Part shown: positions 1 through 64,000 of the stretch, piece after piece
How the letters are laid out: each line of letters opens with the position of its first letter
Position numbering within the stretch: position 1 is the stretch's first letter
NCBI RefSeq assembly: GCF_030651915.1
Contig: NZ_JAUSBV010000002.1
Span: 510,414 to 574,413, forward strand
Reading direction: 5' to 3'
Source: Parvibaculum sp.
GTDB lineage: Bacteria > Pseudomonadota > Alphaproteobacteria > Parvibaculales > Parvibaculaceae
Length of the DNA stretch: 64,000 nucleotides
The notes under the pieces: generated by a model
Databases searched by the model: none
Seen by the model: the letters and a program-made list of their open reading frames with translations, nothing else
What the model was told of the DNA's origin: nothing
Made by a program: the position numbers and the translations under genes

Positions 1-235
1 TCTCGATGTCGCGCCGAGCGTTGCGAATTTTCTATTGATCGGTTTCCCGGATGAAACGGGCCGCCGTGCCGGCGACGCCGACAGCTTTCTGATGCAGCGC
101 GGTCTCATCCTGCGCCAGATGGTTTCCTACGGCCTGCCCAACCATCTGCGCCTTTCCGTGGGCACCGAAGAGGCAAACCGGCTGGTTGTCGCCGCGCTTG
201 CCGACTTCATGCGCCGCAAGGGAGGTGTCGCATGA
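1..235 (+). CDS. hisC: histidinol-phosphate aminotransferase, C-terminal fragment
   Basis: Open from the left edge (reading frame begins at base 2) to TGA at 233-235, so only the last 77 codons are present. The end of the protein, with a segment reading [19 protein letters not shown] followed by a short helical tail, is the C-terminal small domain of HisC-type PLP aminotransferases, where the Arg of the LRLSVGT stretch contacts the substrate carboxylate. The stop overlaps the start of tyrA (ATGA), so the two are translationally coupled. A HisC-like enzyme beside tyrA is common in alphaproteobacteria and may serve both histidine and aromatic amino acid transamination; this dual role is inference. 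Confidence 0.85.
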
Positions 236-1182
236 GTGGCGGCATGCTTTTTGACCGCGTGGCATTGATCGGTCTCGGTCTCATCGGCGGCTCGCTTGGC
301 CATGCGATGAAACGCGGTGGCCTTGCTGGCCATATTTCCGGCCATGCGCGCTCGGCGGCGACGCGCGCGCGGGCGCTGGAGATCGGATTCATCGACAGCG
401 GCCATGAAACAGCGGCTGCGGCGGTGAAGGACGCCGACCTCGTCGTTATCTGCACACCCGTCGGTGCGCTTTCGGCGGTCGCCGCCGAGATCGAACCGGC
501 GCTCAAGAAAGGGGCCATCGTCACCGATGTCGGCTCGGTCAAGGTCGCGGTCATTCGCGATGTCGGCCCGCATATTCCGGGTGGTGTTCATTTCATCCCG
601 GGACATCCGATTGCCGGTACCGAGGAATCGGGACCCAATGCCGGCTTTGCCGAACTCTTCGACGGCCGCTGGTGCATCCTGACGCCAGTGCCCGGCGCCG
701 ATACGCAAGCCGTCGAGAAACTGACCGAATTCTGGTCCGCCTGCGGTTCGAATGTTGATATCATGGAGCCGCGTCACCACGATCTCGTTCTGGCGATCGT
801 CAGCCATCTGCCGCATATCATCGCCTACAACATCGTCGGCACGGCAAGTGATCTCGAAACGGTGACACAATCCGAAGTCATCAAGTATTCGGCTTCGGGT
901 TTCCGCGATTTCACGCGTCTTGCGGCCTCCGATCCGACCATGTGGCGTGACGTCTGCCTGAACAACCGTGAGCCGATCCTCGAAATGCTGGGACGTTTCT
1001 CGGAAGATTTGACGGCGTTGCAACGCGCGATCCGCTGGGGCGACGGCGATGTGCTGTTCGATCTCTTTACGCGGACGCGTGCCATTCGCCGTTCGATCAT
1101 CGATGCGGGACAGGATTCGCCGATGCCGAATTTCGGCCGTACACAGACCCATGCGAAGCCAGATATCAAGGACGATCAGTAA
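232..1182 (+). CDS. tyrA: prephenate/arogenate dehydrogenase
   Basis: A 316-aa NAD(P)-dependent dehydrogenase of tyrosine biosynthesis, oxidatively decarboxylating prephenate or arogenate. The N-terminus carries the Rossmann glycine motif GLGLIGGS (about residues 12-19), and the family signature [11 protein letters not shown] lies near residue 125. There is no fused chorismate mutase or ACT domain, and the length is usual for the single-domain form in alphaproteobacteria. It starts inside the hisC stop codon. The 3' end overlaps the convergent DUF2125 gene by 7 nt. Which of the two substrates is preferred cannot be read from the sequence. Confidence 0.93.
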
Positions 1183-2258
1183 AGCGGCGAGAGCCGCGCG
1201 ATGGCGAGCGGCCCGAGATAGAGTCGGCCGTCGTTCATGCTGACCGGCACGCGCACCCGGCCCGGCTCACCCCCCTGAAATTGAGAGATCAGTAAAAGAC
1301 CCGCCAGCGCGATGCGCGCTTCCCGTTCCTGCACCAGTCCGTCTCTTACCAGCGCGTCGAGCAGGCCTTCGAAATCGGCGATCTCGGTGTCGAAACGCCC
1401 TTGCGGGCGGTTTGCGTCATCGAGCGTCACTTCGCCACGTGCGGTCATGTCGAGCGGACCCCATTGGACAATCAAATCGGAGATCGCCAGTGCGCCGCCG
1501 GCAACACGCCAGCGTTCGAACTGTTCCACCGCGCTGATCCGTTCGATGTTTGGCAGGTTACGCGCCCGCGCCTGCACCACGATCTTCCGAATTTCGGGGC
1601 CGAGCGTGAGAACTTTCTGATCGAGGTCGATCACAATGGTGTCCGCCTGAAATGCCACGTCGTAGTCAGCCACTTCCTCCGGCGCTGGCCGCATATGAAG
1701 TTGCAGCCGCCCGGCGTCGATGCGGTCGCGCGCGCCATCGGCGCCGCGTTGGTGATCTGCTTCGACGTCTTCGATGTCGATTGCGAGGCGGCCGAAAGGC
1801 GCGTCCGTCACGTCGACATAGCTGCCCCACGCCCCTTTCATCGACGCGCGGAGAATATTTTCGGCAGGTCGCGCCATCGACAGGTCGAGATAGCGCAGCT
1901 CCTGCGCGCCGCGGAGATTGACGATGACATGACGCAGATTGTGCGGAAGCAGCGCAATCTCGGCTGCCTCCCCCTTCCATGTCCAGGCTTCGGGCGTTTC
2001 TGGTGCGCCGGCCTCCGGTGCGGCAAAGCGCGCCTCAATGCGGTAGGGAAACCCGCCCAATGACAATTCATGCCAGCCAACGACGAGGCCCCGTTCGGGA
2101 TTGGCCTCGAAACGCTCCAGCGCTGTGCGTATTTCGCGCGAAACGGATATCCAATAGACCGCATAGACAGCAATGAGCAAGACGATGGCGATCGTCGGCG
2201 CAAAAATGTGCCAGCGGCGGGGCCGGGGCGGGCCCATGTCGGTTGTCGGTTCTGTCAT
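1176..2258 (-). CDS. DUF2125 domain-containing protein
   Basis: A 360-aa protein with one N-terminal membrane anchor (about residues 15-35, preceded by basic residues) and a long extracytoplasmic beta-rich region, matching the DUF2125 family found in alphaproteobacteria. A segment of the WHELSLGGFPYR type (near residue 63) is the part most typical of the family. No enzymatic motif is visible and the function is unknown; an envelope role is inferred only from topology. It is convergent with tyrA, sharing 7 nt at the stops. Confidence 0.8.
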   Translation of the reverse strand: MTEPTTDMGPPRPRRWHIFAPTIAIVLLIAVYAVYWISVSREIRTALERFEANPERGLVVGWHELSLGGFPYRIEARFAAPEAGAPETPEAWTWKGEAAEIALLPHNLRHVIVNLRGAQELRYLDLSMARPAENILRASMKGAWGSYVDVTDAPFGRLAIDIEDVEADHQRGADGARDRIDAGRLQLHMRPAPEEVADYDVAFQADTIVIDLDQKVLTLGPEIRKIVVQARARNLPNIERISAVEQFERWRVAGGALAISDLIVQWGPLDMTARGEVTLDDANRPQGRFDTEIADFEGLLDALVRDGLVQEREARIALAGLLLISQFQGGEPGRVRVPVSMNDGRLYLGPLAIARLSPLY

Positions 2259-2299
2259 CTTGCTTCTAAAGTGTGGCCGCGCGATGGAGTGCCGCCAGC

Positions 2300-2848
2300 A
2301 TGAAGGATTTCTGGGTCTTTGGATACGGGTCGCTGATGTGGCGGCCGGGCTTCGAGCATGAAGAGCGGCAGCCGGCGTTGCTCAGAGGCTATCACCGGTC
2401 CTTCTGTGTCTACAGCCATGTTCATCGCGGCACGCCGGAAAGGCCGGGTCTCGTTTTCGGACTCGATGCGGGTGGTGCCTGCCGGGGTGTCGCCTTCCGC
2501 ATTGCCGCCGCGCGGGCCGAAGAAACGCGGCGCTATTTGCAGGCGCGCGAGCAGGTGACGCTGGTCTACAAGGACGTCACGAAGCGGGTTGAACTTGCCG
2601 GAGATGGACGCCGGGTCGATGCGCTTTGCTTCGTCGTCGACCGTGCGCATGCTCAATATGCCGGACGGCTGCCCTTCGAGGATCAGGTACGGCTGATCGC
2701 CGAGGGCGAGGGACGCTCGGGAAAGAACCCCGACTATCTGGAAAGCACGGTGCGCCATCTCGACGAGGCGGGTGTTCCTGACGCGCAGCTCAGCCAGCTC
2801 TGGCGCGCCGTAGAGCAGCGTCTGCATCGATCTCCGGCGTGCCGGTGA
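2300..2848 (+). CDS. gamma-glutamylcyclotransferase, ChaC-like
   Basis: A 182-aa protein that begins with the ChaC/GGCT substrate-binding loop VFGYGSLMW (residues 5-13). It also carries the late ChaC pattern GRSGKNPDYL near residue 143. ChaC proteins cleave glutathione to 5-oxoproline and Cys-Gly in the cytosol. The ATG at 2300 is chosen over an in-frame GTG at 2273 because GGAG at 2286-2289 is well placed and the family begins directly before the FGYGSL motif. The 3' end overlaps the convergent YcaQ-like gene by 59 nt, an unusually deep coding overlap. Confidence 0.88.
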   Translation: MKDFWVFGYGSLMWRPGFEHEERQPALLRGYHRSFCVYSHVHRGTPERPGLVFGLDAGGACRGVAFRIAAARAEETRRYLQAREQVTLVYKDVTKRVELAGDGRRVDALCFVVDRAHAQYAGRLPFEDQVRLIAEGEGRSGKNPDYLESTVRHLDEAGVPDAQLSQLWRAVEQRLHRSPACR

Positions 2849-4001
2849 AACGCGCGAGCTCCGTCAGTGCTCGGCGGATGCCGGCCTCGCGGGCTTTCGT
2901 CAGCTTGATACCGGGTTCGTTCCAGAAACCCTTTACTTCCAGCTTTCCCTCGGCACGATGCGCCTTCACGTCGGCACGGCCGATGAAGCGGTCGCCCTCA
3001 AGCAGCGGCAGCACATAATAGCCGTAGCGGCGTTTCTTCTCCGGCACGAAGACCTCGATGCGGTAATCGAAGCCGAACAGGCGCATTGCGCGCGCACGGT
3101 CGCGGATCGCCGGGTCGAAGGGCGAGAGAAAGCGTGTTGTGGCTGGCGGCTCCGGTGCCTCGGCGATATGCGCCTCAATGCCGGGCAGGGCGAGGGCCTT
3201 GCGGATCGCGCCGTCCACATCCTCGATCGCGACTTCGACGACCGTGCCCTGTTTCAACGCCTGCGCGGCCCATGCCCTCGCCTTGTCGATCGGGACGAGG
3301 CGCCAGAAGGCGGCGATTTCCAGCGGCGTTGCAAAACCAAGTCGTGCCAATGCCGCGCTGCAGAGAAAATCGGTCGAGGCCGCAAGGCTCGGGTGTTCGC
3401 GCCGTGCGTCCTCGGGGATCACCCGCTCGGCGAGGTCGTAGACCTTCTCGAAGCCCTCGCGCCGGGCGATCGCCAGTTCGCCGGTGCGCCAGAGCGTCTC
3501 AAGCGCAGTCTTGGAGGGACCCCAACCCCACCACGAACCCTTGCCCTTGTCCTCGAAGTCGCGTGCCATCACGGGGCCGTCGCGGCGGATGCGGGCGCGC
3601 ACCTTGCGGATGACATTCACGCCGTCGGGGCCGATGCGCTCCTGCCAGCGCGGATTCTCTTCGATCCGCTTCTTCGCGGCGGCAAAGCGATGCCGCCAAT
3701 GCGGATAGAACGCCATCGGGATCAGCGAGGCGTCATGCGTCCAGTGCTCGAAAAGGTCGCGGCGTTGGTGATGAAGATCGGTCAGATGTTCGCGGCGGTA
3801 GCCGGGTGCGCGCGAAAAGAGGATCAGGTGATGGGCGCGTTCGACCGTGTTGATCGAATCGAGTTGCACGAAGCCCAGATGCTTCACCAGTTCGAGTGTG
3901 CGGTCGGCGCAAAATTCGGGCGCCGCCGGCGCGCTCAAGGCGTGGCGTTCGAGAAAGAGGCGCCGCGCATTCGCGTTGGAAATGGGGAGTGGTGCCGGCA
4001 T
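2790..4001 (-). CDS. winged-helix DNA glycosylase, YcaQ/AlkX-like
   Basis: A 403-aa member of the YcaQ (HTH_42) family. The characterised relatives E. coli YcaQ and Streptomyces AlkZ are DNA glycosylases that unhook interstrand crosslinks. The family catalytic motif appears here as Q-L-D (residues 46-48, in GFVQLDSIN), which resembles the QxD form of YcaQ/AlkX rather than the QxQ form of AlkZ. The WTHDAS stretch near residue 87 and the C-terminal beta domain are also typical. The start codon overlaps the stop of the upstream VOC gene by one base (TGATG), so the two are probably co-transcribed. A DNA-repair role is inferred from the family. Confidence 0.82.
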   Translation of the reverse strand: MPAPLPISNANARRLFLERHALSAPAAPEFCADRTLELVKHLGFVQLDSINTVERAHHLILFSRAPGYRREHLTDLHHQRRDLFEHWTHDASLIPMAFYPHWRHRFAAAKKRIEENPRWQERIGPDGVNVIRKVRARIRRDGPVMARDFEDKGKGSWWGWGPSKTALETLWRTGELAIARREGFEKVYDLAERVIPEDARREHPSLAASTDFLCSAALARLGFATPLEIAAFWRLVPIDKARAWAAQALKQGTVVEVAIEDVDGAIRKALALPGIEAHIAEAPEPPATTRFLSPFDPAIRDRARAMRLFGFDYRIEVFVPEKKRRYGYYVLPLLEGDRFIGRADVKAHRAEGKLEVKGFWNEPGIKLTKAREAGIRRALTELARFTGTPEIDADAALRRARAG

Positions 4002-4438
4002 CAGATGTGCGAAAGGCCGGGATTGTCGCGCGGTTCGTAGACGAGTTCCAGCTTCAACCCGTCGGGATCCGCGAACATCACGGCGTAGTAGCCGTCGCCA
4101 TATTCGGGATAGTCGGCAGGCGGGTCGAGCACGGTCGCGCCGATTTCGATCAGCAGCGCATGAAGCCGGTCGACATCGTCGCGGTTTTCGGCGATCCAGG
4201 CGACGTGATGCAGGCCCGGCGAATAGCGGTCGTGGATGCGGTCTGCGTTCGGCCCTTCGGCCTTGAAGATGCCGATCGACGGTAGCCGGTCGGCCGCGCC
4301 AGTATGTTCCCAGTCGAAGCCGCGCGCGTCCTCGCGCAGGCGCCGATAGCCGATGAAGCCCAGCACCGCGTCATAGAACCAGGCGGACGCCCAGGGGTCT
4401 TTGACCGTCAGATCGATATGATGGATGAAGCCGCGCAT
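4001..4438 (-). CDS. VOC (glyoxalase/dioxygenase) superfamily protein
   Basis: A 145-aa single vicinal-oxygen-chelate fold protein. It opens with FIHHIDLTVKD (beta strand with a likely metal-binding His) and contains the second-half pattern GLHHVAWIAENRDDVD, followed by YAVMFADPDGLKLELVYEP with a likely Glu ligand near residue 135. These are the usual two beta-alpha-beta-beta-beta modules. The substrate is not predictable. It sits directly upstream of, and overlaps by 1 nt, the YcaQ-like gene. Confidence 0.85.
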   Translation of the reverse strand: MRGFIHHIDLTVKDPWASAWFYDAVLGFIGYRRLREDARGFDWEHTGAADRLPSIGIFKAEGPNADRIHDRYSPGLHHVAWIAENRDDVDRLHALLIEIGATVLDPPADYPEYGDGYYAVMFADPDGLKLELVYEPRDNPGLSHI

Positions 4439-4524
4439 GCCAATCCGTCGTGTGTCAGTTATAGTTGCGGGCTACAACAAGTCTTGACCTCAGAGCAACG
4501 AAAACTCGTGATGTGGAGACTCAC

Positions 4525-4800
4525 ATGGCCCTTTCGAATGTTTTGAGCCTGATTGTCTTCGTGGTAATTCTGCTGTTTTTCTTTAGATATGGAGTTGTTC
4601 ATCTCGCCTTAGAGTTGCGGTTTTATCGCGACAACAAGTGGGACTTCGGGAAAGACAGTGGTGTTTCTGTGGTCGGCGGCTTGAGGATGTTGTTTGGCGA
4701 TCGATATCTCAGCCGAGGCGTGCACAAGCTTTTTTGTCTCTCTTTTCTGTCGTTCCTCTTTGTCGTGATGATGCTCTGGTGGATGAACGGCCTACTTTGA
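4525..4800 (+). CDS. small two-helix membrane protein, unknown
   Basis: A 91-aa protein not recognised as a known family. The ATG at 4525 is chosen over an in-frame upstream start at 4465 because GGAG (4514-4517) precedes it at normal spacing. It has a strongly hydrophobic first helix (about residues 5-22) and a second one near the C-terminus (about 68-88), with a basic, aromatic middle segment. The gene is richer in A and T than its neighbours, and convergent with nrdJ, whose stop lies 30 nt away. It could be acquired or simply poorly conserved. Confidence 0.6.
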   Translation: MALSNVLSLIVFVVILLFFFRYGVVHLALELRFYRDNKWDFGKDSGVSVVGGLRMLFGDRYLSRGVHKLFCLSFLSFLFVVMMLWWMNGLL

Positions 4801-4829
4801 GCGTTCGTCTTGACCGAAGAGATACAAGC

Positions 4830-7151
4830 TTAACTGCATTTCGAAAAGCCGCAGGAGGTGCAGGTTTCGCAGCCTTCCTGCCGCACCATGCCGCGTTCGC
4901 CACAGCGCGGGCAGCCCTTGAGACGTGTCATCGTCGGATCGCCGCCTTCGCTCGGCGGGCGCTCGCCGGCCACCGCGCGCAGGGCTTCCGTCACGGGCCG
5001 ACCATCCTTTGCTGCAATGAAGCCGGTGTCGATCATGTGCTGCTCGATCACTTCGCCGATGGCGGCCAGGAGGCTCGGCACATAGCGGCCCTTCATCCAT
5101 GAACCGCCGCGCGGGTCGAACACCGCCTTCAATTCCTCGACCACGAAGGTCACATCGCCGCCACGGCGGAAGACGGCCGAGATCATGCGCGTCAGCGCCA
5201 CCGTCCAGGCGTAGTGCTCCATGTTCTTCGAGTTGATGAAAATCTCGAAGGGCCGCCGGCGTCCGTCCTGCAATATGTCGTTGATGGTGATGTAGATCGC
5301 GTGGTCGCTTTCGGGCCATTGCAGTTTGTAGGTGAAGCCCGGCAGCACCGTTTCGCGCTCCAGCGGCTTCGACATATAGACGACGCCGTCCTTTTCGTAG
5401 ATTTCATGCGCGGCGGGTGCGGCGAGCGGAAGTGCGGATTGCGCGGTTTCTTTTGGTGTCTCGTCGAGGGAAAGGACCGAGCCGCGCACTTCGCTCGGGC
5501 GATAGGTGGTGCAGCCTTTAAGGCCTTGCTCATAGGCGGTAGTGTAGATGTCCTTGAAGGCATCGAAGGAAATATCGGCCGGCACGTTGATCGTCTTCGA
5601 GATCGAGCTGTCGACGTAATCCTGAACGGCGGCCTGAACCGCGATGTGATCGGCCGGCAGAAGTTCCTGTGCGTTGACGAAATAATCCGGCAACGCCGTC
5701 TCGGCGCCGAAAATTTCACGGAACTTTTCGACCGCATAGTCCTCGACGCGTTCTTCCCGCCGCGTGCCGTCGGGCAGCAGCACCTTGCGCGTATAGCTGT
5801 AGGCGAAAACGGGTTCGATGCCCGAGGAGACATTGCCGGCAAAGAGCGAAATCGTGCCGGTCGGTGCGATCGAGGTGACGAGCGCATTGCGGATGCCGTG
5901 TTCCGCGATGGCATCGCGTACATCCTTGTCGAGCGCTGCAATGGTCTCGCCGGCGAGATAGGCGTCGGCGACGAACAGCGGGAAGGGGCCTTTTTCCTTC
6001 GCGATGTCGACCGAGGCGAGATAGGCGGCGCGCGACAGCGCTTTCATCCAAGTGCGGATCAGCTTCAGCGAGGGCTGCGAGCCATAGCGCGCGCGGCACA
6101 TGATCAGCGCGTCGGCGAGCCCCGTCACGCCGAGGCCGATGCGGCGCTTCGCCTGCGCCTCGTGGCGCTGCTCAGGCAGCGGGAAGCGCGACACGTCGAC
6201 CACATTGTCCATCGCACGCACGGCTACACGCACAAGATTGGCAAGCTCAGCCTCGTCGATGCGCGCCTTGTCAGTGAAGGGTTCCTTCACCAGGGCGGCG
6301 AGATTGATTGAGCCGAGCAGACAGGCGCCATAAGGCGGCAGCGGCTGCTCGCCGCACGGATTAGTCGCGTGGATCGTCTCGGCGTAATAGAGATTGTTGC
6401 GGGCGTTGATGCGGTCGATGAAGATGACGCCGGGTTCGGCCCAGGCAAAGGTCGCGGCGATGATCTTGTCCCAGAGCGCGCGTGCCTTCAGCGTCTTGTA
6501 AACCGCGCCGCCGAAAACGAGATTCCAGTCGGCATCCGCCTTCACCGCGGCCATGAAGGCGTCGCTGACCAGCACCGAGAGGTTGAACATCGTCAGGCGG
6601 CCGGGCTCCTGCTTTGCCTCGATGAAGGCCTCGATATCCGGATGGTCGCAAGCCATCGTTGCCATCATGGCGCCGCGGCGTGAGCCCGCCGACATGATGG
6701 TACGGCACATCGCGTCCCAGACGTCCATGAAGGAGAGGGGGCCGGACGCATCCGCGCCAACGCCCATCACCGGCGCGCCTTTCGGGCGCAGCGTCGAGAA
6801 ATCGTAGCCGATGCCGCCGCCCTGCTGCATGGTCAGCGCGGCTTCCTTCAGATTTTCGAAGATACCGGCCATCGTGTCGGGGATTTCGCCCATCACGAAG
6901 CAATTGAACAGCGTCACGTCGCGCCCTGTCCCCGCGCCGGCCAGGATGCGGCCGGCGGGGAGGAAGCGGAAGCCGGCCATCGCCTCGCGGAAATGTTCGG
7001 CCCAGGCGTCGCGTGCCTCCGGCGCCTCGGCTTCTGCGAGTGCCCGGGCGACACGGGTCCATGTGTCCGCGACCGTCAGGTCGGCGGGCGTCCCGTCCGC
7101 CTTGTGCAGGCGGTATTTCATATCCCAGATCTGTTCGGCGATGCTCTTCAT
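4830..7151 (-). CDS. nrdJ: adenosylcobalamin-dependent ribonucleotide reductase (class II)
   Basis: A 773-aa class II RNR that reduces ribonucleotides to deoxyribonucleotides using a thiyl radical generated from coenzyme B12, independent of oxygen. The active-site block NPCGEQPLP is at 264-272: C266 is the expected thiyl-radical residue and N264/E268 its partners. C84 (LFNCFVMG) and C277 (GACLLGSINL) are the expected redox pair. The C-terminus is Cys-rich (GCPRC and CTSCGFSKC within the last 30 residues), typical of shuttle/zinc tails. It is the compact form (about 770 aa) rather than the 1,200-aa form common in Rhizobiales. The 120-bp upstream gap (7152-7271) is AT-rich and likely holds its promoter. 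Coenzyme supply could come from the adenosyltransferase at 22.3 kb. Confidence 0.95.
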   Translation of the reverse strand: MKSIAEQIWDMKYRLHKADGTPADLTVADTWTRVARALAEAEAPEARDAWAEHFREAMAGFRFLPAGRILAGAGTGRDVTLFNCFVMGEIPDTMAGIFENLKEAALTMQQGGGIGYDFSTLRPKGAPVMGVGADASGPLSFMDVWDAMCRTIMSAGSRRGAMMATMACDHPDIEAFIEAKQEPGRLTMFNLSVLVSDAFMAAVKADADWNLVFGGAVYKTLKARALWDKIIAATFAWAEPGVIFIDRINARNNLYYAETIHATNPCGEQPLPPYGACLLGSINLAALVKEPFTDKARIDEAELANLVRVAVRAMDNVVDVSRFPLPEQRHEAQAKRRIGLGVTGLADALIMCRARYGSQPSLKLIRTWMKALSRAAYLASVDIAKEKGPFPLFVADAYLAGETIAALDKDVRDAIAEHGIRNALVTSIAPTGTISLFAGNVSSGIEPVFAYSYTRKVLLPDGTRREERVEDYAVEKFREIFGAETALPDYFVNAQELLPADHIAVQAAVQDYVDSSISKTINVPADISFDAFKDIYTTAYEQGLKGCTTYRPSEVRGSVLSLDETPKETAQSALPLAAPAAHEIYEKDGVVYMSKPLERETVLPGFTYKLQWPESDHAIYITINDILQDGRRRPFEIFINSKNMEHYAWTVALTRMISAVFRRGGDVTFVVEELKAVFDPRGGSWMKGRYVPSLLAAIGEVIEQHMIDTGFIAAKDGRPVTEALRAVAGERPPSEGGDPTMTRLKGCPRCGERGMVRQEGCETCTSCGFSKCS

Positions 7152-7271
7152 GGGGGCAGCCTAGGCGTGGCTCGGGCGCAAATCAATGTTCTTGGTTTGT
7201 ACGTAAATTATCCACAAGGCAACCTAGAACAAGATATTGAAAAACAGGATAAATTGGAGTTTTCCCCGGTT

Positions 7272-8021
7272 TCAACGTGTCGAGTCGGGATGTTTTTCCA
7301 CATGGCTTCCGGCGCGTTCGGCTTCGGCGAGAAGGCGTCCGGCCGCCGCTTCGACGCGGGTCTCCAGCGTCTCCATGAAACTCTTGCGGTCGAGGCCGGC
7401 CGGGATCGGCTCCAGAAATTCGACAATGATGGTGCCGGGGCGACGCAGGAAGCCGCGCCGGCCCCAGAAGAGGCCGGAATTCACGGCTGCGGGCACGCAG
7501 GGCACGTCCAGCTGGCGATAGAGCGCGGCGACACCCGGCTTGTAGTCGAGTTTGCTGCCCGGCGCGCTGCGCGTGCCTTCGGGGAAAATCACGATCGGGC
7601 GCTTTTCGGCGAGTGCCGCCTTGCCCTGCGCAATCAGGCGGCGGATCGCTTGCGAGCCGGCGCCGCGGTCGATGGCAATCATGCGGGCTTTCTGCGCATA
7701 CCAGCCATAAAACGGAATCCACAAGAGCTCGCGCTTCAGTACCATCGCGGGCCGGTCGAGGATGGCGGTCATCGCGATGGTGTCCCACATCGACTGATGC
7801 TTGGACGCGACGAGCACCGCGCCCTCCGGCAGCGTTCCCCGCACTTCGTAGTTTGTACCGGCCAGAACGCGCAGCAGCCGAAGTGTCGTGTGCGACCACC
7901 AGCGGATCGCACCATGGGTGAAACGGCGCGGCATGAGGAGGGCGGGCGTCACAGAAATCACGGCGACGACCGACATTGTGTAGAAAGCGAGATTGAAGGC
8001 GGCGGAACGGAGCCAGAGCAA
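7272..8021 (-). CDS. plsC: 1-acyl-sn-glycerol-3-phosphate acyltransferase
   Basis: A 249-aa membrane-associated lysophosphatidic acid acyltransferase of phospholipid synthesis. Block I HQSMWD (75-80) is the catalytic HX4D motif and FPEGTR (146-151) is the glycerol-phosphate binding block III. The N-terminal 30 residues are hydrophobic and likely anchor it in the inner membrane. It follows the YdcF-like gene by 28 nt on the same strand, in a group running ftsE-ftsX-ydcF-plsC. Confidence 0.92.
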   Translation of the reverse strand: MLWLRSAAFNLAFYTMSVVAVISVTPALLMPRRFTHGAIRWWSHTTLRLLRVLAGTNYEVRGTLPEGAVLVASKHQSMWDTIAMTAILDRPAMVLKRELLWIPFYGWYAQKARMIAIDRGAGSQAIRRLIAQGKAALAEKRPIVIFPEGTRSAPGSKLDYKPGVAALYRQLDVPCVPAAVNSGLFWGRRGFLRRPGTIIVEFLEPIPAGLDRKSFMETLETRVEAAAGRLLAEAERAGSHVEKHPDSTR

Positions 8022-8049
8022 GGATGAGGTCCTTTACGCGGAAGGCCGT

Positions 8050-8706
8050 TCAGGACGGCATGGAAGACTGGCGATAGGCCAGCGCGAGCAGAAACTTTGT
8101 ATATTCGGAAACCAGCAGCCGCGTGGTGCCGGGATAGGCCCACCAGCCGTCGAGGTGCAGCGTGTCCTGGAAGACCGGGTAGGCGACGATTTCGACCGTC
8201 GGCATGGCACGGCTCAGTTCCAGCCGCGCACGGGGAAGATGGTAGGTGCTGGTGACGAGGATCACCGAGCGGTAATCGTTGCGCCGGACCCACTCGGCGG
8301 TCTCGGCCGCGTTACCGATGGTGTTCTCGGCCATCCGCCCGAGGTCGACGCAGCAGTCGAATTTGTCCGCCTCGCCCGGCACGATGTTCTTCAGCGATAT
8401 GGGGGTCACGTCAGGATGCACGCCGGTGATCAGCAACCGCGTGCCCTTGCCCTCGTCGAGCAGCCGGTAGGCGACGGTGATGCGGTCGGGTCCGCCGGTC
8501 AACGCAACGATGCCGTCGGAAACCGGTATCTCAGCGGGCGGTGTGCGGTGGAGTTCGGCCGTGAAGAGAAAAAAACCGCCGACATAGGCAACTGCCAGAA
8601 GCGCCGCAAGACCCGCAGCGATACGGATGATGTGCTGTCCGGCTCCTCGCCGCAGTGTGCCGCTGGCCTTCATATTTGCGTTTGTCGCCATCGATCTCGT
8701 CATCAT
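8050..8706 (-). CDS. YdcF/SanA-family (DUF218) membrane protein
   Basis: A DUF218 protein: an N-terminal transmembrane helix followed by a domain containing DGIVALTGGPDRI, LLITGVHP and VTSTYHLPRA, the usual YdcF-like blocks. Family members act in cell-envelope or vancomycin-exclusion functions, mostly undefined. Two adjacent ATGs at 8706/8703 are preceded by GTGGAAG. An ATG at 8742 would add 12 residues, and ATGs at 8691 and 8673 are also possible, so the start is uncertain. It lies between ftsX and plsC on the same strand. Confidence 0.8.
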   Translation of the reverse strand: MMTRSMATNANMKASGTLRRGAGQHIIRIAAGLAALLAVAYVGGFFLFTAELHRTPPAEIPVSDGIVALTGGPDRITVAYRLLDEGKGTRLLITGVHPDVTPISLKNIVPGEADKFDCCVDLGRMAENTIGNAAETAEWVRRNDYRSVILVTSTYHLPRARLELSRAMPTVEIVAYPVFQDTLHLDGWWAYPGTTRLLVSEYTKFLLALAYRQSSMPS

Positions 8707-8818
8707 GCTTCCACGCCCAGACCAGCGCCATCGGCGCCTCATCTGGGGGCAAGTCTAGCACAGGCAGTCAGGCTCCGGCATATGGCAAGCTGGAGGCAGG
8801 CGCCCGCATGCTGGTGCC

Positions 8819-9778
8819 TCAGAGCATGCGCTCAAGGCTGCGCATGACCGTTATCCGGGCCGTCAGAACGGCGACGGCCGCGGCTGCGAAGGGCACGACC
8901 GCAAGCACCGGGTAGTCTGTCGGCTGAAGCCCCGATATGGGAACCATGAACAGGCCGTCGCCGCCGCCCGTGAAGGTGAGCGTCAGGAAAGTCAAAGCCG
9001 AAAGCGCGAGACCAATCAGGCCACCACGAAATCCCAGATGCAGGAAGTGCCGCTGCACTTCTGCGGCAATGAATTTGTCACGTGCACCGATCAGATGGAG
9101 CACTTCAACCACTTCACGGTTTGCGGAGAGTCCGGCTCGCGTCGCAAAGGTCACGATCGCAATCATGGTTGCGGCGACGGCCGCGAGAATTCCGTATGCG
9201 AGCAACGTGGCCGCGCGTGCTGCACGCCGCAGTTCGCTGCGCCACTGCCGGTGTGTGTCGAGCGTTGCACCGGGCGCTGCTCCGGCGATGTCTGTGGCGA
9301 GGATTGCGAGATCGGGAGGCGCGGCCGCGTCGATGCGAATGTCGACCAGCCGAGGCAGCGGCAAATCCTCGGTAACATTGCCCGTCCCGAGCCACGGTTC
9401 GAGCAAGGCTTCCGTATCGGCGCGGGACAAGGCCGTTGCCGAAAGAATACCGGGTGTTCGATCAAGAAGCGCCATCACCGCGTCGATCTGTTCTTCGGGT
9501 GAAGTCGTGGCCGAGGGCTTGATCTGCACGGTAAGCGCGCCGGACAGATCGCGCGTCCAGTCTTGGGCCACCCGGTTGACCGAGAGCGCCGCACCAAGCG
9601 CAAGGCTGGCCAGAAAGCACATGGCCGCAATGACCAGCACCAGAGAAAGGCCGGTTGCACCGGCGGCCGGCATCACGCTTCTGGTTTCGACGAGAAGCCC
9701 GGCCAAGATGGCGCCGGTGCCGCGCGGCTCGCTGTGGAAGGTCGGTGCCGGGTCGGGGGTGCGGGGTGTGTCAGCCAC
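8819..9778 (-). CDS. ftsX: cell division ABC permease FtsX
   Basis: The inner-membrane partner of FtsE, in a complex that controls periplasmic peptidoglycan hydrolases at the septum. About 319 aa from the GTG at 9778, which overlaps the ftsE stop (GTGGCTGA). An in-frame ATG at 9856 lies deep in ftsE and is rejected. There is a hydrophobic helix near residue 45, a large periplasmic segment, and three C-terminal helices with the FtsX-like pattern NREVVEVLHLIGA. Confidence 0.9.
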   Translation of the reverse strand: MADTPRTPDPAPTFHSEPRGTGAILAGLLVETRSVMPAAGATGLSLVLVIAAMCFLASLALGAALSVNRVAQDWTRDLSGALTVQIKPSATTSPEEQIDAVMALLDRTPGILSATALSRADTEALLEPWLGTGNVTEDLPLPRLVDIRIDAAAPPDLAILATDIAGAAPGATLDTHRQWRSELRRAARAATLLAYGILAAVAATMIAIVTFATRAGLSANREVVEVLHLIGARDKFIAAEVQRHFLHLGFRGGLIGLALSALTFLTLTFTGGGDGLFMVPISGLQPTDYPVLAVVPFAAAAVAVLTARITVMRSLERML

Positions 9779-10430
9779 GGACAGCAAGCCCTCCCTTGTG
9801 CAGCACCAGTTCTGGCGCGCCTGCCGCGTCCACAAGGGCGCGATCGTGGGTGGCAATCAGCACCGAGGTGCCAAGACGGTTGAGTTCGACAAAAAGACGC
9901 AGCAGGCGCTGGCCCATTTCGGGGTCGACATTGCCGGTCGGTTCGTCGGCCAGCAACAGGTCGGGTTGGGCGACGACGGCGCGGGCAATCGCGGCGCGCT
10001 GCTTCTCGCCGCCCGAAAGCGTCGGTGGTTTTGCGCTCAGGCGATCTCCAAGGCCGACCCATGCCAGCAATTCCTCGACGTCGGCGCGGTAGCTCTCCTC
10101 GGTCCGGCCCTGGATTTTCAGGGGCAGCGCAACATTCTCGTAGGTCGTCAGGTGGTCGAGCAGGCGGAACTCCTGGAAGACGACACCGATGCGGCGGCGC
10201 AATGGCGGCAGTTCCGCGCGGGGCAGCGTCGCAATGTCCTTGCCGAACATGGTGATCAGGCCGCGCGAGGGCCTCGTTGCCAGAAACATCAGCTTCAGCA
10301 GGGAGGTCTTGCCGGCGCCGGACGGGCCGGTCAGGAAATGAAAGGATGCCGGCGCGAGGTGAAAGCTCACATCGCGCAGCACTTCCGGCCCCATGCCGTA
10401 GCGCATGCCCACATTTTCAAAGCGAATCAT
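9771..10430 (-). CDS. ftsE: cell division ABC transporter ATPase FtsE
   Basis: A 219-aa ABC ATPase with Walker A GPSGAGKT (35-42), Q-loop VVFQEF, signature LSGGEKQR (138-145) and Walker B LLLADEP (158-164). Short length, the MIRFENVGMRYG start and adjacency to ftsX identify FtsE. The ATG at 10430 is preferred; a TTG at 10454 would add 8 residues not seen in the family. It is divergent from the zinc-ribbon gene at 10639, so promoters for both should lie in 10431-10638. Confidence 0.93.
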   Translation of the reverse strand: MIRFENVGMRYGMGPEVLRDVSFHLAPASFHFLTGPSGAGKTSLLKLMFLATRPSRGLITMFGKDIATLPRAELPPLRRRIGVVFQEFRLLDHLTTYENVALPLKIQGRTEESYRADVEELLAWVGLGDRLSAKPPTLSGGEKQRAAIARAVVAQPDLLLADEPTGNVDPEMGQRLLRLFVELNRLGTSVLIATHDRALVDAAGAPELVLHKGGLAVRG

Positions 10431-10638
10431 GGACGCGAAGGTATCATGGAACAATCGTGCCCATGCAGGCTCAGGAGATCAAAAAACGGCGTTCTACCTA
10501 GCTTTTTGAATTTTTAAGGGCATCTTCTTAACGCGCCTTTAACCACGGGGCGGCTTTCAATAGGCTTGTGGAAATGCGGAACGTGGCAGGTTGTGCCCCG
10601 GTCCGTCACGGAACTCGTTGCCATCAATGTCAAACTGA

Positions 10639-11532
10639 ATGTCCCGGATGATCATCACCTGTCCATCCTGCTCGACGCGATACCCGGTGGAGGCTTCCTC
10701 CTTTGCACCGGCAGGACGGAAAGTGCGTTGCGCCAAATGCGGCCAGAGTTGGCATCAGGCACCGCCGGCCGACCTTGACGAACGAACGGAAGCAGGTGCC
10801 GAGACGACAGAGGTTGCACCGGAAGAGGGGCCTGCGCCAGCGCCGGCATTTGCTGCCGCGACGGTGCGCAAGAAGATTTTTGGCGAGAAGCCGACACCAG
10901 ACAAAGCGCCGGAAAATCCGGCGCCTCCTGGCGGCAACTCTTCTGACGACAATGACGATGTGGTCTTTGCGGATCCGCCCGGCGTTCCCTCAGGCACCGC
11001 CGACATTGGCAATCGGTTTCGCGCCCAGGTTCGACGAGCGGCGTCGATGCGGCGCGGCAAGGCACTCAATGCAGCCGGCTGGGTTGCTCTGGTGCTGTTC
11101 GTGGGCGGCACCCTGATGGGTGGCTATCAGTGGCGCGCCGATATCGCATCGTTCTGGCCGGCAACGACTCACGTCTATGCGGCGGTTGGTGCGCCGGTCA
11201 ATTTGCGCGGCCTCGAGTTCCGCAATGTTGCTTATGAACGGCAGGAAGAGCAGGGCCTGCCGGTGCTGGCCGTGACCGGTGAAGTCGTCAATGTCAGTGG
11301 CAAGGCCGTCGCGCTGCCACGATTGCGCGTCGGTTTGCGCGACGGCGACCAGAACGAACTCTATCATTGGACATTTGCGCTCGGTCAGAACGAATTGCCG
11401 GCAGACGAGGTGGCGAGCTTTGTCACCCGACTTTCGAGCCCACCTGTCGAAGCGCGCGACATTGAGGTTCGTTTCGTTCGGGAGCAGGACGACGCGGTTG
11501 CGGCAGATGCCGCTGCTCCTGCGACGGAATAG
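10639..11532 (+). CDS. zinc-ribbon (MJ0042/DUF3426-like) membrane protein
   Basis: A 297-aa protein. The first 40 residues form a zinc ribbon with two CxxC pairs (CPSC at 8-11, CAKC near 32-35), the MJ0042 motif often seen at the start of alphaproteobacterial membrane proteins. A Pro/Ala-rich linker follows, then one transmembrane helix (about 150-170) and a C-terminal beta domain with the DUF3426-like ending VEARDIEVRFV. The function is unknown. It is separated from hpt by 4 nt, so probably co-transcribed. Confidence 0.85.
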   Translation: MSRMIITCPSCSTRYPVEASSFAPAGRKVRCAKCGQSWHQAPPADLDERTEAGAETTEVAPEEGPAPAPAFAAATVRKKIFGEKPTPDKAPENPAPPGGNSSDDNDDVVFADPPGVPSGTADIGNRFRAQVRRAASMRRGKALNAAGWVALVLFVGGTLMGGYQWRADIASFWPATTHVYAAVGAPVNLRGLEFRNVAYERQEEQGLPVLAVTGEVVNVSGKAVALPRLRVGLRDGDQNELYHWTFALGQNELPADEVASFVTRLSSPPVEARDIEVRFVREQDDAVAADAAAPATE

Positions 11533-11536
11533 GGTC

Positions 11537-12082
11537 TTGAGCCAGATTGCGCCGCCCGGCACCGACATCACCGTTCTCTATCCAGCGGAGGAGATCAGCC
11601 ACCGCGTTCATGCGCTGGCCGGCGAGATCGCTGCCGCAATGGGCCGTAATCCGCTTGTTGTTCCGATCCTGAAAGGGAGCTTCATTTTCGCCGCCGATCT
11701 TCTGCGTGCGCTGCACGACGCGGGCGTAGAGCCGGATATGGATTTCATCGGCCTTTCCAGCTATCGCGCGGGCACACGGTCGCTCGGCGAGGTGCGTCTT
11801 GTGCGCGACACAGAGGTGGAGATCATTGGCCGCGACGTACTGATTGTCGACGACATACTGGAATCGGGTCGGACGCTCGCCTTTGCCAAAAACCTGATGG
11901 CCGCACGCGGTGCACGCACGATCCGCACCTGCGTCTTGTTGCACAAGCCAGGCAAGCTCGCTGTCGATGTTGTTGCTGATTTTGTCGGTTTCGATTGCCC
12001 CGACCGATTTGTTGTCGGCTATGGCATGGATGTCGCCCATGCATATCGACAATTGCCATTTATCGGTTTTGTGGAGAGCTGA
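11537..12082 (+). CDS. hpt: hypoxanthine phosphoribosyltransferase
   Basis: A 181-aa purine-salvage enzyme converting hypoxanthine (and likely guanine) plus PRPP to IMP/GMP. The PRPP loop VLIVDDILESGRT is at 101-113 with the catalytic Asp pair, and LKGSFIFAADLLR (45-57) is the usual HPRT block. No ATG is available before the conserved N-terminus. TTG at 11537, four bases after the preceding stop and just after AGGG, gives the expected length, so a TTG start is proposed. The receiver gene follows after 2 nt. Confidence 0.92.
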   Translation: MSQIAPPGTDITVLYPAEEISHRVHALAGEIAAAMGRNPLVVPILKGSFIFAADLLRALHDAGVEPDMDFIGLSSYRAGTRSLGEVRLVRDTEVEIIGRDVLIVDDILESGRTLAFAKNLMAARGARTIRTCVLLHKPGKLAVDVVADFVGFDCPDRFVVGYGMDVAHAYRQLPFIGFVES

Positions 12083-12084
12083 CG

Positions 12085-12465
12085 ATGGCGCACATTCTTG
12101 TCGCTGAAGACGAGCCCGATGTCAGAACTTTTGTTATGCGTGCGCTCAAGGGCGCAGGTCACGAGGTCGATGGCGCGGGCGACGGGAGTGCGGCGCTTGA
12201 GGCGTTGTCGCGCGCGCGCGCCAACAGGGTTCCTCATGATCTGTTGCTGACCGACATTTTGATGCCGGTGATGGACGGTGTGTCGCTGGCGCTTGCCGCT
12301 TCGCGCGATGCACCGGCGCTGCGCATCATGCTGATGACAGGCTATTCCGATCAGCGCGAACGCGCCCACGGGCTCGAAGCCATCATCCATGACGTTCTAC
12401 TCAAGCCATTCACGCTCGACGAGCTTGTTCTTCGCGTTGCGTCGGTGCTGGACAGCACCGCCTAG
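12085..12465 (+). CDS. single-domain response regulator, CpdR-like
   Basis: A 126-aa stand-alone receiver domain: acidic pocket EDE (8-10), phospho-acceptor D57 (LLLTDIL), TGY switch region and the Lys of LLKPF. The beginning (MAHILVAEDEPDVRTFVMRAL) and the absence of any output domain resemble CpdR, which in Caulobacter and Sinorhizobium targets ClpXP proteolysis during the cell cycle; assignment to CpdR is by resemblance. It ends in a palindromic CTAG that also provides the stop of the convergent TIGR02302 gene. Confidence 0.85.
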   Translation: MAHILVAEDEPDVRTFVMRALKGAGHEVDGAGDGSAALEALSRARANRVPHDLLLTDILMPVMDGVSLALAASRDAPALRIMLMTGYSDQRERAHGLEAIIHDVLLKPFTLDELVLRVASVLDSTA

Positions 12466-15023
12466 AAGCGCTGTAGCAGCCGGTCGAGATATTCGAGTTC
12501 GATCCGGGATCGGCCGAGTTCGGCGGCGCGCCTGCGCAACTCTTCGAGAATTTCCCGTGCGCGTTGCATGTCTATCTTGTCGGGCACGGTGACGTCCTGC
12601 CCCGAGTCCTGCCCCGGCATTGACCGGCCGAACGGATCGGTCCGTGACTGGCCGCGTCCCCGGCCCTCCTGCCGCCCCGCCATCCCCTGCATCAGCTGGT
12701 CGGCCATGGCTTGTGCGCCGGCGCGCATTTCGTCGATCGCCTGTCCCTGCGCGCCGGCGGCGCGGTCGGCACGGCCGTCTCCCAAGCGCTCCCCGGCATC
12801 CTGCATCGACCGTTCGGCATTGCCGAGTGCAGCCGGGACCTCGGCGCCGCTTTCGCCCAGCTGCCGAAGAATCTCGCCCAGCTCGTCGCGCAATGCCTGC
12901 TGTGCATCGGCAAGCGCCTCGAGCGACGGGGCCGATCCCGCCCCGCTCTCCTGCGGCAGCTGGCCTGGCAAGCCGGCACCGGATTGCTCTCCCTCGCCGC
13001 CATCCTCGTCAGCGCCGTGCTGCATCGCGCCGAAGGTCTGATCCATCAGATCGCGCTGTTTGGCGATCATCTCGCCCATCTTGTCGATCGCCTGTGCCAT
13101 GGCCGCTTCACCCGGACCCATCGGTCCGGCCTGCCCGGGCATTTGTAGATTCTCGAGGATGGCTTGAAGCTGCTGAAGCATGGCCTGGGCCTGGTCGCGC
13201 GCGCCGCTTTGAGCAAGTTCGCCGATCGCGTTCAGCATGTCTTCAAGTTGCCGGCGTTCGATCGTCGGAGCATCCGTGAGGGCGTCGATCGACGGCAGCA
13301 TTTCGAGCATCGGTCCCTGGTCCGCCATCAAGGCGTCCATGTAGCGATTGAAGGCGTCCTTCAAATCCGACATCAACCGAGCGATCTCGTTCTCGCTTGA
13401 GCCCTGGCTCAAAGCATCCGCGAGCGCTTTCTGTGCGTCGCGAAGATCCCTTTCGGCAAGCGAAAGATCACCGTTCTCGATGCGCAGCGCGATTGACCAG
13501 AGAAGATCAAAAATGCCCGTAAGGTCGGCGTCTCGTCGCGCCTCAGTCAATCGCCAATAGGCGGCACGAAGGGAAAGGTAGACGACCTTGTCGTCAATAT
13601 AGCGATCGGCGTCCTGCGTAAAATTGTCGATGAAGCGCGCAACACTGGCGCCCGAGCGCGGATCAAGCGCGAGACGGCGGCGTTGTTCGATAATCGCGCT
13701 TGCCAGGGGGTCGGTGAATATGCGGGCCGGCAGCATCGTCTCGACCGGTTCGGCCATACCCTCCTGGTTTGCATCATCGCGTGCCACCAGCGTGATCGTC
13801 ACCGGCAGTCCAGCCCAGGGATGAGGTGTCAGATCAGCATAGGTTTCGCCCGTGACCTCGCGTGGACGCAGCGATGGCAGCGGCAGTTGTATATGAGGCG
13901 CGGTCACGCGCGGTTCGGCCGCCGGTCGCGCCTCTTCCTGTTGGGGGGTTGCGCCAAGATCGAGCTCGATGCGCGCCTCGGCGCCGGTGATACCGTAGTC
14001 GTCCGACATTTTGTAGGCGAACCGCAAGGCACCCGATGCCGATTGTGCCAGCGGCTCGCTCAGTTCGATTTGCGGTGCTTCGTCGGGCGTCACTTCGACG
14101 CGCCAGCCGCGGATCATGCGACCTCCTTCGGTCAGTGTGAGATCGGCGGTCACTGTCAGCGAAGCATCGATCATATGGTTGTTGTCGCCGACGGTCTTCA
14201 ACGCCTGGGGCCGCTCTCGCGCATCGCCATTGTGGCTTTCGAGAACAGGCGCATTCCTCAATCCATGCACGCGCAACGACAGGACGCTGCCTTGTGGTGT
14301 GCGGATCTCTCCTTGCGCAAGCTGAACCTGATCGCCACGACGGTCGAGGTAGTGCGGCGGCTTTCCGGTATAGGCCGGCGGTGTGATCCAGGCTTCAATG
14401 GTTGCCTGCATGGAGACGCCTGCACCCGGCAGCAGCGCGGCGGCAATGCGGTCGATGCGGCCGGGGCCTGTGCCGGCAATTGCGACGACCAGCAGCAGCA
14501 ACACGGCGGCGCGCAACGCGCGTGGGTCGCGCGCGGCAAGTCCCGGCTGCGGCAGGCTGAGGCGGAGCTTGCGCAGTCGCCCGGTCACCCAGTGCTGATG
14601 TGCCACCCAGAGCGCCGGGTCGCCGGTGGATTCCGAGGCGACATCTTCATAGGCTGAAAGCGGGGAATGGTTCAGGCCGGAGGATTTTTCGAGATGACGA
14701 AAGGCACCGGCTCGCGTCGGCCATTCGAATTCACGAAACCCGCGCCAGAGCATCCACACGGTCAAGGTACCGAAGCCCGCCAGAAATATCCAATGCAGCG
14801 GCAGAGGCATGAATGCGAAAGCGCCGAACAGGGCCAGCACCAGGAATATCCCGGCCAAGCCGGCTGCCGGCCAAAGCGCGGGCCAGAATGCCTGCCAGGC
14901 CAGCAGCGCGCGCGCAATTCGTACACGCCGCTCGATGTGCGGCGGCAGCCGCATGGCGTGTGTTTCGACCGTATCCTGTGCGTTCGGTTCGGGGCCGGTC
15001 AAAGCTTTCCGCCCTTTTTTCAT
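12462..15023 (-). CDS. TIGR02302/DUF4175 family membrane protein
   Basis: A large (853-aa) alphaproteobacterial protein. There is an N-terminal region with two or three hydrophobic helices (about residues 40-85 and 170-190), a beta-rich extracytoplasmic middle, then a long helical region (about 540-800) very rich in Gln, Met, Ala and Gly with many AMAQ/AMLQQLQ-like heptads, ending in a basic helical tail. The family's function is unknown. It is last in an argH-lptM-lysA-TIGR02302 run, 30 nt after lysA. It shares the tetranucleotide CTAG stop with the convergent receiver gene. Confidence 0.88.
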   Translation of the reverse strand: MKKGRKALTGPEPNAQDTVETHAMRLPPHIERRVRIARALLAWQAFWPALWPAAGLAGIFLVLALFGAFAFMPLPLHWIFLAGFGTLTVWMLWRGFREFEWPTRAGAFRHLEKSSGLNHSPLSAYEDVASESTGDPALWVAHQHWVTGRLRKLRLSLPQPGLAARDPRALRAAVLLLLVVAIAGTGPGRIDRIAAALLPGAGVSMQATIEAWITPPAYTGKPPHYLDRRGDQVQLAQGEIRTPQGSVLSLRVHGLRNAPVLESHNGDARERPQALKTVGDNNHMIDASLTVTADLTLTEGGRMIRGWRVEVTPDEAPQIELSEPLAQSASGALRFAYKMSDDYGITGAEARIELDLGATPQQEEARPAAEPRVTAPHIQLPLPSLRPREVTGETYADLTPHPWAGLPVTITLVARDDANQEGMAEPVETMLPARIFTDPLASAIIEQRRRLALDPRSGASVARFIDNFTQDADRYIDDKVVYLSLRAAYWRLTEARRDADLTGIFDLLWSIALRIENGDLSLAERDLRDAQKALADALSQGSSENEIARLMSDLKDAFNRYMDALMADQGPMLEMLPSIDALTDAPTIERRQLEDMLNAIGELAQSGARDQAQAMLQQLQAILENLQMPGQAGPMGPGEAAMAQAIDKMGEMIAKQRDLMDQTFGAMQHGADEDGGEGEQSGAGLPGQLPQESGAGSAPSLEALADAQQALRDELGEILRQLGESGAEVPAALGNAERSMQDAGERLGDGRADRAAGAQGQAIDEMRAGAQAMADQLMQGMAGRQEGRGRGQSRTDPFGRSMPGQDSGQDVTVPDKIDMQRAREILEELRRRAAELGRSRIELEYLDRLLQRF

Positions 15024-15053
15024 TGGCTGGGCATGCAGCGGACGATAACGCCG

Positions 15054-16322
15054 TCAGTCCAACCAGCTCGGAATAATATCCTGATTCAGGATTGCGTCAT
15101 AACTGGGGCGCGCGCGCACCTCGGCAAAGTCGCTGCCGCGGACCATCACTTCGGGGATCAGAGGTCGCGTGTTGTAAGTGGATGCTTGCACTGCACCATA
15201 GGCGCCCGCCGACATGATGGCGACGAGATCGCCGCTCTTCAGGCGCGGCAAGTCCCGGCCCTTGGCAAAGAAATCGCCGGTTTCACAAACTGGCCCCACG
15301 ACGTCGTAGGCAAGACGCTCCGCGCCTTCAGCCGGCTCCGCAATCGGGCGGATGTCGTGGAAGGCATCGTATAGCGTTGGCCGGATAAGATCGTTCATGG
15401 CGGCGTCGAGAATGAGAAAGGCTCGGTCGTCGCCAAGCTTCTCATAGATGACGCGTGCGACGAGAATGCCGGCATTGCCAGCGATCAGGCGACCCGGTTC
15501 GAAGGTCAGATCGCAGCCGAGATGGCCGATCGTACGCTTCACCATCGCCGCATATTCGTCCGGATGCGGCGGCACATCGTTGTCGCCGCGATAGGGAATG
15601 CCGAGGCCGCCGCCGAGGTCGATATGGCGGATCGCGTGGCCTTCGGCACGCAACGCTTCGACCATGCCGGCGACGCGTTCAAAGGCGGCCGCAAAAGGCT
15701 CGAGTGTCGTCAGCTGGCTGCCGATATGCACATCGATGCCGCTGGCCTCGATGCCCTTCAGTTCGCGCGCCCGTGCATAGACGGCTGGCGCGCGCTGCCA
15801 GGAAATGCCGAACTTGTTTTCCGCCTTGCCGGTTGCGATCTTTTCATGCGTCTTCGCATCGACATCGGGGTTGACGCGAAGGGCGACGCGCGCGATGAGA
15901 CCGCGCGCTGCGGCCAGTGCCGCCAGAAGCTCAAGCTCGGGTTCGGATTCGACATTGAACTGGTCGATGCCCGCTTCGAGCGCGAAGGCCATCTCGCCTT
16001 CGGTCTTGCCGACGCCTGAAAAGACGATCTTGTCAGGTGTCACGCCTGCTGCCAGCGCGCGGCGAAGTTCGCCTTCCGAAACGACGTCGGCGCCCGCGCC
16101 GAGACGGGCCAGCGTCGCGATTACGGCTAAATTGGAGTTGGCTTTGACCGAATAACAAATGCGGGCCGGTTGGTTTCTGAAGGCCGCAGCGAAGACATTG
16201 TAGTGCCGTTCGAGCGTCGCGCTGGAATAGCAATAGAATGGCGTTCCGACCGCCGCCGCGATGTCGGGGATCGCCACGTCCTCGGCATGCATGATGCCGC
16301 CGCGATAGTCGAAATGATGCAT
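15054..16322 (-). CDS. lysA: diaminopimelate decarboxylase
   Basis: A 422-aa fold-III PLP enzyme catalysing the last step of lysine synthesis (meso-DAP to L-lysine). The PLP lysine is K60 in CYSVKANSN. HIGSQL (near residue 197), the glycine-rich GGGLGIPY phosphate loop and the GPVCETGD active-site block are all present. It follows lptM by 10 nt. Confidence 0.96.
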   Translation of the reverse strand: MHHFDYRGGIMHAEDVAIPDIAAAVGTPFYCYSSATLERHYNVFAAAFRNQPARICYSVKANSNLAVIATLARLGAGADVVSEGELRRALAAGVTPDKIVFSGVGKTEGEMAFALEAGIDQFNVESEPELELLAALAAARGLIARVALRVNPDVDAKTHEKIATGKAENKFGISWQRAPAVYARARELKGIEASGIDVHIGSQLTTLEPFAAAFERVAGMVEALRAEGHAIRHIDLGGGLGIPYRGDNDVPPHPDEYAAMVKRTIGHLGCDLTFEPGRLIAGNAGILVARVIYEKLGDDRAFLILDAAMNDLIRPTLYDAFHDIRPIAEPAEGAERLAYDVVGPVCETGDFFAKGRDLPRLKSGDLVAIMSAGAYGAVQASTYNTRPLIPEVMVRGSDFAEVRARPSYDAILNQDIIPSWLD

Positions 16323-16332
16323 GGTGCGGCGT

Positions 16333-16554
16333 TCAGTCGTCGTTGCCGCGCGTTGCGCGGGGTGTGCCCATGCCGTCTTGCATCGGGAGGAAGTCGATCG
16401 GCGGCTCTTCGTCTGCGGCGAGTTTGGCGTCGGCTATAGCCGGTGCGGGTGCAGCGCCGGGCGGTGGTTCAAGCGGACCCTTCTTGCCGCAACCGGCTAT
16501 GGCAGCAGCGAGAAAGACACCAAGTATGGCGATCGTGACGTATCGCAGGGTCAT
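16333..16554 (-). CDS. lptM: LptM-like small lipoprotein
   Basis: A 73-aa lipoprotein. A hydrophobic signal peptide ends in a lipobox with the acceptor Cys at about residue 22 ([10 protein letters not shown]). The GCGxKGPL start of the mature protein is the hallmark of the YifL/LptM family, which in E. coli assists maturation of the LptD LPS translocon. It is located between argH and lysA, the conserved position in proteobacteria, overlapping argH by 4 nt. Confidence 0.9.
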
Positions 16555-17960
16555 TTTCCCCGTCCCTTTCCAGCGCCTTCGCGATCGAGTTCGGCGCGCC
16601 AGCGTGCGGCCGCCGCACGCACATTGTCGGGTGCCGTGCCGCCGAAGCTCATGCGGCTTGCGACCGAGTTGTCGACGCCCAAAACAGAGTATAGCTCATC
16701 GGTGATAGCAGGCTCCACCTCACGCATTTCGTCGAGCGTCAGCTTGTCGAGGTCGACACCCTTCTTCTCGGCCTTCGCCACCAGCGCGCCGGTTGCATGA
16801 TGCGCCTGCCGGAACGGCATGCCAAGAGCCCGCACCAGCCAGTCGGCAAGGTCGGTCGCGGTCGAAAAGCCGCGCGACGCCGCGGCGCGCATTGTCTTTT
16901 CGTTGACGGTCAGGGTCTCGACCATGCCGGTCATGGCTGCAAGCGACAGTGACAGTGCGTCGAGGGCATCGAATGTCGCTTCCTTGTCTTCCTGCATGTC
17001 TTTCGAATAGGCAAGCGGCAGACCCTTCATGACAATCAAAAGCGTCGTCAACGCGCCGACGACGCGGCCCGTCTTGGCGCGTACCAGCTCGGCCGCGTCG
17101 GGGTTGCGCTTTTGTGGCATGATCGACGACCCGGTGGTGAAGCTGTCGGGCAGCCGCACGAAGTCGAAGCCCGGCGTCGACCAGATGACGATTTCCTCGG
17201 CCAGCCTGGAAAGATGCGTCGCACAGATCGCGGCGGCAGCCAGTGTTTCGAGCACAAAGTCGCGATCCGACACGCTGTCGAGCGAATTGCGAGTCGGGCC
17301 GTCGAAGCCGAGATTGGCAGCCGTCCTGGCGCGGTCGATCGGAAACGACGTGCCGGCCAGCGCGGCCGCGCCCAGTGGGCTCTCGTTGAGCCGCCTGCGC
17401 GCGTCGGAAAGCCTGCCCCTGTCGCGCGCCGCCATTTCGACATAGGCGAGGCAATGATGGCCAAATGTCACGGGTTGCGCGGTCTGCAGATGTGTGAAGC
17501 CCGGCATGATCGTTGCCGCATGGGCCTCGGCCTTTGCGACCAGTGCGAGCTGAAACTCCCGGAGCTGACCGTCGAGATGGTCGATCGTATCGCGGACATA
17601 GAGCTTGAAGTCGGTCGCCACCTGGTCGTTGCGTGAACGCGCGGTGTGGAGCCTTCCTGCCACGGCGCCAATCAACTCCGCGAGCCGCGACTCGACATTC
17701 ATGTGAATGTCCTCGAGCTCGCGCTTGAAGACGAAGCTGCCCGCCTCGATTTCGGCCAGCACCGCATCGAGTCCTGCGACGATTTTATCGGCATCATCCC
17801 TTGAGATAATTCCGGTTTCGGCCAACATGGCCGCATGCGCCTTCGAACCCGCGATATCCTGGGCAAAAAAGCGCTTGTCGAAGCTTATGGAGGCGTTGAT
17901 TTCCTCCATGATCCGGTCGGGGCCGGTGCCGAAGCGTCCGCCCCACATCTTGTTGCTCAT
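16551..17960 (-). CDS. argH: argininosuccinate lyase
   Basis: A 469-aa enzyme cleaving argininosuccinate to arginine and fumarate. Family motifs are TARSRND (106-112), GFTHLQ (154-159) and the signature flexible loop [12 protein letters not shown] (277-288) with the catalytic Ser. Full length. It starts 54 nt from the divergent thioredoxin-like gene and leads the argH-lptM-lysA-TIGR02302 group. Confidence 0.97.
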
Positions 17961-18013
17961 CGTCTTTCTCCGGGCGGCCGCGAGCCTGAACCGGGGAGGA
18001 AACGGATTGTTCC

Positions 18014-18631
18014 ATGGTTCAGATCGGACCGAAGTCTATCGCTATTCTGGCCGGCGCCGCCCTTTTGATCGTCGGGGCGGTATACTTGATCGTCTGGGGG
18101 GGCGGCAACCCGGACAATCTTGCAGACGGAGCCAAGCCACCGGCCCTGCAGGCGCTGGCTGTGGGCGACATGGCCAATTTCCGAGCCAATACGACCCCTG
18201 CGGCCGTCCCCGATGTCGGTTTCGAGGGGGAGGAAGGCCGGCATCTGACGCTCGGTGACTTCGAGGGTCGGCTTGTCCTCCTCAATCTCTGGGCGACCTG
18301 GTGTGCGCCCTGCCGTGAGGAAATGCCGGCACTCGACCGGCTGCAGGCGGCGCTGGGGAGCGAGCGTTTCGAGGTCGTGGCGCTCAGCGTCGACCACCGG
18401 GGCCACGGCCTTGTCCGACGTTTCCTTGCCGAAAACGGCATCGACCGTCTCGGCTTCTACATCGACCCCACCGCGCGGGCCAATGTCGCGCTCCGCGCCT
18501 TTGGTCTTCCGACAACGCTGCTGATCGCGCCGGATGGTCGCGAGATTGGACGTCTGGTTGGTCCGGCTCATTGGGATAGCCAGGATGCCAAAGTCCTGAT
18601 CGAGGCGGCACTCAACCTTTCAATGCCGTGA
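18014..18631 (+). CDS. TlpA-family thiol:disulfide oxidoreductase
   Basis: A 205-aa membrane-anchored periplasmic thioredoxin-like protein. One transmembrane helix (about 9-28) is followed by a redoxin domain with the active site WCAPC (96-100) and the cis-Pro loop FGLPTT. TlpA proteins reduce specific periplasmic disulfides, for example in cytochrome oxidase assembly or cytochrome c maturation. It is divergent from argH, a conserved arrangement in this group. Confidence 0.9.
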
Positions 18632-18721
18632 TTGAACGGGCGAAGGGTCACCGTAACGAACCCCAAGGGCGATAGAACGGTCGTCGCCACTCTCGATTCG
18701 TTGATCGTGATGTGTCCGGCG

Positions 18722-19270
18722 CTAGTTCGGCTGCCTGTCGGCACGGGTGATGAACATGGCGCCGATTGTTTGCGCGGGCTCTGTCCCACCGGCGGTGATG
18801 GGTACCGAGATGGCATGACCGACGAGATAAAGCCGGTTCGAGGCTGCGAACGGCACGCGGAGAAAGATTGCTTTGCGTCCGAAAAAAGCCTTGCGGGTGA
18901 TATAGAGCCAGCGCGTCTGAACCGCTTTTTGGTCGGTCGGGATCGTGTTTTCCTCGGCGAATTCCGACAGGAGCTTGCCCGTGCGTTCCTCGCCCAGCAG
19001 CTCGACAAGTGCCGTGCCGAAGAGCCGTGTGCGAAAGTCTTCGCCGCCATTCACGGCCTCGGCGATGATCATGTTGGGCAGAAAGCGGACGAGGTCGGCC
19101 GGCGATATGTCGGCGCGGTCGGCCATCTCACGGGTGCCGCGCTTGCCTTCGAGATAGTTGAAGAACTCGGCGACGAGCGCGTGCTCTGGCGCATCGAGGA
19201 ACTGCGGCTCGTCGGTGATTTTCCGCGCCCGCTCACCGCCGCCGAAGCTGCCTCCCGCTCGTCCGTCCAT
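18722..19270 (-). CDS. PAS_5 (DUF1457) domain protein
   Basis: A 182-aa protein matching the alphaproteobacterial PAS_5 family in its central region (DLVRFLPNMIIAEAV, FRTRLFGTALVELLGEE). No output domain is present. An open frame continues upstream to 19645, but that extension lies antisense to the hbd gene and has shadow-like composition, so the ATG at 19270 is used. The sensed signal is unknown. Confidence 0.75.
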   Translation of the reverse strand: MDGRAGGSFGGGERARKITDEPQFLDAPEHALVAEFFNYLEGKRGTREMADRADISPADLVRFLPNMIIAEAVNGGEDFRTRLFGTALVELLGEERTGKLLSEFAEENTIPTDQKAVQTRWLYITRKAFFGRKAIFLRVPFAASNRLYLVGHAISVPITAGGTEPAQTIGAMFITRADRQPN

Positions 19271-19361
19271 TTTCCGCGTCCTTTGCCGAACTTTCGGCAA
19301 GTGTCGCATGAGCCGGTTAACGAATTGTCGGCGCGCGGCAGCGCGCGGCGCAGGCTGGTGT

Positions 19362-20237
19362 TTACCGCGTCGGCACCGGCTTTTCGCCGCGATAGTCGTA
19401 GAAGCCCCGCTGGGTCTTGCGGCCGAGCCAGCCGGCTTCGACATATTTGACCAGAAGCGGGCAGGGCCGGTACTTCGAATCCGCCAGTCCGTCGTAAAGG
19501 ACCTGCATGATCGAGAGACAGGTGTCGAGGCCGATGAAGTCGGCAAGCTGCAGCGGCCCCATTGGATGGTTGGCGCCCAGCCGCATGGCCTTGTCGATGC
19601 TCTCAACCGATCCGACGCCTTCATAAAGCACGTAGACGGCCTCATTGATCATCGGCAGCAGGATGCGGTTGACGATGAAGGCCGGATAGTCCTCGGCATT
19701 GGCGATCTTCTTGCCGAGCGTTTCGGCAAAGCCGCGCACAATCTCGAATGTCGGATCATCGGTCGCGATGCCGCGCACCAGTTCCACCAGTTCCATCACC
19801 GGTACCGGGTTCATGAAATGCATGCCCATGAACCGTTCGGGTCTGTCGGTCGAAGCGGCGAGGCGGGTGATCGAGATCGATGAGGTGTTGGTGGCGATCA
19901 GCGCGTCTTCGCGCAGATACGGGCAAAGATCGGCGAAAATCTTGCGCTTGACCTCTTCGACCTCGGTCGCGGACTCGATGACGATGTCTGTGTCGTCGAA
20001 ACTTTCCATTGAGGCTGCCGGTCCGAGACGCTCCAGCGCGGCGTCACGCTGAGCCTCGGTGATACGTCCGCTCGCGACTTGTCGCGTCATGTTGCCGTCG
20101 ATCGTGGCGAGGCCGGCTTCGATGCGTTCCTTTGAAATGTCGAAAAGCGACACGTCGTAGCCTGCCAATGCGCAGACATGCGCAATCCCGTTGCCCATCT
20201 GGCCAGCGCCGATCACGCCTACTTTACGAATTTTCAT
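19362..20237 (-). CDS. hbd: 3-hydroxybutyryl-CoA dehydrogenase
   Basis: A 291-aa NAD(P)-dependent dehydrogenase interconverting acetoacetyl-CoA and 3-hydroxybutyryl-CoA. The Rossmann motif GAGQMGNG is at residues 10-17, the catalytic His at 140 (MGMHFMNPVPVMELVE), and the C-terminal AFIVNRILLP and TQRGFYDY blocks are present. The ATG at 20237 gives the family length. It lies downstream of etfA but separated by a strong terminator hairpin, so it has its own promoter. It could feed C4 units towards the ethylmalonyl-CoA pathway or work in butyrate/fatty acid catabolism. Confidence 0.93.
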   Translation of the reverse strand: MKIRKVGVIGAGQMGNGIAHVCALAGYDVSLFDISKERIEAGLATIDGNMTRQVASGRITEAQRDAALERLGPAASMESFDDTDIVIESATEVEEVKRKIFADLCPYLREDALIATNTSSISITRLAASTDRPERFMGMHFMNPVPVMELVELVRGIATDDPTFEIVRGFAETLGKKIANAEDYPAFIVNRILLPMINEAVYVLYEGVGSVESIDKAMRLGANHPMGPLQLADFIGLDTCLSIMQVLYDGLADSKYRPCPLLVKYVEAGWLGRKTQRGFYDYRGEKPVPTR

Positions 20238-20337
20238 CTCGTTCCATCCCGGCTGGCGGGCCCGGTTGCGCATCGCCCCGCCCGACAAAGGTAGCAAAGA
20301 TTTGGTCGTTGTGCGCCCGATAACGACCCGATAACGA

Positions 20338-20372
20338 AAACGGCGCCGGCCTGTTTCGAGGCGGCGCCGTTT
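20338..20372 (-). terminator. rho-independent terminator after etfA
   Basis: A 10-bp perfect inverted repeat AAACGGCGCC/GGCGCCGTTT with an inner GCCT/AGGC stem. On the minus strand it is followed by TTTTCGTTATC. It lies 40 nt past the etfA stop and separates etfBA from hbd. A second GC stem (ggcccct/aggggcc, 20385-20400) lies between it and the stop. Confidence 0.8.
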
Positions 20373-20409
20373 CAGGGTAGCGCGGGCCCCTGGAGGGGCC
20401 GGCGGCGGT

Positions 20410-21351
20410 TCAGAGACCGACTTTGGTCAGTTCGGCTTCCAGTTCCGGCACCGCCTTGAAGAGATCGGCGACCAGTCCGTAGTCGGCGACCTGAAAGATC
20501 GGGGCCTCTTCATCCTTGTTGATGGCGACGATGACCTTCGAGTCCTTCATGCCCGCCAGATGCTGGATCGCGCCCGAAATGCCGACGGCGATGTAGAGGT
20601 CCGGCGCCACAACCTTGCCGGTCTGGCCGACCTGGTAGTCGTTGGGCACGAAGCCCGCATCGACAGCCGCGCGCGAGGCACCGACGGCGGCCCCCAGCTT
20701 GTCGGCGATCGATTCGAGCATGGCGAAATTCTCGCCGTTCTGCATGCCGCGGCCGCCCGAGATGATGATCTTGGCCGAGGTCAGTTCCGGGCGGTCCGAT
20801 TTGGTCAGCTTTTCTTCAACGAATTCGGCGAGGCCCGGATTGTCGCCGGCACCGATCTTTTCGATCGTGGCCGATCCACCCTGGCCCGCCGCCGGGAAGG
20901 CGGTCGTGCGCACGGTGATCACCTTCTTGGCGTCGGTCGCCTTGACGGTCTGGATCGCGTTGCCGGCATAGATAGGACGCTCGAACGTGTCGGCGCCATT
21001 GACGGCAATGATTTCCGAAATCTGCGCCACGTCGAGAAGGGCGGCCACGCGCGGCATGAAATTCTTGCCGATGGTGGTGGCGGCGGTGACGATGGCGTCA
21101 TAGCCGCCCGCAAGGCTCACGACCAGTGCCGAAAGAGGTTCGGCAACCGGGTGTGCGTAAAGCGTGTCATCGGCCACCAGCACCTTTTTGACGCCGTCGA
21201 GCTTTGCGGCCGCTTCGCCGACCGCGCTGCAATCATGCCCGATCACCAGCACATGAACGTCGCTGCCAAGTTTCGAGGCTGCCGTCACGGTCTTGGCCGT
21301 GGCGTCGTTCAGGGCCTTGTTGTTGTGGTCTGCAATAACAAGCGTGGTCAT
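20410..21351 (-). CDS. etfA: electron transfer flavoprotein alpha subunit
   Basis: A 313-aa FAD-binding subunit of ETF, which takes electrons from acyl-CoA dehydrogenases and passes them to ETF:quinone oxidoreductase. The C-terminal FAD domain has the signature [14 protein letters not shown] and [10 protein letters not shown]. It overlaps etfB by 4 nt (ATGA) and is followed by a terminator. It is the likely electron acceptor for the methylsuccinyl-CoA and other acyl-CoA dehydrogenases encoded in this window. Confidence 0.96.
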
Positions 21352-22097
21352 CCGATCACTCCCGCTTCCTTGAGCTTCGACACAAGCTGTTCAACCGATT
21401 CGACCTTGATGCCGGCCTGGCGCTGCGGCGGTTCGGTCACCTTCAGCACTTCGAGACGGGCCTTCACGTCCACGCCGTAGTCCGAAGGCGATTTTTCGTC
21501 GATCGGCTTCTTCTTGGCCTTCATGATGTTGGGGAGCGATGCATAGCGCGGCTCGTTGAGACGGAGGTCCGTCGTCACCACCGCCGGCATGCTGAGCATC
21601 AAGGTCTGCAACCCGCCGTCGATTTCGCGCGTCAGCTTCAGCTTGCCGCCTTCGAGTTCGACCTTGGAGGCGAAGGTGCCCTGCGCCCAACCCAGGATCG
21701 CCGCCAGCATCTGGCCGGTCTGGTTGCAATCGTCGTCGATGGCCTGCTTGCCGAGAATGATCAGGTCAGGCTTTTCTTCTTCGGCGATGGCCTTGAGGAT
21801 CTTTGCCACATTGAGAGGTTCGACCGTCTCGTCGGTCTTTACCAGGATGCCCCGGTCGGCGCCCATGGCAAGCGCGGTGCGGATGGTTTCGGTCGTCTGC
21901 TGGACGCCGATTGAAACCGCGATCACTTCGGTCGCCTTGCCGGCTTCCTTCAAACGAATCGCTTCTTCGACGGCGATCTCGTCGAACGGGTTCATGGACA
22001 TCTTCACATTGGCGAGATCGACACCGGTCTGGTCCGACTTGACGCGGATCTTGACGTTGTAGTCGACCACTCGCTTGATCGGGACGAGGATTTTCAT
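21348..22097 (-). CDS. etfB: electron transfer flavoprotein beta subunit
   Basis: A 249-aa AMP-binding subunit of ETF. It begins [20 protein letters not shown], and the family block around VEEAIRLKE and the recognition-loop region are present. First gene of the etfBA pair. The 245-bp region upstream (22098-22342) has no gene and probably holds the promoter. Confidence 0.96.
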
Positions 22098-22342
22098 TGA
22101 GGCGAACTCCCTGCGCGTTGCCGGGGGCGTCGGAAATCCGGGGGTGTGGCCCCGGCCCCGTGAAACCCTGGCGCCGGTCTTGGTGTGGGTCTTTCGAAGC
22201 GGCGGACGGTCCGCGAAATGGCTGTTTCCCTGAGGAAATTCCGCCTGCCGGCAAAAAGCGAGATTAGCTCCTGCTGCGGTGCGGCAACCTAGTGGCCTCG
22301 CCCTCTCCTGTCAACGCGACCGGACCGCGCGTCCGGACGGTT

Positions 22343-22933
22343 TCAGCGGCTGGCGCCGGGTGTCCACAGCACGTCGCCGGGCCCTTTGCCGTCGGCGCCC
22401 CTGTTGACGTAACGGGCGGCCACGAAAAGGAAGTCGGAGAGGCGATTCAGGTAGCGCAGCGCCGGTCCACTGATGCGTTCCTCGGGCTTTTCGGCCAGCG
22501 CCACCACCAGTCGTTCGGCGCGGCGGCAGATGGTGCGGGCAAGGTGCAGATGGGCCGCCGCCGGAACGCCCGCCGGCAGCACGAAGGAGCGCAAGGGCTC
22601 GAGATCGGCGTTCAACGTGTCGATCTCGGTCTCGAGCCGCGTCACCTGCGCCTCGACGATGCGCAAGGGCTCGTAGCCGAGCTTCTCGCCCCGGTCGGGC
22701 GTCGCGAGATCGGCGCCAAGGTCGAAGAGGTCATTCTGAATGCGGGCCAGCATTTCATCGAGAGGCTCCATGCCATCGGTGTGGAGCCGCGCGACACCGA
22801 TGGCCGAGTTGGTCTCGTCGACGGTGCCGTAACTCTCGATCCGGAGGGCGTGTTTCGGGACACGCTCGCCGCTTGCGAGAGCCGTCGTGCCGGCATCGCC
22901 CGTGCGGGTATAGATCTTGTTCAGCGTGACCAT
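22343..22933 (-). CDS. cob(I)alamin adenosyltransferase, PduO type
   Basis: A 196-aa ATP:corrinoid adenosyltransferase that makes coenzyme B12 (adenosylcobalamin). The family N-terminus KIYTRTGDAGTT (residues 6-17) binds ATP. ESYGTVDETNSAIG and the C-terminal LNRLSDFLFVAAR block complete the active site. It follows the cytochrome b561 gene by 10 nt on the same strand. Two coenzyme-B12 enzymes (NrdJ and Ecm) are encoded in this window and would depend on it. Confidence 0.93.
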   Translation of the reverse strand: MVTLNKIYTRTGDAGTTALASGERVPKHALRIESYGTVDETNSAIGVARLHTDGMEPLDEMLARIQNDLFDLGADLATPDRGEKLGYEPLRIVEAQVTRLETEIDTLNADLEPLRSFVLPAGVPAAAHLHLARTICRRAERLVVALAEKPEERISGPALRYLNRLSDFLFVAARYVNRGADGKGPGDVLWTPGASR

Positions 22934-22943
22934 GCGCGCGCCG

Positions 22944-23453
22944 TCAGCCTTTCCCGAAAGGCAGCATCCGTTTCAGCACGTTGTCCTTCAGGACGAAGTG
23001 GTGATAGAGCGCCGCCGCGATATGGATCAGGACCAGGGCCAGCAGCAGCCGGCCGTTGATGCCGTGCAGCACATTGCCGATCCCGTTGATCGTGTCGTTC
23101 TGCACGATCTTCAGCGGGATGACACCGAAAGCCACCGGGTCGCGCTTCGATGTCGTGACCATCATCAGTCCGAAAATCGGCTGCAGCGTCAGGCAGAGCA
23201 TCAGCAGATGGTGAACCGACTTTGCGGCGATCTCCTGCCAGCGTGGCATGGCGGGGAGCGCCGGGCGCGGCTTGCTCATGCGCCAGCCGAGCCAGAATAC
23301 CATGACGACGAGGACGATCAGTCCGAAGCCGAAATGCCAGGTTGCGGTTTCGCGGGCAATGTTGAAGCCGCCATAGAGCATCAGCAGCACCAGCACCGCC
23401 GCCACCCAGTGAAATGCCTTGGATCCGCCGCTGAACGTTTCGCTTCGCGACAT
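22944..23453 (-). CDS. cytochrome b561-family diheme membrane protein
   Basis: A 169-aa four-helix cytochrome b. Haem-ligand candidates are the His in KAFHW (helix 1), HFGFG (helix 2), SVHHLLM (helix 3) and HIAAALYHHFV (helix 4). The ATG at 23453 has a strong GGGGAGG ribosome-binding site, so the longer open frame to 23561 is not used. Family members oxidise quinol or accept electrons from periplasmic partners; the partner here is unknown. Confidence 0.88.
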   Translation of the reverse strand: MSRSETFSGGSKAFHWVAAVLVLLMLYGGFNIARETATWHFGFGLIVLVVMVFWLGWRMSKPRPALPAMPRWQEIAAKSVHHLLMLCLTLQPIFGLMMVTTSKRDPVAFGVIPLKIVQNDTINGIGNVLHGINGRLLLALVLIHIAAALYHHFVLKDNVLKRMLPFGKG

Positions 23454-23526
23454 CGAAGCCTCCCCTTGTTGCCAATCGGGTCCCAGCCTCGCCCGGTCGG
23501 CGCTGCCGATCAAGTCCCGCCGACGC

Positions 23527-24423
23527 TCAGGCCTTCTTCCAGACCTTGCGCCATTTGGCAACGGCCGCGCCGATTTCGTGCGGGCTGTCTTCCTGGATGA
23601 AGTGGCTGCCTTTGACGGTCACTTCGGTCTGGTTTTTCCAGCTGCGGCAGAATTCCCGTTGCGCGCCGATCAGGATGGCGCCGGGCTCGGCATTGACAAA
23701 GAGTTTTGGCAGATCGTTCTCGGCCATCCAGTGCGCATAGTCGGCGACGAGTTCGGCCACGTCTTCCGGTTCGCCGTCAAGCGGGATCTGGCGCGGCCAG
23801 GTCAGCGTCGGCCGGCGGTCCTCGCCCGGTTCGCGGAAGGGGCGGCGATAGACGTCCATCTCTTCCGGCGTCAGCTTTCTGATGATCGAACCCGGCAGGA
23901 CCGTCTCTATGAAGAGGTTCTTTTCAAGGATCATCGTCTCGCCGACGGCCGAGCGGAAGCCTTTGAAAATGCCGCGTGCGGCTTCGTTCCATTCGCTCCA
24001 GGCCAGCGGGCGGACGATCCCCTCCATATGAGCGATGCCATCGACGGCCCGCCGGTTGCGGTTCGCCCAGTCGAAGCCCAGCGCCGAGCCCCAGTCATGG
24101 ATGACGAGCGTCACGTTCTTCGTCACCCCGACCGTCTCCAGAAAAGCCTCGAGAAAGCGGCGATGTTCGCGGAACGTGTAACGCTCGGCGCCCGAAGGTT
24201 CGAGCTTGTCGCTATCGCCCATGCCGATCAGGTCGGGCGCGATGCAGCGGCCCTGATCCTTCAGATGCGGCATCACGTTGCGCCAGAGATAGGAGGACGT
24301 CGGATTGCCATGCAGGAAGACGATCGGGTCGCCGGCGCCCATCTCGACATAGGTCATGGCGCGGCCCGAGATCGTCACCGATTTCTTCGGATGCTCGGCG
24401 GCGGAGATCGGCTGGTCGGTCAT
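23527..24423 (-). CDS. dhaA: haloalkane dehalogenase (HLD-II type)
   Basis: A 298-aa alpha/beta hydrolase that hydrolyses carbon-halogen bonds to alcohol plus halide. The catalytic pentad is visible: nucleophile D110 in HDWG, halide-stabilising N40 (HGNPTSS) and W111, acid E134 (HMEG, the HLD-II position) and base H274 (GSHFIQED). Length and cap domain match DhaA/DmbA-type enzymes. It is a single gene flanked by terminators. The natural substrate is unknown. Confidence 0.93.
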
Positions 24424-24482
24424 GGGGGGCCTCTACCGGAAAACCGGCATGATACGCCCCGCGCGCCCCTGCCCCAAATGCC

Positions 24483-24508
24483 AAAAAGGGCGCCTTGCGG
24501 CGCCCTTT
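24483..24508 (-). terminator. bidirectional rho-independent terminator
   Basis: The perfect stem AAAGGGCGCC/GGCGCCCTTT with loop GCAA is followed on the minus strand by a run of five T. It terminates the PagL-like gene (stop at 24536) before dhaA. Confidence 0.85.
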
Positions 24509-24535
24509 CGGGAATTCACACGGATTTTTTGGCAC

Positions 24536-25081
24536 TCAGAAAGTATAGGCGTAGCGGATCCCGGTATTGGTCAGCCCCTCGTTGCGCGTGCAGAGGCTGC
24601 CATTCGACATGTGCTCGACCGACAGCATCACCGCGTTCGACTTGTCGAAGCGGTAGCCGACGGAGGCGCTTTCATGGAATTGCGCCCGGCAGCCGAAATC
24701 CTTGCTGGTTGCGGTCTTGCCGTTGGTCGAGCCATCATGCACGGCGCCGCCGAACGTCAAATCGATGAAGAACGCATCGGTAAGGTCGAAGGTCCAGCCG
24801 AGGCCGGCATAGCCGAAGCTGGTGCCGTCGCCGGTGTTGACCGTGCCGCCGATCAGCGGCCGCGGCGCGAAGGCCCAGGAGAGAAATTCGGGCGAGGCAA
24901 AACGGACTTCGAAATTGATGTCCGGATCGGTCGTCTCATACGTATTGTGGAAAATGCTCGAGTCGTGATCCATCACGCCGATGCGCATTTCACTGATAAA
25001 GCCCTCGGCCGATGCCGGCGCATGCGCGCAAAAAAGAGTTGCCGCCATCAATGCGGCACAAAAGCCTGTCTTGCCAGTCAC
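24536..25081 (-). CDS. lipid A 3-O-deacylase, PagL-like (acyloxyacyl hydrolase family)
   Basis: A 181-aa secreted beta-barrel protein. The signal peptide (about 1-25, ending PASA) is followed by an 8-strand barrel-like pattern and the catalytic segment VEHMSNGSL near residue 155, with the His-x-Ser pair of PagL, which removes the 3-O acyl chain of lipid A in the outer membrane. It ends with a terminal aromatic (YAYTF), as outer-membrane proteins do. Two Cys residues may form a disulfide. A GTG start at 25081 is chosen because the signal peptide begins there; a longer open frame upstream has no RBS. Confidence 0.85.
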   Translation of the reverse strand: MTGKTGFCAALMAATLFCAHAPASAEGFISEMRIGVMDHDSSIFHNTYETTDPDINFEVRFASPEFLSWAFAPRPLIGGTVNTGDGTSFGYAGLGWTFDLTDAFFIDLTFGGAVHDGSTNGKTATSKDFGCRAQFHESASVGYRFDKSNAVMLSVEHMSNGSLCTRNEGLTNTGIRYAYTF

Positions 25082-25234
25082 GTTGGAACCCCCGATTTCA
25101 AACTGCGAACGCGCCTCGATGCTAGCGTGCCGCCGCCCGACTTGCGAGCGGCCGCACGGCAACCGGGTGCGAATACCGTCGATTGTGGCAGAGAGGCTTC
25201 AGTTTCCGGTTAACACGCAAAGGGCAAGCGTCGT

Positions 25235-25426
25235 CTAGCGGCTCGCCAGCCAGAGCCCGGCCATGATGACGATGACGGCCAGAAACTGCAGGCCGACGCG
25301 CCAGCGCATCAGCGTCTGCGAGCGGCTGGCCGAGCCGCCCCGCATCATGTTCCACAGGCCGGCCAGCAACACCGCCAGCACGGCGATCAGGGCGACGGGC
25401 GCCAGCCAGTTGAAGATTTCAGCCAT
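25235..25426 (-). CDS. HIG1-type twin-transmembrane protein
   Basis: A 63-aa protein with two transmembrane helices (about 8-27 and 45-61) joined by a basic loop with SxxLMRWRVGLQ, the HIG1 domain pattern. In mitochondria such proteins associate with respiratory supercomplexes; in alphaproteobacteria their role is not settled. It lies 23 nt downstream of the mcd start side boundary region, on the same strand and after mcd. Confidence 0.85.
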   Translation of the reverse strand: MAEIFNWLAPVALIAVLAVLLAGLWNMMRGGSASRSQTLMRWRVGLQFLAVIVIMAGLWLASR

Positions 25427-25449
25427 TTTTGCGTTTTCCCAATGCTGAC

Positions 25450-27159
25450 CTAGTTGCCGCCTTCGAGCAGGCGGCGGGCGATGACCTGGGCCTGGATTTC
25501 GGCCGCGCCCTCGAAAATGTTCAAAATGCGTGCATCGCAGAGCACGCGGCTCACCGGATATTCGAGCGCAAAGCCGTTGCCGCCGTGAATTTGCAGGGCG
25601 TTGTCGGCCGCCGCCCAGGCGATGCGCGCGGCCAGCAGCTTGGCCATGCCCGCCTCGAGGTCGCAGCGCCGGCCGCCATCCTTTTCGCGCGCGGCGAAAT
25701 AGGTCAGCTGGCGTGCCACCATGATCTCGACGGCCATCATCACGAGTTTGCCGTTGACGCGGGGGAAGTCGAAAATCGGTTTGCCGAACTGCACACGCTC
25801 CTGCGCGTAGCGCAATCCGAGTTCCAGCGCCGATTGCGCGACGCCGACGGCGCGCGCCGCCGTCTGGATGCGGGCGCTTTCGAAGGTCTGCATCAACTGC
25901 TTGAATCCCTGGCCCTCTTCGCCGCCCAGTAGGTTCTCGGCCTTGACCTCGAAATCGTCGAAGCCGATCTCGAATTCCTTCATGCCGCGATAGCCGAGCA
26001 CCTTGATCTCGCCACCCGACATGCCCTTGGCCGGAAACGGATTGGCGTCGTCGCCGCGCGGCTTTTCGGCCAGCAGCATCGACAACCCCTTGTAGCCGGG
26101 CTGATCATTGGTGCGGCAGAGCAGCGTCATCACGTCGGCGCGGGCGGCATGCGTGATCCAGGTCTTGTTGCCGTTGATCTTGTAGACATCGCCCTCGCGC
26201 TTCCCGCGCGTGCGCAAGCTGGCGAGATCCGAGCCCGTATTGGGTTCGGTGAAGACCGCTGTCGGCAGGATTTCGCCGCTGGCGATCTTCGGCAGCCACT
26301 TGTCCTTCTGTGCCTCGGTACCGCCGCCGAGAATCAGTTCAGCGGCGATTTCCGAGCGCGTGCCCAGCGAGCCGACGCCGATATAGCCGCGGCTGAGTTC
26401 CTCCGAGACGACGCACATCGATTCCTTGCCAAGGCCGAGGCCGCCATATTCTTCGGGGATCGTCAGGCTGAAGACGCCGAGTTCGGCCATCTGCTCGACG
26501 ACCGGCATCGGGATGTAGTCGTCCTTCAAATGCCATTCATGCGCATGTGGAATGACTTCGGCATCGGCGAAGCGGCGCATCTGTTCGCGGATCGCGTCAT
26601 AGGTCTCTTCAAGGCCGGCATCGCCATAGGTCGCGGCGCCAGCATGGGCGGCGATCAGTTCGGCGAGCCGCGCCCGCACGGCCGGCGTGAAGCCGGCTTC
26701 CGTCAGGCGGCGCACCGCCGGCGCGGCGCGGAAAGCGGCAACATCGTCTTCCGTCAGTCCGAGATCGGCGGGACGCACGATTTCGCCCTGGCTCATCGGA
26801 ATGCCGCCGGCAAGCTGGTTCAGATATTCGCCAAAAGCCGCCTGCACGATCAGTGTCTCGAAGGCGCCGAAGCGCTTTTCCTGCGTCATGCGCGCCGCAT
26901 AGGCCGCCATCTGGCGCAGCGCTTCGACATAGGTCGCCGCCCAGGCAAAGCCATGCACGGCAAATTGTTCGCGCTCGATCGCCGCGGCCGCGACCTTGCC
27001 GTCTTTGGCGACGCGTGCGAACACGGCGGCCCGCGCCTTGGCCAGCAGCGTGTCGGCGGCCTCGACCGATTGAGCGGTCAGGGCCAGCAGGTCGGCGAGC
27101 GCGATGCCTTCGGCGGCGGGAGCGGGCGATTTGGCGGCAGCGCTGTCGGCAGGGCTCAT
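25450..27159 (-). CDS. mcd: (2S)-methylsuccinyl-CoA dehydrogenase
   Basis: A 569-aa flavoprotein. Residues about 170-569 are an acyl-CoA dehydrogenase core (FTEPNTGSDLASL near 290; C-terminal ALQIHGGNGFALEYP and ILNIFEGAAEIQ). The N-terminal helical extension of about 150 residues is the distinguishing feature of Mcd, which oxidises methylsuccinyl-CoA to mesaconyl-CoA in the ethylmalonyl-CoA pathway. The presence of ccr and ecm in the same window supports this over a generic acyl-CoA dehydrogenase. An open frame extends to 28020 but lies antisense to trkH, so the ATG at 27159 is used. ETF (20.4-22.1 kb) is the expected electron acceptor. Confidence 0.85.
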   Translation of the reverse strand: MSPADSAAAKSPAPAAEGIALADLLALTAQSVEAADTLLAKARAAVFARVAKDGKVAAAAIEREQFAVHGFAWAATYVEALRQMAAYAARMTQEKRFGAFETLIVQAAFGEYLNQLAGGIPMSQGEIVRPADLGLTEDDVAAFRAAPAVRRLTEAGFTPAVRARLAELIAAHAGAATYGDAGLEETYDAIREQMRRFADAEVIPHAHEWHLKDDYIPMPVVEQMAELGVFSLTIPEEYGGLGLGKESMCVVSEELSRGYIGVGSLGTRSEIAAELILGGGTEAQKDKWLPKIASGEILPTAVFTEPNTGSDLASLRTRGKREGDVYKINGNKTWITHAARADVMTLLCRTNDQPGYKGLSMLLAEKPRGDDANPFPAKGMSGGEIKVLGYRGMKEFEIGFDDFEVKAENLLGGEEGQGFKQLMQTFESARIQTAARAVGVAQSALELGLRYAQERVQFGKPIFDFPRVNGKLVMMAVEIMVARQLTYFAAREKDGGRRCDLEAGMAKLLAARIAWAAADNALQIHGGNGFALEYPVSRVLCDARILNIFEGAAEIQAQVIARRLLEGGN

Positions 27160-27348
27160 GGGCGAACTCGTCTCTCGTGACTGATGGATCGGCGCCGGTG
27201 TAAAAGGGCGGGAAGCGGCGGGTTCGGGGCCGTGGCGCCGGCATGGCGTCCACCCCTCGATGCCTATATATCTCGAAGACCCCCGCCCGGCCAGCCGGGC
27301 GGGCGAGATGCGGCAAAGGGTCTTGGGTGGCCCGCAAACGGGGGATCG

Positions 27349-28797
27349 ATGGACAACACCAAGGTTGTCGGCCTTGTGGTCGGGGCGCTGCTGGTGGCGC
27401 TCTCGGTGCTGATGCTGGTGCCGATCCTGGCCGAGCTTGTCGCCAATAGTGGCGACTGGCAGGCCTTTTTGGGATCGGCTGTCGTCACCGGCTTTGTCGG
27501 CGGGGCGCTGATGTTTGCCAACCAGACCGAGGATCGCGATCTCGGTCACCGCGCCACTTTCCTCGTCACCGTGCTCTCCTGGCTTGCGGTCGGCGCCTTT
27601 TCGGCGCTGCCCTTCGCCTTTTCGCGTGTCGGCATGAGCTACACCGATGCCTTTTTCGAGGCCATGTCGGGCTTCACCACCACCGGCGCCACGGTGATGA
27701 TCGGCCTCGACATGACGCCGCCCGGCCTCTTGCTCTGGCGCTCGTTGCTGCAATGGGTCGGCGGCATCGGCATCATCGTCACGGCGGTCGCCATTCTGCC
27801 CTTCCTCCGGGTCGGCGGCATGCAGCTCTTCCGCACCGAGAGCACCGACCGTTCCGACAAGGTGCTGCCGCGCCCCGGCCAGATCGCGGTCGCCATCGGC
27901 GAGGTCTATCTGCTGCTGACGCTGCTCTGCGCGCTTGCCTACATGCTGGCCGGTATGGGGGCCTTCGACGCGCTCAACCATGCGATGACGACGGTCGCCA
28001 CCGCCGGCTATTCGACGCATGACGCTTCATTCGGCTATTTTGACAATGCAATGGCCGAATGGATCGCCGTTATCTTCATGATTTCGGGCGCCGTGCCGCT
28101 GGTGCTCTACATCCATACCGCGCGCGGCAGCGGCGAGACGCTCTGGGGCGACCCGCAGGTGCGCGGCTTCATCACGCTGATCGCCGCCGTCACCATCGTG
28201 ATGGCGCTCTGGCTGGCGGCGCGGGGCGACTATTCCTTCTTCACGGCGCTGCGCTACACCGCCTTCAACGTCACCTCCATCGTCACTACTACGGGCTTTG
28301 CCAGCACCGACTATACGGCCTGGGGGTCATTCGCCATCATGGCCTTCCTCTTCCTGATGTTTCTGGGCGGCTGCACCGGCTCGACCTCGGGCGGCATGAA
28401 GATGTTTCGTCTGCAGGTGCTGGCCATGCTGCTCAGGACGCAGATCCGCCAGACGCTCTATCCGCATGTCGCCCAGACGCTGCGCTACGGCAACCGCACG
28501 GTCAGCCGCGACATCGTCTTCTCGGTGGCGCTGTTTGTTTTCGTCTATCTGGCGTCCATGGTTGTCGTCGCGCTGGCCCTTGCCGCGTTCGGCCTCGACT
28601 TCATCACCGCGCTGTCATCGGCCATCACCTCGATCGCCAATGTGGGCCCCGGCCTCGGGCCCGTTGTCGGCCCCGCCGGTAATTTCGCGTCGCTGCCCGA
28701 TGGCGCCAAATGGATCATGGCCTTCGCCATGCTGCTCGGCCGCCTCGAACTGCTGACGGTGCTCGTCATGTTCTCGAAGGATTACTGGCGGGAGTGA
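27349..28797 (+). CDS. trkH: Trk/Ktr potassium uptake membrane subunit TrkH
   Basis: A 482-aa potassium transporter membrane subunit with about ten helices in four P-loop repeats. The selectivity-filter segments are visible: TTTGATV, TVATAGYST, TTTGFAST and SIANVGPGLG. It needs a cytoplasmic TrkA partner, not present here. The ATG at 27349 is chosen over an open frame to 27184 that lacks homology. The last 22 codons are found again, slightly diverged, at 39036-39104. Confidence 0.95.
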   Translation: MDNTKVVGLVVGALLVALSVLMLVPILAELVANSGDWQAFLGSAVVTGFVGGALMFANQTEDRDLGHRATFLVTVLSWLAVGAFSALPFAFSRVGMSYTDAFFEAMSGFTTTGATVMIGLDMTPPGLLLWRSLLQWVGGIGIIVTAVAILPFLRVGGMQLFRTESTDRSDKVLPRPGQIAVAIGEVYLLLTLLCALAYMLAGMGAFDALNHAMTTVATAGYSTHDASFGYFDNAMAEWIAVIFMISGAVPLVLYIHTARGSGETLWGDPQVRGFITLIAAVTIVMALWLAARGDYSFFTALRYTAFNVTSIVTTTGFASTDYTAWGSFAIMAFLFLMFLGGCTGSTSGGMKMFRLQVLAMLLRTQIRQTLYPHVAQTLRYGNRTVSRDIVFSVALFVFVYLASMVVVALALAAFGLDFITALSSAITSIANVGPGLGPVVGPAGNFASLPDGAKWIMAFAMLLGRLELLTVLVMFSKDYWRE

Positions 28798-28838
28798 GGG
28801 GGCGAAATTGCCGATGGCCGATCCTCCGGGTGCGGCGT

Positions 28839-28867
28839 AGCATCCCGGCGGTGCCAGCCGGGATGCT
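28839..28867. other. 11-bp stem hairpin between trkH and the LuxR-type gene
   Basis: The inverted repeat AGCATCCCGGC/GCCGGGATGCT has a 7-nt loop, 42 nt after the trkH stop and 21 nt before the next start. No T-run follows, so it may be a rho-dependent pause, an mRNA 3' stabiliser or a regulatory structure in the next leader. Confidence 0.5.
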
Positions 28868-28887
28868 GGGGGGTCAAGGGGTCGGCA

Positions 28888-30624
28888 ATGAAGGTTGAGG
28901 ACGGCGACACGCCGGTGGACGAGGCGGCAGGACTGGTCGACCAGGTCTATGCGACCGTGCTGGAGCCCGGCCGCTACGACGAGCTGATGGCCGCCTGGGA
29001 GCGCCACATCGCCGATGCCATCCGCGAGCTCGACGGGCCGGAGGCCGATGCCCAGGGGCCTTCCGGCCGCGACGAGATCGAGCGGCATTTTCTCAACGCC
29101 TTTACCATTCTCGAACGTCTCGGCCGGCCGCTCGAGGACCGGCGTCCGATTGCGGCGCTGGTCGAGGCCGATCCGCGGCCGGCCATGCTGCTCGGAGCGG
29201 GTGGGCGCATCGCCGCTGCAAACGGCGCTTCCGCCGAATTGTTCGGCGCTTCTGCCGGACAATCCCTCGACACGCTGCCGGTCGATGCCGACGGCATGCG
29301 CCAGATCCGCGAGGCGCTGGCGCGCATGGGCGACGAACCGCCGGGACGGCTGCTGGCGGTGGCGCGCGCCTTCTCGGTCCGCGACGGTTCGGCTTTCATC
29401 GTCGCGCTGACGCGCGCGCCGGTGCGCGAGGGCGACGCGCCGCTCGGCCTTCTCGGCGTTGCCGATCTTGCCTGGAACGATCGCATCGGCGCCGTGCTGC
29501 GGCAGGCCTTCGGGCTCAGCGAGGCCGAATGCGAAATCGCCCGCTCGCTGATGGCCGGCGCCTCGGCGCGCGACATCGCCGATGCGCGCAAGAGTTCGAT
29601 CGAGACGGTTCGGACACAGATGAAAGCGGTGCTGCGCAAGACCGAGGCGCATTCGCAGGGCGAGCTGATCCGCATGACGGCGGCGCTGGCGCAATTCGAT
29701 ATGGGCGGCGATGGCCGCATCATGGCGCGCGGGCGGCGTGCCTCGGCGCTGTTCGATGTGTTGCGGCGCGGCCCGCGCAAGCTCGTCTACACGCGGATCG
29801 GTGCGCCGCAGGGCCGGCCGGTGCTGTTCATTCACGGCATGCTCGATGGTTATGCGGCACCGCTCTTCAACCGCGAGGCGCTTGCGGCGCGCAACATCAA
29901 TCTCATCGTTCCGGCGCGTCCCGGTTTCGGCGGATCGGATCACGACGGCGAGGCGGAGGGTGCGCCGGAGCGTTTCGCCGCCGATGCCGAAGCGCTGCTC
30001 GATCATCTCGGCATCGCGCGCTGTCCGGTGCTCGGCCATCTCAGCGGCGCGCTTTATGCCTATGCGATCGCGGCGCGCATGGGGCCGCGTATCCCGCTTG
30101 TTTTCAATGTTTCGGGCACGGTGCCGGTGGTCTCCGGGGCGCAGATTTCGGCATTGGCGCCGCGCCAGCGCATCGTTGCCTATACGACGAAATACGCGCC
30201 GCGCTTCTCGCGGCTGATCCTGCGCGCCGCCGTGGCGCTGATCGACAGCGGCGGCCACCACGCCTTCATGAAGGCGCTCTATGAAAGCGCCGTCGCCGAC
30301 TGGCCGGTGGCGCAGCGAGACGATGTGCTCCCGCATCTCAGCGACGGCTACGACTTCATGGTGGCGCAGGGCTACAAGGCATTCGAGATCGATGCCGGGC
30401 TGTTGATGCAGGACTGGAGCCGCTATGTGGCGCCCGTCAGCCAGCCGGTGGCGCTGCTGCACGGGCCGCACGACCCGGCGGTGCCGGTCTGGTCGGTGCG
30501 CGATTTCGCCGGCCGCTATGCCAATGTCGCGTTGCATGAGGTCGAGAATGCCGGGCAGTTGATCTTCTTCGCCCATCCCGATCTGGTGCTCGACCGGCTG
30601 GAAACCGCGCTCAAGACGTCCTGA
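28888..30624 (+). CDS. LuxR-type HTH regulator fused to an alpha/beta-hydrolase domain
   Basis: A 578-aa fusion: a PAS-like N-terminal region (about 80-190), a LuxR helix-turn-helix (about 203-265, FGLSEAECEIARSLMAG...SSIETVRTQMK) and a C-terminal alpha/beta-hydrolase fold (about 290-575). In the hydrolase the usual nucleophile elbow G-H-S-x-G reads G-H-L-S-G (383-387), with Ser shifted to 386, and the expected catalytic His position is Gln (ENAGQL, Q557). The acid D529 remains. The domain may thus bind a ligand rather than hydrolyse it. The target genes are unknown; the adjacent autotransporter is a candidate but unproven. Confidence 0.85.
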   Translation: MKVEDGDTPVDEAAGLVDQVYATVLEPGRYDELMAAWERHIADAIRELDGPEADAQGPSGRDEIERHFLNAFTILERLGRPLEDRRPIAALVEADPRPAMLLGAGGRIAAANGASAELFGASAGQSLDTLPVDADGMRQIREALARMGDEPPGRLLAVARAFSVRDGSAFIVALTRAPVREGDAPLGLLGVADLAWNDRIGAVLRQAFGLSEAECEIARSLMAGASARDIADARKSSIETVRTQMKAVLRKTEAHSQGELIRMTAALAQFDMGGDGRIMARGRRASALFDVLRRGPRKLVYTRIGAPQGRPVLFIHGMLDGYAAPLFNREALAARNINLIVPARPGFGGSDHDGEAEGAPERFAADAEALLDHLGIARCPVLGHLSGALYAYAIAARMGPRIPLVFNVSGTVPVVSGAQISALAPRQRIVAYTTKYAPRFSRLILRAAVALIDSGGHHAFMKALYESAVADWPVAQRDDVLPHLSDGYDFMVAQGYKAFEIDAGLLMQDWSRYVAPVSQPVALLHGPHDPAVPVWSVRDFAGRYANVALHEVENAGQLIFFAHPDLVLDRLETALKTS

Positions 30625-30650
30625 TTCCAGTGAATTCCGGCCCTGCTTCG

Positions 30651-30674
30651 CGCATACCCCATCCGGGGTATGCG
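30651..30674 (+). terminator. hairpin after the LuxR-hydrolase gene
   Basis: A perfect 10-bp stem CGCATACCCC/GGGGTATGCG with loop ATCC, 27 nt past the stop at 30624, followed by GGGCTTTG. The weak T tract makes termination probable rather than certain. Confidence 0.6.
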
Positions 30675-30765
30675 GGCTTTGCCTCGTCCGGGTCCTACTC
30701 CGCCCATCGAAATTTCCGTCAGCGGGCGCCTGTCGCGTCTGCGCGGCAGGTGGGGGTTATGAGAG

Positions 30766-33700
30766 ATGGGCAAGACGGTCGAACGGCAAATGGCGGCGTC
30801 GCGGCGCAACCGGCGCGGCATGTTGATGGCAACCACGGCGGTGATGGCGCTGATGTCGGCGCCGGCGCTGGCGGTCGACGGGCAATGGCTCGCCAATCCC
30901 GTCAGCGGCAGCTGGAACAGCGGCCTCAACTGGTCGAGCAATCCCAGCGTTCCCGATGGCGCGATTACCTTCGGCAATTCGACCGAGACCACCATCGGCG
31001 TCAACGGCATCCATACGCTCGACAGCATCACCTTCGGCAACCCGTCCGATGCCTTCACCATCAATCTGAATGCCAGTGCCAGGTTCTCGTTCGAGGGCGA
31101 CGGCATCGTCAACGACGGCATCGAGACCCAGACGTTCAACACCAACAACAGCAGTACGAGCATTCGCTTCTTCAACGACTCGACCGCGGGCACCAACACG
31201 GAGTTCAACATCAATTCCGGGGGGATCTACTTCTTCAACAACAGCTCGGCCGCCGGAAGTTCGATCACGAGCACCGATCTGATCCATTTCGGGTTCACGG
31301 CGACCGCGGGCAATGCCACCATCGTCAACGATGCGTTCGGCTCGCTGCTTTTCTACGACGAGACAAGCGCAGGCGCGTCCACGATCACCAACAACAGCTA
31401 CATGGCGGCCTCGGGAACCGTCACGCTCGGCACGGCGACAATCGGAAACGCCGCCCAAATGGACCTTTCCGAAGAGGCCACCGCAGGTTCTGCTTCGCTG
31501 ACCCTTCTGAACGACAGCATCACGACCTTCCGGGACGATGCCACGGCGGGCACCTCCACGATTTCGGCTGAGGCCGGCAGCGCGCTGAACTTCAGGAACA
31601 ATGCGACGGCGGCATCGTCGGGAATCGACAATTCGGGCGAAGTCAATTTCGAGGACGACAGCACGGCGGGCGGCGCAACGATTACCGTCCAGAATGGCGG
31701 CTCGGTGCAGTTCTTCGACGACGCCACCGGCGGCACGGCGCAGATCGACATTCTCAACGGCGCGGTCTCGTTCGACCACACGTCGAATGCTGGCGCGGCG
31801 ACCATTTACAATGACTACGATCTGAACTTTCTGACGGAGAGTTCAGCCGGGTCAGCGACGATCACCAACGACGTCGAAGGCGTGGTCCGATTCGGTTCCG
31901 ATTCGACGGCGGCATCGTCGGAAATCGGCAATTCGGGCGAAGTCAATTTCGAGGACGACAGCACGGCGGGCGGCGCCACGATCACGACCCGCAATGGCGG
32001 CGCTCTCAACTTCATCGCCAATGCCATTGCCGGTACCGCCGGCCTGATCTTCGAGCATGGCGCAACCGGCGTCTTCGACGATAACAGTTCGGCCGAAAAT
32101 GCCGTCGTCGATGTCCAGGGCGACGGCGTCGATTACGCCGAGCTTTATTTCCGCGGCAATGCCAGTGCCGGCGCCGCGACCATCGAAGTCGGCGGCTATA
32201 TCGATTTCGAGGACAACTCGACAGCCGGCACCGCCGAAATCACCAACACCGCCGATGGCAGCACGCGCTTCTACAATTCATCGACGGCCGGCGGCGCCAG
32301 TTTCATCAACAATGGCGGCCTTGCCTTCACCGATGACAGTTCGGCGGATGAAGCGAGCATCGAAAACAACGAGGTTCTGACCTTCTCCGGTTCGGCCAGC
32401 GGCGGCACCGCCGTCATCGTCAACAACAACATGGCCGAGTTCACGCAGAGTTCCACCGCCGGCAGCGCCGAAATCGAGAACGAAGGCGATCTCTTCTTCC
32501 GCGACACGGCCTCGGCGGGCGATGCCGTCATCACCACGACCAATGGCGGCACGGTCGATTTCCGCAACGCGGCGACGGGCGGCACGGCGCAGTTCATTGT
32601 CGAGGCCGGCGGTATCTTCACGACTGAAAATCTCGTCGCGGCCAGTCTCGAAGTCGGCTCGATCGCCGGCGCCGGCGATTTCACGCTCGGTCTCGGCAAG
32701 GAACTTGTCGTCGGCGGCAACGATCTCTCGACCGAGGTTTCGGGCGTCATTTCGGGCATCGGCGGTTCGCTGACCAAGACCGGCACCGGCATATTGATCC
32801 TCTCGGGCATCAACACGCTGACCGGCGGTACCTCCGTTCAGGGCGGTATGCTGGTCGTCAATGGCGTCCTGCCCGACGTCTCGGTGTCCGGCGGCGGCAC
32901 GCTGGGCGGTAGCGGCCCCGTCACCGGCTCGATCAACACACTGATCGGCGGCATCATCGCGCCGGGCAATTCGATCGGCACGCTGCAGGCCGACAATGTT
33001 GCCTTCGCCGCCGGCAGCTTCTTCGATGTCGAGGTCGACGATGCCGGCAACAGCGATCTGCTGCAGGTCGACAATGAGGCGACGATCAATGGCGGCACGG
33101 TGCGCGTCTTCGCCGAAGCCGGCACTTACGCGCCGAGCACGCTCTACACGATCCTCACCGCCAATGATGTCGTCGGCACCTTCGACGATGTCACCTCGAA
33201 CTTCGCCTTCCTGTCGCCGACACTCAGCTACGACACCAACAATGTCTTCCTGACGCTCGATCTCGTCGCGGCCTTCCAGGATGCGGCGCGCACGCCCAAC
33301 CAGTTCAACGTCGCCGGCGCGGCCGATGCGCTGGGCGGCGGCAACGATATTTACGATGAAATCCTGGTGATGACCGAGGATGAGGCGCGCGCCGCTTTCG
33401 ATGCGCTGTCGGGCGAGACGCATGCCAGCGCCAAAACCGCCTTCTTCCATTCGGCGCAGCAGATTCGCGAAGCGCTGCTGGCGCGTCTCAGGACGTTGTT
33501 CGGCGGCGGTACGCAAACGGCGGCGCTGGCCTATGTGCCGGCGGCGGGCGATGAGATGCGCGACGGTTCGGGAAGCGTCGTCTGGGGTCATGTTTTCGGT
33601 TCATGGGGCGAGACCGACAGCAACGGCAATGCAGCCGATCTCGATCGTTCCGCGGCCGGTATCCTGGGCGGTGCCGACAAGGCGCTCGGCGAAAACAGCC

Positions 33701-34386
33701 GCATCGGCCTCGCGCTCGGCTACAGCCGATCGACATTCGATGTCGATGCGCGGCGTTCCTCGGGCGAGAGCGACAATTTCCACATCGCCGGCTATGCCGG
33801 CATGAAGCTCGGCGCCGCCGATCTCAAGGGCACGCTTGCCTATAGCTATCAGCAGGCCGAGACCACACGCACAGTCGTGGTCGGCGGCCTCACCAACCGC
33901 CTGAGCGCCGATTACGACGCCCACACGCTGCAGGCGGCGGCCGAAATCGGCACGGACCTCGCGCGCGGTTCGGCGGTGTTCACACCCTTTGCCGGGTTGG
34001 CGGTCGTTCATGTCGAGACGGAGGGCTTTACCGAACGCGGCGGCCCGGCGGCGCTCACCGTTGCCGGCGACGGCCACACCACCGGCATCTCGACGCTCGG
34101 CCTCAGGGCGCGGCGCGAAAGCGAAAACGTCGCCCTTCACGGCGCGCTCGCCTGGCGTCATGCCTTTGGCGATGTCGACCCCTCGGCCCGTGCCGCTTTC
34201 GCCTCGGCGCCCGCCGGCACCTTCACGGTGCAGGGTGCGCCGATCTCGAAAGACGCGCTGGCGTTCGAGGCCGGTATCGACATGAAGCTCGGTGCGCGAA
34301 CCGTGCTGACGCTTGGCTATGCCGGCGAATACGGCACGGATGCGCAGGATCACGGGTTGAAAGCCGAGCTCGCCATCCGCTTCTGA
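30766..34386 (+). CDS. type V autotransporter with repetitive passenger
   Basis: A 1206-aa secreted protein. A long signal peptide (about 1-36, ending APALA) precedes a passenger (about 37-900) made of imperfect 20-25-residue repeats of the type F-x-D-x-STAG-x-A-x-I-x-N-x-G, which should form a beta-helix. An autotransporter-associated repeat (LTKTGTGILILSGINTLTGG, about 663-682) follows, and a C-terminal beta-barrel (about 925-1206) ends in Phe (ELAIRF). The passenger has no Cys and no recognisable protease motif, so adhesin-like or structural function is likely. Start ATG 30766; an in-frame ATG at 30790 is possible. Confidence 0.92.
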   Translation: MGKTVERQMAASRRNRRGMLMATTAVMALMSAPALAVDGQWLANPVSGSWNSGLNWSSNPSVPDGAITFGNSTETTIGVNGIHTLDSITFGNPSDAFTINLNASARFSFEGDGIVNDGIETQTFNTNNSSTSIRFFNDSTAGTNTEFNINSGGIYFFNNSSAAGSSITSTDLIHFGFTATAGNATIVNDAFGSLLFYDETSAGASTITNNSYMAASGTVTLGTATIGNAAQMDLSEEATAGSASLTLLNDSITTFRDDATAGTSTISAEAGSALNFRNNATAASSGIDNSGEVNFEDDSTAGGATITVQNGGSVQFFDDATGGTAQIDILNGAVSFDHTSNAGAATIYNDYDLNFLTESSAGSATITNDVEGVVRFGSDSTAASSEIGNSGEVNFEDDSTAGGATITTRNGGALNFIANAIAGTAGLIFEHGATGVFDDNSSAENAVVDVQGDGVDYAELYFRGNASAGAATIEVGGYIDFEDNSTAGTAEITNTADGSTRFYNSSTAGGASFINNGGLAFTDDSSADEASIENNEVLTFSGSASGGTAVIVNNNMAEFTQSSTAGSAEIENEGDLFFRDTASAGDAVITTTNGGTVDFRNAATGGTAQFIVEAGGIFTTENLVAASLEVGSIAGAGDFTLGLGKELVVGGNDLSTEVSGVISGIGGSLTKTGTGILILSGINTLTGGTSVQGGMLVVNGVLPDVSVSGGGTLGGSGPVTGSINTLIGGIIAPGNSIGTLQADNVAFAAGSFFDVEVDDAGNSDLLQVDNEATINGGTVRVFAEAGTYAPSTLYTILTANDVVGTFDDVTSNFAFLSPTLSYDTNNVFLTLDLVAAFQDAARTPNQFNVAGAADALGGGNDIYDEILVMTEDEARAAFDALSGETHASAKTAFFHSAQQIREALLARLRTLFGGGTQTAALAYVPAAGDEMRDGSGSVVWGHVFGSWGETDSNGNAADLDRSAAGILGGADKALGENSRIGLALGYSRSTFDVDARRSSGESDNFHIAGYAGMKLGAADLKGTLAYSYQQAETTRTVVVGGLTNRLSADYDAHTLQAAAEIGTDLARGSAVFTPFAGLAVVHVETEGFTERGGPAALTVAGDGHTTGISTLGLRARRESENVALHGALAWRHAFGDVDPSARAAFASAPAGTFTVQGAPISKDALAFEAGIDMKLGARTVLTLGYAGEYGTDAQDHGLKAELAIRF
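31605..31682 (+). repeat. passenger coding repeat, copy 1
   Basis: About 78 bp, nearly identical (a few substitutions) to 31905-31982. The two copies are exactly 300 bp apart, i.e. 100 codons, inside the autotransporter passenger. Far more similar than the other repeats, so a recent duplication or gene conversion. Confidence 0.8.
31905..31982 (+). repeat. passenger coding repeat, copy 2
   Basis: Second copy of the 78-bp in-frame repeat at 31605-31682, encoding the segment around GEVNFEDDSTAGGATI. Confidence 0.8.
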
Positions 34387-34399
34387 GGGCAGGGGGGAC

Positions 34400-34426
34400 G
34401 GATGCGCGCCTCAGGGGCGCGCATCC
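34400..34426. terminator. hairpin between convergent autotransporter and cysA
   Basis: An 11-bp perfect stem GGATGCGCGCC/GGCGCGCATCC with a 5-nt loop that includes the cysA stop codon. It sits 14 nt past the autotransporter stop. No clear T-run on either strand; a possible bidirectional terminator. Confidence 0.55.
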
Positions 34427-35529
34427 GCTTTCGGTGACGGGAAGACGCGGGCCGAGGTGGCGCGCACGAAGACGCCCTGACCGATCCTGATTTCGCCGCC
34501 CTCGAACAGCTCGCGCGGCACCGAAATCTCGATACGGTCGCGATGGCCCTCGATCGACAGTTCGACGGTGATCGCCGGGCCGAAGGGCCGCACATTGCGC
34601 ACCAGCGCCGGCACGCCTTCGGCAATGTCGCGCGACACGATCTCGATTTCATGGCCGCGCACATAGGCCAGCGCCGGGCCGCTATAGGTCTCGTCGGCCT
34701 CGGCGAGCGGCAACTGGCTGCCCAGCACGCGCGCCTCGCCCTCCGTCGCCGTCACCTCGAAACGCGCGACGCCGCCGAGGAATTCGCAGACATAGGGCGT
34801 TGCCGGTTCTTCGTAGATTTCGACCGGTGTGCCGATCTGCTCGATTTCACCGTCGCGCATGATGACGACCCGATCGGCCAGTTCCAGCGCCTCTTCCTGG
34901 TCGTGGGTGACGAAGATCGTCGTCAGGCCGGTCTCGGTGTGAATTTCGCGCAGCCAGCGGCGCAGTTCCTTGCGCACTTTCGCATCGAGCGCGCCGAAGG
35001 GCTCGTCGAGCAGCAGCACATTGGGTTCGATGGCCAGCGCGCGCGCCAGCGCCACGCGCTGGCGCTGGCCGCCGGAAAGCTGGCTCGGGAAGCGCGTTTC
35101 AAGTCCCGGCAGTTGCACCAGTTCCAGCAGACGGCGCACCCGGCGGGCGATCTCGCCGGCACGCGGGCGTTCGCCGCGCGGCCGGACGCGCAGCCCGAAA
35201 GCGACATTGTCGAACACCGTCATGTGACGGAAGAGCGCATATTGCTGGAAGACGAAGCCGACGCGGCGCGCGCGCAAGCTGAGCGTCGTCGCGTCCTCGC
35301 CGTCGAAGCGGATCGTGCCTTCCTCCGTCGCCGTCAGCCCGGCAATGGCGCGCAGCAGCGTCGTCTTGCCGGAGCCGGAGGGCCCGAGCAGCGCCAGCAA
35401 TTCGCCGGGCCGCACCGTCAGCGAGACATTGTTGAGCGCGGCGAAGGAACCGTAGGACTTGCCCAGCTCCTCGACATCGATGCGGACCGGCGCGCGATGG
35501 ATGGCGTCCTCGTTCTGATATCCCCGCAT
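34411..35529 (-). CDS. cysA: sulfate/thiosulfate ABC transporter ATPase
   Basis: A 372-aa ATPase of the sulfate importer. Walker A GPSGSGKT (about 49-56), Q-loop FVFQQYALF, signature LSGGQRQR, Walker [12 protein letters not shown], then a C-terminal TOBE-like regulatory domain. Last gene of sbp-cysT-cysW-cysA; one base separates the cysW stop from this ATG (TAGGATG). A longer frame to 35778 is inside cysW and rejected. Confidence 0.95.
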
Positions 35530-35530
35530 C

Positions 35531-36442
35531 CTAGTGCCGTCCGCTCGCGGCAAGTTCACCACCGTAGCGCCACTCGAGCGCGGATTTGAGGACGAGGGTG
35601 ACGAGGGCGAGGAGGGCCAGAAGCGTGGCAACCGCAAAGGCGGCAACGAAATTGTATTCATTGTAGAGGATCTCCACATGAAGAGGCATGGTGTTGGTCT
35701 TGCCGCGAATGTGACCGGAGACGACCGAGACGGCGCCGAACTCGCCCATCGCGCGGGCATTGCAGAGCAGCACGCCATAGAGGAGCGCCCATTTGACGTT
35801 GGGCAGCGTCACGCTCCAGAAAGTGCGCAGTCCGCCGGCGCCGAGCGAGAGCGCGGCTTCTTCTTCCGCCGTGCCCTGCTGTTCCATCAGCGGAATCAGC
35901 TGGCGGGCGACGAAGGGAAAGGTGACGAAGATGGTGGCGAGCACGATGCCCGGCACGGCAAAGACGATCTGGTAGCCGTTGGCGATCAGCCAGGGGCCGA
36001 TAAAACCGTAGGAGCCGAAGAGCAGGATATAGACGAGGCCCGAAATCACCGGCGACACAGAGAAGGGCAGGTCGATCAGCGTGATCAGGAACGACTTGCC
36101 CCTGAACTGGAACTTGGCGATCGCCCAGGAGGCGACGAGGCCGAAGAGCAGATTGGCCGGCACCGAAATCGCGGCGACGAACAGCGTCAGCCGCACGGCC
36201 GATAGCGCATCGGGCTCGACCAGGGCCGCCAGGAAGGGTTCGACGCCGCGCCGGAAGGCTTCGGCGAAGACGGCGGCCAGCGGCAGCGCCAGCATCAGCG
36301 CCAGAAAGGCGACGGCGATGGCGATCAGGCCGAACCTGACCCACAACACTTCGCTGAGCGGCGTGCGGAAGCGCGCCCGCGGCGGCGGCGGATTGCCGGC
36401 GGGAATGCGCGCGATCTCGATGGCGAGCGGATCGGGTGTCAC
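35531..36442 (-). CDS. cysW: sulfate ABC transporter permease CysW
   Basis: A 303-aa inner-membrane permease with six hydrophobic helices and the EAA loop ([17 protein letters not shown]). [19 protein letters not shown] is characteristic of CysW. It is 12 nt downstream of cysT and heterodimerises with it. Confidence 0.95.
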
Positions 36443-36454
36443 GGGTTTCGTCTC

Positions 36455-37309
36455 CTAGCCGGCAAACCCGATGCGCCGGCGGTTCCACGCCTGCAGCAGG
36501 TTGATGACGAAAAGCAGCGCGAAGGAAATCACCAGCATCACGGCGGCCACCGCGGTTGCGCCGGCATAGTTGAATTCCTCGAGCCGGATGACGATCAGCA
36601 GCGGCGCGATTTCCGACACATAGGGAATGTTGCCGGCGATGAAGATCACCGAGCCGTATTCGCCGACGCCGCGCGCAAAGGCCAGCGCAAAGCCGGTCAG
36701 CAGCGGCGGCATCAATGTCGGCAGCACAATGCGCCGGATGGTCTGGAAGCGCGTGGCGCCGAGCGTGGCCGAGGCTTCCTCCAACTCCTTGTCGAAATCG
36801 GCCAGCACCGGCTGCACCGTGCGGACGACGAAAGGCAGACCGATAAAGACCAGCGCCACGACGATGCCGAGCGGCGTGAAGGCGACCTTCAGCCCGAGCG
36901 GCACCAGAAAGCTGCCGAGCCAGCCGTTCGGCGCATAAAGGGCGGTGAAGGCGAGGCCGGCAACGGCGGTCGGCAGCGCGAAGGGCAGGTCGATTGCCGC
37001 ATCGAGCAGGCGCTTGCCCGGAAAGCTGTAGCGCACCAGCACCCAGGCGACGAGCAGGCCGAACGCCACGTTGAGGCCGGCTGCGATCAGCGCCGTGCCA
37101 AAGCTCAGCTTCAGCGCCGCCACGGTGCGCGCGTCCGATGCCAGCCGCCAGAATTCCGTCCAGCCGAGACCGGCCGAGGTGATGAAGACGCCGGCCAGCG
37201 GGATCAGGATGATCAGGCTCAGCCAGGTCAGCGTCAGCCCCATGGTCAGGCCGAAACCCGGCAGCACCGAAGGCGCGGGACGCGGGAGGGCGAATATCGC
37301 GTGGGTCAT
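36455..37309 (-). CDS. cysT: sulfate ABC transporter permease CysT
   Basis: A 284-aa permease with six helices, the EAA loop EEASATLGATRFQTI, and the CysT-type segment GVGEYGSVIFIAGNIP. It follows sbp by 6 nt. Confidence 0.95.
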   Translation of the reverse strand: MTHAIFALPRPAPSVLPGFGLTMGLTLTWLSLIILIPLAGVFITSAGLGWTEFWRLASDARTVAALKLSFGTALIAAGLNVAFGLLVAWVLVRYSFPGKRLLDAAIDLPFALPTAVAGLAFTALYAPNGWLGSFLVPLGLKVAFTPLGIVVALVFIGLPFVVRTVQPVLADFDKELEEASATLGATRFQTIRRIVLPTLMPPLLTGFALAFARGVGEYGSVIFIAGNIPYVSEIAPLLIVIRLEEFNYAGATAVAAVMLVISFALLFVINLLQAWNRRRIGFAG

Positions 37310-37315
37310 TTTCGT

Positions 37316-38338
37316 TCAGCGGCCCGGCCGGTAGATTTCGTCGAAGACGCCGCCATCGCCGAAATGTTCGCGCTGCGCCTTCGCCCAGCCGCCGAACTTG
37401 TCGTCGATGGTGAAGAGCCTGACGTCGGCAAAGCGCGCGGCGTCTTCCTTCGCGGCATGTTGTGCGTCGCGTGGCCGGTAGTAGTGCTTTGCCGCGAGAC
37501 GCTGGCCTTCGGGCGAATAGAGATAGTTGAGATAGGCTTCGGCGACCTTCCGCGTGCCCTTGCGGTCGGCGTTCCTGTCGACGAGAGCGACCGGCGGTTC
37601 GGCGAGGATCGAGATCGACGGCATGACGATTTCGAACTGGCCGGGGAATTCGGCCCGGGCGAGGAAAGCTTCGTTCTCCCAGGAGATGAAGGCATCGCCG
37701 ATGCCGCGCTGCACGAAGGTGGTCAGCGCGCCGCGGGCGCCGGTGTCGAGTACCGGTACGTTCCTGTAGATGGCGCCGACGAATGCGCGCGCCCTGGCGT
37801 CGTCATTGTCGAACCTGTCGAGGGCATAGGCATAGGCCGCCAGATAATTCCAGCGCGCGCCGCCCGAGGTTTTCGGGTTCGGCGTGATGACGGCGACGCC
37901 CGGCTGGGCGAGATCGTCCCAGTCCTTGATGTTCTTCGGATTGCCCTTGCGCACCAGCAGCACGATGGTCGAGGTGTAGGGCGAGGCATTGTCGGGCAGG
38001 CGGGCCTGCCAGTCCGCCGGCAGCAGGCCGGCCTTTGCGATCTCGTCGATGTCGCCGGCCAGCGCCAGCGTCACCACGTCGGCCCGCAATCCGTCGATCA
38101 CGGCGCGGGCCTGCTTGCCCGAGCCGCCATGCGATTGCTCGAAATTGACCGTCTCGCCGGTCTCCTTCTTCCAGTGCGCGGCGAAGGCGGCGTTGTAGTC
38201 CCTGTAGAACTCGCGTGTCGGGTCGTAGGAGACGTTGAGAATGGTGGTGTCGGCGCGCACTTCGAAGGTCAGGCCGAGCAGCAGCAGCGAGGCCCCGAGC
38301 AATATGGCCGAACGGCGCGTCAGGGATGCGAATGTCAT
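37316..38338 (-). CDS. sbp: sulfate-binding periplasmic protein
   Basis: A 340-aa solute-binding protein with a signal peptide (about 1-29). Sulfate-site motifs are SYDPTREFY near residue 38, [12 protein letters not shown] near 64-75 and [13 protein letters not shown]. The ATG at 38338 is chosen over ATG 38350 because GGAG lies 7 nt upstream of it. First gene of the sulfate uptake operon. The 60-bp region between it and the rrf2 gene contains TAGTGTTA (38376-38383), the reverse complement of a motif found again in the palindromic spacer upstream of rrf2. Confidence 0.93.
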
Positions 38339-38397
38339 GATCGTCTCCATTTCACTTTTAAGTCGATCAAATTAGTAGTGTTACTGGGCAAAAAATT

Positions 38398-38844
38398 TTA
38401 TGCCCTGATGGCGGCCCGCGCCTGACGGCCCGTGTCGCCGATCGCATCGGCCAGCGTCGTCCCGTCCAGGATCGATGCCGCCGCATCCCGCACTTCCCGC
38501 ATCGTCCGGCGGACGGCGCAGGCCTTCTCGTCCCGGCAATCGGCGCAGCGCCGGTAGCCGGTCAGGCTCGCACAGGGAATGGGCGCCAATGGCCCATCCA
38601 TGATGCGGATCACCTGACCGAAGGTGATCGCGTCGGCCGGCTTTGCCAGGGCATAGCCGCCCAGCTTGCCGCGCTGGCTGCGCACCAGCCCGTGCTTCCT
38701 GAGATCGAGCAGGATCAGCTCGAGGAACTTCCGGGGGATGTTCTGCCGTTCGGCGATATCGCCGGCCTGCAGCAAGCCCCCGTCATTCTGACCCGCCAGT
38801 GCGATCATGGCTTTCAACGCGTATTTGGCTTTTTGCGATAACAT
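38398..38844 (-). CDS. Rrf2-family transcriptional regulator
   Basis: A 148-aa winged-helix regulator with the Rrf2 DNA-binding domain (KYALKAMIAL; IPRKFLELILLDLRKHGLV; GKLGGYALAKP). Four Cys residues, C91, C100, C103 and C109, occupy the IscR/NsrR cluster region, so an Fe-S cluster or thiol sensing is plausible. It is encoded directly upstream of the sulfate uptake operon in the same direction. By analogy with CymR/IscR-type regulators it may control sulfur assimilation; this is inference from position. Confidence 0.9.
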   Translation of the reverse strand: MLSQKAKYALKAMIALAGQNDGGLLQAGDIAERQNIPRKFLELILLDLRKHGLVRSQRGKLGGYALAKPADAITFGQVIRIMDGPLAPIPCASLTGYRRCADCRDEKACAVRRTMREVRDAAASILDGTTLADAIGDTGRQARAAIRA

Positions 38845-38888
38845 TTGTCTATCTGATGAGTAGGGTATGAATGGGTCTCGCCGCCGTC

Positions 38889-38950
38889 AACACATATTTT
38901 CACAACGGATATGAAAATATGCAAATAATAACACTATAAATATGTGTTAT
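38889..38950. promoter_or_regulatory. nested palindromes upstream of rrf2
   Basis: An AT-rich block within a GC-rich genome containing three inverted repeats: AACACATATTT (38889-38899) with AAATATGTGTT (38938-38948); ATATTTTCA (38894-38902) with TGAAAATAT (38912-38920); and ATAACAC (38928-38934) with GTGTTAT (38944-38950). It lies 45-106 nt upstream of the rrf2 start and likely holds its promoter and operator(s). The rest of the 340-bp gap 38845-39184 contains only the trkH remnant. Confidence 0.6.
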
Positions 38951-39035
38951 CGTCACCGGACGAATCCGGCCGACGATCCGATTAAGCCGGATTCGCGGCG
39001 CGATAGGAAGGGCGGGGGGCGTCGCCCAACATGTC

Positions 39036-39104
39036 GTGCTGTGCGGCCGCCTCGAACTGCTGACCGTGCTGGTGATGTTCTCGAAGGACTACTGGCGGGA
39101 GTGA
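39036..39104 (+). pseudogene. 3' remnant of a second trkH
   Basis: Reads V-L-C-G-R-L-E-L-L-T-V-L-V-M-F-S-K-D-Y-W and then R-E-stop. This matches the last 22 codons of trkH (28732-28797), differing by the first few residues and by several silent changes (for example GTC/GTG and GAT/GAC). There is no upstream coding continuation. A decayed paralog or a copied fragment; the similarity ends just after the stop (TGAGG). Confidence 0.8.
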
Positions 39105-39184
39105 GGAAAAAGGCACTGTTGCAGACATTTCCGAAGACACTTTTGTGTAGCTGTCCGTAAATATGCCTGTGCTAGCCTGATCTC

Positions 39185-39595
39185 ATGAAACGAAGCCTCG
39201 GCCGCCCTCGAAGCAGGTGTGTCGCCCGCCGCCGTCACTGGCTCGCGGCGCTGCTGGCGTTCGCCGTGCTGCTGACGGGCGTTGCGGTGCCGATGACCGG
39301 TCTCGATATGATGATGTCGGCACACACGATAGCCGACGGGCGCGCCCCGCTGCCTGCGGCGGATGCCATGGCCGGGATGGCAGGGCCGTGCTGCGACGAT
39401 TGCGATCATGCCGACACGGCAACCTGCGACAGCTCGGCCTTCTGCATGACCGCCTGCGGCAAGCTGCCGCTTCAACTCGCCGCTGCTTCCGGATTTGTCC
39501 CGGCCAGGCACGCAATCAAGGCGGTTCGCGAGCCGGATATTGGCCGGGCCGACCTTTCTCCCGCTCCGTTGCAACGGCCTCCCAAAGCGGTGTGA
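39185..39595 (+). CDS. small Cys-rich exported protein upstream of cusBA
   Basis: A 136-aa protein, not recognised as a named family. A basic start and one hydrophobic segment (about 18-37) look like an uncleaved anchor or signal peptide. A Cys/Asp/His cluster follows (GPCCDDCDHADTATC and two more Cys, about residues 68-91), then a Pro-rich tail. Position 62 nt before the cusB start and the cluster suggest periplasmic metal binding or sensing; that is inference. Confidence 0.65.
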   Translation: MKRSLGRPRSRCVARRRHWLAALLAFAVLLTGVAVPMTGLDMMMSAHTIADGRAPLPAADAMAGMAGPCCDDCDHADTATCDSSAFCMTACGKLPLQLAAASGFVPARHAIKAVREPDIGRADLSPAPLQRPPKAV

Positions 39596-39657
39596 CGCGC
39601 CGGCGCGCGGCCCTTCCGGTTGCGCGTCAATCGTCACATCAACTTCAGGAGGGTCTT

Positions 39658-41214
39658 ATGGTTCGCTTACCCAAAGCGTCCGCGATTGCCGTGCTTGTGG
39701 CGGTCGCGGCGGCGGCCGGCATATGGAGCGTCGCCGGCGCGCAGTCTCAAGCTTATAAATTCGAGGCCGTGTCGGATGAAATATCTGTCGGCGAGGGCGT
39801 TCGGATCGAGGTCCGGTTGCTTGACCCGAGCGGCAAGCCCGTGCCGGCCGGAGTTATCGACATCGTCTCGACGCGGCTCGATATGGGTCCCGACGGCATG
39901 GCGATGATGGATACGCCGCTCACGCCGGTACCCGTCGACAGTGCGGATGTCATGGCCTTCGAGACGAAGATCGTGATGGCCGGCCGATGGGCGCTCACCA
40001 TCGAAGTGGAAGTCGACGGCGTTCCGGCGCCCGTCAAGGGCGTCGTCATCTACACGGCCGTTGAGAAAAAAGCCGATGCAACCCCTGCCGCGTCAGCGGC
40101 AGGGGACCGAAAGATACGCTATTACCGCAACCCGATGGGCCTGCCCGACATATCGCCGGTGCCGAAGAAGGACTCGATGGGAATGGACTACATTCCCGTT
40201 TACGAGGACGAACTGGCGGGCACCGCCGGAACCGTCCGCGTCAGTGTCGAAAAGATGCAGCGCGCCGGCGTCAGGACCGTGGCGGTCGAGCGTCGCGATC
40301 TCGTCCACTCGATCCGGGGGGCCGGCACCGTGATGGCGGACGAGGCCCGCGTCGCGCTGGTGACGGCGCGCTTCGACGGCTTCGTCGAACGTCTCGATGT
40401 CCGCACGACCGGCGGTACGGTGACGGCCGGCGAGCCACTTCTGAGGGCCTGGATCGAAAGCGACGAATTGCTGCGCAAGCAGGCCGACTATCTCTCGGCG
40501 CTGTCGCGCGGCGGCCGCGACGTTGAGCGCGCGGCGCAAAACCTCCGCCTCTTCGGCATTTCCGACGCCACCATCGCCGAAATGGCGCGCACGCGCGTGC
40601 CGGCGCGGGTGGTGACCTTCGAGGCACCGCAGGCCGGCACGATTCTCGACAAGCCCGCGCTTGACGGCATGCGTTTTGCGGCCGGCGATACGCTGTTCCG
40701 GATCGCCGATCTGTCGAGCCTCTGGGTGATGGCCGAAATCGCCGAACAGGACCTCGCGCTTGTCCGGCCCGGCCAGACCGCGCAATTGTCGATGCCGGCG
40801 ATGCCCGGCGAAACGCGCGCGGCGATTGTCGATTTCGTCTATCCCGACATCGACCAGGCAACCCGCTCGGGCCGGGTCCGGCTCGTCGTCCCCAACGCGG
40901 ACGGACGCCTCAAGCTCGGCCATTTCGTGCGCGTCGAGATCGGCGCGCCGGTCGGCGACGGACCGGCGCTTGCGGTCCCGGCCGCTTCCGTTATCGACGA
41001 CGGTGCGCGCCAGATCGTCTTCGTCGCGCGCGGCGACGGGCTTTTCGAACCGCGCGACGTTCGCCTCGGCGCCCGCGCCGGCGCCGATGTCGAGATCAGG
41101 GAGGGCCTTGCCGCCGGCGAGGAGATCGTCACTTCCGGCATCTTCCTGATCGATGCCGAGAGCAATCTCCAGACCGCGCTGTCGGCCTTCACGACGGAGG
41201 CGGCGGCGCCATGA
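39658..41214 (+). CDS. cusB: heavy-metal efflux RND periplasmic adaptor, CusB-like
   Basis: A 518-aa membrane-fusion protein. Signal peptide (about 1-29), an N-terminal FixH/YtkA-like beta domain (about 30-140), a heavy-metal-binding domain (about 155-187: YYRNPMGLPD...KKDSMGMDYIPVY) typical of CusB/CopB adaptors, then barrel-sandwich, lipoyl and beta-barrel domains. An excellent RBS (AGGAGG, 39647-39652) fixes the start; an open frame from 39217 is not used. It overlaps cusA by 4 nt. Confidence 0.9.
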   Translation: MVRLPKASAIAVLVAVAAAAGIWSVAGAQSQAYKFEAVSDEISVGEGVRIEVRLLDPSGKPVPAGVIDIVSTRLDMGPDGMAMMDTPLTPVPVDSADVMAFETKIVMAGRWALTIEVEVDGVPAPVKGVVIYTAVEKKADATPAASAAGDRKIRYYRNPMGLPDISPVPKKDSMGMDYIPVYEDELAGTAGTVRVSVEKMQRAGVRTVAVERRDLVHSIRGAGTVMADEARVALVTARFDGFVERLDVRTTGGTVTAGEPLLRAWIESDELLRKQADYLSALSRGGRDVERAAQNLRLFGISDATIAEMARTRVPARVVTFEAPQAGTILDKPALDGMRFAAGDTLFRIADLSSLWVMAEIAEQDLALVRPGQTAQLSMPAMPGETRAAIVDFVYPDIDQATRSGRVRLVVPNADGRLKLGHFVRVEIGAPVGDGPALAVPAASVIDDGARQIVFVARGDGLFEPRDVRLGARAGADVEIREGLAAGEEIVTSGIFLIDAESNLQTALSAFTTEAAAP

Positions 41215-44200
41215 TCGCGGGCATCATTGGCTGGTCGGCGCGCAACAGCGTTCTGGTGCTGATCGGCACGCTCTTTGCGATTGTCGCCGGCATCTATTCG
41301 ATCGCGCGCATTCCGCTCGACGCGATACCGGACCTGTCGGACACGCAGGTCATCATCGTCACCGACTATCCAGGCCAGGCGCCGCAGGTCGTCGAGGACC
41401 AGGTGACTTTCCCGCTCGCGACCGCGATGCTCAACGTGCCGCGCGCGCGTGTCGTGCGCGGCTTTTCCTTCTTCGGCGTTTCCTTCGTCTATGTCGTCTT
41501 CGAGGACGGCGCCGATCTCTACTGGGCGCGAAGCCGCGTCCTCGAATATCTGAGCGCGGCATCGGAACGCCTGCCCGACGGCGTCACGCCGTCGCTCGGG
41601 CCGGACGCGACCGGCGTCGGCTGGGTCTATCAATATGCGCTGAAATCCTCGGAGCTGAACCTCGCCGAGCTTCGCTCGCTGCAGGACTGGCAGGTCCGTT
41701 TCGCCGTTTCGCGCGCCGAGGGCGTCGCCGAAGTCGCAACGGTGGGCGGCTTCGTCCGGCAATATGCGATCATCGTCGATCCGCTGCTGCTGAAAAGCAC
41801 GGGCCTGACGCTTGCCGATATTGCTGGCGCGGTGCGCGCCAGCAACATGGATGTCGGCGGCCGCACCATCGAGCTTGCCGAAACCGAATTCATGATCCGT
41901 GGCCGCGGCTATCTCGCCGGTATCGAGGATATCGAAAAGATCGTGCTCCGCGCCGAAGGCGGCACGCCGCTCCTGTTGCGCGATGTGGCGCGCGTCGAAC
42001 TCGCGCCCGACGAGCGGCGCGGCATCGCCGAACTCGGCGGCGAGGGGGAGGTGGTTTCCGGCATCGCCCTGCAGCGCCATGGCGCCAATGCGCTCGAGGT
42101 CATCGAAAACGTCAAGCGCGAGCTGGCGGCGGTTGGACCGAGCCTGCCCGGCAACACCGAAATCGTCGAGGTCTATGACCGCTCCGCGCTGATCGGCCGC
42201 GCCATCGACACGCTGGTGCGCACGCTGGTCGAGGAAAGCATCGTCGTGGCGCTGGTCTGTTTCCTCTTTCTCTGGCATGCGCGCAGCGCGCTTGTCGCCA
42301 TCGTCACGCTGCCGGTCGGCATTCTGATGGCGCTGGCCGCGACCCATGTGCTTGGCATTCCCTCCAACATCATGAGCCTCGGCGGCATCGCGATCGCAAT
42401 CGGCGCCATGGTCGATGCGGCGATCGTGATGGTCGAAAACGCCCACAAGCGGCTCGAGCATGCGCCGCCTGGCGCCTCGCGCAGCGCCGTCGTCATCGAG
42501 GCGGCGCAGGAAGTGGGCCCGGCGCTCTTTTTCAGCCTGCTGATCATCACCGTCTCCTTCCTGCCGATTTTCACGCTGGAGGCGCAGGAGGGCCGGCTCT
42601 TCAAGCCGCTGGCCGCGACCAAGACCTTCGCCATGGCGGCCGCCGCCCTTCTGTCGATCACGCTGGTGCCGGTGCTGATGACGATTTTCATTCGTGGCCG
42701 GATCGTGCCGGAGGCCCAGAACCCGCTCAACAAGGCACTGATCTGGCTCTACCGGCCGGTGATCGGGCTGGTGCTGCGGGCCCGGGGCGTCACCATCCTC
42801 GCGGCCGTCCTCGTGCTCGCCGTCACGATGGTGCCGCTCAGCCGCATCGGTTCGGAATTCATGCCGAACCTCAACGAGGGCACGCTCCTCTACATGCCGA
42901 CGACGTTGCCGGGTCTTTCGGTGACCAAGGCGGCCGAACTCCTGCAGACGCAGAACCGGATCATCGCCGGCTTTCCCGAGGTCGCCTCGGTCTGGGGCAA
43001 GGCGGGCCGCGCCGACAGCGCGACCGATCCCGCGCCGCTTGAAATGTTCGAGACCATCATCAACCTGAAGCCCGAAAGCGACTGGCGGCGGGGCATGAAT
43101 CTCGACAAGCTGATTGCCGAGATGGACGCGGCGCTCCAGTTTCCGGGTGTCTCCAATGCCTGGACGATGCCGATCAAGGCGCGCATCGACATGCTCTCGA
43201 CCGGCATCCGCACGCCGGTCGGCGTCAAGATCTTCGGGCCCGACCTCGTCGAACTCGAACGGATCGCCCGCGAGGTCGAAACCGTCCTGCGCGCCGTTCC
43301 CGGCACTTCGTCGGCCTATGCCGAGCGCGTCAATGGCGGCTATTTTCTCGACATCCGGCCCGACCGCGACCGCATCGCCCGGCACGGCCTCTCGATGGAG
43401 ACGGTGCAGGAGACGATTGCGATGGCGCTTGGTGCCAAGGTCCTCACCACCACGGTCGAGGGGCGCGAGCGCTATGATGTGGTGCTGCGCTATCCGCAAT
43501 CCGCACGCGCCGATCCGGATGCGATCGCGCGCGAGGTTTTCGTCACGACGCCCGCGGGCGCCGCGATCCCGCTCGGCGAGATCGCCGATATTACGCGGGC
43601 GCGCGGGCCCACCATGGTGCGCACCGAAAGCGGCCAGCCGGTTGTCTATGTCTTTGTCGATATCCGCGACCGCGATCTCGGCGGCTATGTCGGCGAGGCG
43701 CGGCGCGTCGTCGCCGGCGAAGTCGAGCTGCCGCCCGGCTACACGGTTGCCTGGAGCGGCCAGTTCGAATATCTGGCGCGCGCGCAGCAGCGCCTTTCCG
43801 TCGTCATTCCGGTCACGCTGCTGGTGATTTTCCTGCTCCTCTATCTCAACTTCAAAGGGCTGACCGAAACCTTCATCGTGATGCTGTCGCTGCCCTTTGC
43901 GCTGGTCGGCGGGCTCTGGCTGATGGCGGCGCTCGATTTCAACATGAGCGTCGCGGCCGCCGTCGGCTTCATCGCGCTGGCAGGCGTCGCGGCCGAAACC
44001 GGCGTCGTGATGCTGCTCTATCTCGACCATGCCCTGCGCGACGCGAAGGCGCTGGCCGCGGCCGAGCTCCGCGCCTTCACCCGCGCCGACCTCAACGGCG
44101 CAATCATGGAGGGCGCCGTCGGGCGCGTGCGGCCGAAAATGATGACCGTCATCACCATCATGGCGGGCCTGCTGCCGATCCTCTGGGCCACCGGCACCGG

Positions 44201-44342
44201 CGCCGAGGTGATGCAGCGCATCGCCGTGCCGATGATCGGCGGCATGGTGTCGTCCACCATCCTCACGCTGGTGGTGATCCCGGCGATCTACGCCATCGTC
44301 CACGGCCTGCGGCTGGTGCGGGAGGCGGACGCGACGGGGTGA
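41211..44342 (+). CDS. cusA: heavy-metal efflux RND pump, CusA/CzcA family
   Basis: A 1043-aa inner-membrane proton-driven pump. The HME-RND start (SVLVLIGTLFAIVAGI-like), the TM4 segment GGIAIAIGAMVDAAIVMVENAHK carrying the proton-relay Asp, and the duplicated 12-helix layout are visible. Likely Cu(I)/Ag(I) given the CusB-type adaptor; Zn/Co is possible. No outer-membrane factor (cusC) is encoded nearby, so an outer-membrane channel from elsewhere must complete the tripartite pump. Confidence 0.93.
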   Translation: MIAGIIGWSARNSVLVLIGTLFAIVAGIYSIARIPLDAIPDLSDTQVIIVTDYPGQAPQVVEDQVTFPLATAMLNVPRARVVRGFSFFGVSFVYVVFEDGADLYWARSRVLEYLSAASERLPDGVTPSLGPDATGVGWVYQYALKSSELNLAELRSLQDWQVRFAVSRAEGVAEVATVGGFVRQYAIIVDPLLLKSTGLTLADIAGAVRASNMDVGGRTIELAETEFMIRGRGYLAGIEDIEKIVLRAEGGTPLLLRDVARVELAPDERRGIAELGGEGEVVSGIALQRHGANALEVIENVKRELAAVGPSLPGNTEIVEVYDRSALIGRAIDTLVRTLVEESIVVALVCFLFLWHARSALVAIVTLPVGILMALAATHVLGIPSNIMSLGGIAIAIGAMVDAAIVMVENAHKRLEHAPPGASRSAVVIEAAQEVGPALFFSLLIITVSFLPIFTLEAQEGRLFKPLAATKTFAMAAAALLSITLVPVLMTIFIRGRIVPEAQNPLNKALIWLYRPVIGLVLRARGVTILAAVLVLAVTMVPLSRIGSEFMPNLNEGTLLYMPTTLPGLSVTKAAELLQTQNRIIAGFPEVASVWGKAGRADSATDPAPLEMFETIINLKPESDWRRGMNLDKLIAEMDAALQFPGVSNAWTMPIKARIDMLSTGIRTPVGVKIFGPDLVELERIAREVETVLRAVPGTSSAYAERVNGGYFLDIRPDRDRIARHGLSMETVQETIAMALGAKVLTTTVEGRERYDVVLRYPQSARADPDAIAREVFVTTPAGAAIPLGEIADITRARGPTMVRTESGQPVVYVFVDIRDRDLGGYVGEARRVVAGEVELPPGYTVAWSGQFEYLARAQQRLSVVIPVTLLVIFLLLYLNFKGLTETFIVMLSLPFALVGGLWLMAALDFNMSVAAAVGFIALAGVAAETGVVMLLYLDHALRDAKALAAAELRAFTRADLNGAIMEGAVGRVRPKMMTVITIMAGLLPILWATGTGAEVMQRIAVPMIGGMVSSTILTLVVIPAIYAIVHGLRLVREADATG

Positions 44343-44528
44343 AGGGGGCGGGGCGTAAAACCCCGTTGCGCGAGGGGTCGCAATTTCCAGGCCGCCATCC
44401 CAGATAGCCCGGGTGACATGCCGTTGCGGTCCTCCGGCGCCGTGACGCCGATATTGTCGGCGGCGTCTCCGCCCGCGGAGGAGGAAGCCGCTCGGCTCCC
44501 GCGGCCATCAATGCGAAAGGACGAAACA

Positions 44529-45032
44529 GTGGGCGACCCGACGGAGTTTCTTCTGCGCATGGTGTTGATCGGTGCCGGCGCCACTGTCGTCCTCGGTCTG
44601 TGGACGTTGTTTGCGAAGCGGGTGCTCGGCATGGCCGGTCCCGACTGGGCTATGGTGGGTCGCTGGATCGGGCATCTCCCGCGCGGGCGTTTCCGGCACG
44701 ACAACATGGCTGCGGCGTCGCCCGTTCGCGGCGAGCGTCTTCTCGGCTGGAGCGCGCATTATGCGATCGGCATCGTCTTTGCAGGCTTGCTTCTGATGGT
44801 CTGGGGTCTCGACTGGGCGTATCGGCCGACGCTTCCGCCGGCCCTGATCGTCGGGCTTCTCACGCTCGCCGCGCCGTTCTTCATCCTGCAGCCAGGCATG
44901 GGGGCCGGGATCGCAGCTTCAAAAACGCCGAAGCCGAACATGGCGCGCTTGCGCAGCCTGGTTGCTCACACGGTCTTCGGTATCGGTCTCTATGTCGCGG
45001 CCTTGCTCACGGCAATGCTGATCCGCTTTTGA
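44529..45032 (+). CDS. DUF2938 membrane protein
   Basis: A 167-aa protein with four hydrophobic helices. The segment GPDWAMVGRWIGHLPRGRFRHDN (in shorter form: WAMVGRWIGHLPRG) is typical of DUF2938. The GTG at 44529 is preferred to ATG 44511 since GAAAGGA precedes it at 7 nt; both are possible. It lies downstream of cusA on the same strand. Its end faces the truncated MBL copy and the left repeat of the caspase islet. Function unknown. Confidence 0.8.
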   Translation: MGDPTEFLLRMVLIGAGATVVLGLWTLFAKRVLGMAGPDWAMVGRWIGHLPRGRFRHDNMAAASPVRGERLLGWSAHYAIGIVFAGLLLMVWGLDWAYRPTLPPALIVGLLTLAAPFFILQPGMGAGIAASKTPKPNMARLRSLVAHTVFGIGLYVAALLTAMLIRF

Positions 45033-45037
45033 CCTGA

Positions 45038-45224
45038 GCCCCCCGCGAATGAGAGCCCCTAAAGGCTCTCATCCGCCTCCGCCGGCACCGTCAGCGGAAT
45101 TTTCAGGTAGCGCTTGCCATTGTCTTCGGCCGGCGGCACGTGGCCGGCGCGGATATTGACCTGGATCGAGGGCAAGAGCAGCACGGGCGCTGCCAGCGTC
45201 GCGTCGCGCTTTTCGCGCATGGCG
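45038..45224. repeat. 187-bp direct repeat, left copy
   Basis: Matches 48097-48283 in the same orientation over 187 bp with about 8 mismatches (counted by eye). It contains the small hairpin GAGAGCC/GGCTCTC (45051-45070) and the last 54 codons plus stop of an MBL hydrolase gene on the minus strand. Together with the right copy it brackets the caspase islet. Confidence 0.9.
45059..45224 (-). pseudogene. 3' fragment of the persulfide-dioxygenase-like MBL gene
   Basis: Encodes the last 54 residues (from AMREKRDATLAAP to ADESL) with exactly the same amino acids as residues 243-296 of the intact gene at 48118-49008. All nucleotide differences between the two are therefore silent. There is no N-terminal part; upstream (towards 45414) is unrelated sequence. 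Confidence 0.88.
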
Positions 45225-45414
45225 CCCGGCGGAGATCCCATGTTCGCTTTTCTCACAGCCATCGAACTCATGCCGTCAGGGGACGGAATGCTTCCCGTCC
45301 ACACCGAACAGGGCATCTGGCTCGACGGCGGCGGCGCGGGCTGCTGGCGAAGGAGGGACGAGGAACGCAAAACAAATTTAACGACAGTCTGAACAATCAA
45401 TATCCGACTACTTA
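45225..45414. other. unassigned left-junction sequence of the islet
   Basis: The first about 135 bp are GC-rich and the rest becomes abruptly AT-rich near 45365. A short forward open frame (ATG 45240 to TGA 45392, 50 codons, with GGAG upstream) is possible but resembles nothing known. The composition break probably marks the true edge of the foreign DNA. Confidence 0.4.
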
Positions 45415-47208
45415 CTATTCGTGTCTGGATGATAATAGAAACCAAGGTACTCGATCAGGGAATATGAGTGCGCTGCATATAGCTCCGGCAGCGACAGCGG
45501 AATTCATGGGTCGAACATTGGCGGAATCTGGCCATGCAGAATCTAGATCGGCGATGCTCCAAATTCCATGCCCAATGGTGAAGGTTGCATTCTCGCCGCC
45601 TTCAATGTGCTGAAGTGCGAACTTCGTGTAATCCTCTGCGACGTAAGCACTGATACTCAGGTGGTCGAGGTCTTCGAGGGATTCATCGAAGACATCTACC
45701 AAGTCGAACGGCTTTGCGCATCTGAGCAAGACGGCTATCGCTTCAGTAGGCCGTGCGAGAATGTCCGCGGCGTCACTGTAGTCGGCAGTCTGCCTGGCTG
45801 TGAGATACTTAAGAATTTGGTTTGGCTTCAAGTGTGCGTTGGCAATCAACCCCTTCGCGTCCAAGGCTGAGTTGAACAGGAGACTTAGAATGGTCTCTCC
45901 TTCTGATCTAAGTCCAAGTCTGCTGGCTGCGCTAAGGCCTAGGGCGATATACGGAGCTTGTGTGTCATTCAACAGAACTACAGAGGGAGCGTATTGTTGT
46001 CCAATGTGTTCCAACACTTCTCTAAACTTCTCAACAGGAAACAATTCAGGTTGCCCCAAGATTTCACGCAAATGGAATGCGGCACCCAGCCACCCGATAA
46101 TCTTGGAAATCCGAATTGGCAGTGCGTACAATTCGCCTAGTCCGGTCTTGTTTCCTAGTAAGGCATATTGATCTGAGGCTATCGCATTTGTCAGTTCGTT
46201 TAGGGTGTCTTCGATTTCGTTGATGACAGAGCCGACTTCTTCTAGGACATGTAGATCGACCGACGGGTGAGTCTGGCAATATCGCAGAAGGGCAGAAACA
46301 GATACTGCCAGCACCTCAGCTTTGCGAAACCTATCCGCTGTATCTTTTGCAGATGATACAAGGCCGCTGGTAAGTCTTTGCACGTTGGAAATCAGGTCAG
46401 ATGCTGAATCCGAACAGCTTTCAAGTGCGGGTTCAATCGCATCCATAAATCTCCGTGGTTGCCACTTTTCGAATGTTCGTTCCGCTTTTGCTTCGTAGTG
46501 GGGATTTCGACAGAAGATCGAACGTTGCCTTATGCTAATTGCAGTAAAGCAGGGACTCTGATCGGGTGCATTTTTGAGTCTGTTGGCAACAGCCGGACCG
46601 ATATCCATCAGATCGAGCGCAGCGGTAGTGTCTTGCACAAACACACTTCCAGAAATGCAATCGAGAAGAGCGTTTGTGCCTAGCCCCCCAGCATCGGTCT
46701 CGGATGCTTCTTGGTCGCGTGCGGACATTGCAAGCAGCGTGATGGCAGGAGAATTTGCGTTTCCTGTAATCTCTGCTTTGGCCAACACGCCGAGGTCGAC
46801 CGTTAATCCGCCGCTGTAGCATGCGTCCAATATGATGTTGCTTTGAGATGGGGCGGAGCTTGCTATGTTTGTAAATAACTCCGACAGCCAAAGGCTGGTC
46901 ACTGGCAATTGGTCAAGCCGCGTATCCTTTAGGCAAAAATAGAATCCAGCTTTGTCAACGATGCCGTGCCCTGCGAAGAAAAATGTAAATGTGTCAAGTT
47001 TCTCATTCGAGAACAAAATTGACTTTAGGGCCAATCTAACTTCGTCCAGCGTTGGAGACAGCAACAGCTGAGATGTGCTCGGGTGGTAGTTGCCGATCTC
47101 GTCCCGAATTAGTTTGTCGTAAATTCGTTGTGCGTCGAGTTCCGCGCCTGTGAGCGGCGAAATGCAATTATAGCTATTACAGCCGATTGCTATCAGCGCA
47201 CGCTGCAT
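45415..47208 (-). CDS. caspase-family protease with long helical C-terminal region
   Basis: A 597-aa protein. Residues 1 to about 230 form a caspase-like peptidase C14 domain: an N-terminal strand RALIAIGCNSY, catalytic His81 in FFFAGHG and catalytic Cys130 in IILDACYSGG, both in perfect family context. Residues about 240-597 are mostly helical with no recognisable domain and may sense or bind the trigger. The gene is visibly poorer in GC than its neighbours. It overlaps the partner gene upstream by 16 nt. Bacterial caspase-like proteases often act in phage defence or programmed cell death, cutting a partner protein; that role here is inferred from the family, gene pairing and islet context. 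Confidence 0.88.
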   Translation of the reverse strand: MQRALIAIGCNSYNCISPLTGAELDAQRIYDKLIRDEIGNYHPSTSQLLLSPTLDEVRLALKSILFSNEKLDTFTFFFAGHGIVDKAGFYFCLKDTRLDQLPVTSLWLSELFTNIASSAPSQSNIILDACYSGGLTVDLGVLAKAEITGNANSPAITLLAMSARDQEASETDAGGLGTNALLDCISGSVFVQDTTAALDLMDIGPAVANRLKNAPDQSPCFTAISIRQRSIFCRNPHYEAKAERTFEKWQPRRFMDAIEPALESCSDSASDLISNVQRLTSGLVSSAKDTADRFRKAEVLAVSVSALLRYCQTHPSVDLHVLEEVGSVINEIEDTLNELTNAIASDQYALLGNKTGLGELYALPIRISKIIGWLGAAFHLREILGQPELFPVEKFREVLEHIGQQYAPSVVLLNDTQAPYIALGLSAASRLGLRSEGETILSLLFNSALDAKGLIANAHLKPNQILKYLTARQTADYSDAADILARPTEAIAVLLRCAKPFDLVDVFDESLEDLDHLSISAYVAEDYTKFALQHIEGGENATFTIGHGIWSIADLDSAWPDSANVRPMNSAVAAGAICSALIFPDRVPWFLLSSRHE

Positions 47209-47846
47209 AGCGCTGCTCGGGTTTTGAATTTCAGTTTTCGCAGCGCTTCTCGCTCCAGTGCGGCTTTGGACTTTTCATCTTTGAGTCGTTCAATTTCCTC
47301 GTGGTACTCGGGTGGTTGGGCTTCTAGTTCAGCGATAAATTTACTGGGATCGGCGCCGGTATGGACTTCTGGAAGTGTCACCCGACCTTGACGATCTACC
47401 CCAAATTCGATCTTTCTCATCATTTCAAGAAAGCCGGCTGCAAATGAACCTGCGTCGGCTGATGACACAACGTTCCCCGTTTCCTCGCAGACCTTGTTGA
47501 TACTGCTGTAGATCATTTCCGAGAATTGCTTGTTCAGTTCAGCCGCTACGTGTTCTACGAAGCGCAGAATAAGACTGAGGTCGTTCGCTACAATCTCATC
47601 AAATGAATTGGTCCACTCGACGGCGTGAGTTTGAAATCCACCTTCGCGCACTTCGGGATTTGCGCGGCTGGTCCAAGTCTGACCATGCGTGTAGCTGTGA
47701 CTGTTCTCGGGAGGCAGTGTTTGGCGAACATGCTGTTTCTGAAGTTCCTCTATGATCACAAAAATAGAATCTTCCAGAGCGTCAGCTTCAGTTCTGAGCC
47801 CGAAAAATTCAGGACGACTCTTGGTGTCTTTCATTTTCTTGATCAT
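47193..47846 (-). CDS. caspase-associated partner protein, unknown family
   Basis: A 217-aa soluble protein with no signal peptide or membrane helix, not recognised. The N-terminal part (about 15-40, LEDSIFVIIEELQKQ) and middle (about 80-130) are amphipathic helices. A charged Glu/Lys-rich coiled-coil-like C-terminus (about 175-210) follows. Its stop overlaps the caspase start by 16 nt, implying coupled translation. A GAGG RBS precedes the ATG at 47846. It could be the protease's substrate, activator or inhibitor. It does not look like a gasdermin because it lacks hydrophobic segments. Confidence 0.75.
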   Translation of the reverse strand: MIKKMKDTKSRPEFFGLRTEADALEDSIFVIIEELQKQHVRQTLPPENSHSYTHGQTWTSRANPEVREGGFQTHAVEWTNSFDEIVANDLSLILRFVEHVAAELNKQFSEMIYSSINKVCEETGNVVSSADAGSFAAGFLEMMRKIEFGVDRQGRVTLPEVHTGADPSKFIAELEAQPPEYHEEIERLKDEKSKAALEREALRKLKFKTRAALCSVR

Positions 47847-47994
47847 GGATCCTCGAAGCAGGTCCAGTTTGGAACTCCTGGCTTTTTCTGCACCTTGCCG
47901 TTGTACCGCAGCTGATACTCTTCGCCTTCACGCCTTCCGCCAGCGCGACGAGCGCAATGAGGCGACGGCAAGCGTCGAAAGAAGTACGCGGCAC
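47843..47994 (-). pseudogene. possible frameshifted small secreted protein
   Basis: The GTG at 47994, after GGGAG, opens a frame reading a signal-peptide-like stretch (CRRLIALVALAEGVKA). One base out of frame directly after it comes EEYQLRYNGKVQKKPGVP and then NWTCFEDP-stop, whose TGA overlaps the partner gene ATG (ATGA). A single-base indel near 47925 would join them into a roughly 50-aa exported protein. The alternative is an intact 55-aa ORF from ATG 48010 in the last frame. Which one is real cannot be decided here. Confidence 0.4.
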
Positions 47995-48096
47995 ATTTTT
48001 CTCCCAGCATCCTTTCCTTGTGCGGAGTAGAATCGGCGGTGATGGAGGCCGAGTGTAGCAGGGCGTCCGCTTTCCGGCACAGGCGATTGTTTGGGC

Positions 48097-48283
48097 GCCC
48101 CCCGCGAATGAGAGCCCCTAAAGGCTCTCATCCGCTTCCGCCGGCACCGTCAGCGGGATTTTCAGGTAGCGCTTGCCATTGTCCTCGGCCGGCGGCACGT
48201 GTCCGGCGCGGATATTGACCTGGATCGAGGGCAGCAGCAGCACGGGGGCCGCCAGCGTCGCGTCGCGCTTTTCGCGCATGGCG
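48097..48283. repeat. 187-bp direct repeat, right copy
   Basis: Right partner of 45038-45224, exactly 3,059 bp away. It comprises the hairpin GAGAGCC/GGCTCTC and the 3' end of the intact MBL gene. Confidence 0.9.
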
Positions 48284-49008
48284 ACGAAGCTGTCCTCGCT
48301 GACGCCTTCATGGACATGGACATTGTGGGCCCGCTGTTCGCCCACCGTCGTCTCCCACACGTAATGGTCGCGGCCTTCCGGCTTGTAGTCGTGGCAGAGG
48401 AAGAGCCGCGTCTCGTCGGGCAGCGCCAGCAGCTTCCGGATCGACCGGTAGAGCGTGCGCGCGTCGCCGCCGGGGAAGTCGGCCCGTGCCGTGCCGTAAT
48501 CGGGCATGAAGAGCGTGTCGCCGACGAAAACCGCATCGCCCAGCTTGTAGGAAATGCAGGCCGGCGTATGGCCCGGCGTCGCGATCACTTCCACCGTCAA
48601 CTCGCCGATATTGAAGCGCTCGCCTTCCTTGAACAAATGGTCGAATTCGCGCCCGTCGGTCGGGCCCTTCTGGTTGAAAACAGGCGTGAAGATTTTCTGC
48701 ACAGCGTCGATATGCGCGCCGATGCCGATCTTGGCGCCGGTCTTCGCTTTCAGATATTGCGCGGCCGAAAGGTGATCGGCATGGGCGTGCGTCTCGAGAA
48801 TCCATTTGATCTCGGCCTTTGCCTTCGCCGCTTCTTCGAGCAGGCGGTCGGCGCTGGCGGTCGAGACCTTGCCCGATTTCGGGTCGAAATCGAGCACCGG
48901 GTCGACAAGGGCGGCCGTGCGGGTCGCCGGATCGACCACCAGATAGCTCACCGTATTGGTGGCCTCGTCGAAAAAGCCTTGTATTTCGGGCTTTTTTTCG
49001 TTGCTCAT
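48118..49008 (-). CDS. blh: persulfide dioxygenase-like MBL-fold hydrolase (Blh type)
   Basis: A 296-aa metallo-beta-lactamase-fold protein with the metal-binding THAHADH motif (73-79), PGHTPACISY, GDTLFMPDYGTARADFPGG and LCHDYKP, the pattern of ETHE1/Blh-type sulfur dioxygenases that oxidise glutathione persulfide. It is divergent from the BigR-like regulator, as in the bigR/blh locus of Agrobacterium and Xylella. The 3' end is duplicated at 45059-45224 by the islet event. Confidence 0.9.
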   Translation of the reverse strand: MSNEKKPEIQGFFDEATNTVSYLVVDPATRTAALVDPVLDFDPKSGKVSTASADRLLEEAAKAKAEIKWILETHAHADHLSAAQYLKAKTGAKIGIGAHIDAVQKIFTPVFNQKGPTDGREFDHLFKEGERFNIGELTVEVIATPGHTPACISYKLGDAVFVGDTLFMPDYGTARADFPGGDARTLYRSIRKLLALPDETRLFLCHDYKPEGRDHYVWETTVGEQRAHNVHVHEGVSEDSFVAMREKRDATLAAPVLLLPSIQVNIRAGHVPPAEDNGKRYLKIPLTVPAEADESL

Positions 49009-49062
49009 GGGGTTCTCCTTCGTCGTTTCCGGCCCGGCTTTCGCCTCGGCCCCGTTTGTCTC

Positions 49063-49104
49063 TTGACATATATATTAGCAATCACTAATTTAGCAAGGAC
49101 TAAA
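49063..49104 (+). promoter_or_regulatory. BigR-like tandem operator overlapping a promoter
   Basis: TTGACA (49063-49068) and TAATTT (49086-49091) with a 17-bp gap form a plausible promoter towards the ArsR gene. Two overlapping palindromes, ATTAG-N6-CTAAT (49074-49089) and TTTAG-N6-CTAAA (49089-49104), resemble the AT-rich BigR box and would cover the promoter, allowing control of both divergent arms. Confidence 0.7.
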
Positions 49105-49129
49105 ACGTCACAGGGCCGGAGGCCGGACG

Positions 49130-49441
49130 ATGCGAATGATCAAAAGCGACATTTCGAAGCTGGCCGAAAGCGCCGGCGAGGCGGCGCGGATGTTGCGCCT
49201 GCTCGCCAATGAAAAGCGCTTGCTGGTGCTCTGCGCGCTGGCGGTCAAAGGCGAGGCCAGCGTCAGCGAGCTGGCGGCCGAAGCCGATCTCGGCATGTCG
49301 GCGCTGTCGCAGCATCTGGCCAAACTCCGCGAAGACGGCCTCGTCGCCACGCGCAAGGAAGCACAGACCGTCTACTACCGGATCGACGATCCCGACGCGG
49401 CGAAGATCCTGAAAACGCTGAAAGACATTTATTGCGCGTGA
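49130..49441 (+). CDS. bigR: ArsR-family persulfide-sensing repressor (BigR/SqrR-like)
   Basis: A 103-aa winged-helix repressor (HTH about 45-68, [21 protein letters not shown]). Two Cys, C35 (LLVLCALAV) and C102 (next to last), have a spacing of 67, almost the same as the C41/C107 and C42/C108 pairs of SqrR and BigR, which form a polysulfide bridge on sensing sulfane sulfur. Start ATG 49130 with GGAGG 7 nt upstream. It starts the rhodanese-TauE arm and faces blh. Confidence 0.88.
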
Positions 49442-49484
49442 GCGCGCCGCCCGCGCGCCACTCGCGCCTCAAAGGAGAAAGACC

Positions 49485-50006
49485 ATGAGCCTCAAGACCC
49501 TCAGCCCCGAAGAAGCAAAGTCGCTCGCCGCGCGCGGCGCCATCGTCATCGATGTGCGCGACGCCGACGAGTTTGCCCGCGAACACATTCCCGGCGCGCG
49601 CAACGAGCCCCTGTCGGCGCTCGGTGCCGGTCCGGCGGCCGCCAATGCTGACATTGTCATCTATCACTGCAAGTCCGGCATGCGCACCAAGGCCAATGCG
49701 CCGAAGCTTGCCGCCGCGCGTGCCTGCGAGGCCTATATTCTCGAAGGCGGCATCGAGGCCTGGAAGACGGCCGGTCTCCCCGTCGCCGTCGACAAGGGCC
49801 AGCCGCTCGAACTGATGCGCCAGGTGCAGATCGCGGCGGGCTCGCTCGTCGTCATCGGCGTCCTGCTCGGCGCGGCTCTCCATCCCGGCTTCTATCTGCT
49901 CTCCGGCTTTGTCGGCGCGGGCCTTGTCTTTGCCGGCGTCTCGGGCTTTTGCGGCATGGCGCGGCTCTTGACCGTGATGCCGTGGAACCGCGCGCTGCGC
50001 GCCTGA
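49485..50006 (+). CDS. rhodanese domain protein with DUF2892-like membrane tail
   Basis: A 173-aa fusion. The rhodanese domain (1-105) has active-site Cys62 in HCKSGMRT, which carries persulfide sulfur. Two C-terminal membrane helices (about 115-160) with GFCGMARLL resemble the DUF2892 (YgaP-like) tail. It follows the regulator by 43 nt and precedes the exporter by 17 nt; part of the sulfide-detoxification unit. Confidence 0.9.
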
Positions 50007-50023
50007 CCTGAAGGGCGGGGCCG

Positions 50024-50818
50024 ATGGAATTCGCTGTCGCCGATCTGGTCACGCTGGCCGCCGGTGCGCTGGTCGGGCTGACGCTCGGCCTGATCGGCGC
50101 CGGCGGCTCGATCCTGGCCGTGCCGCTGCTGGTCTATGTCGTCGGCGTCGCCTCGCCCCATGTCGCGATCGGTACCGGCGCCATCGCGGTTGCGGCCAAT
50201 GCGCTGGCCGGTGTTCTTCTTCACGCGCGGGCGAAGACCGTCAAATGGCCTTGCGCCCTCGTCTTCGCCGCTTCGGGCGTCGTCGGCGCTTTCGGCGGCG
50301 CGCGGCTCGGCAAGATGGTCGATGGCGAGCTGCTGCTTGGCCTCTTCGGCCTCGTGATGATCGCGGTCGGCATTTCGATGTTTCTGCGCAAGGGTGATGG
50401 CGGCAACGCCGATGTCCATCTCGACCGTGCCTCGGCGCGCCGTCTGCTGCCGTCGCTCGTCGGCTATGGTTTCGCGGTCGGGCTTCTCTCCGGCTTCTTC
50501 GGCATTGGCGGCGGCTTTCTGATTGTGCCGGGCCTGATCGGTGCCACCAACATGCCGATCCTGTTCGCGGTCGGCTCGTCGCTGGTCTCGGTCTCGGCCT
50601 TCGGCTTCGCCACCGCCTCTTCCTATGCGCTGGCCGGTCTCGTCGACTGGCATGCGGCCGCGCTGCTGCTCGCCGGCGGCCTTGCCGGTGCCGTCCTCGG
50701 CACGGCGCTCGCGCGCCGTCTGGCCGCCCGCAAGGCGCTCCTTATACGGATCTTCGCCGCGATGGTCATCGCCATCGGCCTCTATGTGGCCGGGCAGGGC
50801 GCGCTGGTCTATGTGTGA
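50024..50818 (+). CDS. sulfite exporter TauE/SafE family protein
   Basis: A 264-aa protein of about eight helices with the paired TauE repeats: GLTLGLIGAGGSILAVPLLVY at the start and GLLSGFFGIGGGFLIVPGLI in the middle. It probably exports sulfite or thiosulfate produced by Blh and rhodanese. Last gene of the operon. Confidence 0.9.
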   Translation: MEFAVADLVTLAAGALVGLTLGLIGAGGSILAVPLLVYVVGVASPHVAIGTGAIAVAANALAGVLLHARAKTVKWPCALVFAASGVVGAFGGARLGKMVDGELLLGLFGLVMIAVGISMFLRKGDGGNADVHLDRASARRLLPSLVGYGFAVGLLSGFFGIGGGFLIVPGLIGATNMPILFAVGSSLVSVSAFGFATASSYALAGLVDWHAAALLLAGGLAGAVLGTALARRLAARKALLIRIFAAMVIAIGLYVAGQGALVYV

Positions 50819-50907
50819 GGCGGCGGTTCGGACCGGTTAGAGCCCGGGGACAAGTTTTTTTCACATCCTCGCGCTGTTGCAGCTGCGAAGGCGAACAGGT
50901 CGAAAGC

Positions 50908-50987
50908 GGGGATAAGTCGGACTTATCCCCGGGGCTTCGGGCGGGGATAAATCCGCTTGTGACAGTTTTATGACAGTTTTGTGACAG
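50908..50987. repeat. hairpin and TGACAG tandem repeats between tauE and ccr
   Basis: The perfect 10-bp stem GGGGATAAGT/ACTTATCCCC (50908-50930) is followed by three TGACAG units (50960, 50971, 50982) at 11-bp spacing. The inverse CTGTCACA is at 51013-51020. These lie in the 212-bp gap between convergent genes, which holds no gene. Confidence 0.65.
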
Positions 50988-51030
50988 AGGGGGGGGTCTG
51001 CTGCCGATTCCGCTGTCACATGGCTGCCGT

Positions 51031-52296
51031 TCAGGCCGCCTTGTTGCCCGCTTCGACCGCATCCTCGAAGGTCTTCAGGCCCGGCCGCGCGGCCGAAACC
51101 AGCACCGCCATGTTGCCCGGCAGATGCTCGTTCTTCCACATCTTGTCATGCGCCAGCGGAATGTCCGCCCACGGAAAGACTTCCGACATGCCGGGGTCGA
51201 TGCGGCGTTCGATGACGAGCTGGTTGGCGGCCGATGCCTGTTTCAGATGCGCGAAATGCGAGCCCTGTATGCGTTTCTGCCGCATCCAGACGAAGCGCGC
51301 GTCGAAAGTGAGATTGAATCCGCTGGTGCCGGCGCAGAAAACCACCATGCCGCCGCGTTTGGCGACCATGCAGGAAACCGGAAAGGTCGCCTCGCCCGGA
51401 TGTTCGAAGACGATATCGGGATCAATGCCCTTGCCGGTGATGTCCCAGATCGCCTTGCCGAACTTGCGCGCCTCTTTCATGAAGTCGTTGAACTCGGACG
51501 AATTGACCTTCGGCAATTGCCCCCAGCAATCGAAATGCTTGCGATTGATGACGCCCTTGGCGCCCATCGACATCACGAAGTCGTGCTTTGAGTCATCCGA
51601 AATAACGCCGATGGCATGGGCACCAGCCGTCGCGCAGAGCTGCACGGCGAAGGAACCGAGGCCGCCGGATGCCCCCCACACCAGCACGTTCTGTCCCGGC
51701 GCGAGGATATGCGGCGCGTGGCCGAAGAGCATGCGGTAGGCCGTCGCCAGCGTCAGCGTGTAGCAGGCGCTCTCTTCCCAGGTCAGGTGTTTCGGGCGCG
51801 GCATCAACTGCTGCGATTGCACGCGGCAGAATTGCGCGAAGGAACCGTCCGGCGTTTCATAGCCCCAGATGCGTTGCGTCGGCGAGAACATCGGGTCGCC
51901 GCCATTGCATTCCTCGTCGTCGCCATCGTCCTGGTTGCAATGGATGACGACTTCGTCGCCGACCTTCCAGCGCTTTACCCGCGCGCCGACCGCATAGACG
52001 ATGCCGGAGGCGTCGGAGCCAGCGATATGGAAGGGTTGTTTGTGAACGTCGAAAACCGAAACCGGTGTGCCGAGGCCGGCCCAGATGCCGTTGTAATTGA
52101 CGCCGGCCGCCATCACCAGCACCAGCACCTCGTTCGAGTCGATCTCCCAGGTGGGCACCGCCTCGACCTGCATCGCCTGTTGCGGCGGGCCCTCGCGGTC
52201 GCGCCGGATCGTCCAGGCATACATCTTCGCCGGCACATGGCCGAGCGGCGGGATCTCGCCGATCTCGTAGAGATCCTTTTTCTCCGTGTACGTCAT
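51031..52296 (-). CDS. ccr: crotonyl-CoA carboxylase/reductase
   Basis: A 421-aa medium-chain dehydrogenase/reductase fold enzyme that reductively carboxylates crotonyl-CoA with NADPH and CO2 to ethylmalonyl-CoA, the key step of the ethylmalonyl-CoA pathway. It has the nucleotide-binding WGASGGLGSFAVQL, the long Ccr-specific insertion (HCNQDDGDDEECNGGDPM) absent from simple enoyl reductases, NYNGIWA near residue 70 and GSHFAHL near 360, which carry CO2-binding-site Asn and His candidates. Divergent from the di-iron gene. Confidence 0.96.
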   Translation of the reverse strand: MTYTEKKDLYEIGEIPPLGHVPAKMYAWTIRRDREGPPQQAMQVEAVPTWEIDSNEVLVLVMAAGVNYNGIWAGLGTPVSVFDVHKQPFHIAGSDASGIVYAVGARVKRWKVGDEVVIHCNQDDGDDEECNGGDPMFSPTQRIWGYETPDGSFAQFCRVQSQQLMPRPKHLTWEESACYTLTLATAYRMLFGHAPHILAPGQNVLVWGASGGLGSFAVQLCATAGAHAIGVISDDSKHDFVMSMGAKGVINRKHFDCWGQLPKVNSSEFNDFMKEARKFGKAIWDITGKGIDPDIVFEHPGEATFPVSCMVAKRGGMVVFCAGTSGFNLTFDARFVWMRQKRIQGSHFAHLKQASAANQLVIERRIDPGMSEVFPWADIPLAHDKMWKNEHLPGNMAVLVSAARPGLKTFEDAVEAGNKAA

Positions 52297-52426
52297 AACT
52301 CCACCTCGTCCGCCCTTCGGTACCGCCGTCGGCGCGGATCATTGGCATTTGACGCCGCGGATGCAAGGAAATTTTGCACTGCAATATCAAGCGTTTGCGG
52401 CGGAAATGCTGGAATCCTGCCGCTTA

Positions 52427-52465
52427 TTTGACATAGCGGAAGTCAAAATACGGAGTTACACTCCG
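52427..52465. promoter_or_regulatory. two palindromes upstream of the di-iron gene
   Basis: TTTGAC-N9-GTCAAA (52427-52447) and CGGAGT-TAC-ACTCCG (52451-52465) lie side by side in the 201-bp divergent region between ccr and the ferritin-like gene. They are followed by a strong GGGAGGAGGG RBS before 52498. Likely operator sites. Confidence 0.5.
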
Positions 52466-52497
52466 CACCTAGGATCTTTTTGGGAGGAGGGAGCCGC

Positions 52498-53592
52498 ATG
52501 AGTTTCAGCAAGCAATATGCCATCGAACTCGAAGGCAGCCACTGGGCTGTGCCGCAGGGTTTCGACGTGATGTTCAACTGGGAATACGATCCCGAGCGCG
52601 CGGCGATGATGGGTCTCTATCGCAAGGGCGTCGAGATGCAGTGGGATGCCAATACGCGCATCGACTGGTCGCAGGAACTCGACGAGGACAATCCCGAGCA
52701 ATTGCCCGACGAGATGCTGCCGATCAATGGCATGGCGCAGTTCGAGAAAATGTCGCGCAAGGAAAAAGCCAATGTGCGCAAACATTTTCAGGCCTGGCAA
52801 TTGTCGCAGTTCATGCAGGGCGAACAGGGTGCGTTGATCTGCACCGCCAAGATCGTCACCCAGGTGCCGGACATGGATTCGAAATTCTATGCCTCGACAC
52901 AAGTGATCGACGAAGCGCGTCATGTCGAAAGCTACAAGCGCCTGCTCGAGAAGTTCGCGATCGTCTATCCGATGACGAAGCCGCTGCAGGACCTGATCGA
53001 ACAGACGCTGCGCGACAGCCGCTGGGATATGACCTATCTCGGCATGCAGGTGGTGATCGAGGGCCTTGCGCTCGCTTCCTTCGCGCAGATTCGCGACAAT
53101 GCGCAGAACCCGCTGGCGGCCGCCGTCAACGCCTATGTGATGCAGGACGAGGCGCGGCATGTCGCTTTCGGTCGTCTGGCGTTGCGCGACTTCTATCCGA
53201 AGATCTCCGAGAAGGAGCGCGACGAGCGCGAAGAGTTCCTGCTGGAAGCAAGTTATTTGATGCGCGACCGTTTCGATGCGGTCGAGGTCTGGAAGAATCT
53301 CGGCCTCGATCCGGTCGCTTGTGGCGAGCACATGTATCACTCGGGCTTCATGGCCAATTTCCGCAACTCGCTGTTCCAGCGCATCGTGCCGATCGTCAAG
53401 GATGTCGGTCTCTGGGGTCCGCGCATTCGCAAGGGCTATGAGGAAATGGGCGTGCTCGCCTATGCCGATCAGGATGTCGACGCCATGCAGCAGGCCGACG
53501 ACAATATTGCCCGCGAATTCGATGCGCGCCGCAAGCATATCGAACGCATCGCCGCGCGTGCCGGCACACAGGCGACGGCGGCCGCCGAATAG
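52498..53592 (+). CDS. ferritin-like di-iron domain protein
   Basis: A 364-aa four-helix-bundle protein with two full E/ExxH ligand sets: E109 (GEQGAL), E139/H142 (DEARH), E188 (VIEGLA), E218/H221 (DEARH). This is the ribonucleotide-reductase-R2/AurF-like carboxylate di-iron layout, suggesting an oxygen-activating oxidase or N-oxygenase. The substrate is unknown. ATG 52498 with a strong RBS; followed by a perfect terminator, so a single-gene transcript. Confidence 0.8.
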   Translation: MSFSKQYAIELEGSHWAVPQGFDVMFNWEYDPERAAMMGLYRKGVEMQWDANTRIDWSQELDEDNPEQLPDEMLPINGMAQFEKMSRKEKANVRKHFQAWQLSQFMQGEQGALICTAKIVTQVPDMDSKFYASTQVIDEARHVESYKRLLEKFAIVYPMTKPLQDLIEQTLRDSRWDMTYLGMQVVIEGLALASFAQIRDNAQNPLAAAVNAYVMQDEARHVAFGRLALRDFYPKISEKERDEREEFLLEASYLMRDRFDAVEVWKNLGLDPVACGEHMYHSGFMANFRNSLFQRIVPIVKDVGLWGPRIRKGYEEMGVLAYADQDVDAMQQADDNIAREFDARRKHIERIAARAGTQATAAAE

Positions 53593-53616
53593 GAAGCATC
53601 ACCAATCGAGAGGCAG

Positions 53617-53646
53617 ACGCCGGGCAAAAGCCCGGCGTTTTCTTTT
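53617..53646 (+). terminator. rho-independent terminator after the di-iron gene
   Basis: The stem ACGCCGGGC/GCCCGGCGT with loop AAAA is followed by TTTCTTTT, 24 nt after the stop at 53592. Confidence 0.92.
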
Positions 53647-53718
53647 GGCCTGTCGGCAAGGTCTTATTGTGGACACAAAGGCGGACCCCTATGGGCCGGT
53701 TCATTGGAGGACAAAGTT

Positions 53719-54138
53719 ATGCGGTACACGCTTACGGCCATTACGCTCACTGCGGCACTTGTGCTTTCGTCCGGCGCATTGCTGGCGAATAATCACAAGG
53801 CTCAATACCACAAGGCCGGAAAGCATGGTGGTGCCCGTGTGTCCGCTGACATTGGCGTCAAACCGTCCGCGATATTTGAGGCAGACGAGGCGCGGCTCAT
53901 CCGCGACTACTTCTCGACGCGGCCGATGGATGTCAAGCCGCTGCCGCCGGGCATCGCGAAAAACCTTGCCCGCGGCAAGCCGCTGCCGCCCGGCATTGCC
54001 AAGCGCTATCTGCCCGGCGACCTGACGGCCCGGCTGCCCATGCGCACCGGGTACGAGCGCCGGATCGTCGGCGATGACGTGCTGCTCGTGTCGGTCGTCA
54101 CAGGCGTCATTGTCGACATTCTCAACGACGTGTTTTGA
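53719..54138 (+). CDS. CigR-family periplasmic/membrane protein
   Basis: A 139-aa protein with a signal peptide (about 1-23) and two copies of KPLPPGIAK (73-81, 87-95), the RcnB/CigR family hallmark, plus a C-terminal hydrophobic strand (VLLVSVVTGVIVDIL). CigR was named as an antivirulence factor in Salmonella; the general role is unclear. ATG 53719 with GGAGG at 53706-53710; an in-frame TTG at 53704 is rejected. Confidence 0.82.
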   Translation: MRYTLTAITLTAALVLSSGALLANNHKAQYHKAGKHGGARVSADIGVKPSAIFEADEARLIRDYFSTRPMDVKPLPPGIAKNLARGKPLPPGIAKRYLPGDLTARLPMRTGYERRIVGDDVLLVSVVTGVIVDILNDVF

Positions 54139-54188
54139 CGGAAGCGCCGTTTGCCGCAAAAGTCCAGCGGGAGCGGATTCCAGAAAGA

Positions 54189-54224
54189 AGCCGCTGCGCA
54201 AGGACGTCAACCCGCGCAGCGGCT
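54189..54224 (-). terminator. terminator for the small minus-strand gene
   Basis: An 11-bp perfect stem AGCCGCTGCGC/GCGCAGCGGCT with a 14-nt loop. On the minus strand it is followed by TCTTTCTGG. It lies 18 nt beyond the stop of the 45-aa gene at 54242, and could also stop the CigR-like transcript on the plus strand. Confidence 0.7.
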
Positions 54225-54241
54225 CATATCTTCAGGCTCGA

Positions 54242-54379
54242 CTATTCGTTGATGCGCTTTGCGTCCTTGGCCACGCGTGCCAATTGTACGAATTCGGCCC
54301 GCAATCCGAATTCATCGTCGCCTCGTGCCGTCTGGGCCAAGGCCACAATCTCATCGGCCCGAAGCTGTCGGCGATCCAT
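54242..54379 (-). CDS. small hypothetical protein, 45 aa
   Basis: ATG at 54379 to TAG at 54242; the protein reads MDRRQLRADEIVALAQTARG then a charged helical stretch ending KRINE. Codon use is like the genome, the start is limited by an in-frame stop just upstream, and a good minus-strand terminator follows immediately, all of which favour a real gene. No strong RBS is seen and the function is unknown. The rest of the gap up to 54557 shows nothing clear. Confidence 0.5.
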   Translation of the reverse strand: MDRRQLRADEIVALAQTARGDDEFGLRAEFVQLARVAKDAKRINE

Positions 54380-54557
54380 GGCGAACCACGCAGGCGTTCG
54401 CCGAAACCCGCGCCCTTAGACTTTTAAAACATGCCGTCCACAACAAAAAATGTGACACAGTTCGAGTATCAATGTGGTCCGGCAAAATAGAACCGCCGCA
54501 AGGAGTACACCCCCCGCGGCGGTCGCGTGTCGGTTCAACGTTCAGCGGGTTCGGCGC

Positions 54558-55805
54558 TTACCAGAGACCGTGTCGCTGCACTTCGGCGCGGCCGACGACC
54601 ATGTGATGCACTTCGTCGGGGCCGTCGGCAAAGCGCAGATGGCGCATGTCGGTATACATGTCGGCAAGCGGGGTCCATTGCGAGATGCCGGCAGCGCCGT
54701 GCATCTGGATGGCCTGATCGATGATGAGGCAGACTTTCTCGGGCACCATCGCCTTGACCGCGCTGACATAGACGCGGGCTTCCTTGTTGCCCAGCACGTC
54801 CATGGCCCTCGCGGCCTGAAGTACGGCGAGGCGCATCGCGTTGATTTCGATGCGGGCGCGCGAAATGATCTCGAGGTTCCCGCCGAGCTTCGCAATCGGC
54901 TTGCCGAAAGCCTCGCGCGTCGCGGCGCGCTTGACCATCAGTTCCAGCGCCTTTTCCGCCTTGCCGATCGAACGCATACAGTGATGAATGCGGCCGGGGC
55001 CGAGGCGCACCTGGCTGATTTCGAAGCCGCGGCCTTCGCCCAGCAGGATGTTCTCCTTCGGCACGCGCACATTGTTGAAGCGAATGTGCATGTGGCCCTG
55101 CGGCGCGTGATCCTTGCCGAAAACCTTCATGCCTTCGAGAATTTCGACACCGGGCGTGTCGATCGGCACGAGGATTTGCGACTGCTGCTTGCTGGGCGGC
55201 GCGTCCGGGCTGGTGCGCACCATCACGATCATGATCTTGCAGCGCGGGTCGCCGGCGCCGGAAATGTAGAACTTCTCGCCATTGATGACCCAGTCGTCGC
55301 CGTCAAGGACGGCCCTGGTGCGCACATTCTTGGCGTCCGAGCTCGGCACATCCGGCTCGGTCATCGCATAGGCGGAGCGGATTTCGCCGTTGAGCAGCGG
55401 TTCCAGCCACTTCTTCTTCTGCGCCGGTGTGCCGACGCGTTCCAGCACCTCCATGTTGCCCGTGTCCGGCGCGCTGCAATTGAGCGATTCGGAGGCAAGC
55501 GGCGATTTGCCGAGCTCGACGGCGATATAGGCGTAATCGAGATTGGTCAGGCCAGAGCCGATTTCGGAATCCGGCAGGAAGAAGTTCCACAGGCCCGATT
55601 CCTTGGCCTTGTTCTTGGCGCCTTCCAGCAGCTCGAGCTGGCGCGGATGCCAGCTCCAGCGGTCCTTCTTCTCGTCATGAAGGCGGAAAAATTCTTCCGT
55701 GATCGGTTCGACATTTTCGGCGATGTGCTTCTGCACGGCGGCCATCAGCGGCCGCGCCTTCTCCGACATCGCAAGCTGAAACAGGTCCTGGTCGAGGTCT
55801 GACAT
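54558..55805 (-). CDS. acyl-CoA dehydrogenase, ACAD10/11-like
   Basis: A 415-aa flavin acyl-CoA dehydrogenase. AMTEPDVPSSDAKNVRT (FAD and substrate loop, about 148-164), RFNNVRVPKENILLGEGRGFE and IQMHGAAGISQWTPLA (C-terminal FAD block) place it in the acyl-CoA dehydrogenase family, in the branch with longer-chain or ACAD11-like members. The substrate is unknown. It probably also delivers electrons to ETF. Divergent from ecm. Confidence 0.88.
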   Translation of the reverse strand: MSDLDQDLFQLAMSEKARPLMAAVQKHIAENVEPITEEFFRLHDEKKDRWSWHPRQLELLEGAKNKAKESGLWNFFLPDSEIGSGLTNLDYAYIAVELGKSPLASESLNCSAPDTGNMEVLERVGTPAQKKKWLEPLLNGEIRSAYAMTEPDVPSSDAKNVRTRAVLDGDDWVINGEKFYISGAGDPRCKIMIVMVRTSPDAPPSKQQSQILVPIDTPGVEILEGMKVFGKDHAPQGHMHIRFNNVRVPKENILLGEGRGFEISQVRLGPGRIHHCMRSIGKAEKALELMVKRAATREAFGKPIAKLGGNLEIISRARIEINAMRLAVLQAARAMDVLGNKEARVYVSAVKAMVPEKVCLIIDQAIQMHGAAGISQWTPLADMYTDMRHLRFADGPDEVHHMVVGRAEVQRHGLW

Positions 55806-55999
55806 AAGTTTTGTCCATCCGTTGTATTTTCAGTTTCGGTGCGCGCAGGTTAACGCGTCCGGCGGCGGCGCGATATCTATTGCGGCGCTTCCCCCCTTGA
55901 TTGAAGGCGGGGGCAAACAGGGCTGCCCTGGCTCTTTTGCAGCGCAGCAAAGCCTGTGATAATGGGTCTCCAGAATGTCGGTGGACGCGAGGGCAAGCG

Positions 56000-58003
56000 A
56001 TGAGCAAGGGCAGTGAGGGCGGTATGGGTGTTCCGGGCAAGGACCAGCCCTGGATTTTCCGCACCTATGCCGGCCATTCGACGGCGAAGGCCTCGAACGC
56101 GCTTTACCGAACGAACCTCTCGCGCGGGCAGACCGGCCTTTCAATCGCCTTCGATCTGCCGACGCAGACCGGCTACGACTGCGACCATGTGCTGGCGCGC
56201 GGTGAGGTCGGCAAGGTCGGCGTTCCCGTTTCCCATATCGGCGATATGCGCGCGCTCTTCGACGCGATCCCGATGGAGCAGATGAACACCTCGATGACGA
56301 TCAATGCGACGGCGGCCTGGCTGCTGGCGCTTTACATCGCGGTTGCCGACGAACAGGGCGCCGACCGGAAGAAGCTTCAGGGCACGGTCCAGAACGACAT
56401 CATCAAGGAATATCTCTCGCGCGGCACCTACGTGTTCCCGCCCGAGCCCTCAATGCGTCTGATCACCGACATCGTTTCCTACACCTACCGCGAAGTGCCG
56501 AAGTGGAACCCCACAAACGTCTGCTCCTATCATCTGCAGGAAGCGGGCGCGACGCCGGTACAGGAGCTGGCCTTTGCGCTGGCGACCGCGCAGGCGGTGC
56601 TCGACCGGCTGAAGGCGAGCGGGCAGGTGCCGGACAAGGATTTTCCGCAGGTCGTCGGCCGGATCAGCTTTTTCGTCAATGCCGGCGTGCGCTTCATCAC
56701 CGAGATCGCAAAAATGCGCGCCTTTGTCGATCTCTGGGACGAGATCTGCCGCGAACGCTACGGCGTTGCGGATGCAAAGCTGCGCCGCTTCCGCTATGGC
56801 GTGCAGGTCAATTCGCTCGGCCTTACCGAGCAGCAGCCCGAGAACAACGTCTATCGCATTCTGCTTGAAATGCTGGCGGTGACGCTTTCCAAGAATGCAC
56901 GCGCCCGCGCCGTGCAGCTGCCGGCCTGGAACGAGGCGCTTGGCCTGCCGCGCCCCTGGGACCAGCAATGGTCGCTCCGCGCGCAACAGATTCTCGCCTA
57001 TGAAACCGATCTGCTCGAGTATGGCGACATTTTCGACGGCTCGAAGGCGATGGATGCCAAGGTCGCGGCGCTGAAGGCGGAAGCGCGCGAGGAACTGGCG
57101 CGGATCGACGAAATGGGCGGCGCGGTCGCTGCCGTCGATACCGCCTATATGAAAGAGCGCCTCGTCGAATCCAATTCGGCGCGTCTCGCCGAAATCGAGG
57201 CCGGGCGCCAGGTCGTGGTCGGGGTCAACCGCTATGTGGAATCGGCGCCGTCGCCGCTTTCGACCGGCGCGGGCTCGATCCATGTGGTCGATGCCGGCGT
57301 CGAGGCCGAACAGGTCGCGGCACTCGAGGCCTGGCGGGCGGCGCGCGACAATGATGCCGTCGAGGCCGCGCTTGTCGATCTGCGCCGTGCGGCGAAAGAG
57401 GGCCGCAACATTATGGAACCGTCGATTGTGTGCGCCAAAGCCGGCGTTACCACCGGCGAGTGGGCAACCGCGCTGCGTACCGTCTTCGGCGAATATCGCG
57501 CGCCGACCGGCGTGTCGCGCGCGGCACGCAACGCGCCGGGCGATCTCGACCCCGTTCGCGCAATGGTCGACGCCCTGTCCTCGAAGCTCGGCCGGCGCCT
57601 GAAGTTTCTTGTCGGCAAGCCCGGTCTCGACGGCCATTCCAATGGCGCCGAGCAGATCGCCGTGCGGGCCCGCGACTGCGGCATGGATGTCGTCTATGAC
57701 GGCATCCGCCTGACGCCCGAGCAGATCGTCAAGTCGGCGCAGGAGGGCGACGTGCATGTCGTCGGCTTGTCCATTCTGTCCGGCTCCCATGTGCCGCTGG
57801 TCGAGGATGTGATGCGGCGGATGCACGAGGCGGGGCTTTCCGACATCCCGGTTGTCGTTGGCGGCATCATTCCGCCCGAGGACGAGGTGGCGCTGCGCGC
57901 CGCCGGTGTCGCCGCCATCTATACGCCGAAGGATTTCCAGATCACCGACATCATGGCCGAGGTGGTGCGGCTGGTGGATTACAATTCGGATGAGGCGGCA
58001 TGA
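56000..58003 (+). CDS. ecm: ethylmalonyl-CoA mutase (MeaA)
   Basis: A 667-aa coenzyme-B12 mutase converting ethylmalonyl-CoA to methylsuccinyl-CoA. The N-terminal substrate barrel (LSIAFDLPTQTGYD, MNTSMTIN) and C-terminal cobalamin-binding domain with D544-x-H546-x-x-G549 (KPGLDGHSNGAE) are in one polypeptide, and length and start (PWIFRTYAGHSTA) match MeaA/Ecm rather than methylmalonyl-CoA mutase. ccr and mcd in this window complete the adjacent steps. ATG 56000 is chosen; the upstream open frame to 55901 lacks family sequence. Confidence 0.93.
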   Translation: MSKGSEGGMGVPGKDQPWIFRTYAGHSTAKASNALYRTNLSRGQTGLSIAFDLPTQTGYDCDHVLARGEVGKVGVPVSHIGDMRALFDAIPMEQMNTSMTINATAAWLLALYIAVADEQGADRKKLQGTVQNDIIKEYLSRGTYVFPPEPSMRLITDIVSYTYREVPKWNPTNVCSYHLQEAGATPVQELAFALATAQAVLDRLKASGQVPDKDFPQVVGRISFFVNAGVRFITEIAKMRAFVDLWDEICRERYGVADAKLRRFRYGVQVNSLGLTEQQPENNVYRILLEMLAVTLSKNARARAVQLPAWNEALGLPRPWDQQWSLRAQQILAYETDLLEYGDIFDGSKAMDAKVAALKAEAREELARIDEMGGAVAAVDTAYMKERLVESNSARLAEIEAGRQVVVGVNRYVESAPSPLSTGAGSIHVVDAGVEAEQVAALEAWRAARDNDAVEAALVDLRRAAKEGRNIMEPSIVCAKAGVTTGEWATALRTVFGEYRAPTGVSRAARNAPGDLDPVRAMVDALSSKLGRRLKFLVGKPGLDGHSNGAEQIAVRARDCGMDVVYDGIRLTPEQIVKSAQEGDVHVVGLSILSGSHVPLVEDVMRRMHEAGLSDIPVVVGGIIPPEDEVALRAAGVAAIYTPKDFQITDIMAEVVRLVDYNSDEAA

Positions 58004-58086
58004 GCTGATTGCCGCTTTTGCAAACATCCATCACATTCTTGCCATATTCCCATAATGTTTCCGCCGCATTGGAGTCCTCCAATGAG

Positions 58087-58103
58087 ACACCTTGTTAAGG
58101 TGT
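58087..58103 (+). other. small hairpin downstream of ecm
   Basis: A 7-bp stem ACACCTT/AAGGTGT with loop GTT, followed by GGCGGGCGTCTTTTC, about 85 nt past the ecm stop. Possible weak terminator. Confidence 0.4.
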
Positions 58104-58216
58104 GGCGGGCGTCTTTTCATCTCGGCGATCTCATTTTTGCGGACTCCGCCTGCCTGTCGACCGGTGTTACTCTTTCAGAGTGTTAACGCCTGTTGTGTCA
58201 GAAAAGGATCGGGCTG

Positions 58217-58507
58217 ATGAGCGACGGTTTCGATACGGGGAATGCGCCGGGCGGCGCACAAGGCAAGGGGCAGACGGCCTATCACTATGGCCGCGCCGCA
58301 GAACCGCTTCCCGAGCTTCATGTTTTCTCGCGGCTCTCCGAACTCGACGCGGCCTATGCCGCCGAACTGGCGCGGCGGCGCGCGCGGCAGGAAACGCTCG
58401 AACGCGAAGTCGTCGAGCTTGCCAAGCGTCTCTCTGCACCGCTTGAGAGTGCCGTGGCCGAGGTGCCCAGGCGCAAGGGCTTCTTCAGCCGGAGGGTGAA
58501 GGCATGA
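58217..58507 (+). CDS. hypothetical protein, first gene of VWA operon
   Basis: A 96-aa soluble, charged, unrecognised protein. A Gly-rich start is followed by a helix (about 38-75) rich in Arg, Glu and Leu that could form a coiled coil, and a basic tail (RRKGFFSRRVKA). ATG 58217 with AAGGA upstream. Overlaps the next gene by 4 nt (ATGA). Confidence 0.75.
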   Translation: MSDGFDTGNAPGGAQGKGQTAYHYGRAAEPLPELHVFSRLSELDAAYAAELARRRARQETLEREVVELAKRLSAPLESAVAEVPRRKGFFSRRVKA

Positions 58508-59595
58508 GCGCGATGACCCTCATTCCCGAAGACACGCGCACGCAGATCTCGCGCAATTATGTTGCGAGCGAGCGCGAAGCGCGTTTTGCGTCCTTTCACT
58601 TCTTCGCCTTTGTCCTGATCGGCCTTATCGCCGCCGGGGCGCTGGTCGTCGACTATATGATCGTCAGCGAGTTCTGGACGCGGGCGCTCGCCAATGAATT
58701 CCTCGAACTGCCTGGCGCGCTCGGCTCTTCGGTCGCCTTCAAGTCGATGCAGGTGCTTTTCGCCACCGTCGCGGCGCATATCCTTTACGAACAGCTCGGC
58801 GCCTTCGGCAAGGCCGTCTTCGTCCGCATCGTCTTCGTGCTGGCGTTGACGATGCTGCTCGGCGTCGGCGTGTTGCTGGCGCTGATGTCGCTGCCAAACG
58901 GCATTGCCGCAACAAGCGACGGCAGCGTCGGCGGTTCGCTTGGTAATGCGCTGGCCGGTCTCGGCATTGCCTCGACGGCGACGCAGGAAACAACGCGGGT
59001 CGCCTCCGAGGTCGATCAGATGCGCGGCTGGCAGCCGCTAGCATGGCTCGCTTCGCTTGGCATCGTGTTCCTTGTCGTCACCGGCGTCGCGGCGCTCTGC
59101 ATTCACTATGCCGTGGTCGCGCTGCGCCGCGTCTTCCACGCGCGGGATTTCAAGTACCGGCGTATTGCGATGGATCGTCTGGCCGCGCTCGAAGCCGAAT
59201 ATGACAGCAATCGCCATGCGCTGACCGAAATGGAAGGACCGGAGAACCGGCGCCATCTGCTGTGGACGGGTCTGATGCGCGAATGCCGGGCCTATGAACA
59301 GGGCCTTGATGATGCGCGCCGCAATGGCATTCTGGTCGCACCGCGCCGCGGCTTCCTCGGCATGCGCAAGGAGAAGCTTCTCGTCAACGGCCATGCCAGC
59401 GACAGGGTCAAGGCCTGCGAGACATCGCGTCATCTCGGGCGCTATGAAAAGTTGTTCGACGACTGGTGGGAACGCCGCTCGCGCAATGCGATGAAGGCCG
59501 GGCCGGCGCGTCTGGAATCGGTCCGTGAGCCTTTCGGCGAAATCCTGCCGCCGCGTGGCTCGCGCCGCATTCCGGTCGGCAGGACGGGCGAGTGA
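58504..59595 (+). CDS. four-helix membrane protein, second gene of VWA operon
   Basis: A 363-aa unrecognised protein with hydrophobic helices at about 31-53, 78-98, 103-127 and 178-206, a possible periplasmic Gly/Ser/Thr-rich loop (about 130-170), and a cytoplasmic C-terminal half with charged helices (ALEAEYDSNRHALTEMEG; DDWWERRSRN). It overlaps both neighbours by 4 nt, implying a stoichiometric complex. Confidence 0.78.
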   Translation: MSAMTLIPEDTRTQISRNYVASEREARFASFHFFAFVLIGLIAAGALVVDYMIVSEFWTRALANEFLELPGALGSSVAFKSMQVLFATVAAHILYEQLGAFGKAVFVRIVFVLALTMLLGVGVLLALMSLPNGIAATSDGSVGGSLGNALAGLGIASTATQETTRVASEVDQMRGWQPLAWLASLGIVFLVVTGVAALCIHYAVVALRRVFHARDFKYRRIAMDRLAALEAEYDSNRHALTEMEGPENRRHLLWTGLMRECRAYEQGLDDARRNGILVAPRRGFLGMRKEKLLVNGHASDRVKACETSRHLGRYEKLFDDWWERRSRNAMKAGPARLESVREPFGEILPPRGSRRIPVGRTGE

Positions 59596-60281
59596 ACAGC
59601 ATGCGCATCGTTGTGACGCTCGGTCTCGCCGCCGCTTTCCTTTCGGTGCCGTTTCTCAACGCCGGCGCGGAAGCGGTCGATGTGCCCCCGCGGCCACAAA
59701 CCGTCATCATCGGGCTCGATCTCTCGAAGAGCAATCCGCTGGTCGATGATGCGGCCTATGCCGCACGCGTCGCATCGCGCCTGACACAGGAAATCGACAA
59801 GCTGTCGGTGCGCTCGCGCGTAATGGTTCGAACGTTCGGTGCTTATGACTCAGGCGCCAATCCGCTCAAGGTCGATGAGGTCATTTCGGCGCGGGCGCGG
59901 CCTGAGTCCGTTGCCGAAGGAATTTCGTCGCTCGTCGCGGCGCTGCCGCAGCTTGTCGCCGAAGGCAAGCTCAAGGCGCAGGACTGGACCTATATCGTCT
60001 CCTTCATGGAGACGATGTCGCATCAGGTCGACTGCGCGGCCGGCGATGTGCGCGTCATCCTGCTGACCGACGGCTTCGAGGATTCCGAGCAGGCCCGCAT
60101 GCTGCGCGGTGGATCGCTGCCGAAACCGGAACCCTATTATCAAGGCTGCACCGAACTGATGATGCTCGGCGTCGGACAGGGCGGCGGCAGCCCGGCGGTG
60201 ACCAAGCGTGCGCGCGAACAATGGGAACGCTGGGCGCAAGCTGCCGGCTTCCAGCGCTTCACGGGTCTCTACGACTGGTAA
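59592..60281 (+). CDS. exported VWA-like protein, third gene of operon
   Basis: A 229-aa protein with a signal peptide (about 1-28, ending GAEA) and a von Willebrand factor A-like fold: the MIDAS-like D43-L-S45-K-S47 on strand 1 and VILLTDGFED (D160) later. A metal-dependent adhesion or assembly role is inferred. A GTG start (59592, GTGA overlap) is proposed; ATG 59601 is an alternative. Confidence 0.78.
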   Translation: MNSMRIVVTLGLAAAFLSVPFLNAGAEAVDVPPRPQTVIIGLDLSKSNPLVDDAAYAARVASRLTQEIDKLSVRSRVMVRTFGAYDSGANPLKVDEVISARARPESVAEGISSLVAALPQLVAEGKLKAQDWTYIVSFMETMSHQVDCAAGDVRVILLTDGFEDSEQARMLRGGSLPKPEPYYQGCTELMMLGVGQGGGSPAVTKRAREQWERWAQAAGFQRFTGLYDW

Positions 60282-60355
60282 TCTCCACTCGCTTTGACGG
60301 CATGGCGCGGCCCCTATAGGTTCCGCCGCGGGTTTTCTCTCGCACGGTCCCCGTC

Positions 60356-61309
60356 ATGGAAGTCGCTCTCGGTCTTGTTCTGCCGATTTTTGGCGTCATC
60401 GGTTTTGGCTATGCAGCGGCGCGCTCGAAGCTGCTCGGACCGACGGCCATCGACGGTCTCGACACTTACGTCTTCACCTTCGCCATGCCGGCGTTGCTGT
60501 TCCGCAATCTCGCGCATACCGAGTTTCCGTCGACACTCCCCTGGGGCCTCTGGCTCTCCTATTATGGCGCGATGCTTGCCGTTTGGGCGGCGGGTTCGCT
60601 TGTCGCCTTCTTTTTGCTGCGCCGTCCGTCATCCGATTCGGTGATGCTGGGGTTCGGGTGCGGGCAGGGCAACACGATCATGCTTGGCCTGCCGATCATC
60701 CTGACCGGCTTCGGGCCGGAGGCGGGCACACCGGTTTTCCTGATCCTCGCCTTTCACGGCATCATTCTCTTCACAATTGCGACCTTTCTGCTCGAACTCA
60801 CCCGCGTTCGCGAGGGCGTCGCACAACCGAGCTTTCAGGCGATCCTCAAGGAAGGCCTCGTCAATACAGCCAAAAATCCCGTCATCATCGGCATTGCCGG
60901 TGGTGTCATTTACGGTCAACTCGGGGTGCCGCTGCCGGCTGTCGTCGACGGCTCGCTCGAAATGGTGGCGCGGTCGGCCATTCCTTGCGCGCTTTTCGTG
61001 CTCGGCGGCATGCTGACGCGCTACAGCATCAGGCGTTCGGTCGGCGCGGCGTCGCTTACCAGCTTTTTCAAACTCGTGGCGCATCCGGCGCTGGTCTTTG
61101 TGCTGGCGCAGTTCGTGTTCGGGCTTGAGCCGCTCTGGGTCGCGGCGGCGACGATCCTTGCCGGGATGCCGACCGGTGTCTATTCGTCGATCCTGGCCAA
61201 TCGCTACCAGGCAGCACCCGGCGCGGCCTCAAGCGCCGTCGTGCTCTCGACGGCCGCCAGTCTCGTCACATTGACGGTGTTGCTGGGCTTCTTCCTCTCG
61301 CCGTCCTAA
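60356..61309 (+). CDS. AEC (auxin efflux carrier) family transporter
   Basis: A 317-aa permease of about ten helices in two inverted five-helix halves, with NPVIIGIAGGVIYGQLGVPLP and GMPTGVYSSILANRY, usual AEC blocks. Substrates in the family include malonate, malate and amino acids; none can be assigned. It ends with a 4-nt overlap with the convergent acyltransferase. Confidence 0.85.
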   Translation: MEVALGLVLPIFGVIGFGYAAARSKLLGPTAIDGLDTYVFTFAMPALLFRNLAHTEFPSTLPWGLWLSYYGAMLAVWAAGSLVAFFLLRRPSSDSVMLGFGCGQGNTIMLGLPIILTGFGPEAGTPVFLILAFHGIILFTIATFLLELTRVREGVAQPSFQAILKEGLVNTAKNPVIIGIAGGVIYGQLGVPLPAVVDGSLEMVARSAIPCALFVLGGMLTRYSIRRSVGAASLTSFFKLVAHPALVFVLAQFVFGLEPLWVAAATILAGMPTGVYSSILANRYQAAPGAASSAVVLSTAASLVTLTVLLGFFLSPS

Positions 61310-62421
61310 TCGCCTGCGGCCACCATGATCTTCGGCGCATGCGGACGCGGTGATGTCAGGCGGCACCTGTCCGGCCGGACGAAGAGGAAGTCGAGCGGCG
61401 TGTTGACGACAAGGCGGTAGGCGACAATTGGTGCAACGACGGCAAATATGGTGGTGACAAGTGTAATGACGTCGCCATTGTCGAGACCCAGGCGCACGAG
61501 TCCGGTGCGCATGGCCGCCATCGGCAGGAAGAACGACAGGAAGATATAGAGCGAGTGACGGCCGACATAGGCGAGCGGCGCGCCGAGATTGGCTGAGGCC
61601 GCGATGCTCACCAGTGCAATGGCGCTGCCGGCGCCCGCAACACCCATCAACATTTCGAGACCGCGAATATCGATGAGGCGCGAGAAGACCACCGTGGCAA
61701 CGCATGCAAGCATGATCGTGGCGAGGCCAATGGCGTGCAGCGGCCGGGCGCGGGCCCAGTCGGCCAGGTCGAAAATCTGCTTTGCGCCATAGACGCCGGT
61801 AACGAACCAGATGAAGCGCCAGGCGAATTCATCAATCAGCATCCAGCCGGTTTCGATATTTGCGAAATAGAGTGCCAATGCGACGAAGAAGACGAAGATC
61901 GGCCGCGCGCTGCGCAGGAGGCGCATGGTCGCGAAGAACATCGCCAGCGAATAGATGAACCAGAGAACCGCAAAAGGCTGGATCGGGATCATCAGCAGGT
62001 CGACATAGGTGACCTGCCAGTTGCTGGCATGGGGGATGGCGATCTTCAGGCCGATCTGAATGACCGACCAGAGCAGGTAGAAATAGGCGAAATGAATAAT
62101 CTTGCCGTCGATGAATTTGCGCAAGTCGCCGTAAAGCGCCTTGTAGGCAAAGAGGCCGGCGACGAGGAAGAAGAGCGGCATGCGGAACGGCTTGGCGAAT
62201 TCGGCAAGCGCCCCGAACAGAAGGGGCAGGTGACCGATCGCGACGCCGACGCCGGCGGTCGTGTGTTCCATCACCACCAGAATGATCGTCAGGCCCTTGG
62301 CCATATCGATCCAGTCGATGCGCTGTTTCGAGACGTCAAATGCGGTTGCGGCGGCCAATTGCGAAGCTCCTGGGCTCATGCGCGCCGAAATTCGTCCCTT
62401 TTCGGGATCGAACCGGCTCAT
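61306..62421 (-). CDS. acyltransferase-3 family membrane protein
   Basis: A 371-aa integral membrane acyltransferase with about ten helices. The N-terminal catalytic-type segment RIDWIDMAKGLTIILVVMEH contains the family His, and MPLFFLVAGLFAYKA and YVGRHSLYIFLSFFLPM are typical. Such enzymes O-acetylate or succinylate glycans. It is 49 nt downstream of gluQRS. Confidence 0.87.
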   Translation of the reverse strand: MSRFDPEKGRISARMSPGASQLAAATAFDVSKQRIDWIDMAKGLTIILVVMEHTTAGVGVAIGHLPLLFGALAEFAKPFRMPLFFLVAGLFAYKALYGDLRKFIDGKIIHFAYFYLLWSVIQIGLKIAIPHASNWQVTYVDLLMIPIQPFAVLWFIYSLAMFFATMRLLRSARPIFVFFVALALYFANIETGWMLIDEFAWRFIWFVTGVYGAKQIFDLADWARARPLHAIGLATIMLACVATVVFSRLIDIRGLEMLMGVAGAGSAIALVSIAASANLGAPLAYVGRHSLYIFLSFFLPMAAMRTGLVRLGLDNGDVITLVTTIFAVVAPIVAYRLVVNTPLDFLFVRPDRCRLTSPRPHAPKIMVAAGD

Positions 62422-62470
62422 TGAGGTCAGGGAAGCAGATTTCGCGCCAGATCACTCCGATGCCGGATGG

Positions 62471-63373
62471 TTAAAACCCGACCATGCGCCGGATATCCGC
62501 TGGCGTCTTGCCGGCGGCGCGCAGCTCGCGCAGGCCCATGTCGCGGGCGCTCTTCGACAGCCGGCGGCCGGCCGTGTCGCGGATCAGGCGGTGATGGCGG
62601 TAACGCGGTTCGGGGAGACCGAGCAGCACCTGCAGGATGCGATGGACATAGGTCGCCGGGAAAAGATCCTGGCCGCGCGTGACCAGCGTCACGCCCTGGA
62701 TCGCATCATCGACCGTTACCGCAAGGTGATAGCTCGTCGGCACGTCCTTGCGCGCGATCACGACGTCGCCGAAGAGCGCCGGCTCGACCGTGCAGGTTCC
62801 GGTCTCGCCGTTCGGACCTTCGCCTTCCTCGACAAAGGTCAGCGGCGTACCGGCGATTTCCTCGGCTTTCGTCAGTGCCCTTTCTGTGTCGAGACGCCAT
62901 GCATAGTTTCTGCCTTCCCACATCATGCGATTCAGTTCGGCTGGCGCCATGTCCTTGTAGATGCCAGGATAAAGCGGCGCGCCGTCAGGGTCCGTCGGCC
63001 AGTTGCGCGGGTCGATACCGCTGCGGGCAATCGCATCGGTGATTTCCTTGCGTGTCGCGAAGCACGGATAGACCAGATTCATCTCGCGCAAGCGTTTCAA
63101 CGCTGCTTCGTAGTCGACGAAATGTTCCGATTGGCGGCGCACCGGCTTTTCCCAGTCGAGGCCGAGCCATGCCAGGTCCTCGTAAATCGCGGCCTCATAG
63201 TCGGGACGGCAGCGGCCGACATCAATATCCTCGATGCGCAGCAGAAAGCGGCCGTGCAGCTCCTTCGCCGTCTCGTACGCAAAAAGCGCCGAACAGGCAT
63301 GACCGAGATGCAGCCAGCCGTTCGGGCTCGGCGCAAAGCGCAGCACTTCGGTCCGTTTGCCGTTTTCCTGCAT
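62471..63373 (-). CDS. gluQ: tRNA glutamyl-Q(34) synthetase
   Basis: A 300-aa truncated glutamyl-tRNA synthetase paralog that attaches glutamate to queuosine of tRNA-Asp. HIGH motif HLGH (22-25) after RFAPSPNG, KMSKS-like RRLSKS near residue 277, and no anticodon-binding domain. The ATG at 63373 gives the family length; a frame reaching 63496 crosses the divergent gene's start and is rejected. Confidence 0.92.
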   Translation of the reverse strand: MQENGKRTEVLRFAPSPNGWLHLGHACSALFAYETAKELHGRFLLRIEDIDVGRCRPDYEAAIYEDLAWLGLDWEKPVRRQSEHFVDYEAALKRLREMNLVYPCFATRKEITDAIARSGIDPRNWPTDPDGAPLYPGIYKDMAPAELNRMMWEGRNYAWRLDTERALTKAEEIAGTPLTFVEEGEGPNGETGTCTVEPALFGDVVIARKDVPTSYHLAVTVDDAIQGVTLVTRGQDLFPATYVHRILQVLLGLPEPRYRHHRLIRDTAGRRLSKSARDMGLRELRAAGKTPADIRRMVGF

Positions 63374-63449
63374 TGAACTTGCCGATCCATCCTTTAGTTT
63401 GGGACGCGCATTGTTATCGTGCGCGCGCATGTTGCGAAAGGGGAGGCGA

Positions 63450-64000
63450 ATGCCGACAAGTCTGACCGGCCCGAGCGTCGCTGCGGCCAGCGGCAAAACG
63501 CGGCAGCTTGTCGTTCTCTGCCATGGCTACGGATCGGACGGCAACGACCTCATCGGCCTTGCCCCCTACTGGCAACGGCTGCTGCCCGATGCCGCCTTCG
63601 TCGCACCGAACGCGCCTGAGCCCTGTCCCGGCAATCCGATGGGCTATCAGTGGTTTCCGATCGGCCGCCTCGATCCGGACGAGATTCGGCGCGGCGTCGA
63701 AACGGCGGGGCCGGTGCTCGACCGCTTCATCGATGCGCAACTGGGGCTGTACGGGCTTGACGACGCCAATCTGGCGCTGGTCGGTTTCAGCCAGGGCACG
63801 ATGATGTCGCTGCATGTCGGCCTGCGACGCGTCCGTCCGCCAGCCTGCATCGTCGGCTATTCGGGGGCGCTCGCCGGGCCGGAACGCCTTGCCGCCGAGA
63901 TCCGGGGCCGCCCGCCGGTGCTGATGGTTCACGGCGACAGCGACGACATGCTGCCGGTCGCCCGGATGCATCAGGCCGTGCAGGCGCTTGGGGAAGCCGG
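63450..64000 (+). CDS. phospholipase/carboxylesterase-family alpha/beta hydrolase (truncated by window end)
   Basis: The first 183 residues of a YpfH/EstB-type esterase. It has an oxyanion region LCHGYGSDG (near 25-33), nucleophile Ser in GFSQGT (near 115), acid candidate in HGDSDDMLPV (near 172). The catalytic His should lie beyond the window end. Start ATG 63450 with a strong GGGGAGG RBS. Confidence 0.88.
   Translation, partial: MPTSLTGPSVAAASGKTRQLVVLCHGYGSDGNDLIGLAPYWQRLLPDAAFVAPNAPEPCPGNPMGYQWFPIGRLDPDEIRRGVETAGPVLDRFIDAQLGLYGLDDANLALVGFSQGTMMSLHVGLRRVRPPACIVGYSGALAGPERLAAEIRGRPPVLMVHGDSDDMLPVARMHQAVQALGEA

Follow-up and report, generated by a model that had tools for sequence, protein, structure and literature searches.

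A caspase-fold protease gene and its partner between direct repeats in Parvibaculum: a candidate two-gene immune module with an exchangeable effector

Results

The window, i.e. the whole 64,000-nucleotide stretch of Parvibaculum sp. DNA that was analysed, carries an insert with two overlapping genes between two direct repeats (Table 1). The gene pair has a GC content of 0.495 and the insert one of 0.509, where the whole window has 0.631; by eye the islet stands alone in a core region. The repeats, recovered by a repeat search of the window, are identical at 179 of 187 positions (8 mismatches), and the 33 nt at the blh-proximal edge of the right repeat are identical in the left copy. This agrees with the first-pass annotation, which had described a lower-GC segment with a 16-nt gene overlap, bracketed by two 187-bp direct repeats and with no integrase or transposase beside it; none of the latter was seen by eye among the ORFs at 40-53 kb.

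Table 1. Features of the islet and its borders (positions in the window)
Feature	Position	Strand	Remarks
Left direct repeat	45038..45224	-	Orphan copy of the blh 3' end; abuts DUF2938 gene
Low-GC insert	45225-48096		Protease and partner pair between two 187-bp direct repeats
Insert left end	45225..45414	.	Without recognised gene
Effector gene	45415..47208	-	Predicted C14 caspase-fold protease, 597 aa; Pfam PF00656, His81, Cys130
Partner gene	47193..47846	-	217 aa, probable constant component; encoded first, overlaps protease gene by 16 nt
Insert right end	47847..48096	.	Upstream of partner
Right direct repeat	48097..48283	-	3' end of intact blh gene
blh / persulfide-dioxygenase-like MBL-fold gene	48118..49008	-	Putative insertion target, outside module

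The blh-like gene matches the NCBIfam model NF040641 (1.4e-120, 403 bits) with a score under the curated cut-off of 625. In the same-genus genome G027 the DUF2938 gene directly adjoins blh (locus L031); this is an empty site, for which the first-pass annotation had advised a search in relatives, and the left repeat in the window is contiguous with DUF2938 in the same arrangement. Entry of the insert may have been at the blh 3' end, in the manner of an integrating or recombining circle, which would have placed a copy of that end on either side. As the origin of the repeats a simple target-site duplication was weighed, and the mismatches fit duplication with divergence and allelic import alike and do not decide between them; at these positions the left copy is nearer to G027, G018 and G013, the right copy is nearer to G034 and G026, and G024 is equal. 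In 40 relatives, no more than two short stretches (24-30 bases) match the left end of the insert and no more than three (about 28-50 bases) the right end. A promoter would be expected in the right end, where a consensus scan listed no promoter-like site.

The larger gene product matches Pfam Peptidase_C14 over residues 4-227 (1.8e-12, 47.9 bits with a cut-off of 21.4), and His81 and Cys130 are invariant across nine aligned homologues, as are the motifs FAGHG and DAC (9/9). Foldseek matches include the metacaspase Yca1 and MALT1, and no sequence relatives were found in the PDB. The protein is thus assigned by its sequence to Peptidase C14 with a caspase fold and both catalytic residues present, in line with the intact protease motifs noted before. 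The C-terminal region (about 240-597) is predicted to be helical, with helices at 236-534 in a low-confidence model; the mean pLDDT is 53 for the protease and 44 for the partner, so that fold and interface rest on low-confidence prediction.

The window partner and the relatives tested match no family of Pfam, NCBIfam, PADLOC or PHROGs with a score above cut-off. Scattered weak matches (DUF6398, E 0.038, in the window partner; YjaA, E 0.007, in G649; JAB, E 0.0029, in L046; Maf, E 0.062, in G077; and similar) were set aside since they are not common to other members. Hydropathy was computed for 12 of the 14 partners (nine caspase-type and three nuclease-type, see below) and showed no TM-like segment in any of them, the highest 19-residue mean being 1.23.

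A neighbouring partner gene was found beside all eight other full-length caspase-type homologues (L004, L039 and L041-L046, which with the window make up the caspase-type set), each of them found via the protease: one on a Sulfitobacter plasmid, six in Pseudomonas and one on a faecal scaffold. Separation of the two genes in other genomes, named by the first-pass annotation as an observation that would speak against a unit, was looked for and not seen. The set spans three lineages including the window, with about 30% identity; both ORFs and the catalytic residues are intact across all three, and the C-terminal region is conserved across the nine loci. Seven of the nine belong to one Pseudomonas clade (79-97% identical), so neighbour genes are partly inherited together.

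With E up to 1e-20, the window protease found only its own genome among 385 of its class; in G024 the match is limited to the caspase domain (residues 6-188). Among 39 plasmid records with a match to the window protease, only the one from Sulfitobacter covers at least 80% of it; the others are not full-length homologues and were therefore left out of the counts. A plasmid search with a Pseudomonas partner also returned only the Sulfitobacter plasmid, on which an apparent second copy was rejected because the record is terminally redundant (99.9% over 13.7 kb). A scan of contigs of 84,980 species with the window protease alone confirmed nothing, and a C-terminal-region profile built from three sequences found eight Pseudomonas loci in the same contigs, both scans resting on short peptide patterns and being non-exhaustive. 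Two Pseudomonas loci, L047 and L048, hold only C-terminal protease fragments (about 133 and 88 residues); no partner was found at either and they were left out of the pair count. In viral contigs no relative was found via the C-terminal profile, the G649 effector, the partner profile or the nuclease-type profile. Although labelled as a phage, MT835554 looks bacterial, since its protease shares 97% identity with the P. frederiksbergensis protease and it carries Gabija.

In five other alphaproteobacteria the same partner family overlaps another effector, a predicted Mrr-like PD-(D/E)XK nuclease. This class was read from a conserved motif, the only Pfam match being Mrr_cat at E 0.081 in one of the five effectors. 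All five non-window genomes found by partner profile searches carry the nuclease-type effector. With the caspase-type partner profile, the nuclease-type partners in G649, G1043 and G949 were recovered (9e-10 to 3e-15) with no other match among 2,037 ORFs, and hhalign joins the two partner types with P 2e-16. A search with the nuclease-type profile picked out 2 of 210 genomes; the partner is present in each, which is a weak test as both were already in the profile; plasmid searches with the G649 effector and the G649 partner gave no match. Across types, the effector C-termini align when five nuclease sequences are used (hhalign E 5.9e-4, probability 28.9%, 14% identity over 205 columns), with a score of 36.3, where the reversed profile scored 12.7 and 60 column shuffles, a lenient control, reached 20.3 at most; with one or three nuclease-type sequences the comparison was not significant (E 0.27 and 0.21). 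The C-terminal regions thus appear, weakly, to be distantly related. The same partner family beside two effector types with related C-termini suggests that the constant element is the partner, probably together with the effector C-terminal region, and that the N-terminal enzyme is swapped.

By raw neighbour count, Gabija adjoins five of the six Pseudomonas caspase-type loci. GajA/GajB were recognised by PADLOC at L039, L042, L043, L044 and L046 and were assigned at L041, where they are 96-97% identical to the L039 genes; bSEFIR is found at L045, and MNT-HEPN and AbiJ_NTD3 at L051. These neighbours support the placement of the Pseudomonas copies in putative defence islands. By eye, no other defence gene was recognised beside the window islet, and the nuclease-type loci L060 and L066 lie among core genes.

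Discussion

The pair bears similarities with several known systems. In TIR-caspase (type IV Thoeris) systems a caspase-like effector is under the control of a partner gene. A caspase-like effector with a partner gene is found here also, but the only other gene of the islet is the partner, which gave no TIR match in Pfam, as did four nuclease-type partners; plasmid matches annotated as caspase plus TIR are 26% identical to the query and span 53% of it. Olokun is an OloA/OloB system. The PADLOC model of OloB weakly matches one of the five nuclease-type effectors (7.3e-4, residues 9-191), which is a lead towards Olokun; no Olo match was found in the other four, no OloB match in the window protease, and no Olo match in nine partners (window, L004, L044, L046, L051, L059, L060, L065, L066).

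The available excerpts of Kaur et al. 2020 (PMC7159879) describe EACC1-caspase systems in which a small constant gene lies 5' of one whose N-terminal caspase can be replaced by another enzyme, a cNMP cyclase. The same order and a displaceable enzyme are found here, and the C14 domain matches the NCBIfam EACC1-associated caspase model (NF047832, 6.9e-21), but with 74.7 bits against a curated cut-off of 140; two relatives, with 59.3 and 61.4 bits, are also under it. Unlike EACC1, which according to those excerpts is built on one conserved TM helix, the 12 partners analysed are without a TM-like segment, and no EACC1 match was found in the window partner or the other partners tested (Pfam, NCBIfam). 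The C-terminal region, highly variable in that system as excerpted, is here conserved in nine loci. In the Canu caspase-nuclease system, as given in the excerpts of PMC12799240, CanA was purified in complex with CanB and the loci lie in defence islands. A caspase-family protease with a partner and defence-island loci are shared features. Unlike Canu, with its downstream MBL-fold pro-nuclease in the same excerpts, the ORFs of at least 80 aa in the eight other caspase-type loci (L041-L046, L039, L004, as fetched) lack the motif HxHxD[HA], the only matches in the window being blh (HAHADH) and an ORF antisense to another gene; and where Canu has an Ig-like region after the caspase, the C-terminus here is predicted to be helical, at low pLDDT. 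The pair departs from EACC1-caspase in the 5' gene and the caspase score, and from Canu in the missing MBL-fold pro-nuclease motif.

We favour, at somewhat better than even odds and taking the reading as a whole, a horizontally acquired two-gene immune module of an abortive-infection-like type, consisting of the partner and a swappable effector. The partner and the effector C-terminal region would form a sensing or gating unit that holds the enzyme off; upon infection the enzyme would be released, and the free protease would cleave proteins so that the cell is arrested or killed. In the caspase type, the Lys/Arg-rich tail of the partner, which the nuclease type lacks, may serve for inhibition or be open to cleavage. 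The first-pass annotation had proposed a two-component mobile defence or cell-death module with the partner as substrate, sensor or inhibitor. The eight adjacent pairs and the Pseudomonas defence islands speak for the module, whereas a partner that is solely a substrate is unlikely because in all five nuclease-type loci the partner stands next to a predicted nuclease and there is no caspase. The partner fits a sensor, an adaptor or an inhibitor.

A toxin-antitoxin or addiction pair, in which the partner is an antitoxin to a toxic enzyme, stabilises mobile islets and affects phages only incidentally, seems unlikely. It would account for the small first gene overlapping the enzyme gene, for the sparse distribution (partner matches in six genomes) and for mobile contexts such as plasmid pls1, which by eye holds a serine recombinase and IS genes, but loci lie in defence islands that also hold Gabija and Septu-like genes, and the large second region of the enzyme would be unusual for such a toxin. 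Slightly less probable still is a caspase with a dedicated pro-effector, in which the partner is a zymogen, gasdermin-like or CanC pro-nuclease-like, activated by a protease cut. For a DAC-type active site a basic P1 preference is expected, as in meta- and paracaspases, and the tail of the caspase-type partners is rich in K/R. In function, the nearest precedents combine a protease with a pro-effector, as in the excerpts of PMC12799240. Against this, the nuclease-type loci retain the partner where no caspase is present, and no nuclease or gasdermin family match was found in the window partner (Pfam, NCBIfam) or in the other partners tested, the helical window partner model being too low in quality to judge a gasdermin fold. 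Non-defence regulated proteolysis or a decaying hitchhiker pair, to which the solitary window copy and the Pseudomonas remnants would correspond, is very improbable in view of the intact genes and catalytic residues in three lineages and the defence-island neighbours.

Returning to the immune module, we see just short of an even chance that it belongs to an undescribed modular platform in which a single sensing unit of partner and C-terminal region drives either a caspase-fold protease or an unrelated PD-(D/E)XK nuclease as the killing enzyme, Olokun being perhaps a distant nuclease-type branch. If so, the sensing unit rather than the enzyme would be the conserved core. The part of bacterial caspases in how cell-death immunity arose is under active debate, and a partner encoded ahead of a protease in some species but ahead of a nuclease elsewhere offers a natural pair for swapping experiments. 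In such a platform the caspase-type partner would carry in its basic tail a gate or cleavage site of its own. The tail holds 4-5 K/R in 9/9 caspase-type partners and 0-1 in 5/5 nuclease-type partners; in the partner tree one branch separates the two types (support 99/99), and the difference in the tail may be one evolutionary event.

The protease and its partner

The first-pass annotation described a C14-type protease with His81 and Cys130 motifs in a lower-GC segment, overlapped by 16 nt by a partner gene. The Pfam caspase domain found at residues 4-227, the ORFs (Table) and the GC content of the pair segment (0.495 vs 0.631 for the window) are all in line with this, and the FAGHG (His81) and DAC (Cys130) motifs are invariant across nine homologues. 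The sole PADLOC match of the protease is to a model named 'caspase' (7.4e-9), and the three PHROGs families that it matches are all of function unknown. The partner gave no above-cut-off family in Pfam, NCBIfam, PADLOC or PHROGs.

Table. Features of the protease/partner insert and its flank (window coordinates)
Feature	Position	Strand	Remarks
C14 protease gene, 597 aa	45415-47208	minus	window ORF
Partner gene, 217 aa	47193-47846	minus	ORF upstream of the protease gene, 16 nt overlap
Left 187-bp direct repeat	45038-45224		orphan copy of the blh end, beside the DUF2938 gene
Right 187-bp direct repeat	48097-48283		terminal part of intact blh
blh, persulfide-dioxygenase-like gene	48118-49008		both repeats are its last part

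Distribution of the pair

Co-localisation of the two genes in other genomes had been set as a test of the pairing, and the partner is present at 8/8 other full-length protease loci (9 including the window), a count in which every locus was reached via the protease. A profile of the protease C-terminal region, searched against genome_contigs (84,980 species), led to eight Pseudomonas loci, six of which encode a full-length protease with the partner immediately upstream (6/6), while the remaining two hold C-terminal protease fragments only. Both genes are also adjacent on a Sulfitobacter pontiacus plasmid and are carried by the faecal scaffold MT835554. The nine caspase-type loci form three lineages with approximately 30% mutual identity, one Pseudomonas clade accounting for 7/9, and their genes overlap by 1-16 nt when the longest ORFs are taken. 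Within the order sample the partner is absent from the other 39 genomes, one of which (G024) has a protease match, to the caspase domain only.

The plasmid record CP144550.1 repeats its own ends (4820-18577 and 336000-349750, 99.9% over 13.7 kb); it is an uncircularised assembly on which copy counts mislead. MT835554.1, although deposited as 'Bacteriophage sp.', seems to be a defence island from a bacterium: its genes include Gabija and Septu-like ones, and its protease shares 97% identity with the P. frederiksbergensis protease.

Exchange of the effector

Whole-genome searches with partner profiles, the later of which took in earlier finds, gave matches in 2/398, 3/398 and 3/385 genomes, that is in the present genome and in G649, G1043, G949, G077 and G177. 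Each of the five additional genomes has the partner overlapping a gene for a non-caspase protein of 542-568 aa, which has no match to the Pfam caspase domain. The pattern E.GKD..A.D..G.....QLKG near the effector start is invariant in 5/5 loci, and from it we read these effectors as predicted PD-(D/E)XK (Mrr-like) nucleases; Pfam Mrr_cat matches weakly (E 0.081) in one of the five only. A nuclease-type profile retrieved 2/210 genomes, both with the partner and both already in the profile.

Homology between the partners of the two types is secure from profile comparison, in which three nuclease-type partners were used: hmmsearch picked them out of 2,037 ORFs at 9e-10 to 3e-15, and hhalign gave P 2e-16. 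The effector C-terminal regions also appear to be distantly related: their hhalign score is 36.3 (E 5.9e-4), where 60 column shuffles reached at most 20.3 and reversing the alignment gave 12.7, but the hhalign probability is 28.9% and the identity 14%; comparison with one or three sequences was not significant. On the unrooted partner tree a single branch (99/99) parts the types, and thus one swap suffices.

As judged from sequence, the constant parts are the partner and probably the effector C-terminal region, and it is the enzyme that varies. On the simplest interpretation, sensing of a trigger and control of the enzyme would fall to the constant unit. Of the roles first proposed for the partner, sensor and inhibitor remain candidates, while that of substrate as its only role is disfavoured, since five loci pair it with a non-caspase effector, beside which a dedicated caspase substrate is not expected to persist.

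Caspase-type partners end in a tail of 9-14 residues with 4-5 Lys/Arg, and nuclease-type partners in the four-residue pattern [VIRK]L[AV]G. DAC-motif proteases (metacaspases and paracaspases) cleave on the C-terminal side of Arg/Lys. Foldseek, run on the protease model (mean pLDDT 53), gave metacaspases, e.g. Yca1, and the paracaspase MALT1 as its best matches. On these grounds we hypothesise that the Lys/Arg-rich tail may be a gate or cleavage element. The types may have come to differ in their tails through a single event in evolution.

Comparison with known systems

Closest in logic is the EACC1-caspase system, in which a small first gene precedes a caspase displaceable by another enzyme (PMC7159879). 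EACC1 is there given a TM helix, whereas the present partners have none by hydropathy, and the window caspase scores below the cut-off of the EACC1-associated caspase model. In Canu the caspase is accompanied by an MBL pro-nuclease (PMC12799240), the motif of which does not occur in the caspase-type loci as fetched. For Olokun, OloB was matched by one of five nuclease-type effectors (7.3e-4) and not by the other four, and the Olo models gave no match to the nine partners tested. Given these differences the pair is filed under none of the three, and the literature searches made, which covered open-licence PMC papers, turned up no description of it.

Insertion site

The 187-bp direct repeats noted around the unit are present; their copies differ by 8 mismatches, all within 45077-45191, and the 33 bases at the blh-proximal edge are identical. 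The empty site to be sought in relatives was found in the same-genus genome G027, where the DUF2938 gene and blh are immediate neighbours. Such a layout is as expected of a circle integrating at, or recombining with, a gene 3' end and leaving the gene end on both sides. No integrating enzyme was recognised in the insert, and its ends gave, apart from this genome, only short matches (24-50 bases) among 40 relatives. What lies next to the 3' end of blh varies among the six relatives compared, and for this reason the site may be a hotspot for insertion. G034, also of this genus, has a possible trypsin-like peptidase gene in the corresponding position between DUF2938 and blh (6682-7494 of the fetched locus, minus strand; PF13365 E 0.0037, below cut-off).

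Defence-gene neighbourhood

Gabija genes lie in the fetched flank of 5/6 Pseudomonas loci and on the MT835554 scaffold (raw count). PADLOC, run on chosen neighbours, identified GajA and GajB on MT835554 (L039) and at the Pseudomonas loci L042, L043, L044 and L046, and the Gabija genes of L041 are 96-97% identical to the L039 pair; L045 has a SEFIR protein in place of Gabija. Since two GajA/GajB model pairs and both orientations occur, this is not one frozen island. MT835554 additionally carries a Septu-like PtuA/PDC-M01 pair.

Directly upstream of the pair in L046 are two overlapping genes (2581-6050) with no Pfam match at E 0.1, the second resembling a restriction endonuclease at its start by eye; they are possibly another unnamed system. 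Around the G649 nuclease-type pair are an MNT-HEPN fusion and an AbiJ N-terminal-domain protein (5503-6414 and 9613-10977 of the locus), and the G1043 pair lies, by eye, between an upstream AbiE-like gene pair and a downstream relaxase (5576-7371 and 11443-12732).
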